Of a stretch of DNA of 23,400 nucleotides, positions 1 to 23,400 are shown in pieces. The stretch is from a virus: the IMG/VR virus record IMGVR_UViG_3300046535_001342, positions 1 through 23,400 of that record. One strand, given 5' to 3'. Within the stretch, counting starts at the first letter, position 1. The number at the start of each line of letters is the position of its first letter. The position numbers were made by a program, and so were the translations under genes. The notes beneath the pieces were generated by a model. That model worked only from the letters and a program-made list of their open reading frames with translations. It had not been told where the DNA came from and searched no databases.

Positions 1-141
1 ACCCGTCACCGTGCCCTGGTTATAGGTCTTGAACTGTGCCAGGGTGCCTTGCATCGTCTGGCCGCCCTGCACGATTGGCGCAGGCTCGGTGCCGACGATG
101 GCCGAGGCCGCAGGAAGTACTGATATCTTGGCATCAGCCAT
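1..141 (-). CDS. Tail or fibre protein, N-terminus only
   Basis: Partial gene: 47 codons are present and the frame stays open past the left edge of the window. The start ATG at 141 has GGAG nine bases upstream. The protein begins MADAKISVLPAAS and continues with a GTEPAPIVQGG stretch. This resembles the common N-terminus of phage tail fibre or appendage proteins (MADAKISALPAA..., G.E..PIVQGG), which I know from many phage tail genes. It starts three bases after the upstream virion protein gene, at the end of the late operon. The function of the missing C-terminal part cannot be judged. Confidence 0.75.
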   Translation of the reverse strand, partial: MADAKISVLPAASAIVGTEPAPIVQGGQTMQGTLAQFKTYNQGTVTG

Positions 142-144
142 AGT

Positions 145-945
145 CTAAGTCTCCAATAGCAGCCCAGAGGTGCCGTCTTCCTGCAGAATCTTGCCGCCGT
201 CTTCCTTTAGCAAGAAGCCGGTCAAACCGTGGGTGCCCCAAGTAGCCGTGACAAGATTACGAATCGCAGCTGTTGCAGCAGTTGTACAACTAAATGTACC
301 TGACGTCAAGCCTACGTCACAATCACCATAACCACCCTGATAATGATAATTAATAGTGTTATTCACACCAATTCGCAATGTACCAAAGGTTATTGTCAAT
401 ACACTATTGCTATTAGCCATATTTGGCGCGCCTTGATTATCGCGCGAATGATATATAACAAAACCATCAGCAGAACCAGCAATCGGACCAAGTGTCACGG
501 TTGGGTTAGTGCTAGCATTTATATTAGCAGAAGCAATCGGAGTAGATACAAGAGGATTACTACTATATAGATAGCCACCCATATTAGTGGCACCCGCACC
601 TGTAATCGTAACGACTACATCACCCGTTGTTCCTGTAGGAACTAGTGCATAATAAATATAAGAAGCACCGTTAACCTCAGTGCCAGCCTTATCAACAAGA
701 GTAAGCGCTGTACCACCAACAGTAACACTTGATACAGCATGTGCTGCACCACCTTGCCAACTGAAACTAACAATCATAACACGATTGGCAGCAGGAGTAC
801 CAAGAGGAAGTGCTGGCCATGTATATGAACCTGCACCAGCAATACCTTGAATTGCCAATTCAGACTGCATAGTAACACGTGGGCCACCCGCAGCAGCCAC
901 TACGCCGCTAGGGATAGGGAGAGCTATCGCAAGCCCTAATTTCAT
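145..945 (-). CDS. Putative virion/tail protein with GFLL-EDG tail
   Basis: A 266-residue protein rich in G, A, T, S and V, which is typical of beta-rich phage structural proteins. The N-terminus MKLGLAIALP resembles short leaders seen on other phage virion proteins. The C-terminus carries the imperfectly repeated motif GFLLKEDGGKILQEDGTSGLLLE, a pattern (LLxEDGxxxLLxE) found at the ends of many phage tail or decoration proteins. No enzyme motif is seen. It lies between the spike-base-like gene and the tail protein at the left edge, spaced by 3 bases on each side. The start ATG at 945 has only a weak upstream GGTGA. It could be an appendage or tail-tip component; the exact role is unknown. 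Confidence 0.65.
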   Translation of the reverse strand: MKLGLAIALPIPSGVVAAAGGPRVTMQSELAIQGIAGAGSYTWPALPLGTPAANRVMIVSFSWQGGAAHAVSSVTVGGTALTLVDKAGTEVNGASYIYYALVPTGTTGDVVVTITGAGATNMGGYLYSSNPLVSTPIASANINASTNPTVTLGPIAGSADGFVIYHSRDNQGAPNMANSNSVLTITFGTLRIGVNNTINYHYQGGYGDCDVGLTSGTFSCTTAATAAIRNLVTATWGTHGLTGFLLKEDGGKILQEDGTSGLLLET

Positions 946-948
946 TAA

Positions 949-1176
949 TCACCAAACACGAACAAGTGAAGCAGCAGAGGAGGCAGCTTTAATCTGTCTA
1001 AACCGCATAATAAGAGTCTGGCCAGCCGTGACAGCAAAAGTAACGGTATCACCACCTTCTGTCACCATGACAACCGTACCACTACCCCCACAAACAAGTG
1101 CAGAACCAAATTGCTCAGTTGTATCACTGGGTGTTACAGTAGCTGCATGCGTTGGGATTTGATCATTGAGTGCCAT
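949..1176 (-). CDS. Spike base protein-like (RCAP_Rcc01079 type)
   Basis: A 75-residue protein. The order HAATVTPSDTTEQF (residues 10-23), a central TEGGDTVTFAVTAGQ and a C-terminal RQIKAASSAASLVRVW matches the short proteins called spike base, RCAP_Rcc01079 family (HA..VTPSD..., T.GG.TVTF....G..LP.R...V.ATGT.AT.I...W). In the Rhodobacter gene transfer agent this family sits at the base of head spikes. The shorter proteins in phages are probably attached to capsid or tail. The start ATG at 1176 has GTGAGGATC upstream, overlapping the TGA stop of the mini-ORF before it. The assignment rests on remembered family features, not a database search. Confidence 0.6.
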   Translation of the reverse strand: MALNDQIPTHAATVTPSDTTEQFGSALVCGGSGTVVMVTEGGDTVTFAVTAGQTLIMRFRQIKAASSAASLVRVW

Positions 1177-1183
1177 GTGATCC

Positions 1184-1243
1184 TCACTTAAAAATCGGCT
1201 TATTTGTAGCAGGTTTTGGAGGCTTTGAAGGTTTCTTTGCCAT
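1184..1243 (-). CDS. 19-residue Lys/Pro-rich mini-ORF
   Basis: The peptide is MAKKPSKPPKPATNKPIFK. The ATG shares its A with the TAA stop of the adaptor gene (TAATG overlap) and has GAGGAA six bases upstream. Its stop lies within the ribosome site of the next gene. It therefore fills an otherwise empty 66-base gap exactly, with good signals at both ends. The peptide is strongly basic and proline-rich with no recognisable domain. It may be a real micro-protein, or a spacer ORF that keeps ribosomes coupled between adaptor and spike-base genes. It has seven Lys and five Pro in 19 residues. Confidence 0.5.
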   Translation of the reverse strand: MAKKPSKPPKPATNKPIFK

Positions 1244-1860
1244 TAGAATTTCCTCAATAGTGGGGTTGAACCAAGTTTAATACGTTTTGAACCTTGAGTA
1301 TAGGCTTCTAAAGTACTGTCGTATTTGGCTTGCCATACAGCCATACGATCATCTTCGATCATATAAGGTGCAGCTTCAAGACACGCCGCATATAAGTACA
1401 AATCTGCATAAAAGTCCGTATAATAGTTACTGGGTATGCCAGGTGATAACGTTGGCTGAAAAGAATAGTAATCTAGAGTTATAACACTCGGAGTAACAGA
1501 CGGGGGTGGCCATGCATACAATTCCATACCATAGATAGCATACAATTTCATATCTTTATTATTTTCAGCTTTTATACGCAATACATCTGCCTTAGTAGCA
1601 GCATTATATTGTTTATCAGCATAATCCAAAACTTGTATAACTTTATTAAAATTAGTGGGAAGTGCATACAAATAATCATAATCTGGATAGGCAAGAGGAA
1701 TGTCATTAGTCACTTCAAGTTCAGGTGCCTCAAGTTCCCGATTAAGCCTATATGTGGCTAGATTCAAGAACGTAGCAATTTTAGAGTCAGAATAATCATC
1801 AGCATCCAAAAAGTCCCTGACGCCTGCTATCCAACCAGCATATCCAGTAAAGATTGGCAT
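1243..1860 (-). CDS. Phage adaptor / head-tail connector protein
   Basis: A 205-residue protein resembling phage adaptor proteins of the SU10 type, which form the ring beneath the portal and join head to tail. Visible family features are the N-terminal helical part (WIAGVRDFLDADDYSD...IATFLNLATYRLNRELEAPEL), then a beta part with LPTNFNKVIQV, and a late aromatic stretch YYTDFYADLYLYAACLEAAPYM, ending in a helix with AVWQAKYDSTLEAY. This is the usual layout for the family (minor-ring helix bundle, beta insert, helix bundle). Start ATG at 1860 with AAGGGA upstream. It lies three genes after the capsid gene, the normal position for a connector. The assignment is by pattern and context. Confidence 0.7.
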   Translation of the reverse strand: MPIFTGYAGWIAGVRDFLDADDYSDSKIATFLNLATYRLNRELEAPELEVTNDIPLAYPDYDYLYALPTNFNKVIQVLDYADKQYNAATKADVLRIKAENNKDMKLYAIYGMELYAWPPPSVTPSVITLDYYSFQPTLSPGIPSNYYTDFYADLYLYAACLEAAPYMIEDDRMAVWQAKYDSTLEAYTQGSKRIKLGSTPLLRKF

Positions 1861-1862
1861 GA

Positions 1863-2174
1863 CTATCCCTTAGTAGAAAACTTAATATTATCAGCAAAAT
1901 ATCGCCTAACACGACGTTTTGCTTCAGGAGTAGAAGACATCATATCTATACCTTCTTCACGCATAACACGTTCAATTTCTAAGTTAGGAATCGAGCCCAT
2001 TTTACGCCATTTACGCTCTACTGACCAGCCATTATTACCCATTGCACGTTCATGAGCAAGTTCATCCAGAAGCGGTTCTACATCCTCTGTATTCTTAATT
2101 GTCAAAATTTTAAGGGAATCATCCCAAAATTCTTCAACAATCTGTCCAATAACTGGATCGTAATACTTACTCAT
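1863..2174 (-). CDS. Small head-module protein, unknown function
   Basis: A 103-residue protein that I cannot assign. It is mostly charged and helical, with a central segment SVERKWRKMGSIPNLEIERVMREEGIDMMSSTPEAKRRVRRY. The IPN...EEGID arrangement recalls small conserved proteins found between capsid and connector genes in other podovirus-type and siphovirus-type phages. It overlaps the preceding gene by 8 bases and ends 2 bases before the adaptor gene, so it is translated as part of the late operon. A role in head completion or assembly is likely from position only. Confidence 0.6.
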   Translation of the reverse strand: MSKYYDPVIGQIVEEFWDDSLKILTIKNTEDVEPLLDELAHERAMGNNGWSVERKWRKMGSIPNLEIERVMREEGIDMMSSTPEAKRRVRRYFADNIKFSTKG

Positions 2175-2466
2175 GTTTACCCTTTGAAGGCTTATCCTCT
2201 TCCTTATCGAGCAAAGGATGACGTTTGGAAGCTTTCTCTACCGCCCCAACAATTGCCGCAGCTGCCTTATCCATGGCCACGGTTTCCAAAGTACGGCGCT
2301 CGGGGCCGTAGTCGGGACGGGCTGAAAGAGGGGCGTCTGTTACTTCTTGAACAAGTACCTGCATACCAACTAGATAATTGGCCGTATTTGGCTCTACTTC
2401 CAAAATCGAACCAACGTTCCAGTAAGCATCGTCATAACAAAAAGGCTTCAAAACCTTGACCAACAT
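2167..2466 (-). CDS. Small head-module protein, KVLKPF-type
   Basis: A 99-residue protein. The N-terminal 40 residues (LVKVLKPFCYDDAYWNVGSILEVEPNTANYLVGMQVLV) look like the small barrel found in many short phage head-region proteins, which carry a pattern such as V.KPF...G..Y..G..VE....A..L...G. The second half is helical and the C-terminus is very Lys/Glu-rich (LLDKEEDKPSKGKHE). It is the first gene after the capsid stem-loop; the start ATG at 2466 has AAGGA ten bases upstream. No catalytic motif. It may be a head-associated protein; this is inferred from position and length. Confidence 0.55.
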   Translation of the reverse strand: MLVKVLKPFCYDDAYWNVGSILEVEPNTANYLVGMQVLVQEVTDAPLSARPDYGPERRTLETVAMDKAAAAIVGAVEKASKRHPLLDKEEDKPSKGKHE

Positions 2467-2489
2467 GACTAGATTTCCTTACAAAGATT

Positions 2490-2513
2490 GGGCCGGAGTT
2501 TATTCCCCGGCCC
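2490..2513 (-). terminator. Stem-loop after capsid gene, leaky terminator
   Basis: On the minus strand the arms GGGCCGGGG and CTCCGGCCC pair over 9 bp (one G-T pair) around an AATAAA loop, 8 bases after the capsid stop codon. The following bases are AATCTTTG, with only a short T run, so termination would be partial. A strong GC stem right behind the major capsid gene is common in phages. It could lower expression of the genes after it relative to the capsid, or protect the 3' end of the capsid message. Confidence 0.7.
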
Positions 2514-2521
2514 ACTAGTAA

Positions 2522-3499
2522 TTACGTTAGAGCAGTAATAATGCCATGTGCAGCTTCGTTACCTACCTCAATACCGCCCTCCCAAATAATCAGGCGAGCT
2601 TCAGAGTGACCGGTCACAGCCAACTCTTTCTGGCGGGTAGATTGCAGATCCTTAATGCTTACATATTCTGGGTCAATAAGCATCATCGTAGCTGCATTAG
2701 AAAAACGATCTGGAACAATCTGAATCTCACCAAAGTCAGATTCATAGAAGTCAATTGAATTGATCAACTTCTTGTCGTCCCCATCCTTGTACTTGGTAGA
2801 ATACCCAGTAAAGGTCTTGGAGATAGTACGCTTTACGCTAGCTCCACAAAGACCGTACTTTGGTTCACCACCAGAAGTCCAGCATGCTTGAATAACAGTA
2901 TTCAGCATGTCTTCAGTGATAGTACGAGTCGTTCCAGGAACATGGGCAAGATTCGGATAGCCATCAGTCGTACCTGACAGCGTAGGAGCAGCACCAGTCG
3001 CAGCACCACGCGAAGCATTGGTAATGATAAAACATTCAAAACCAGCAGTTTCACGAGTCGTTGCACCATCAGCTGCACCAGGAATAGCTGGCAGATTGGC
3101 AAGGAGACGATACTCCTTGTCACGCTTTAGTTCCTTAAGTTTATAGGTGACTTGCTTAGAAAGCTTCTCAATATTCGCTGCACCGTTAATGACATTAGCG
3201 GTATCAGAAACACGCACCAACTTATCCATAATCTGGGTATAATTGGCACGACGAGAAGCAACGTTAGCCGCGTCTACAGCAGGAGCATCATCACCTTCTG
3301 CAACCTTGTTAGCGGTATCAACTGCCGCCAACGTGAGCAAGGGCCATTCAAATTTATCATTCGTAGCCTTGCTTCCCTGACCAGCAATCTTGCTTAGAAA
3401 GGGAGTTTCAGTCGGAGAAATAAGATTCTCCATGTCTGAAAGATCTTCGCGGATAGTCTTCGAATCATACGTCTGTAGTGCTGCAGCATTGACAGCCAT
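2522..3499 (-). CDS. Major capsid protein, SU10/DUF5309 type
   Basis: A 325-residue protein with the pattern of SU10-type major capsid proteins (DUF5309 family, HK97 fold). The N-terminus has YDSKTIREDLSDMENLISPTETPFLSKIAGQGSKATNDKFEW; the phrase ISPTETPFLS followed by a K..EW segment is characteristic of the family. Later features are residues 85-95 (ANYTQIMDKLVRVS), a helix rich in Lys (LSKQVTYKLKELKRDKEYRLL), a glycine-rich loop around 150-190 and a C-terminal HSEARLIIWEGGIEVGNEAAHG. Start ATG at 3499 with GGAG eight bases upstream. It follows the scaffold gene and precedes a strong stem-loop. This is one of the clearest assignments in the window. Confidence 0.9.
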   Translation of the reverse strand: MAVNAAALQTYDSKTIREDLSDMENLISPTETPFLSKIAGQGSKATNDKFEWPLLTLAAVDTANKVAEGDDAPAVDAANVASRRANYTQIMDKLVRVSDTANVINGAANIEKLSKQVTYKLKELKRDKEYRLLANLPAIPGAADGATTRETAGFECFIITNASRGAATGAAPTLSGTTDGYPNLAHVPGTTRTITEDMLNTVIQACWTSGGEPKYGLCGASVKRTISKTFTGYSTKYKDGDDKKLINSIDFYESDFGEIQIVPDRFSNAATMMLIDPEYVSIKDLQSTRQKELAVTGHSEARLIIWEGGIEVGNEAAHGIITALT

Positions 3500-3628
3500 G
3501 AGAGTTCTCCAGTGATTTTTAAGTTACAGTTCATCTTAACTGAAGCCTTAAATCCCTAGCTCTAGGCTGTCGTGGCTAGCTTCAAAGTACTGCTATTGAG
3601 AGTAATCCTAGCTTTGCGGCTGTCGTGA
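3500..3628 (-). promoter_or_regulatory. Paired stem-loops upstream of capsid gene
   Basis: The 129-base gap between scaffold and capsid genes is the only sizeable gap inside the late operon. Read on the minus strand it holds AGTAATC...GATTACT (7-bp arms) and then TGAAGC...GCTTCA (6-bp arms) with a nested CTAGC...GCTAG. Both structures contain the same ten bases CACGACAGCC (plus strand GGCTGTCGTG at 3567-3576 and 3618-3627), each followed by a GCTAGG or GCTAGGG sequence. A smaller hairpin CAGTT...AACTG comes next, before the capsid ribosome site. No convincing sigma-70 promoter is seen. Possible roles are an RNA stability or processing site, or a protein-binding leader that sets capsid level. 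Confidence 0.55.
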
Positions 3629-4570
3629 TTACTTTTTGCGGTCTACAATAAGCAGTGCAGCGATATCATCTACTTTACCAGAAGACTTTGCTTTATTAAG
3701 CAAGGCCTGCTGAATCTTGCGATTTTTATCCATTGCATTAGTTGCAGTAGATTTTCCAGTTGGGCGAAGCATACCTTTAAGTTGCTGTGCAGCCGGTTTT
3801 GGCATTTTCTGTTTACCCACATGATTCATCCACTGAACAGCAGCATGCAACACACGCATTGCACGTGGATCAACAACTTCATCAACTTCCTTTGGGGAAT
3901 AGCCAAATTCACCAGCTACTCTAACAAAATCAGAAAGAATAACCTTAGCCTTTTCAGGGTCTTTAAGCTCAGGAATGTATCGGACAAGTTCCTGGGCACC
4001 TTCCTTGGCTTTCTCCTGAATAATATTCACATTCAGCATTTCTTGTTGGTCAGCCAAAGCTTGCTGCTGTCTACGAATACTATCTCGACGCGCTTCATTT
4101 TCTCGTTGTTTATCACGCTCAAGCAAATAACGTCCCGGGTCCTTAGCTCGAAGCTCATCCCAGTTAATATTCGGGCTAGCATTTTCAGCAATAAAAGCAT
4201 CCAACTGCTTTAGACGCTCAACCTGGATATTCAAATTCTTTTGCAATTCACCAGTATAAGTGTACATATACTGACGGGCTGCATTAGCTTCCTGGAGTCG
4301 CTTCTCAATAGCGCCTTCGCCAGCAAACCTAGCTTTTAGATCCTTGATCTTTACAGGCTTAGTCTCATTATCAACCGTAACATCAATTTCAAGTTCATCT
4401 ACATTGACGTCTTCATCAGATGCTTCTTCTGTTTCTTCTTGTTTATCTGTAGTCTCTGATTCTGTACTTTCCTGTACAACTTCCTCTTCTGAATCTTCTT
4501 CAGTCCCGGTCTCATCGGCAGGTTCTCCACCTACAACCATCATTTTAGCAATTTCATCAATATCAGGCAT
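3629..4570 (-). CDS. Capsid scaffolding protein
   Basis: A 313-residue protein with the composition and position of a phage scaffold. The first 65 residues are extremely acidic (runs of E, D, S, T), the middle (about 85-190) is a long charged helix with predicted coiled coil (RLQEANAARQYMYTYTGELQKNL..., ERDKQRENEARRDSIRRQQQALADQQEM), and the C-terminus is basic (KNRKIQQALLNKAKSSGK). Scaffold proteins typically use a basic C-terminus to bind the capsid protein. It lies between portal and capsid genes, the usual scaffold place. Start ATG at 4570 has AAGGA upstream and overlaps the previous gene by 8 bases. No protease motif is seen. Confidence 0.8.
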   Translation of the reverse strand: MPDIDEIAKMMVVGGEPADETGTEEDSEEEVVQESTESETTDKQEETEEASDEDVNVDELEIDVTVDNETKPVKIKDLKARFAGEGAIEKRLQEANAARQYMYTYTGELQKNLNIQVERLKQLDAFIAENASPNINWDELRAKDPGRYLLERDKQRENEARRDSIRRQQQALADQQEMLNVNIIQEKAKEGAQELVRYIPELKDPEKAKVILSDFVRVAGEFGYSPKEVDEVVDPRAMRVLHAAVQWMNHVGKQKMPKPAAQQLKGMLRPTGKSTATNAMDKNRKIQQALLNKAKSSGKVDDIAALLIVDRKK

Positions 4571-4796
4571 GTTCGATCATCCTTACATCATTTGCTAATT
4601 TTACTAGACGTCCACGAAACATATCAACCATTTTAGATTCTAGATACTTTTCTTCTCGAGTAATTGGATCCTCTGAATTAACCATTTCATACGCAATATC
4701 AAGCTTAATAGACTTCATAATTGCATCAAAATCAGGATGGTCAACCAGTGCCCTAATCATTTGTTGACGGCGTACTTCAAGCTCAGTCAGGGACAC
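4563..4796 (-). CDS. Small protein between portal and scaffold
   Basis: A 77-residue helical protein, not recognised. It is charged (LTELEVRRQQMIRALVDHPDFDAIMKSIKLDIAYEMVNSEDPITREEKYLESKMVDMF). The start is GTG at 4796 with a strong AAGGAGG five bases upstream; it overlaps the portal gene end by 14 bases and the scaffold start by 8 bases. Similar short genes occur at this place in other phages with P22-type portals. It may help head assembly; this is inferred from context only. Confidence 0.65.
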   Translation of the reverse strand: MSLTELEVRRQQMIRALVDHPDFDAIMKSIKLDIAYEMVNSEDPITREEKYLESKMVDMFRGRLVKLANDVRMIEHA

Positions 4797-6939
4797 CAGA
4801 TCCTCCTTCTATATCTTTAGCAGCTTGAGCCTCCAATGAAGCATCGAGTTGCTGTTTGGTGGCCTGGACTTTAGCTACGTTTACAGTGAAGTCCAACAAA
4901 GCTTTATCGCGCTCAAGATCATCTTTCATAACCATTTGAGTCTTATCTACTTGAGTCTTAGCCGTAACAGTAGCCAACTGCATTCTAAGGTCTTGTATCT
5001 GACCTTGATATTTACGATTAGTTTCAGCCATATCCGTTTGATACTTAAGTTGAGCCTTCTGGGCTTCAACTTGTACCATTTGCACCATAGCCTTTTGTGA
5101 ATCAACTTGAGCTTGCAAGGCCTGCTGTTGCATAGATTGCTGGGCCTGTTGAGCTTGCTGGCTCTGTTGCTGAGCTTGCTGGTCAAAAGCCTTGATCTGG
5201 TCAGGCGGTATAAATGGAAAATACTTATCATAATCCCGAATACCAGACAAACGAAGAATAGTCTTAAGACTCTCCCTCACTTGCGCCCAACCACATACCG
5301 TATTGGAATAACCAAACTTCTCCATAATCTGCATCTGCATGGGGAGAAGTTGCGCCAGTGTCTGTTTCTTTTCGTCAATTTGCCCAGAACCTAGTCCAAC
5401 ATTTGATCTAATATTTAGTTGATCATGCCACATTGTTGGATCAACCTGATAGAAACCATCAGGAAGCGATATAGACTGTTTGTCCTTAATAATGTAGATA
5501 GCAGTTTTCAGTATGCACATCATCATACTGGTTACACCAGTCTCAGCCAAATTCCGTGCCATCATTTCGACACGAGCATCTGAGCCTTGGACTGCAGCCT
5601 GAGCAGCTACATGTGTGGTAGATTGCAATGCATCTGGATCAATACCTTGTGACATACGAGTAACGCCAGTACGTTGCTCAGTAATCGTATTCAAATATTC
5701 TAAAACCGGGAGCGTCTGACCAGCCACAAATGGAGTCGTTAATTCATTAATCTGACCCATTTGTCGTACACGAACAATCGAACCGATCTGACCATTCATC
5801 AGATCCTCAAGGTTCACCATTGTCTCATTGGCTTCAGTACGGGGGCTATTTACCAAAGCTACGTTATCAATAATGCCCCGCATAATTGCAGTTTGAGCAT
5901 CTTGATCCTGTATTGTGTCTTCAGCTAGACATATCGGGTGCAATACATGTGGTTGTAGATCGGATTTAAAGATAGCATATGGTGCAAAGTTAGCTGGCTC
6001 ATCTGCCAGCAACTCATAGCCTGTACCGCCCAGAACCAAACGACGAAGTTCGGCAATGCCATCTCCATCAGCGTCGATCCTTATGAAAGCAGTGGTGATT
6101 CCAATCACTCGAGCAGATGGATCAATACTACCAGTATCGTGATCATCAATATCAGTGAAATTATCGCCGTGCCGTTCAGTGTTCTCAGCATTATAGGAAT
6201 AGTTATCTAGATCCTTGACTTTATCAAAGTCAAAGCCAGCTGATACCATTTCTGATACAGTTTTATTCTCCCGACGACCACAGACATAAGCATCGTCTAC
6301 ACAAATCGCATTCGAATTAATAAAGAACTCTTCCGGTGGGATAGCCACCAAGCTCCACTTAACTTTCTTGCGCAGCTTGGTTATAACGGTCTCTTTACCA
6401 TCCGACTCGGTAGGTTGACCCTGCATCATGGGTATTACATTGTTGTCAGTCGGAGGAGGCATCGTGTAGACAGTGTGAACAGGAACGTCCACCTTCTCAG
6501 CATAGACTTCCATAACCCCAATTTTGGCCTTCAAACTGTCCGTCATTGCCTCTATAAGGGCAGTATAGCCACCATATTTGCCATACACATTATTACAATA
6601 TTTAGTGGCTTGAGAACAAATTAGCTGATCCTCTTCATAATCAGACCAGAATTCACCAATATCGTCAGTTTGAGTAAAAACGCGGGCTAAGGATGGAATC
6701 ACAGACTTAACTGTATCCCGGACCTTAGAAACTACAATCTGTGATCGCCCAGGTGTAGCAGGTATGTCCGTTTCTCCGCGATAATAACGATCCGCTTTCT
6801 CACGTTCCCCTTGCAATTGCCGAGCAGTATAGTCTATAGCCGCTTCAATTGCTGAAAAAGCAATCTGCTGCACATCCTCAGGCTTAAGGGCCCTAAGTTG
6901 TGGATATGTTTCAGATACTGGGTCGTTTTTACCGAACAC
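4783..6939 (-). CDS. Portal protein, P22 type
   Basis: A 718-residue protein close in length to the P22 portal (about 725). It forms the dodecameric ring through which DNA enters the head. Features: an N-terminal helical region with ERADKYYRGE-like sequence (QGEREKADRYYRGE), SQIVVSKVRDTVKSVIPSLARVFTQTDDIGEF typical of the P22-portal family, a central wing and stem part with RTEANETMVNLEDLMNG, and the C-terminal 130 residues rich in Gln (from about residue 588), predicted as coiled coil, matching the barrel of long portals. The start is GTG at 6939, overlapping the Tad2-like stop codon as TAGTG, with GGGGGAA upstream. Confidence 0.88.
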   Translation of the reverse strand: MFGKNDPVSETYPQLRALKPEDVQQIAFSAIEAAIDYTARQLQGEREKADRYYRGETDIPATPGRSQIVVSKVRDTVKSVIPSLARVFTQTDDIGEFWSDYEEDQLICSQATKYCNNVYGKYGGYTALIEAMTDSLKAKIGVMEVYAEKVDVPVHTVYTMPPPTDNNVIPMMQGQPTESDGKETVITKLRKKVKWSLVAIPPEEFFINSNAICVDDAYVCGRRENKTVSEMVSAGFDFDKVKDLDNYSYNAENTERHGDNFTDIDDHDTGSIDPSARVIGITTAFIRIDADGDGIAELRRLVLGGTGYELLADEPANFAPYAIFKSDLQPHVLHPICLAEDTIQDQDAQTAIMRGIIDNVALVNSPRTEANETMVNLEDLMNGQIGSIVRVRQMGQINELTTPFVAGQTLPVLEYLNTITEQRTGVTRMSQGIDPDALQSTTHVAAQAAVQGSDARVEMMARNLAETGVTSMMMCILKTAIYIIKDKQSISLPDGFYQVDPTMWHDQLNIRSNVGLGSGQIDEKKQTLAQLLPMQMQIMEKFGYSNTVCGWAQVRESLKTILRLSGIRDYDKYFPFIPPDQIKAFDQQAQQQSQQAQQAQQSMQQQALQAQVDSQKAMVQMVQVEAQKAQLKYQTDMAETNRKYQGQIQDLRMQLATVTAKTQVDKTQMVMKDDLERDKALLDFTVNVAKVQATKQQLDASLEAQAAKDIEGGSGVPD

Positions 6940-7181
6940 TAATCATCTTCCCCCATAACATCTTTTCTATTCAATGTAAACCAATCATCGGCTAGTATAT
7001 CAGTTTGTGATGCAAGCCACGGTACATTTTTATCCTGTACCGTTTTCATATAAAGATAGGGCAAATCGACATCAACCTCGGGTTTATACAATCCAACCCA
7101 CATACCCTTACCATTCCAACCACTACGAGCGACCAAATGCCCGCGTTTAATCTCATCCAAAGCTATACTGAAGGTACTCAT
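6939..7181 (-). CDS. tad2: Tad2-like anti-Thoeris protein (DUF2829)
   Basis: An 80-residue protein matching DUF2829. The hallmark blocks are ARSGWNGKGMWVGL (residues 18-31), PYLYMKT (41-47) and VPWLASQTDILADDW (53-67). Family members called Tad2 bind and sequester the cyclic ADP-ribose signal of Thoeris defence (1''-3' gcADPR); some also bind CBASS signals. That knowledge comes from the family; activity here is inferred. The gene is inserted between the large terminase (4-base ATGA overlap) and the portal (TAGTG overlap), so it is translated with the late genes. The length is normal for the family and no key block is missing. Late timing is odd for a counter-defence gene, though read-through from other promoters is possible. 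Confidence 0.88.
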   Translation of the reverse strand: MSTFSIALDEIKRGHLVARSGWNGKGMWVGLYKPEVDVDLPYLYMKTVQDKNVPWLASQTDILADDWFTLNRKDVMGEDD

Positions 7182-8473
7182 ACATATGTCCCTGCTGAAG
7201 CACGTGCTATTGGTTTGGACCAGTCACTTTTAAGCCAGATTCTGGCTGCATTTTCGCTCATTCCCATAATAGCGGTTCTAAAAGCATCGGCACCATGGGA
7301 CGCCCAGTTGTGCAGTGGGACTTGTGCTAGCACATCGTTCTTTTCAGAATATTGTGTTTGGTACATGCGCAAGCAGTTGATGCCCATCGCGCAGTTCTTT
7401 TCATCAAAATAGGCCCTATTAAACATGAGCCGAACAGCATTAATACCATCGTCTATTTTATGCTTTTCTCCAGCAACCGCGGTTAAGCCTCGCTCTTGCA
7501 TAAACATTAATCTAGACTTCCCGGACTGCAATTCTCGAGCCCTTGCATCGTGTGGAAGCAAATGCATATCTATTACGTACGGTAGTTTCCGTGTATGATC
7601 AATGTAGTGGCTAAGCGCCATACCCGTATTCTGGTAATAATGAATAAAGTGCCATTCGCTTCCAATTATTTGGAAAATCCATAGCGCCATAGCATCAGAA
7701 ATGCCCAGGTCCCAGCCACAATACACATTTGCAGCCGCGTCGTGGTGTACATTCGCTATTCTCTTGTCCGCATACGCGCGTTGGATTTCCTTCGCATAGT
7801 ACGCACCTTTAAACGCCGCCGCGAAATCGCATTCGAATTCTCTAGAATATGTGCTTTCATCCATCAATCGTAGATTGGCGGCCAGTTCTGAAGCAGGTAG
7901 TATGCCGGTTTCCGACGCTTTAAGCATCAAATGAAACCACTCATCTTCGTGCTCCAAAGCATCCAACCACAATTTGTAAAACGCATCATGCCCCTTCGGC
8001 GTGCCCAGGAACATTGTTCGGCCCTGCCTATCCGATAGTGCCGGCCGTACAACCTCTTCCCAGATCTTGGGTGACATCGACGCAAATTCATCGATTACTA
8101 CAATATCGAAATAAAGCCCCCGCAGCCGATCCTCGTTCTCGCTCCCATAAAGTTTAATTCTTCCCCCATTCGGAAATTCCACGCGCAGATCGGACTCGTA
8201 AAACTTACATCCGGGTATACCACTGGTATATTGTTTGAGGTACGTCCACGCTATATCCTTGGCTTGGCTAAAGGTTGGAGCAATGTATGCCCCCCGCGGA
8301 TTGGGCTTTTCGCACGACAGCACGCCCTTAATAAGCTCGTTGATAGCTGCAACCGTTTTACCCGCCCGTCTGTGCGCAACAACGATCTTGAAGCGCCGAT
8401 CCGAAGCATGGAACGCTTTGAAATATATGCGCGGGTTATACGGTATGCTTATTTTCATTTCATGATATATCAT
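7178..8473 (-). CDS. terL: Terminase large subunit
   Basis: A 431-residue DNA packaging motor. The ATPase part shows Walker A AHRRAGKT (33-40), Walker B DIVVIDEF (123-130) with catalytic Glu, and coupling motif FLGTPKG (155-161). The nuclease part shows WDLGISD (254-260, Asp255 and Asp260), LPHDA (306-310, Asp309) and HGADAFR (393-399, Asp396), the usual set of metal-binding acids in an RNase H-like nuclease. Together these cut and translocate DNA into the procapsid. It starts at 8473 in an ATGA overlap with the small subunit, without a clear ribosome site, so translation is probably coupled. GCG/CGC-rich codons here look slightly different from the AT-rich neighbours, possibly a different origin. 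Confidence 0.95.
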   Translation of the reverse strand: MIYHEMKISIPYNPRIYFKAFHASDRRFKIVVAHRRAGKTVAAINELIKGVLSCEKPNPRGAYIAPTFSQAKDIAWTYLKQYTSGIPGCKFYESDLRVEFPNGGRIKLYGSENEDRLRGLYFDIVVIDEFASMSPKIWEEVVRPALSDRQGRTMFLGTPKGHDAFYKLWLDALEHEDEWFHLMLKASETGILPASELAANLRLMDESTYSREFECDFAAAFKGAYYAKEIQRAYADKRIANVHHDAAANVYCGWDLGISDAMALWIFQIIGSEWHFIHYYQNTGMALSHYIDHTRKLPYVIDMHLLPHDARARELQSGKSRLMFMQERGLTAVAGEKHKIDDGINAVRLMFNRAYFDEKNCAMGINCLRMYQTQYSEKNDVLAQVPLHNWASHGADAFRTAIMGMSENAARIWLKSDWSKPIARASAGTYV

Positions 8474-8991
8474 TTAGAGGCATCCAACTCCGTTGGTAAA
8501 GCACTGGTGTGGTCGTCAGTGCCTAGGGTTTGTTCTAAAGCATCGAACAATAAAGGATTGGACTTTTCATAAATAGTTTCCGTCGACCCTTCGCCCCATT
8601 CGATACTAATCTTCGATGGCATATTCTTATCCGTTTGCTTGTCCATAAAGCCTAGGATCTTCGCTTTGGCTACAGTCGCGGCTACGGCCGCTGCGGGATT
8701 CTCTTGATTTACCGCAAACTCTCGATCCTCATCCAGCTGCGCTATGACTCGTTCCCTCGTCTGAAGCAGCTGACCCCGCAATATGCTTAGATTGCGTTCA
8801 ATCTCCTCTAGAACGTATGTGCTTTCGAAAAGCTTGGACGCCATCAACTTATTGGGTCGTTCAAATCCAGCCAGTCTTAAAGCACGGATTAATGGAACGC
8901 CAAAGGCGTAGTTGGCCGCAAACGAGCGCATCTTCACTCGTTCCTCGGCCTCTAAGCGTTCGACATCGTTTATTGGGACTACTTGGATCAT
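8470..8991 (-). CDS. terS: Terminase small subunit
   Basis: I place the start at ATG 8991, giving 173 residues. The frame extends up to a GTG at 9042, but those 17 extra codons coincide with two palindromes and a sigma-70-like promoter. The protein has an N-terminal helical part (MIQVVPINDVERLEAEERVKMRSFAANYAFGVPLIRALRLAGFER...KLFES) that resembles the DNA-binding helices of small terminases, then a long helix (LEEIERNLSILRGQLLQTRERVIAQLDEDREFAV) and AAVAATVAKAKILGFMDK, a common small-terminase motif that also occurs in P22-like proteins. It recognises the packaging site and recruits the large subunit. It directly precedes and overlaps terL. No ribosome site is seen at either start. Confidence 0.8.
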   Translation of the reverse strand: MIQVVPINDVERLEAEERVKMRSFAANYAFGVPLIRALRLAGFERPNKLMASKLFESTYVLEEIERNLSILRGQLLQTRERVIAQLDEDREFAVNQENPAAAVAATVAKAKILGFMDKQTDKNMPSKISIEWGEGSTETIYEKSNPLLFDALEQTLGTDDHTSALPTELDASK

Positions 8992-8995
8992 AAAT

Positions 8996-9026
8996 ACAGT
9001 ATGCACTGTTTTTAGTCTATCGTCAA
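8996..9026 (-). promoter_or_regulatory. Candidate late promoter
   Basis: On the minus strand TTGACG (9026-9021) and CATACT (9003-8998) are separated by 17 bp. The predicted start falls near 8991, exactly at the ATG of the small terminase, which would give a leaderless or nearly leaderless message. The inverted repeat ACAGT-ATGC-ACTGT (8996-9009) overlaps the -10 box. It would serve the whole minus-strand late operon. Match to consensus is moderate (5/6 and 4/6), so other starts remain possible. Confidence 0.5.
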
Positions 9027-9027
9027 T

Positions 9028-9042
9028 GTGACATATTGTCAC
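9028..9042. promoter_or_regulatory. Perfect palindrome upstream of late promoter
   Basis: GTGACA-TAT-TGTCAC is a perfect inverted repeat with 6-bp arms, one base upstream of the -35 box. This is the position expected for an activator site or for a repressor that blocks polymerase. The protein that binds it is not known. Confidence 0.55.
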
Positions 9043-9163
9043 AGGGATAGGGTGGGTTCAATTGATTGAAAATTGAAGGACCTATAATCTGGGATCATAT
9101 TTCAAGTGCGACCTGAGAAAGAAAGTGGGTGGGGAGGAGGGGGCTGAGAGGCCAAAGCCTACT
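9043..9163. other. Intergenic with G-rich tract
   Basis: No gene is supported. From 9115 to 9143 one strand is almost purely purine; within it lie G runs at 9127-9129, 9131-9134, 9136-9137 and 9139-9143. Four G runs in 17 bases could fold as a two-layer G-quadruplex. The tract stands out in AT-rich surroundings and directly precedes the 9-bp repeats. It may be part of an origin. Confidence 0.45.
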
Positions 9164-9271
9164 GAATTGATAGAGATTATAGGTTCTATAGAATTGATGA
9201 TTTATATATTGTCTATAGAATTGATAGAGTATGTAGAGTTGATATAGTATATAGAATTGATAGGGATTTAT
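9164..9271. repeat. Twelve degenerate 9-bp AT-rich repeats
   Basis: The sequence can be cut into twelve consecutive 9-base units, nearly all ending in ATA, with GAATTGATA as the clearest unit. Full GAATTGA cores begin at 9164, 9191, 9218 and 9254, with GAGTTGA at 9236; spacings 27, 27, 18 and 18 are all multiples of 9. Low GC content and tandem repeats next to iterons is the classic picture of a DNA-unwinding element. The period of 9 is also three codons, so an open frame on the minus strand shows a tripeptide pattern, which I consider a by-product. Confidence 0.7.
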
Positions 9272-9422
9272 ATTGAATGAATATTCAATCAGAATATATT
9301 GAATGAACATTCAACCAGGATTATATTGAATGAGTGTTCAGTCGATATTATATTGAATGGCCGTTCAATCAGAAGATATTGAATGAATATTCAATCAGAA
9401 TTCTATTGAATGAATATTCAAT
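9272..9422. repeat. Six 18-bp inverted-repeat iterons
   Basis: Six copies of ATTGAAT-N4-ATTCAAT begin at 9272, 9298, 9325, 9352, 9378 and 9405, so spacings are 26, 27, 27, 26 and 27 bp, about 2.5 helical turns. Centres are GAAT, GAAC, GAGT, GGCC, GAAT and GAAT. Left arms are identical in all; right arms vary slightly (ATTCAAC in copy 2, GTTCAGT in 3, GTTCAAT in 4). Regular spacing and dyad symmetry suggest a dimeric protein bound along the array, as at phage or plasmid origins or multi-operator control regions. A seventh copy lies at 13372-13389. Confidence 0.85.
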
Positions 9423-9466
9423 TAGATCATTGAGCTATGCGAAAAAGACATGATAGATATGATCAA

Positions 9467-9502
9467 TTGGCATTTTACATTTTTAAAAAAGGGGCCTAAT
9501 AT
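9467..9502 (+). promoter_or_regulatory. Phage-family promoter, copy 1
   Basis: TTGGCAT directly before TTTACA (9474-9479), 17-bp spacer, then TAATAT (9497-9502). It matches the other three members of the family. It starts a message for the small basic protein gene at 9555, with a start near 9509. It lies 45 bp to the right of the iterons. Confidence 0.8.
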
Positions 9503-9508
9503 ATTTAT

Positions 9509-9531
9509 ATTGATTGAATGAATCAATCAAT
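9509..9531 (+). promoter_or_regulatory. Palindrome at transcript start
   Basis: Arms ATTGATTGA and TCAATCAAT (9 bp) flank ATGAA. The repeat begins at the predicted start site, so it could be an operator on DNA or a 5' hairpin in RNA. Its centre includes GAATC (9520-9524), a GANTC site of the type methylated by the CcrM enzyme of alphaproteobacteria. A similar palindrome follows the promoter at 13427. Confidence 0.55.
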
Positions 9532-9554
9532 GAAAACAAATGAAAGATCAAATC

Positions 9555-9878
9555 ATGTCAAAGTCAAAGAAACTTTATAAGTTCAATCTTGAACTTTCTA
9601 AAACACTAAATCTTTCTCAATTCAACCCTTCTTGTAAGGCCTTTATTAAAGGTCTTTATAAGAAATCTAAAGAAGAAGATTTTCAAGGTTTCACTGGTGA
9701 AGATCTTTTGAAGTATTGTGTCAAAGAAGGTTTGTGGGAAACGAAACAAGAACCTTCAAAGTATCACACAACGTTCGCCTATTATGTGAAACTTTTGAAA
9801 GAAAAAGGTGGTTTTCAAGTTTGTGGCGAAAGTGTGAATAATGAAGTAGAATTTCTTGAAGAAGATATTGAAGAATAA
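9555..9878 (+). CDS. Small basic protein, possible winged helix
   Basis: A Lys-rich protein of 107 residues if it starts at 9555 (an ATG at 9540 would add five residues); neither start has a strong ribosome site. I do not recognise the family. The middle (GFTGEDLLKYCVKEGLWETKQEPSKYHTTFAYYVKLLKEKGGFQV) has the helix-helix-strand pattern of a winged-helix DNA-binding domain; the N-terminus is basic and the end is acidic (EVEFLEEDIEE). It is transcribed alone from a family promoter and closed by a strong terminator, next to six iterons. By position it is a good candidate for the protein that binds the iterons. This is an inference; it may equally be an unrelated early protein. Confidence 0.7.
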   Translation: MSKSKKLYKFNLELSKTLNLSQFNPSCKAFIKGLYKKSKEEDFQGFTGEDLLKYCVKEGLWETKQEPSKYHTTFAYYVKLLKEKGGFQVCGESVNNEVEFLEEDIEE

Positions 9879-9890
9879 ATAGAGGATCAA

Positions 9891-9921
9891 AGAGAGATCA
9901 CGCAAGTGGTCTCTCTTTTTT
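9891..9921 (+). terminator. Strong intrinsic terminator
   Basis: Arms AGAGAGATCAC (9891-9901) and GTGGTCTCTCT (9906-9916) form an 11-bp stem with a GCAA tetraloop, followed by TTTTTATTT. It begins 12 bases after the stop codon of the small basic protein gene. Confidence 0.95.
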
Positions 9922-10074
9922 ATTTATCATGATCCATTACATTATCCATGAACTAAGCTCTAAGTACTGCTCACTAAGAGAGTTCGCATCCATAACCTCT
10001 AATCAACTCTTTATACTAAGCCTGGTTGTATTCTTAAACTTCTGTGGCCTAGTATCTAGACTAAGGAGACGTAA
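9922..10074 (+). promoter_or_regulatory. Leader with weak candidate promoter
   Basis: No long gene is here. A candidate promoter has TTGTAT (10026-10031), an 18-bp spacer and TAGTAT (10050-10055), which could start the message for the 32-residue peptide. The match to consensus is weak. A TATACT at 10012 has no good -35 box. Confidence 0.3.
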
Positions 10075-10173
10075 ATGATCGATATGCTCATAACATTGGC
10101 CTATTCCTACTTCGACTTCGTGTTCTATTGCGTGATCGTGGCCATAATACCAATAATTCTATTCGATCTATAA
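10075..10173 (+). CDS. 32-residue membrane peptide
   Basis: A very short gene with good signals: GGAG six bases before the ATG at 10075 and a TAA stop at 10171. The peptide begins MIDMLITLAYSYFDF and continues with an uninterrupted hydrophobic stretch (VFYCVIVAIIPIILF) before the end FDL. It is long enough for one membrane span, with few charges (three Asp). It has its own terminator 21 bases after the stop, so it seems to be expressed on its own. Possible roles are host membrane interference, superinfection exclusion, or a regulator of lysis, but none is shown by the sequence. Confidence 0.65.
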   Translation: MIDMLITLAYSYFDFVFYCVIVAIIPIILFDL

Positions 10174-10194
10174 ACTAACCTAGACTCTAGGTTC

Positions 10195-10224
10195 AAGGGA
10201 CTTGCTTCGGCAGGTCCCTTTTTT
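10195..10224 (+). terminator. Strong UUCG-loop terminator
   Basis: Arms AAGGGACTTGC (10195-10205) and GCAGGTCCCTT (10210-10220) pair over 11 bp with one T-G wobble. The loop is TTCG closed by C-G, the very stable cUUCGg tetraloop, then a run of T. It ends the transcript of the 32-residue peptide. Confidence 0.95.
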
Positions 10225-10541
10225 ATTTCATCATCTTAGTACTGTCTCACAGTATTTCAATTAATATCAATGAGACTGTGCGCACAACAGTTCATCCTCG
10301 GTATTTTGCAAACGTCCCTAAGTGCTTGATTTTGTTATATAATTTTTTAGATATACTGTTATTACTGATATACTGATATTATAAATAATATTTATTAAAA
10401 GTAAAAAATGCCATTTTATATATATAATCTAACTTTTTGCCCACAGTGTGTGGTATTTTACAGCATAACAGAGGAAATAGGCTCCAGGAACGATGTTGTA
10501 ACATCCTGAGTATGCCCAAACCGCATAGCTCAATCCAAGTC
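10225..10541. other. AT-rich intergenic with small palindromes
   Basis: No protein gene is supported. Palindromes are TACTGT-CTC-ACAGTA (10240-10254), the perfect TGTGCGCACA (10277-10286), ATAAATA-A-TATTTAT (10381-10395), CCACA-GTG-TGTGG (10441-10453) and GATGTT-GT-AACATC (10492-10505). Between 10330 and 10440 the sequence is nearly all A and T and includes a repeated GATATACTG. A TATAAT at 10338-10343 and another at 10423-10428 lack good -35 boxes. It lies between two terminators, so transcription is not certain. It could hold a small structured RNA or operator sites. Confidence 0.45.
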
Positions 10542-10582
10542 AAAAAGAGAGGCTAGAGACCAGTCCATAATCTCTAACCTCT
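10542..10582 (-). terminator. Terminator of the primase operon
   Basis: On the minus strand AGAGGTTAGAGA and TCTCTAGCCTCT pair over 12 bp (one T-G) around an 11-base loop, followed by CTTTTT. It lies 6 bases after the primase stop codon and closes the leftward operon. Confidence 0.93.
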
Positions 10583-10587
10583 TAAAG

Positions 10588-13035
10588 TTACATTATATCT
10601 TTAGTAGCCAATTTAACCACCTTATTTTCCTCATCAGTCAGTGCTTCGGCCGCGTAACCCATGTCTTCAGGAGACCTCCACGGAATAACCCCACCAACCG
10701 CTTTCTCAATAGCAGCCCTGCCTTCAGCTATTGGCCAGAACGTATATGCTTTTCCTGGAATAATCTCTACACTACCATTAGATAATTTACTAAGTTTACT
10801 ATAGTGCATAGTTTGTCTAACCTTTTTATTTACTCTATTATCCATGGCAAAGTAATGCTCCATGAAATGCTCTGTAAGGAATTTGCGTTCTTCAGTCTGG
10901 AGCTTTGAAATGCCTTTTTTGTGTTCGTAGGCTTCAACAAACGTAGTTTGATGTAAACGGATAGCGATCCTTCCAAAGAGATGAGCATCTGGGAAATGTT
11001 TAGCAATATATTCTGGTAAGGCTCCATCCTCGTACCACTTGCGAACTTCTTCGATGAGCTCATTCGCTAAGTAGATCATTTCTTGCTTTGCTTCAGACAT
11101 CGGTGCTTCATTGAGGATGCTTGTAATATTGCGAGATATCAACCACTTTTGGAAGCCGGCACAAGCAGAGTCTTCAGAGAGTAGATAATATAGCTGATCA
11201 AAGTGAGCTTTGTTCTTATACCAATACATAGTCGCTTTCGCTATGACTAAGCGACGTTCGGTAGGGCGAAGATGTATTTTGCTCATATCGTTCGAAGTGA
11301 AGGCAATTCTATGGTACGAATCGATCGTCTTTTCCTTCACATGCTTCTCCTTAACAACGATCCTGGGACTAGTTATGAAATTAATCAGATAATTATAGTA
11401 AGCCTTATTCTTGGGTTCATAGTGATTAAGCTCGAGCTCATCCTGCGTAATAAGTAATGAATGATCGAGGGAACCAGACCACTTCTGAATGCCCTCATCG
11501 GCGATTTTAGATAGACGATTGCCCAAGACTCGAGTCATGACGTTAAGAATACTAGATTTGCCGGTACCTTCGGGACCAACGAATACAATAGCAGTCCCTG
11601 GCTTACGCGTGGGATGTTGGAAGATGTGCGCCATCCAGTCTAAGATCCAGTCTCGAAGTAACGGTTCCTCTAGGAGTTTAGATAGATGTTCTTCCATGAA
11701 ATTTACTAGGCGTAAGTCGTCCACATCAAAGGACTTAAAGTTGGGAAAACCAAGGAAAGTGTTTAGTCTATATTGGCCATCTTCGTAGACTTCAATATCC
11801 TTGGACGAGGGAACGAACGAGGTTCCAGTCAACAGCTTAGAGGTTGGATGATCGAAGTACCAATAACGTGCTAAGGGGATAGTTTTAGGCTTTTCTTCAT
11901 CAGTCCATACTTTGGCGGTGTCCATTGCACACAACGAACTAACGTCGTTGTAATAATTATAGCCGTAGTATGAACGATCGTCTCTCTTAGATATATCGAG
12001 TATAATAACCTTACCATCCTGGTTGAACTTACGATAGGTTTTGTCACGACGAGACATTTCTTCATCGAGTGTACCTACTTCTAAAATCTCCTCGGAATGG
12101 TATAGTTTGAAGCCGTGCAGCATTTCCTCGAGAGAATAAGGATTGCCGTTACCTTCCCTAGACCAAGGTTCTGCGAACTCGTCTGCTATGTCCCACTTAT
12201 CCGGAACTGGGTGAACTCCAATGAGATTATAGTCCAACATAAAAAAGCGAGTGTCGTCAAGGCCTTCGGAAAGCTTAGCTGCGATTTCACGCATACTCTT
12301 AAGGCCTGGAGTATCATTGTCTGGCCATAGATAAATAGAAGTTTGTCTATGCTTCAACGGAGACCAGTCTGTACACTTAATGTTGCTACTACCCCCAGAC
12401 CAAGTAGTGACAATATAATCCGGGAGCAGGTGCTTACCCGCGTCTGCGGTCTTTTCGCCTTCCACTATAAGGACGGGTTTCTTAGGAAAATGTTCGAGTT
12501 CATAAAGATTATAGAGTGGTCGGCCGGTTTGAGGAGGATCGACGATGTCCCAGTCGTTTTGTTCAATGCCTTCCTCTGATATATACTTTTTAGAAAAATA
12601 AGCTGGAGTCTGTTTCTTGCCGTTGTTATCTACGAATCGATGAACTATGAATGCTACTTCACCTTGAGCTGTATGATATTCATATAAAATATCATTGGCC
12701 TTGCGGTACTTTAAGGGTAGAGTTGAAATGTGCGAGGGATAGTTAACTAGTTTTTGTACCTTACCACCCTCTATGCCGCCAGGTCTGTGCTTAGATGGAA
12801 CAGTGATGTCGAACTGTGCTTTGATTGCCCGAACAATATCTTGCGTTGAACAATGCCTTGAATTACAATGAAAACCAAGTGAGCCTTCAGCATTCTCATA
12901 GATAACTAACGAAGGATGTTTGTCATTATGAGCTGGGCATAAACCCAGCCAACGGCCTTCGCCCGTTTGTTCTGCCTTTAATGCTGTGAATATTAATTGA
13001 TTGGTTGCATCTACTGGTTTTAACATTGCTGTCAC
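10588..13035 (-). CDS. Primase-helicase with TOPRIM and D5-like ATPase
   Basis: An 815-residue replication protein. The N-terminus is a zinc finger of the CHC2 type (Cys33, His36, Cys57, Cys62). TOPRIM features follow at VLIVEGEKTAD (188-198) and YLWPDNDTPG (235-244). The C-terminal half has an ATPase with Walker A VGPEGTGKSS (486-495), a Walker B-like SLLITQDEL (526-534), a sensor AFTSND (578-583) and the basic RPTERR (590-595), as in phage primase-helicases of the D5/DUF5906 type. It should prime and unwind the fork for the family A polymerase. It is second in a leftward operon and overlaps the previous gene by 4 bases. The length is normal for this group and no key motif is missing. Confidence 0.9.
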   Translation of the reverse strand: MTAMLKPVDATNQLIFTALKAEQTGEGRWLGLCPAHNDKHPSLVIYENAEGSLGFHCNSRHCSTQDIVRAIKAQFDITVPSKHRPGGIEGGKVQKLVNYPSHISTLPLKYRKANDILYEYHTAQGEVAFIVHRFVDNNGKKQTPAYFSKKYISEEGIEQNDWDIVDPPQTGRPLYNLYELEHFPKKPVLIVEGEKTADAGKHLLPDYIVTTWSGGSSNIKCTDWSPLKHRQTSIYLWPDNDTPGLKSMREIAAKLSEGLDDTRFFMLDYNLIGVHPVPDKWDIADEFAEPWSREGNGNPYSLEEMLHGFKLYHSEEILEVGTLDEEMSRRDKTYRKFNQDGKVIILDISKRDDRSYYGYNYYNDVSSLCAMDTAKVWTDEEKPKTIPLARYWYFDHPTSKLLTGTSFVPSSKDIEVYEDGQYRLNTFLGFPNFKSFDVDDLRLVNFMEEHLSKLLEEPLLRDWILDWMAHIFQHPTRKPGTAIVFVGPEGTGKSSILNVMTRVLGNRLSKIADEGIQKWSGSLDHSLLITQDELELNHYEPKNKAYYNYLINFITSPRIVVKEKHVKEKTIDSYHRIAFTSNDMSKIHLRPTERRLVIAKATMYWYKNKAHFDQLYYLLSEDSACAGFQKWLISRNITSILNEAPMSEAKQEMIYLANELIEEVRKWYEDGALPEYIAKHFPDAHLFGRIAIRLHQTTFVEAYEHKKGISKLQTEERKFLTEHFMEHYFAMDNRVNKKVRQTMHYSKLSKLSNGSVEIIPGKAYTFWPIAEGRAAIEKAVGGVIPWRSPEDMGYAAEALTDEENKVVKLATKDIM

Positions 13036-13247
13036 GACTTGCCCCTTGCTAATTCAGTGATCGGTACTTCAGACCGCTCTTTATCAAAGAACAAAGAGGG
13101 TATACAGGCTAGCGATATGGGTATACGCTTAGTTCTATTAGCAACAGAACCTAAGAAACCTATATCTGAGTGACTTCGATGCGGCCTAGGATCTATGTAC
13201 GACTCATCATAAGGATCTGGATAGTTTCTCCCGAATGTATTCTTCAT
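13032..13247 (-). CDS. Small protein before primase
   Basis: A 71-residue protein not recognised. It is rich in Arg, Pro and Ser (NYPDPYDESYIDPRPHRSHSDIGFLG...), with no clear helix or motif, and may be disordered. The start at 13247 has a strong AGGAGGGG five bases upstream, and the end overlaps the primase start by 4 bases. It is the first gene of the leftward operon, 29 bases after the promoter -10 box. A primase partner or host-takeover factor is possible. Confidence 0.65.
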   Translation of the reverse strand: MKNTFGRNYPDPYDESYIDPRPHRSHSDIGFLGSVANRTKRIPISLACIPSLFFDKERSEVPITELARGKS

Positions 13248-13275
13248 CTAGCCCCTCCTGCGGCGTTAATATTTT

Positions 13276-13304
13276 ATTATAGCACAACTAGACTTGCAAG
13301 AGAA
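13276..13304 (-). promoter_or_regulatory. Leftward primase-operon promoter
   Basis: On the minus strand a perfect TATAAT (13281-13276) preceded by TGC, an extended -10 element. The -35 region (about 13299-13304) is weak. It is 29 bases upstream of the start codon of the first gene. Confidence 0.6.
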
Positions 13305-13319
13305 GCGCTCATTTAGCGC
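13305..13319. promoter_or_regulatory. Inverted repeat beside leftward promoter
   Basis: GCGCT-CATTT-AGCGC, with 5-bp arms, sits at the upstream edge of the leftward promoter. This is a typical place for a repressor or activator site. No direct evidence for a binder. Confidence 0.45.
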
Positions 13320-13371
13320 ATGTGGTATGTCCAACATGCACACCTACCTTTACTCTAATGCCTACCTAATG

Positions 13372-13389
13372 ACTGAATATTCATTCAAT
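13372..13389 (-). repeat. Seventh iteron copy, 4 kb from the array
   Basis: ACTGAAT-ATTC-ATTCAAT reads on the minus strand as ATTGAAT-GAAT-ATTCAGT, one base off the main iterons (copies 1, 5 and 6). It lies between the divergent promoters at 13276 and 13427, 38 bp upstream of the second promoter. This links the array at 9272-9422 to control of both operons. Confidence 0.75.
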
Positions 13390-13426
13390 ACAAGCCACGC
13401 CTTTTTTGCATAGCAGATATGCGAAA

Positions 13427-13462
13427 TTAGCAGTTTACAAGGGTGTGAAAAGACGCTATTAT
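13427..13462 (+). promoter_or_regulatory. Phage-family promoter, copy 2
   Basis: TTAGCAG, TTTACA (13434-13439), 17-bp spacer with AAAAGA, then TATTAT (13457-13462). It drives the nucleotide-metabolism operon, with a predicted start near 13469. Confidence 0.8.
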
Positions 13463-13470
13463 TTTATATA

Positions 13471-13488
13471 TTCAATGAAATCATTGGA
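13471..13488 (+). promoter_or_regulatory. Palindrome at transcript start
   Basis: TTCAATGA-AA-TCATTGGA; the inner 6 bp (CAATGA/TCATTG) are perfect. It starts two bases after the predicted start site, as does the palindrome at 9509. It could be an operator or an RNA hairpin that protects the 5' end. Confidence 0.5.
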
Positions 13489-13520
13489 TACAACAAGATT
13501 AGATATAGGAAGGATAGACT

Positions 13521-14024
13521 ATGTACTACTATCAGTTCAGTGACAAAATGAATCAAGAGGCTTTGAACAAGCTTATGGCGCAAGCTCCTTCGCAGGCGGC
13601 TGCAATTCTCTTGGCTGTATGGGAAGTTGGTGGGACTGAAAAGAAGGTTTCCGAAGATCAGGTGATTGATCATATTGCGAGTGACCTTGCACGCTTCTCA
13701 CCCAGAGCTAAGGGTGTCGAAGTAATCCCTGGCTTTGTGGCCTACTACAGGGCCATGCTTGGAAAGTTGCCGGCTCATATTCTTGCACAGACCAAAGATA
13801 ATCTTGGTGGTAAGTCTCGTGGAGGTGGCCGTAAGGGCGCTGATACGATGGTTGATCCGATCACTGGTGAGACGATGGAAAACATCTTCAAGCGTGATCC
13901 TGTTAAGAATCCTGGATCGCGTAAGACCAGGAAACTGGTAACAGAAGAGTATCTGGAAGATAGCGAAGGCGACGAAGGCGAAGATGTCGATGCTTCGGAA
14001 GAGCCTGCAGAAGAACCCGAATAG
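13521..14024 (+). CDS. First operon protein with acidic tail
   Basis: A 167-residue protein I cannot assign. The N-terminal half is helical (QEALNKLMAQAPSQAAAILLAVWEVGG...EDQVIDHIASDLARF), the middle is basic and Gly-rich (GGKSRGGGRKGAD), and the last 25 residues are nearly all acidic (EDSEGDEGEDVDASEEPAEEPE). A long acidic tail is common on phage proteins that bind nucleic acid or compete for it. The start ATG at 13521 has AGGAAGG upstream and follows promoter copy 2. The stop codon lies in a hairpin stem. It is expected to be abundant as first gene in its operon. Confidence 0.65.
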   Translation: MYYYQFSDKMNQEALNKLMAQAPSQAAAILLAVWEVGGTEKKVSEDQVIDHIASDLARFSPRAKGVEVIPGFVAYYRAMLGKLPAHILAQTKDNLGGKSRGGGRKGADTMVDPITGETMENIFKRDPVKNPGSRKTRKLVTEEYLEDSEGDEGEDVDASEEPAEEPE

Positions 14025-14071
14025 ACTACTACCACGGTAGTCTATAGCAGGGGAATTGCCCCTTTTCCTGC
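14021..14071 (+). other. Two hairpins between genes, possible attenuator
   Basis: The first has ATAGACTAC (14021-14029) and GTAGTCTAT (14037-14045) with a 7-base loop, and the TAG stop codon of the upstream gene is in its left arm. The second has GGGG-AATTG-CCCC followed by TTTT, and an outer GCAGG/CCTGC pairing that could replace it. This may reduce transcription into the downstream genes, or protect the first gene's message. Confidence 0.5.
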
Positions 14072-14137
14072 CGTCCTGAGCATGACGAAAAACTGCTCAT
14101 TTATTGTATCTGTACATCTCTGTTAGGAGTTACAAGA

Positions 14138-14554
14138 ATGCCTAACCACTACGAAATGATCAAAGAATTTCATGAAAAGTTCGGTCTTGCCTATTTCGGC
14201 CCGCCCAAGAATCTAGATTTTGCAGTAAGTGAGTTTCGTACCCAATTCATGGATGAAGAGCTTGCTGAATACATATTTGCTACAACCATTAATGATTTAG
14301 AAAAGCAGCTCGATGCTTTAGTAGACTTAGTTTATGTAGCACTTGGAACTGCCTATATGCAGGGCTTCGATTTCAATGAGGCTTTTAGACGGGTGCATGA
14401 AGCGAATATGAAAAAGGTTCGAGCAGTGAGCGCAGATCATTCATTGAGGAATAATATCCTTGATGTAGTTAAGCCAGAAGGCTGGCAAGCACCAGACCTT
14501 AGTGATCTTATTAACGCAGTTAAATCTGTTAGTGGAGATGATAATGCTGAGTAG
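14138..14554 (+). CDS. MazG-like nucleotide pyrophosphohydrolase
   Basis: A 138-residue all-alpha protein similar to phage phosphoribosyl-ATP pyrophosphohydrolase-like or MazG-like enzymes. Characteristic parts are FHEKFGLAYFGPP (11-23), a metal-binding acid group FMDEELAEY (37-45; Glu40, Glu41 and Glu44) and the segment QLDALVDLVYVALGTAYMQGFDFNEAFRRVHEANMKKV (57-94), a strong family signature. Members remove pyrophosphate from nucleoside triphosphates; the substrate here is not known. Because the operon also has a dCMP-hydroxymethylase-like enzyme and dCMP deaminase, dCTP or dUTP are attractive substrates, which would give monophosphates for them. Start ATG at 14138 with AGGAG nine bases upstream. 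Confidence 0.8.
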   Translation: MPNHYEMIKEFHEKFGLAYFGPPKNLDFAVSEFRTQFMDEELAEYIFATTINDLEKQLDALVDLVYVALGTAYMQGFDFNEAFRRVHEANMKKVRAVSADHSLRNNILDVVKPEGWQAPDLSDLINAVKSVSGDDNAE

Positions 14555-14870
14555 AGAGCGGGCGGCAGAGATTCTTCGTGAAACTGCTGAACTAATCAAC
14601 GGTGAGCGGGCTAAGAACTATGGCGAGCCACAGCAGAGCTTTGAGAATATAGCGCGGCATTGGTCTATATTCCTAGGAATAGAGATAACTCCAGCGGATG
14701 TGGGGTTAATGATGATTTTAATGAAGGTATCACGCAATGGGCGGGATCGTTTTAAGCGGGATAATTTCGTGGATATATGTGGCTATGCTTCATTGATTGG
14801 TAGCGAAGGTATTAAGCCACCGCAGATGAAAGCAGCTTATGAAGAAAAGGAAGAAGAAGATGACATATAG
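14544..14870 (+). CDS. DUF6378 family protein
   Basis: A 108-residue protein from ATG 14544, which has GGAG six bases upstream and overlaps the previous gene by 11 bases; the open frame extends further upstream without a better start. The motifs are RAKNYGEPQQSFENIARHWSIFLG (about 21-44), ITPADVGLMMILMKVSRNGRD (46-66), and KRDNFVDICGYASLI (69-83). These are the pattern of the phage DUF6378 family, whose biochemical role is not known to me. The acidic C-terminus (YEEKEEEDDI) overlaps the start of the next gene. Always near nucleotide-metabolism genes in phages that I recall, so a role there is plausible. Confidence 0.75.
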   Translation: MLSRERAAEILRETAELINGERAKNYGEPQQSFENIARHWSIFLGIEITPADVGLMMILMKVSRNGRDRFKRDNFVDICGYASLIGSEGIKPPQMKAAYEEKEEEDDI

Positions 14871-15681
14871 TGCAGATACTGCCTGGTTGGCAGCAATTCA
14901 AAATGTGTGTTTAGGGGGTGAAGCGGTCGCACCCCAAGCTTCAACGGGGGCCAATGGTCGAGTATCGTTTGAACTTATAGCTCATACTATGGAATTTGAT
15001 ATGGGCTATCCGATCGTAACGTGTAAGCCTAATACATCCTGGATATACATGGCTGCAGAAGCTATATGGATTTTGAGTGGTGAGAACTCATTGTTCTATA
15101 GTCAAGAGATTCAACGGATCCAGGCGCCATACTCGGATGATGGTAAGAAATTGTCAGGCGCTTATGGGCCCAGTTTTCAGTCCCAACTGCCCTATATCCT
15201 TGATCTGTTTGCTCGAGACATTAACACTCGGCAGGCAGTGCTTACAATCTGGAAGCGGAGCCCTAAGCCCAGTAAAGATATTCCATGCACAGTAGCACTT
15301 CAGTGGCTTATTCGAAATAATAAACTTCACTGTATTGTAACAATGCGGTCTAGTGATGTGGGAATGGGTTTGCCTTATGACATGTTCAGCTTTGCATGTA
15401 TGAGTGCAGAAATAGCAAGTAAACTGGGTGTTGAACTTGGTATATGCTATATCACAGCTGGATCAAGGCATATCTATGACAATCAGATAGCCACACTTAA
15501 AGACCTGCCTATTACAGTAGCGGCACTGTCACCCAACTATGAGAAGTTGGTAACGTGGAAGTGGCCAGCATATAAAGAAGTATTAAGGACTATCTCTAAG
15601 TATACTTGGACTAATGATATTGAACGTGCTGATGCTCAACTCATGGCTAAAACACTTATTTGTGGAGGCGAACTTGACTAG
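14860..15681 (+). CDS. Thymidylate synthase-fold enzyme, dCMP hydroxymethylase-like
   Basis: I start it at ATG 14860 (273 residues), with AAGGA nine bases upstream and in overlap with the previous stop codon. The fold is thymidylate synthase: IPCTVALQWLIRNNKLHC (141-158) with the catalytic Cys143, the MRSSDV block (162-167), and GSRHIY (201-206). Three positions differ from true thymidylate synthase and agree with T4 dCMP hydroxymethylase: Thr144 after the Cys (His in thymidylate synthase), Asp174 in LPYD (Asn in LPFN), and Gly-Ser at 201-202 (Gly-Asp). The Asn-to-Asp exchange is known to shift specificity to dCMP. It therefore probably acts on dCMP, making hydroxymethyl- or methyl-dCMP. Many phage genes of this kind are labelled thymidylate synthase. 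Next gene overlaps its end. Confidence 0.85.
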   Translation: MTYSADTAWLAAIQNVCLGGEAVAPQASTGANGRVSFELIAHTMEFDMGYPIVTCKPNTSWIYMAAEAIWILSGENSLFYSQEIQRIQAPYSDDGKKLSGAYGPSFQSQLPYILDLFARDINTRQAVLTIWKRSPKPSKDIPCTVALQWLIRNNKLHCIVTMRSSDVGMGLPYDMFSFACMSAEIASKLGVELGICYITAGSRHIYDNQIATLKDLPITVAALSPNYEKLVTWKWPAYKEVLRTISKYTWTNDIERADAQLMAKTLICGGELD

Positions 15682-16054
15682 ACCATCTATAGATGAGACT
15701 ATGATGCAAATTGCCTTAACATTAGCTAAGCGTGGCACTTGCTTAAAAAAGAAAGTAGGGGCTGTTGCACTAGATAAAGACAATCGTCTTATATCCGGTG
15801 CTTATAATGGGGCGCCAAAGGGTTGGACACATTGTGACGAGATTACACCATGTCTAGCGTTCAGTGATCCAGGAATATCATGCAGTGCTTTGCACGCTGA
15901 ACAGAACTTATTGCTTCATTGTAATCCTAAGGACATAGCTACTGTATATGTTACAGAAGAACCTTGCCATAAGTGTCGAATGCTTTTGCATAATGTAGGA
16001 AATATTCGCATAGTGTATTTACAGGATGGCCAGATAACAGAGGACATAGATTAA
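15674..16054 (+). CDS. dCMP deaminase
   Basis: A 126-residue zinc enzyme that converts dCMP to dUMP. Zinc and catalytic residues are His74-Ala-Glu76 (HAEQN) and Cys98, Cys101 (PCHKC), with the nucleotide-binding YNGAPKG (44-50). The most likely start is TTG at 15674: GGAGG lies five bases before it, and the product then begins MTRPSIDETMMQIALTLAKRGTCLKK, as in other dCMP deaminases (MTRPSWDEYFM..A..A.R.TC). Upstream ATGs at 15614 and 15632 give an unrelated N-terminus, and the overlap with the previous gene is 8 bases. Together with its neighbour it decides whether dCMP is modified or turned into dUMP. Confidence 0.9.
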   Translation: MTRPSIDETMMQIALTLAKRGTCLKKKVGAVALDKDNRLISGAYNGAPKGWTHCDEITPCLAFSDPGISCSALHAEQNLLLHCNPKDIATVYVTEEPCHKCRMLLHNVGNIRIVYLQDGQITEDID

Positions 16055-17904
16055 TGGAATATGAACTTCCAACAGTCCATCGAGAAATGGCTGTCGACAG
16101 TGAAACTTTCGATCCCCATCTCACCGAGTCAGGGCCAGGTTTCGTATTCAATAAAGCCAAGGTTATAGGGATAAGCATATACACTGATACAGGATTCAAT
16201 GCTTATTATCCGCTTAGGCATAAAGAGGGCAATGTACCGGCGGGGCCTATCCTTGATTGGCTTGATGAGAAGCTCAATGATCCTATGATAACTAGCGTAT
16301 ATGCCAATGCTAGATACGATCTTGAAGCATTGCTATCACTTAGGCTGACTGTACAAAACTTCATTGCGGATATCCAGGTTATTGAAGCTTTGCTCGATGA
16401 AGAAAAGAAATCTTATTCATTGGCTAGTTTATCTAAAGACTATGGCCTACCACCTAAGACTCGAGATAAAATCGAGTCCATGCTTCCAAGGATCGGGCAT
16501 AAGCCTAACTGGTCCATGCTTTGGAAGCTGCCTGTCGATGTAGTTGGTGAATATGCAAAGTACGATGCTGAAGCAACGTATAAGATTTATCAATTACAAA
16601 AGCCAAAGATTGTCGCTGAAGAGCTGACCGAAGTGGTTGAACTCGAAGCAGCATTAGCACCAGTGCTTTTAAGCATGCGAATGAATGGTGTTCCCGTTGA
16701 TATTCCGCGAGCTGAAGAAGAGAATGCTCGATTGTTTAAAGAAGGCGAAGAGCTTCTAGAAACTATTAGAAGAGATTCGCCTAAGCTTAATCCGTTTAGT
16801 CCTTTGCAGTTGGGTGAATATATTCGTGAACTAGGATACTTTCCAGAGACTACAGAAAAAGGTAATGATTCTGTATCGAATGAATATCTATTGGCGTCTA
16901 ATGATGACAGATTAAAGATTATAGGTAAGTATCGACAACAAGAGAAGATACGTCGTGATTTCATTGAGGGGATGATTCTACAGTCATCATATAAAGGTCA
17001 CCTACACCCACAATGGTTCCAAACCCGAGGCTCTAGCTTCATGTCTGGTGACGATACCGGCGGAACACGTAGCGGTCGAATAGCGTGCGCTAATCCTAAT
17101 CTATCACAGATACCGAGTCGCCATCCAGTACTGGGTAAGCTAGTGCGCTCTCTATTTATCCCTAGTCCAGGTAATATGTGGTTCAAAGGTGATCTATCAC
17201 AACAAGAACCGCGCATATCACTACATTATGCATACCTGCTTAAACTAACAGGCGCCGAAGAAGCTCGTCAAGCTTATCTCGACGATCCTCATCTTGATTA
17301 TCATACGCTTACTAGAAACATGGTAAATAAAGTTAGTGTATTTCAGATTGATAGAAATCAAGCTAAGACAATTAATCTTGGTGTTGCATATGGCATGGGT
17401 ATACAAAAGCTAGCAAATGGCTTAGGCCTACCGCGTAATAAAGCACAGACTATTATTGATAATTATCATCGAGGTTTTCCATTTATGAAAGAGCTTCTAT
17501 ACAAAGCCCAGGGATATGCTGAGGCTAGAGGCTATGTAAAAACAGTACTCGGTAGACGTCGACACTTCGACATGTGGGAACCTCCATACTTTCAACGTGG
17601 CAAATTCCCTATTCGTGGTAAAGCAGCTGCTATTGCCGCTTACGGACCTGTTAAGCAGGCAAACACTTATAGAGCTATGAACTCTATTGTTCAAGGTTCT
17701 GCGGCTGAACAGATGAAGAAGATGCTAATTGAATTATACGCTGAGAAAATTCCAATCTATATAACGCTTTATGATGAACTTGGTGCACCGGTTGCAGACG
17801 AGGCAACAGCTAAGCGTATCAAGGAAATAGCTGAGAATGTAATACAGTTCGAAGTACCACAAGTAATGGAATACAAACTTCAGAAAACATGGGCAAAAGA
17901 ATGA
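16054..17904 (+). CDS. polA: DNA polymerase, family A
   Basis: A 616-residue replicative polymerase with a 3'-5' exonuclease and no 5' nuclease part. Exonuclease motifs: AVDSETF (Asp15, Glu17), VYANARYDLEA (Asn85, Asp89), YAKYD (Tyr167, Asp171). Polymerase motifs: A at FKGDLSQQEPRIS (Asp380, Glu385), B at RNQAKTINLGVAYGMG (434-449; Arg434, Lys438), C at LYDELG (572-577; Asp574, Glu575). All catalytic acids are present. Two positions are of interest: the residue matching Phe762 of E. coli Pol I is Leu442, and motif C has Tyr in place of the usual His. It starts on the last base of the dCMP deaminase stop codon (TAATGG arrangement). Motifs A to C fix the assignment. Confidence 0.96.
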   Translation: MEYELPTVHREMAVDSETFDPHLTESGPGFVFNKAKVIGISIYTDTGFNAYYPLRHKEGNVPAGPILDWLDEKLNDPMITSVYANARYDLEALLSLRLTVQNFIADIQVIEALLDEEKKSYSLASLSKDYGLPPKTRDKIESMLPRIGHKPNWSMLWKLPVDVVGEYAKYDAEATYKIYQLQKPKIVAEELTEVVELEAALAPVLLSMRMNGVPVDIPRAEEENARLFKEGEELLETIRRDSPKLNPFSPLQLGEYIRELGYFPETTEKGNDSVSNEYLLASNDDRLKIIGKYRQQEKIRRDFIEGMILQSSYKGHLHPQWFQTRGSSFMSGDDTGGTRSGRIACANPNLSQIPSRHPVLGKLVRSLFIPSPGNMWFKGDLSQQEPRISLHYAYLLKLTGAEEARQAYLDDPHLDYHTLTRNMVNKVSVFQIDRNQAKTINLGVAYGMGIQKLANGLGLPRNKAQTIIDNYHRGFPFMKELLYKAQGYAEARGYVKTVLGRRRHFDMWEPPYFQRGKFPIRGKAAAIAAYGPVKQANTYRAMNSIVQGSAAEQMKKMLIELYAEKIPIYITLYDELGAPVADEATAKRIKEIAENVIQFEVPQVMEYKLQKTWAKE

Positions 17905-17918
17905 CCGAGGAAGAAGAG

Positions 17919-18359
17919 ATGGGCTTTAACGAATATGATGCCATGGACAGATGGCGCACTTATTGCCAGACTCAAGGATTACATACTGTTCGAATAGAGA
18001 ATGTTGGTTGTTCTCTAGCGGATATTATGTTCGTTTGGAAGGGTGTTGTTGTCTTCCAAGAAGTAAAAATGAGGCGAGGCAATTTAATCTATATGCCTAT
18101 TTATCAATGGAGTAATATGGTTAGACTGCGCAGGTCTATGTACTCTTGGCAATTGTTATATGTTGTGTATAATAGTGGTGTCTTTGATATTTATACGATC
18201 GACCAAATAAAGATGGCCAATCCAGAATCTGCTGGCAAAGGTAAAATCAAGGCACATATTGGTATGCTAGTGCCAATCCTTACCATTACAAATATGGATG
18301 ACTTTGCATTGCAGTTCGTACCTTGGATAGCATCAAAAGCCTGGAAAAAGAAAACATAG
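17919..18359 (+). CDS. PD-(D/E)XK nuclease, possible resolvase
   Basis: A small nuclease-like protein of 146 residues. The core pattern is RIENVGCSLADIMFVWKGVVVFQEVKMRRG: an Asp (ADI), then strand, then E-x-K (QEVK), which is the PD-(D/E)XK arrangement also used by VRR-NUC and Holliday junction resolvases. The start is uncertain: 17919 has GAGGAAGAAGAG upstream; ATG at 17901 overlaps the polymerase stop as ATGA; ATG at 17889 also keeps the frame. The domain lies inside all three options. It is the last gene of the first plus-strand operon, and could process recombination or replication intermediates before packaging. Confidence 0.7.
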   Translation: MGFNEYDAMDRWRTYCQTQGLHTVRIENVGCSLADIMFVWKGVVVFQEVKMRRGNLIYMPIYQWSNMVRLRRSMYSWQLLYVVYNSGVFDIYTIDQIKMANPESAGKGKIKAHIGMLVPILTITNMDDFALQFVPWIASKAWKKKT

Positions 18360-18425
18360 CTATTTATTTAGCGTATAAGTATAGACACAGTAGATATGTC
18401 CATTCTGCATACGTGGGTTGCGATA

Positions 18426-18461
18426 TTGGCGCTTTACAAGTCGTCAAAAAGATGTTAATAT
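18426..18461 (+). promoter_or_regulatory. Phage-family promoter, copy 3
   Basis: TTGGCGC, TTTACA (18433-18438), 17-bp spacer with AAAAAGA, TAATAT (18456-18461). Predicted start near 18468. No terminator separates it from the operon upstream, so it adds to read-through. Confidence 0.85.
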
Positions 18462-18490
18462 ATTATAGTTGACCTTAGGAGAAATATCAC

Positions 18491-18709
18491 ATGGTTAAAC
18501 ACATGAAAGACTTGAAGTTTACGGATGAATTTCAAGAGAAGATAGCTCAATCTATGGCTAAGCATATTAGGCCAGCTATAGTTAAAGTAGCGGAAGAGCT
18601 TGATATGTGTGAAGCTTGTACACATGCGTTAGTTATGAGTATACTTGAGGAAATCTTCGATCAAACAGAGAAAGCATCAAAAGAACATGAAAACGCCATT
18701 CGACATTGA
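18491..18709 (+). CDS. Small helical protein, operon leader
   Basis: A 72-residue helical, Lys/Glu-rich protein, not recognised. A CEACTHALVMSILEEIFDQ segment contains two Cys (CEAC). The start ATG at 18491 has AGGAG nine bases upstream and lies 30 bases after promoter copy 3. Its last 23 bases overlap the next gene. Function is unknown. Confidence 0.65.
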   Translation: MVKHMKDLKFTDEFQEKIAQSMAKHIRPAIVKVAEELDMCEACTHALVMSILEEIFDQTEKASKEHENAIRH

Positions 18710-19250
18710 ATCCTTAGAAAAGGATGCCGAAGAACTTACTGCTATACCTAGAGAAGATAGGCTCAAGAGTCTAGCTGCTTTGGCTATGGAGCAGTATAAT
18801 ATGGAGGTTGAAATCTCCCAGATTGAGGAACACGTTGCTGATCTTAAGCGACAACGCGATGAAATCTCAGAGATTAAGATTCCTGAGATTATGAATGAAT
18901 TGGCTATTGACCAGTTCAGAATGAAGAACGGTGCAAAAGTAGTGCTAGCCCCTTACTATGGTGGCAAGATTACCGATCGCAGTGCTTATACGTGGCTTGA
19001 GGATAACGGATACGAAGACATCATTAAAGGTGAAATCGATATTCCATTTCCAAAAGGCTTTGATAGAAATAAGTTAAAGGCTATTATGGACGTAGCTCAC
19101 GGTGTTGGACTCGGAGGTGAATGCAAAGAGGAAGTACATAGCTCTACACTTAGAGCCTGGATTAAGGAGATGATTACAACAGGTCAAGAGTTTCCTCGTG
19201 ACTTGTTCAATGCTTATACGGGATATCGTACAAAGATAACGATTAAGTAG
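18687..19250 (+). CDS. Gp157-like coiled-coil protein
   Basis: A 187-residue protein. I use ATG 18687, as the longer frame from 18645 lies within the previous gene. A coiled coil (about 27-65: LAALAMEQYNMEVEISQIEEHVADLKRQRDEISEIKIPEIMNEL) is followed by MKNGAKVVLAPYYGGKITDRSAYTWLEDNGY (73-103) and a C-terminal AWIKEMITTGQEFPRDLFNAYTGYRTKITI. The order coiled coil - IP.IM.E...D.F...NG.KV - WL...G is like phage Gp157-family proteins, which in some phages relate to recombination. The match is loose. It lies between the small leader gene and the candidate single-stranded DNA-binding protein. Confidence 0.55.
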   Translation: MKTPFDIESLEKDAEELTAIPREDRLKSLAALAMEQYNMEVEISQIEEHVADLKRQRDEISEIKIPEIMNELAIDQFRMKNGAKVVLAPYYGGKITDRSAYTWLEDNGYEDIIKGEIDIPFPKGFDRNKLKAIMDVAHGVGLGGECKEEVHSSTLRAWIKEMITTGQEFPRDLFNAYTGYRTKITIK

Positions 19251-19260
19251 GAGACTATCA

Positions 19261-20088
19261 ATGAATAAAGAAATAACAATGCAACAGCCGGGTGCTTTGG
19301 CTGAAGTGCCGATGAGCATCGAAGAGTTAGAAGCTGATGCCTTACTAGGCGGTAAGGTTGGGCTACTGGATATTAGTGTACCATACTTGTACATTCTCCA
19401 GAGCAATAGTCCGCAGGTTAATGTGGATCATCCAAAGTATATTGAAGGTGCAGCTGCTGGTATGCTGTACTTAACTGGTCTTGAGAAAGTGTATGATGGA
19501 CGAAACAAAGGACTTCTTATTGTCCCATGCTTCTATGAGCGACTTGTCACTGAGTGGGTTCCTCGTGATACTGGCGGTGGTCTTGTTGCTTCTCATGATC
19601 CTGAAGCTGAGATCCTAAAGACTGCAAGGCCTGATGAAAAAGGCCGGCTTTGTTTCGCAAATGGTCACCAGCTTATGGAGACTGCATATCACTATGCTCT
19701 AGTCCAGGATCCAGATTCTGGAGTCTGGTATCAAGCGATCGCGCCCTTCAAGTCAACTGCTTTGAAAGCATCGCGTCGTATGAATTCGACGATCAATACA
19801 ACGATGATTCCTACTACTACCAAAAAGGCCCCACGCTTTTTGTATAAATGGCGCATGAATACTGTCAAAGAACAAAAGGATGCCTATGTTTGGTCTTCTC
19901 CGAAACTATCACAATTGGAGATGGTTTCAGCAGATATCTATGCTGCAGCCAAGTCTTATGCAATTGTTTCAGCTAAGGGACTGCTACGTCGTATAGCTGT
20001 TGAAGCTGAGCAGGAGGCTGATCCTTCAGGTGAGACTCAGATTGCTCGCCAGTCTATGGGCGAAGTGGACGACAACGTCCCGTTCTAG
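19261..20088 (+). CDS. Candidate single-stranded DNA-binding protein
   Basis: A 275-residue protein with no recognised domain. Its C-terminus ends GEVDDNVPF, the acidic tail with terminal Pro-Phe that bacterial SSB proteins end with (DDDIPF) and use to bind partners. The body has mixed strands and helices, a basic stretch FKSTALKASRRMNSTI (about 162-177) and a TTTKKAPRFLYKWRM segment, suited to contact DNA. It is next to a SNF2 helicase and Gp157-like gene and downstream of the polymerase, and the window has no other SSB candidate. Start ATG at 19261 with AGGAG seven bases upstream. Function is inferred from tail and context; homology is not shown. Confidence 0.55.
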   Translation: MNKEITMQQPGALAEVPMSIEELEADALLGGKVGLLDISVPYLYILQSNSPQVNVDHPKYIEGAAAGMLYLTGLEKVYDGRNKGLLIVPCFYERLVTEWVPRDTGGGLVASHDPEAEILKTARPDEKGRLCFANGHQLMETAYHYALVQDPDSGVWYQAIAPFKSTALKASRRMNSTINTTMIPTTTKKAPRFLYKWRMNTVKEQKDAYVWSSPKLSQLEMVSADIYAAAKSYAIVSAKGLLRRIAVEAEQEADPSGETQIARQSMGEVDDNVPF

Positions 20089-20098
20089 TGCTTACGAA

Positions 20099-20122
20099 GG
20101 TGGCAGGTTAAGTCCTGCTACC
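20099..20122 (+). other. Intercistronic hairpin without T run
   Basis: GGTGGCAGG and CCTGCTACC pair over 9 bp (one G-T) with loop TTAAGT. GGGTAAAC follows, so it is not a terminator. It sits between the candidate SSB gene and the helicase gene and may stabilise the upstream message or be a processing site. Confidence 0.6.
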
Positions 20123-20143
20123 GGGTAAACATTAGGGTGAAGT

Positions 20144-21553
20144 ATGACAGTTCCCTATATACATCAAACGGATGTATTAAATGTCTCTATAAACAAAGTG
20201 TATTGGGCCTTGTTTCTAGAGCCTGGTGTAGGTAAGACATTCATATCGATCCGTACTTCAGAGAACTGGTTCATTAATAGATCAGTCAATTGCGTTATTG
20301 TAGTTTGTCCTAAGAGTATGATACGCACTTGGGGAAGCTCTGAGATACCAAAGCATAGCACTATACCATATCTTGTATTCGAATGGGGTGCAACCTTTAC
20401 TTCTAAGCATCAGAATGATTTAATAGCTAAAGTACGCGATAAAGATAAGCTGTTATATATTATTGTTAATCATGATGCTTTAACTACAGATAGGTTTAGA
20501 AAAATAATTAATTATATAGTTAAGCATCGTAGTTATGGCTTAATCTACGATGAAAGCACTGCTATCAAGAATCATAAAGCTGTTCGTACCATTGCAGCAC
20601 TACGTCTGGCAGACTCGGCAAAGTTCCGTAGAATCTTGAGTGGAACGCCTATTGTGCAGTCTCCGTTAGATATATACTCACAAGTCGAGTTTTTAAACAA
20701 ACAGATCCTAGGCTTTAGAAGCTATTATTCATTTAAGACACGATACGCTGAAATCCGCCGTATATCCTTTGGCAATAGAGCTTTCGACAAGATCGTAGGC
20801 TTTAGAGACCTGGATGATCTCAAGCATAAGCTAGACAAGTTTTCGTCCTTTAAGCGATTGGATGAATGCGTAGACTTGCCCGATCAAGTGTCTAAGCAAA
20901 TATTGATTGAGTTGACCCCCACCCAGATCCATGCTTATAGAGAATTAGTTGAAAAAGCAGTTCTGTATATTGAAGAGCATGAAATAACTGCTGTTAATGC
21001 TTTATCCTTGATTGTACGATTGCATCAGATTGTAATCGGGCAGCTTAAAGCGCCAGATGGAACATATATTTCTATACAGAATAACCGATTAACGGCTCTT
21101 AAAGAGGTTGTTGAAGAAACTCCTCATAAGATGTTAATCTGGTCAACCTATGTTAACACAACTAAAGACATAGAGAAGACACTACTAACCGATGCCATTG
21201 TAATCTATTCTGAGTATTCCCAGAATAAGCGGCAGGAACTCATTGATAAATGGCGCGTCGGTCCAGCCAAGTGTCTAGTGCTTAATCCAGCGTCAGCAGG
21301 GCATGGTCTTACTTTGAATGAAGCTAAAACGGCCGTGTTTTATTCTAATTCCTATAATTTAGAATACCGTCTCCAGGCTTTGCGAAGAAACTATCGCATT
21401 GGACAGACAGAACCAACACTGGTTATAGACTTTATTACGCCTGGGACTGTTGAAGAAAAGATTCTAAAGGCCTTGACTGATAAAGAAGAGCTGGCTAAGC
21501 GGTTGACTACTAAATCAGCAATCCTGGACTTTATAAAAGATGCCAATCTGTAA
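20144..21553 (+). CDS. SNF2-type DNA helicase
   Basis: A 469-residue superfamily 2 helicase. Motif I FLEPGVGKT (24-32), motif Ia IVVCPKSMIRTW (52-63), motif II DEST (136-139), motif III LSGTPI (165-170), motif V NPASAGHGLTL (381-391) and motif VI QALRRNYRIGQT (411-422), the last as in SNF2 proteins (Q...R.HRIGQ). It probably remodels or unwinds DNA in recombination or replication. Start ATG at 20144 has AGGGTGA upstream, after a hairpin gap of 55 bases. The DEST in motif II in place of DE.H is normal for this phage group. It ends inside the next gene. Confidence 0.9.
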   Translation: MTVPYIHQTDVLNVSINKVYWALFLEPGVGKTFISIRTSENWFINRSVNCVIVVCPKSMIRTWGSSEIPKHSTIPYLVFEWGATFTSKHQNDLIAKVRDKDKLLYIIVNHDALTTDRFRKIINYIVKHRSYGLIYDESTAIKNHKAVRTIAALRLADSAKFRRILSGTPIVQSPLDIYSQVEFLNKQILGFRSYYSFKTRYAEIRRISFGNRAFDKIVGFRDLDDLKHKLDKFSSFKRLDECVDLPDQVSKQILIELTPTQIHAYRELVEKAVLYIEEHEITAVNALSLIVRLHQIVIGQLKAPDGTYISIQNNRLTALKEVVEETPHKMLIWSTYVNTTKDIEKTLLTDAIVIYSEYSQNKRQELIDKWRVGPAKCLVLNPASAGHGLTLNEAKTAVFYSNSYNLEYRLQALRRNYRIGQTEPTLVIDFITPGTVEEKILKALTDKEELAKRLTTKSAILDFIKDANL

Positions 21554-21998
21554 GCAATGTTTAAAGACCAAGCCTCAAGTAGAGATGGGCTCTTTAAGGC
21601 GGTGCAAGGCTTGTGCTAAACTTGACTATGAAATTCGGAAACTCAAACTTCGTAGGAAGACGGTAGCCTATAAGACTAGCTTAATAGATACAGCAGTAAA
21701 GATTCATCGGAAATATAAGGATCGTATACGACATAAACTATTTCCAGGCGATAAAGCAGCTATATCTGCGATCTATAGGCAGTCCATATACCTACGACGC
21801 ATGGGTATGAATGTTAATGTAGATCACATTATACCCATAAAAGGTAATCGAATTTGCGGACTCCATGTTAGCTGGAACCTACGTATCCTGACTATGATGG
21901 AGAATTCAGAGAAAGGCCACCGTATAAACTTGGCCGAAGAATCTGAACGTCTCTTCGACGAGTTGGTGCTTAAAGGCCTTGCTACTCGTGCGAAATAG
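21540..21998 (+). CDS. HNH endonuclease
   Basis: A 152-residue protein. Two CxxC pairs (Cys4-Cys7, Cys22-Cys25) form a probable zinc ribbon, followed by a basic helical part, then the HNH core: VDHIIPI (94-100; Asp95, His96), CGLHVSWNLRIL (106-117; His109, Asn113) and ENSEKGHRI (121-129). The core matches HNH nucleases found in phages, including those resembling endonuclease VII. It overlaps the helicase gene by 14 bases and has no visible ribosome site. It may be a DNA-processing enzyme of the phage or a free-standing homing nuclease. Confidence 0.85.
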   Translation: MPICKQCLKTKPQVEMGSLRRCKACAKLDYEIRKLKLRRKTVAYKTSLIDTAVKIHRKYKDRIRHKLFPGDKAAISAIYRQSIYLRRMGMNVNVDHIIPIKGNRICGLHVSWNLRILTMMENSEKGHRINLAEESERLFDELVLKGLATRAK

Positions 21999-22017
21999 GC
22001 ATACCATAGTTACGAAT

Positions 22018-22053
22018 TTGGCAGTTTACAAGCGTCGCTAAAGATGCTATAAT
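22018..22053 (+). promoter_or_regulatory. Phage-family promoter, copy 4
   Basis: TTGGCAG, TTTACA (22025-22030), 17-bp spacer with TAAAGATGC, TATAAT (22048-22053), preceded by TGC. It is the best match of the four to sigma-70 consensus. Predicted start near 22060. Confidence 0.9.
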
Positions 22054-22057
22054 ATCT

Positions 22058-22079
22058 ATGTAAGCTAAGGAGGCTACAT
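22058..22079 (+). other. Hairpin that exposes ribosome site
   Basis: ATGTA-a-GC and GC-TACAT pair with a bulged A; the 7-base loop TAAGGAG contains the ribosome binding site of the next gene. The stem is short and its effect on translation is uncertain. Confidence 0.35.
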
Positions 22080-22080
22080 C

Positions 22081-22608
22081 ATGACGTTCAATGAATTTCA
22101 AGCAACGAAAAAGCTTATGTTAACAGATGAGTATTGTGAAGCATTTGGTGTTGATAAAGATGTTATTAGTAGTCAACGAGTGTTGACATATATAGATGGT
22201 TTTTATATTGAAGATAATGAAAGAGATGGCTTTCTTCATGAAAGTGGTTATAAGGGCAGATACTTTCTTGCTCTTATTAATGATAGTTGGGTTGATAATA
22301 AACTTGAACCATTGGAGAAAAAGTTGTATGAGTTTGCTATGGAAGAAAGTGGCAAGCCTGTATTTTGGAATAGTGTAGTATATGTTCTTATGGCCCATAA
22401 TCCAGCAGATTTTAGTGAACAAGATATAACTACAGTTGGTAAAACTAAAGAAGCAGCGGAATATATGCTTCGCAAAGTACTGACCAACAGTTGGAGTGTG
22501 ATGCCGAACGATGGCAAGCAATTCTACAATTGTGAGTTTGATGCATATGTTGAAGTATGGAAGATAGACGTACAATCGCACATTGTGATGGAGAAAGAGA
22601 ATGACTAA
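22081..22608 (+). CDS. Protein of unknown function, third operon
   Basis: A 175-residue protein, not recognised. It has an acidic, Tyr/Phe-rich composition (YIDGFYIEDNERDGF, YFLALINDSWVDNKLEPLEKKLYEFAMEESGKPVFWN), with no membrane span or nuclease motif. The gene has the best start signals in the area: promoter copy 4 and AAGGAGG before the ATG at 22081. It is the first gene of its operon and overlaps the next by 8 bases. An early host-takeover role is possible because of position. Confidence 0.65.
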   Translation: MTFNEFQATKKLMLTDEYCEAFGVDKDVISSQRVLTYIDGFYIEDNERDGFLHESGYKGRYFLALINDSWVDNKLEPLEKKLYEFAMEESGKPVFWNSVVYVLMAHNPADFSEQDITTVGKTKEAAEYMLRKVLTNSWSVMPNDGKQFYNCEFDAYVEVWKIDVQSHIVMEKEND

Positions 22609-22837
22609 ACCCTGGGAAAATAAATCAGAAGAGATGAAGAAAGCTTTGGTAGGAATGTTTCCTGAAGCTAAGAAAAATATAGATCGTGATTGTTGTTCAA
22701 GTTGCGGTCGCCCAATTAAGTTGGATGATTTTAGAGATACCATTTCTATTAAAGAGTATGGTATCTCAGGTCTTTGCATGCTTTGTCAAGACTTGATCTG
22801 GGGAAACAAGAATGACGAACAAGATACCCGATCCTGA
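22601..22837 (+). CDS. Small zinc-ribbon protein
   Basis: A 78-residue protein with CCSSCGRP (about 31-38) and LCMLCQDL (58-65), i.e. two CxxC pairs about 20 residues apart that can bind one zinc ion. The N-terminus is charged and helical (EEMKKALVGMFPEAKKNI). It overlaps both neighbours. It could bind DNA, RNA or a host protein; no more can be said. Confidence 0.7.
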   Translation: MTKPWENKSEEMKKALVGMFPEAKKNIDRDCCSSCGRPIKLDDFRDTISIKEYGISGLCMLCQDLIWGNKNDEQDTRS

Positions 22838-23000
22838 TTTTTTGGATATTGAAGATCCAAAGAACATGTGCAGTCGTCTAAATGAACACTGTGCAGAGGA
22901 AGAAGATTCTTGCTTACAATGTTGGTTAGCACATCCAGGTACGGGCTTATGCCCGTATTTGGCTTGTGATACAGAAAAGTGGGACAGCAAAAAGAAGTGA
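22812..23000 (+). CDS. Small Cys-rich protein
   Basis: A 62-residue acidic protein with six Cys (positions 20, 27, 34, 37, 47, 52) in MCSRLNEHCAEEEDSCLQCWLAHPGTGLCPYLACD. The spacing would allow zinc binding with nearby His. GGGGA lies eight bases before the ATG at 22812, and the gene overlaps the zinc-ribbon gene by 26 bases. The gap to the next gene is 5 bases. Confidence 0.65.
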   Translation: MTNKIPDPDFLDIEDPKNMCSRLNEHCAEEEDSCLQCWLAHPGTGLCPYLACDTEKWDSKKK

Positions 23001-23005
23001 ATGAG

Positions 23006-23400
23006 ATGCGTACGATCAAGGATATAGATGCTGAAGTAGTGGCTGCCTGGAATAGCGGTATTACTTCTTCAGAAGTAGGCAAGATGTTTGGCCTTACTAA
23101 GAACTCTATCATGGGCATTCTTTATAGGGCCCGTATGAAAGGGTTTCAAGTGAATGAACACCCAAAATTTCCTAGAAAGCTAATGGGTAGCAAACGGAGG
23201 AAATCAAAAATGGAAAATGGATCTATATTAGATCAAATCATGCCTAAAGCACGGATCATGAATGTAGCAATCTATAATCTAGATCCGGACGGTTGTAAGT
23301 TTCCTGTGAGTACAAATTCTGAAGGTCATTTGTTCTGCAATCGTAAGCAGATGAATAACCGATCCTACTGTGAAGCTCACTGTGCTAGAGCCTATCAAGG
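23006..23400 (+). CDS. gcrA: GcrA-like transcription regulator, partial
   Basis: 131 codons are present and the frame is open at the right edge. The N-terminus has a helix-turn-helix (VVAAWNSGITSSEVGKMFGLTKNSIMGILYRARMKGF, about 11-47), as in GcrA. The C-terminal part CKFPVSTNSEGHLFC...YCEAHCARAYQ matches the GcrA zinc-like end (CKWP.........FC......YC..H...AY). GcrA in alphaproteobacteria binds sigma-70 and stimulates promoters with methylated GANTC sites. In a phage it could redirect host or phage promoters. The basic linker (RKLMGSKRRKSKM) fits a DNA-binding protein. The rest of the gene is outside the window. Confidence 0.85.
   Translation, partial: MRTIKDIDAEVVAAWNSGITSSEVGKMFGLTKNSIMGILYRARMKGFQVNEHPKFPRKLMGSKRRKSKMENGSILDQIMPKARIMNVAIYNLDPDGCKFPVSTNSEGHLFCNRKQMNNRSYCEAHCARAYQ

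Follow-up and report, generated by a model that had tools for sequence, protein, structure and literature searches.

A small gene lying between the genes for the terminase large subunit (terL) and the portal protein of a 23.4-kb virus record, the whole of which we call the window, encodes a member of the Tad2 family. With a probability of roughly 0.7, we consider it to be a sponge that takes up a Thoeris signal of the ADP-ribose type (gcADPR or His-ADPR), optional cargo at the terL-portal junction that is translated along with its packaging and head neighbors. This reading builds on the protein's family, fold and conserved residues, the coupling of its gene to the operon, its optional presence and the sponge families found in relatives, and from these we infer signal binding, trigger, timing and benefit.

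Beginning with an ATG on the minus strand, the gene at 6939-7181 is the sole match to PF11195 ("Thoeris anti-defense 2-like") in the record (E 1.6e-21, 77 bits against a cut-off of 25), with residues 3-68 of its 80-aa product covering positions 2-71 of the 73-position profile and a C-terminal tail of about 10 residues falling outside the conserved part. PADLOC returned no match for this protein. We modeled it as a monomer with 57 homologues (pLDDT 91.8). Foldseek gave 24 PDB matches at E<=0.001, every one of them a Tad2 or AcrIIA7/HgmTad2 chain, and VIA aligned ten Tad2 entries at Z 12.5-13.4 over 70-72 residues. The best of these is 8v3e_F (Z 13.4, 1.3 A, 71 residues), and alignments of 71 residues were also obtained to complexes with His-ADPR (9eib), gcADPR (8smg) and cADPR (8kbj).

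Seven residues are invariant in 80 close homologues, which we aligned from the best 80 of 488 IMG/VR relatives and three named phages, and all seven are kept here (R19, W22, G24, W55, Q59, D61 and D66). The model places W22 and G24 in the loop joining beta1 to beta2 and W55 in the loop that follows beta4; Q59 and D61 fall in the next helix, and R19 and D66 at strand ends. The review PMC12043709 names elements of the gcADPR pocket, and by order of elements these two loops and the helix correspond to pocket parts described there; the predicted pocket placement of the five residues they carry thus derives from element order in that source, not from ligand modelling. The product is an ordinary protein, another member of Tad2. 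Its arrangement is less ordinary.

Residues 32-42 form an 11-residue stretch where 62 of 81 sequences have 13. An insertion between beta2 and beta5 is said in PMC12043709 to bind cyclic dinucleotides, and, with only 11 residues in this stretch, the window protein is missing it; compared to HgmTad2, which belongs with SptTad2 to the subgroup with the long beta2-beta5 insertion, it has about 33 residues fewer. The short stretch leads us to predict an ADP-ribose-type specificity. Solved complexes with cGG exist for HgmTad2/AcrIIA7 and SptTad2 (8kbk, 8wjd), and the WLASQTD motif of the window protein is closer to these two than to ModTad2, which would suit a Tad2-family sponge for another nucleotide signal, such as the cyclic dinucleotides of CBASS. 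We regard this as unlikely, given that the insertion described in PMC12043709 is absent, that the alignment with the HgmTad2 chain (0-103) covers 71 residues of the window protein, and that SPO1 Tad2, also shorter than HgmTad2, is reported in PMC11722364 not to bind 3'3'-cGAMP.

Among known proteins, SPO1 Tad2 (gp34.65; 8sme, 8smf, 8smg) resembles the window protein in family match and fold (Z 13.3, 1.5 A, 71 residues) at 39% identity over the aligned residues, the window protein being shorter by about 15 residues across that span. ModTad2, from a Myroides odoratus prophage and solved in complex with His-ADPR (8v3e, 9eib), is the best VIA match at 41% identity but carries PSVSD where the window protein has ASQTD, and the linker is shorter in the window protein. 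HgmTad2/AcrIIA7 (8kbi, 8kbj, 8kbk) shares the ASQTD motif and reaches 49% identity over 71 aligned residues. Another Tad2-like protein predicted from sequence is the 97-aa P015 of the lytic podovirus Sinorhizobium phage AP-20-A (PMC13299392).

The window holds a head-and-packaging operon on the minus strand (Table 1), in which terL lies upstream of the tad2-like gene and the portal gene downstream. The initial annotation had described a Tad2-like gene nested between the two in a late-type operon, and both the PF11195 match and the stop-start overlaps bear this out. It had also placed overlaps of four bases with terL and three with the portal gene; the former is correct, but the latter is a single nucleotide. 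An earlier portal start is impossible, as a TGA interrupts the portal frame two codons upstream of the GTG. Both junctions have ribosome-binding-like sites inside the preceding gene: AGGGA 7 nt upstream of tad2, within terL, and GGGGGA 9 nt upstream of the portal gene, within the codons for the Tad2 tail. A consensus scan, which is a weak test, found no sigma-70-like site on the minus strand from 8998 to 6616. Taken together, the overlaps, these sites and the lack of a promoter match suggest that tad2 is probably expressed together with the packaging genes, and we call it "late" from the content of the operon. G+C content (tad2 40.7%, terL 47.3%, portal 44.0%, window 42.1%) is not telling on acquisition.

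Table 1. The tad2-like gene, its junctions and the neighboring packaging and head genes, in window positions
Feature	Position	Strand	Basis or remarks
Tad2-like sponge gene	6939..7181	minus	80 aa; Pfam domain residues 3-68; predicted function
ATGA, tad2 start/terL stop overlap, 4 nt	7178..7181	minus	sequence
TAGTG, tad2 stop and portal GTG start, shared base 6939	6937..6941	minus	sequence
terL, terminase large subunit	7178..8473	minus	PF03237 E 9.1e-11; phrog_2 E 6.6e-40
Probable terS, terminase small subunit	8470..9042	minus	phrog_5334 E 0.0024
SU10-type portal	4783..6939	minus	PF23899 E 2e-141; phrog_1216 E 2.5e-110
Scaffolding protein	3629..4570	minus	phrog_3927 E 3.1e-33
SU10-type major capsid protein	2522..3499	minus	PF17236 E 1.2e-79

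The relatives of this phage that we surveyed do not carry the gene at this position. A search with the window portal alone found no relative, and one with the window TerL alone found a single locus, L082, whose TerL and portal are 66% and 45% identical to those of the window; the protein preceding its TerL shares 59% identity over 149 aa with the probable terS product. The terL-portal junction of L082 is 40 nt long and holds no Tad2. Using three-sequence alignments of TerL and portal as queries (the best 80 loci of at least 583, and the best 80 of 102), we fetched 159 loci, of which 89 have terL and portal on the same strand within 4 kb and 67 remained after dereplication. Tad2 lies between terL and portal in 0 of these 67, and in one it lies between terS and terL. 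Their terL-portal gaps range from an overlap to 3.8 kb, and a same-strand ORF of 45-130 aa occupies the gap in 24.

We conclude that tad2 is optional cargo and not a fixed part of the operon. The initial annotation had proposed a survey of conservation between terminase and portal; presence proved sporadic, with the junctions of relatives empty or filled differently, which is the pattern it had named as counting against its own proposal. The gene is thus "locked into the operon" as far as expression goes, by the overlaps and the lack of a promoter match, but not in evolution, as relatives do without it. Nor do these results support reading into its position a second function, presence in the virion or early expression by a route of its own.

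The same survey bears on whether the product has a structural or packaging role in the neck or head and resembles Tad2 merely in fold. Its gene lies between terL and portal, and the VIA entry following the Tad2 chains is a neck chain of phage 812 (8qkh_S), a weak match at Z 6.5, rmsd 5.4 A and 10% identity. A virion structural protein would be expected to be conserved along with TerL and portal, and this one is not, its gene being absent from the terL-portal junction in 67/67 related loci and in three inspected Jedunavirus sisters. With ten Tad2 entries scoring at twice the neck chain's Z or nearly so (12.5-13.4) and the invariant residues of the family kept, we find a structural role highly improbable.

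Jedunavirus, a phage group unrelated to that of the window, offers a parallel. The Klebsiella phages IME346 and P5026 have the order terL-DUF2829-portal, in which the middle gene is Tad2-like and overlaps its neighbors by 4 nt on both sides (ATGA at both ends in IME346); they differ from the window in having a portal of another family (DUF1073). Among the sisters whose gene maps we inspected, KB2 and JD001 pass directly from terL to portal with a 2-nt gap and no Tad2, the flanks of KB2 matching, and Geezett has an HNH endonuclease gene in this place and no Tad2. For other sisters, absence was judged from coverage only: 45 records cover at least 80% of the IME346 stretch, with full coverage confined to IME346 (two records) and P5026, and the remaining 42 reach 86-92%, which is what absence of the 246-nt gene would produce. 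In a FastTree phylogeny, the Tad2 proteins of the window and IME346 are not sisters, with modest supports along the window path (0.66-0.88) for so short a protein. The two may have been acquired separately.

Other predicted sponges occur at the junctions flanking terL. The terL-portal junction holds an Acb2/Tad1-hairpin protein in L208 (PF24729, E 1e-14) and L222 (PF24729, E 1.2e-9); in L197 the protein encoded there matches PF13876 (E 1.1e-21). Between terS and terL, L192 has a hairpin gene, and L034 and L293 have a hairpin gene followed directly by a Tad2 gene. With the L208 hairpin as query, we found further hairpin genes adjoining the portal gene in L266, L280 and L273, adjoining terL in L316 and 50 nt before terL in L308. 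PF13876 is the Acb4 sponge family (PMC11722364), and PF24729 also matches T4 vs.4, named acb2 in PMC12657218. The hairpin model gave no Foldseek match at E<=0.001, nor did a search of PDB sequences with the hairpin profile yield an Acb2 or Tad1 chain at E<=0.1, so the Acb2/Tad1 label comes from PF24729 and an hhalign match over 24 columns (81% probability). For the Acb4 label, the basis is PF13876 together with a weak hit (E 0.02) on the structure of Acb4. The known members, Acb2 (T4 vs.4) and Acb4 (SPO1), belong to families unrelated to Tad2 and bind CBASS signals; the copies in the same or neighboring junction of L208, L222, L197, L192 and L034 are predicted sponges.

An HMM scan of the 67 loci found 8 sponge genes in 7 loci: three between terL and portal, three between terS and terL (in two loci) and two after the capsid gene. 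Compared to other same-strand small genes (40-130 aa), sponges are enriched beside terL (6/34 vs 2/327 elsewhere; Fisher p 1.1e-5, or 8.9e-5 with the tandem hairpin and Tad2 of L104 counted once instead of as two genes), as they are at the terL-portal junction alone (3/26 vs 2/327, p 0.003), although these p-values are optimistic because two of the three families were picked after being seen in the slot and then counted over the same loci. We note that the window itself was left out of this count and that gene calls came from a custom ORF chooser with labeled genes forced in. Curated Pfam models, applied to 50 of the 67 whole records, placed 9 sponge genes in 8 records above cut-off, leaving out a sub-cut-off Tad2 match in the L124 record (20.2 bits). 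Five of 8 Pfam-passing insertions lie at the two terL junctions, where assumed gene densities would predict about 9-11% (p 2e-4 to 6e-4); this test is likewise optimistic.

We tentatively propose that the terL-flanking junctions of SU10-portal phages are a recurrent dock for interchangeable sponges of at least three unrelated families, wired through stop-start overlaps into the operon, and that a similar arrangement arose separately in Jedunavirus; on balance we consider this reading less likely than not. The dose and timing of a docked sponge would follow those of the capsid and portal proteins, which would be the triggers of TIR and CBASS sensors. Across titles and abstract openings, with subscription papers mostly outside the coverage, our literature search found no description of sponge genes docked at the terminase-portal junction.

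These counts also weigh against a rival account, in which tad2 is a neutral passenger, a mobile small gene at a tolerant junction whose site is uninformative on timing or trigger. Such an account is compatible with sponge activity, though not with our claim on timing. It would fit the many contexts in which named phages carry Tad2 homologues, the lack of significant closeness of Tad2 to TerL in a Tad2-anchored sample (below), and the unrelated genes that the terL-portal junction takes up, among them the HNH endonuclease of Geezett, an N6/N4 DNA methylase in L149 and ORFs of unknown function. The clustering of sponges beside terL is not what it would predict, subject to the optimism of both tests, and we give it somewhat less than an even chance.

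The methylase gene of L149 (6563-7669) matches PF01555 at E 6.6e-31. A recurrent 100-aa ORF in the terL-portal junction of L159 (7269-7571) matches phrog_4689, and ORFs in L172 and L179 resemble it, as judged by eye; it is a candidate sponge or packaging accessory.

In a wider sample, closeness of Tad2 to TerL did not reach significance. We scanned 80 IMG/VR records anchored on Tad2 with phrog_2 and found TerL in 31, or 27 without the duplicates L029, L039, L053 and L055. Tad2 lies on the TerL strand in 20 of these 27, and among the 22 of at least 15 kb it lies within 5 kb of TerL in 8, compared to 4.9 expected (p 0.096). We therefore do not extend closeness to TerL to Tad2 genes at large and restrict the junction claim to the phage group of the window. 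Among named phages, terL-Tad2-portal occurs in 1 of 15 inspected Tad2 regions (IME346), and in the remaining regions the neighbors of Tad2 are genes for lysis or replication, or unknown ones. Within 3 kb of a hairpin homologue in Flavobacterium phage FCV-1, neither a terminase nor a portal gene is annotated, which again suits a passenger.

The initial annotation held that a sponge is usually needed early, which made a place in a late operon puzzling. This premise is weakened: the major head protein activates Thoeris of staphylococci and is also recognized by that of streptococci (PMC12578639), and since Thoeris can be triggered by this late product, late expression of a sponge is not paradoxical. 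Structural and assembly proteins are described as triggers of other systems as well, the prohead protease for a CBASS system (cited in PMC12409349) and the portal YonE for SpbK (PMC11984713). Against this, 3'3'-cGAMP-binding (Acb4) activity appears early in SPO1 (about 15 min; PMC11722364), and PMC11984713 describes nip, which counters SpbK, as an early gene that must precede YonE.

By analogy with PMC12578639, the major capsid protein of the window may be the Thoeris trigger. Transcription of the late operon would then yield Tad2 just ahead of portal, scaffold and major capsid protein; the capsid protein would activate host TIR sensors, and a stoichiometric sponge from the same message, rising together with the trigger, would soak up the signal and keep the NAD-depleting effector off until assembly is complete. 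Counting against a sponge made with the head genes, evidence of triggering by the capsid comes only from certain Gram-positive Thoeris systems, the published antagonists (SPO1 Acb4 activity and Nip) appear early, closeness of Tad2 to TerL falls short of significance (p 0.10) and only one of the named-phage regions has the terL-Tad2-portal order. The question this raises can be tested: is a sponge needed before its trigger, or made alongside it? The empty, Tad2-bearing and HNH-bearing junctions of Jedunavirus are a ready natural comparison. Should head operons prove to have sponges wired into them, the search for counter-defense genes ought to include late structural modules, and the small ORFs next to terL would be candidate sponges of unknown kinds.

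Sponge genes also tend to occur close to one another. Sponges other than Tad2, counted over 65 dereplicated Tad2-anchored IMG/VR loci, number 7 within 1 kb of Tad2 (L045, L032, L020, L021, L074, L034 and L022; 137 kb of sequence) and 3 farther away (410 kb; p 0.0036). Five of the near ones passed a Pfam check, as did all 3 farther ones; L022 failed, and the L020 sponge, on the other strand, was outside this check. With Pfam-passing sponges only, 5 are near compared to 3 farther (p 0.028). With Tad2 as query we also fetched 44 bacterial-genome loci; in six of them an Acb4 or hairpin gene adjoins Tad2 or is fused to it, and Pfam confirmed each of the six. Fusions of Acb4 and Tad2 in a single ORF occur in Pasteurella phage Pmp13 and in a Campylobacterota MAG.

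Single ORFs at L096:3192-3761 and L361:4677-5264 join a PF13876 domain to PF11195 and are possible two-signal sponges. Tandem pairs of a hairpin or Acb4 gene with Tad2, the genes touching or overlapping, are found at L293:3960-4384, L034:4702-5213, L349:4983-5440, L347:4738-5252 and L097:707-1509.

Elsewhere in the window, a nucleotide-metabolism cluster on the plus strand (14138-16054) comprises PRA-PH-like, DUF6378, thymidylate synthase and deoxycytidylate deaminase genes. Tandem arrays occupy 9164-9427, between terS and a divergent gene at 9540-9878. They include about six copies of a 27-nt unit resembling TTATATTGAATGAATATTCAATCAGA (9268-9427), and the arrays are a possible two-way promoter, operator or origin.

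Follow-up and report, generated by a model that had tools for sequence, protein, structure and literature searches.

Which reaction is catalysed by the enzyme encoded at positions 14860-15681 of this viral DNA, a member of the thymidylate synthase (TS) superfamily? The window, meaning the whole stretch of 23,400 nucleotides that was analysed, is a 23.4-kb viral fragment (IMGVR_UViG_3300046535_001342) with portal and capsid genes of SU10 type; its early region lies on the + strand. Megablast of its positions 9000-23400 against phages gave 0 matches. Judged by its residues and its neighbours, the enzyme is very probably a folate-dependent dCMP 5-hydroxymethylase.

Family and fold of the enzyme

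The reading frame starts with ATG at 14860, just after the GGAAGAAGAAG stretch. Its product matches PF00303 in Pfam (E 1.2e-23, 84 bits, cut-off 24.3) and is assigned by PHROGs to PHROG 160, 'thymidylate synthase', while it stays under the cut-off for all NCBIfam TS equivalog models (e.g. 65.5 vs 327 bits). As the top fold match of the AlphaFold2 model (pLDDT 93.7), MilA, the CMP 5-hydroxymethylase of mildiomycin synthesis (5b6d, 5jnh), was found with Z 24.9 and rmsd 3.1 over 253 residues; TS structures were also matched. In a profile search MilA scored 126 bits and the TSs listed at most 84 bits. Among solved relatives, MilA is thus the closest by profile and fold. The two have in common the cytosine Asp, the Asp-x-x-Cys-Thr motif, Glu, His and Tyr, but MilA differs by Ala176, Lys133 and an extra helical domain, with Ser164 and Arg124 in the window enzyme. 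In MilA, Ala and Lys at the Ser167 and Arg126 positions go with a preference for ribose (PMC5175136). This Ala/Lys pair of MilA and BcmA was not found here, and the Ser164 and Arg124 present instead predict a deoxyribose substrate, unlike that of MilA.

Table 1. Features of the enzyme gene and its neighbours, in window coordinates
Feature	Position	Strand	Basis
All-alpha nucleotide pyrophosphohydrolase of the MazG/PRA-PH family, possible dCTP pyrophosphatase	14138..14554	+	PF01503 E 1.8e-13; DR2231, 3nl9 relatives
DUF6378 protein (PF19905), ATG 14544, in the thymidylate-kinase-like slot of relatives	14544..14870	+	family match; neighbourhood comparison
TS-superfamily enzyme, 273 aa, predicted dCMP 5-hydroxymethylase	14860..15681	+	PF00303, residue table, AlphaFold2 model
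Asp140 codon (= T4 Asp145), Cys-3 hydroxymethylation signature	15277..15279	+	alignment; role from PMC6400193
Codons of nucleophile Cys143 and Thr144 (= E. coli Cys146, His147)	15286..15291	+	alignment
Asp166 codon (= E. coli Asp169, folate-binding)	15355..15357	+	residue table; Asn in RB69/AfhB hydroxylase
Asp174 codon (= E. coli TS Asn177, T4 Asp179), pyrimidine specificity	15379..15381	+	alignment; function from PMC8670742, PMC6400193
dCMP deaminase, TTG start 15674 after GGAGG, overlaps enzyme gene	15674..16054	+	PF00383 E 5.2e-18
Family-A DNA polymerase (3'-5' exonuclease included), last gene of conserved cassette	16054..17904	+	PF00476 E 4.8e-49

Active-site residues and the competing reactions

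The enzyme was aligned with T4 gp42, E. coli ThyA, SPO1 gp29, RB69 ORF048c and the DLP4 enzyme, the last serving as a stand-in for the XP12 lineage. The catalytic Cys143, the folate-activating Glu67, the folate residue Asp166 and Tyr102 (the Tyr94 position) are all present. Asp174, Thr144, Asp140, Asp166, Ser164, His204 and Tyr206 are the same in T4 gp42, while ThyA has Asn, His and Leu at the first three. The enzyme carries Asp at E. coli position 177 and, at position 147, a residue other than His, here the common choice Thr, as in T4, RB69 and MilA; these two positions were the top residues tied to cytosine modification in a screen of phage contigs (PMC8670742). The original prediction had listed Thr144, Asp174 and Gly201-Ser202 as dCMP residues of T4 type. 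For Thr144 and Asp174 this stands. The Gly-Ser pair, which aligns with Gly204-Asp205 of E. coli, needs a correction: E. coli TS has the Gly as well, and Ser202 is found both in the RB69 hydroxylase and in the dUMP hydroxymethylase of SPO1. Neither residue is therefore dCMP-specific, and the pair is weak evidence.

How well are these residues kept among relatives? Asp174, Thr144, Cys143, Asp140, Ser202, His204 and Tyr206 are invariant in 28 aligned sequences, a set partly conditioned in that one of its two retrieval patterns included the Asp; the relatives are 37-58% identical. Relatives fetched by tblastn without the Asp pattern (MW202510, PW916, AXL3, MW202621, HTVC119P, ATCCB, Planchet and AB434P2) have the Asp in all aligned cases. 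A preference for dCMP over dUMP, as originally predicted, is well supported by Asp174 and Thr144, the neighbourhood and the closest characterised relatives.

Then what would be done to dCMP? The Asp three residues before the nucleophile is present, as Asp140-Ile-Pro-Cys143. For T4 gp42, mutants gave the roles of Asp145, Asp179 and Tyr96, with D145N inactive, and Asp145 reportedly activates the water that is used in hydroxymethylation (PMC6400193). The C-terminal tail of TS type is absent, since the end LICGGELD fails to align with the PVAI tail of ThyA. Asp140, Asp166 and the missing tail support hydroxymethylation as the predicted reaction. T4 gp42 (1b5e, 6a9b), for which the same reaction is predicted, is alike in Asp179, Asp145, the Thr after Cys148, Asp171 and the lack of a TS tail. 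It differs in that local BLAST similarity covers only 35 aa, and the window enzyme has Gly100 for Ser94 and Gln at Trp80.

Some points count against a hydroxymethylase. A Ser or Thr two residues before Tyr96, as in T4, was looked for, and the window has Gly100-Ala101-Tyr102 instead. However, the T4 S94A mutant retains about 25% activity (PMC6400193), and the SPO1 dUMP hydroxymethylase likewise lacks the Ser (Ala); because of the latter, Ser-x-Tyr is treated as a detail of T4 type, not as defining for hydroxymethylation. The SPO1 enzyme (gp29) is further alike in its Cys-3 Asp, Ser at 205 and loss of Trp80, whose equivalent in the window enzyme is Gln88, but it differs by Asn at 177 and 147, in keeping with its uracil substrate. 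Another point against is the replacement of E. coli Arg21 by Gln26 in the window lineage. Gln26 (codon 14935-14937) is also found in the aligned lineage members L001 and L018, and it adjoins a six-residue insertion specific to the lineage.

Could another reaction account for the same residues? One would be 5-hydroxylation of dCMP with flavin and oxygen and without folate (5-hydroxy-dCMP synthase), as in RB69 ORF048c/AfhB, which is flavin-dependent by its entry title. This enzyme shares the TS fold, dCMP as substrate and the equivalents of Asp177 and Thr147; the structures 9iqc and 9iqu, nearly identical to RB69 ORF048c, are fold matches of low rmsd at rank 5 (Z 23.0) and rank 13 (Z 22.4), and Mosigvirus is reported to have 5-hodCMP synthases of the TS family (PMC13390438). 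Thus the residues named in the original prediction cannot by themselves single out hydroxymethylation of T4 type, and that part of the prediction is carried by Asp140, Asp166 and the missing tail. Three positions speak against a hydroxylase: those of the folate Asp169, of Tyr209 and of Cys-3 are taken by Asn, Phe and Glu in the RB69 enzyme, but by Asp166, Tyr206 and Asp140 in the window enzyme. Moreover, MilA outscores the hydroxylase by sequence and fold, and neither the window nor the relative L001 has a recognisable sugar-modifying gene. We consider a 5-hydroxylase improbable.

A dCMP methylase (5-methyl-dCMP synthase) of the XP12-lineage type is slightly less probable again. According to literature cited in PMC8670742, Asp at 177 alone converts TS to a dCMP methylase, and DLP4 of that lineage has Asp177 and both deaminase and pyrophosphohydrolase neighbours. 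But at positions 143, 147 and 80 the DLP4 residues are Asn, Pro and the retained Trp, against Asp, Thr and Gln in the window enzyme, which also lacks the TS tail. The DLP4 operon also has a DHFR gene, as expected if dihydrofolate is made, while none of the window proteins submitted to Pfam matched DHFR. Taken by itself, the DLP4 operon (L182, 14817-17477), with pyrophosphohydrolase, Asp177 TS-like enzyme, deaminase and DHFR, looks like a dCMP methylase pathway; the genetic basis of this pathway was reported as unknown by the AXL1 authors (PMC9206674). Finally, a drifted but ordinary dUMP TS, for which the family-level names and the adjoining dCMP deaminase, a maker of dUMP, would speak, is very improbable given the residues at 177, 147 and 143 (Asp, Thr and Asp), the absent tail and the sub-threshold equivalog scores.

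The conserved cassette and a lineage with DUF6378 in the kinase slot

The genes of Table 1 form a compact operon in the order pyrophosphohydrolase, DUF6378, enzyme, dCMP deaminase and family-A polymerase. The first had been likened to T4 gp56: its membership in the MazG/PRA-PH family is confirmed (PF01503), with 3nl9 (a putative NTP pyrophosphohydrolase) and DR2231 as nearest solved relatives, but BLASTP gave no similarity to gp56. A dCTPase role is possible, and plausible by position. The best solved matches of the deaminase are deoxycytidylate deaminases, including 1vq2. For the polymerase, the best NCBIfam match is DpoZ (aminoadenine-incorporating), with 270 bits against a cut-off of 500, and a purZ-like gene was not recognised within the window. 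In cytosine-modified contigs PF00303 co-occurs with PF01503, PF00383 and PF14437 (PMC8670742), and Pfam finds all four in the window. Among the window proteins scanned, neither Pfam nor PHROGs found a glycosyltransferase or carbamoyltransferase; T4, which adds glucosyltransferases, differs in this respect.

Is this neighbourhood a general one? More than 560 relatives on viral contigs were confirmed, and the best 80 were used. In these 80 loci plus the window, all of Asp type, a pyrophosphatase gene is found in 64/81, a deaminase in 64/81, a thymidylate-kinase-like gene in 62/81 and a methyltransferase in 42/81. For 80 loci retrieved with E. coli ThyA as query, which come from other phage types so that the contrast is partly one of lineage, the numbers are 2, 5, 0 and 0, respectively. 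In 60 of the 62 cases, no more than 150 nt separate the end of the kinase gene from the enzyme gene. A methyltransferase of Methyltransf_23 type lies beside the hydroxymethylase gene in 42 of 74 cassettes of the wider clade (e.g. L007 3975-4871, L009 3650-4474, L010 2796-3545); the modified nucleotide might be its substrate, or it may have no part in the pathway. Cassettes of this type have been described before, and the gene at 14860-15681 is the predicted dCMP 5-hydroxymethylase within it.

These genes suggest a scenario for the pathway. The MazG-like pyrophosphatase would probably supply dCMP and deplete dCTP. Cys143 would attack C6 of dCMP, with Asp174 recognising and protonating the cytosine, and methylene-tetrahydrofolate would give the one-carbon unit; a water placed by Asp140 would then add to the exocyclic methylene, and 5-hydroxymethyl-dCMP and THF would be released. 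The analysis itself shows the residues, the predicted fold, the operon and the conserved neighbourhood; we infer this substrate and this product. The deaminase would turn leftover dCMP into dUMP, and 5hmC would replace part or all of the C as the phage polymerase copies the genome. We likewise infer modified virion DNA; cytosine in the DNA of this virus is probably modified.

There is a further question, which enzyme would phosphorylate hmdCMP? In a quick tree the window enzyme falls into a clade of seven loci with SH-aLRT 100. None of the seven has the kinase or the methyltransferase (0/7 each); DUF6378 occupies the kinase slot in six, and in the seventh a DUF6378 match falls below the threshold. 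The oddity of this lineage is thus DUF6378 where relatives have a nucleotide kinase. The Pfam thymidylate-kinase family was not found in the window, L001, L018 or L020. Because the kinase-like gene of MW202510 escaped this model too, phmmer searches with the relatives' own kinases were added, which found none, and a P-loop motif scan of L001 gave nothing resembling a nucleotide kinase. The failure to find an hmdCMP kinase either in the window or in the closest relative, L001 (a 42.9-kb and possibly partial contig), counts against a hydroxymethylase. Given these negative searches, hmdCMP would have to be phosphorylated either by a host kinase, which would then suffice, or by an unrecognised phage protein.

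What might DUF6378 do? Its model is poor (pLDDT 61.6), with no significant PDB matches. A relationship to MazG was tried and rejected, as profile-profile comparison with the pyrophosphatase, with shallow profiles, gave 0.2% probability. The name 'phosphofructokinase' that PHROGs gives to the family looks unfounded for a helical protein of about 100 aa. The family occurs in 1510 phage records in all, and since it is common in mycobacteriophages it is not specific to a cytosine pathway. One scenario is that the lineage makes hydroxymethylated-cytosine DNA without a phage nucleotide kinase and that the small all-helical DUF6378 protein takes part, be it as another nucleotide pyrophosphohydrolase or by helping the host kinase, as its partner, to accept 5hm-dCMP, to give two examples. 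We hold this scenario to be unlikely, and a pathway role of DUF6378 is only hypothetical.

Restriction resistance and probable, overlooked cytosine modification

A relative with a phenotype is AXL3, a Stenotrophomonas phage, whose gp28 is 37% identical to the window enzyme with the same residues. The 'pyrimidine HMase' of AXL3 (gp28), PW916 and MW202510 is 37-41% identical, with identical key residues, and the gene order pyrophosphatase, HMase, deaminase is as in the window, with PolA next in MW202510. The difference is that in these phages a thymidylate-kinase-like gene immediately precedes the HMase gene and a methyltransferase is present, where the window lineage has DUF6378 and no methyltransferase. 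AXL3 DNA was cut by 2 of 37 restriction enzymes, both with A/T-only sites, while all 35 with G/C in their sites were resisted; gp28 was annotated as thymidylate synthase, and AXL3 also has a separate ThyX (PMC7504290). A dCMP hydroxymethylase would explain this resistance.

Why would such a pathway be overlooked? Pfam, PHROGs and annotators call such genes 'thymidylate synthase', and phages with modified cytosine are thereby hidden. Modified cytosine in phage DNA is a known means of escaping bacterial DNA-cutting enzymes. In the references compared, residues 177, 147, 143, 169, 205 and 209 (E. coli numbering) separate hydroxymethylase, hydroxylase, methylase and true TS, and from this set follows a testable reason why AXL3 DNA resists restriction, for which no explanation had been given. 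The base chemistry of phages matters for cloning, sequencing, CRISPR editing and the prediction of host defence.
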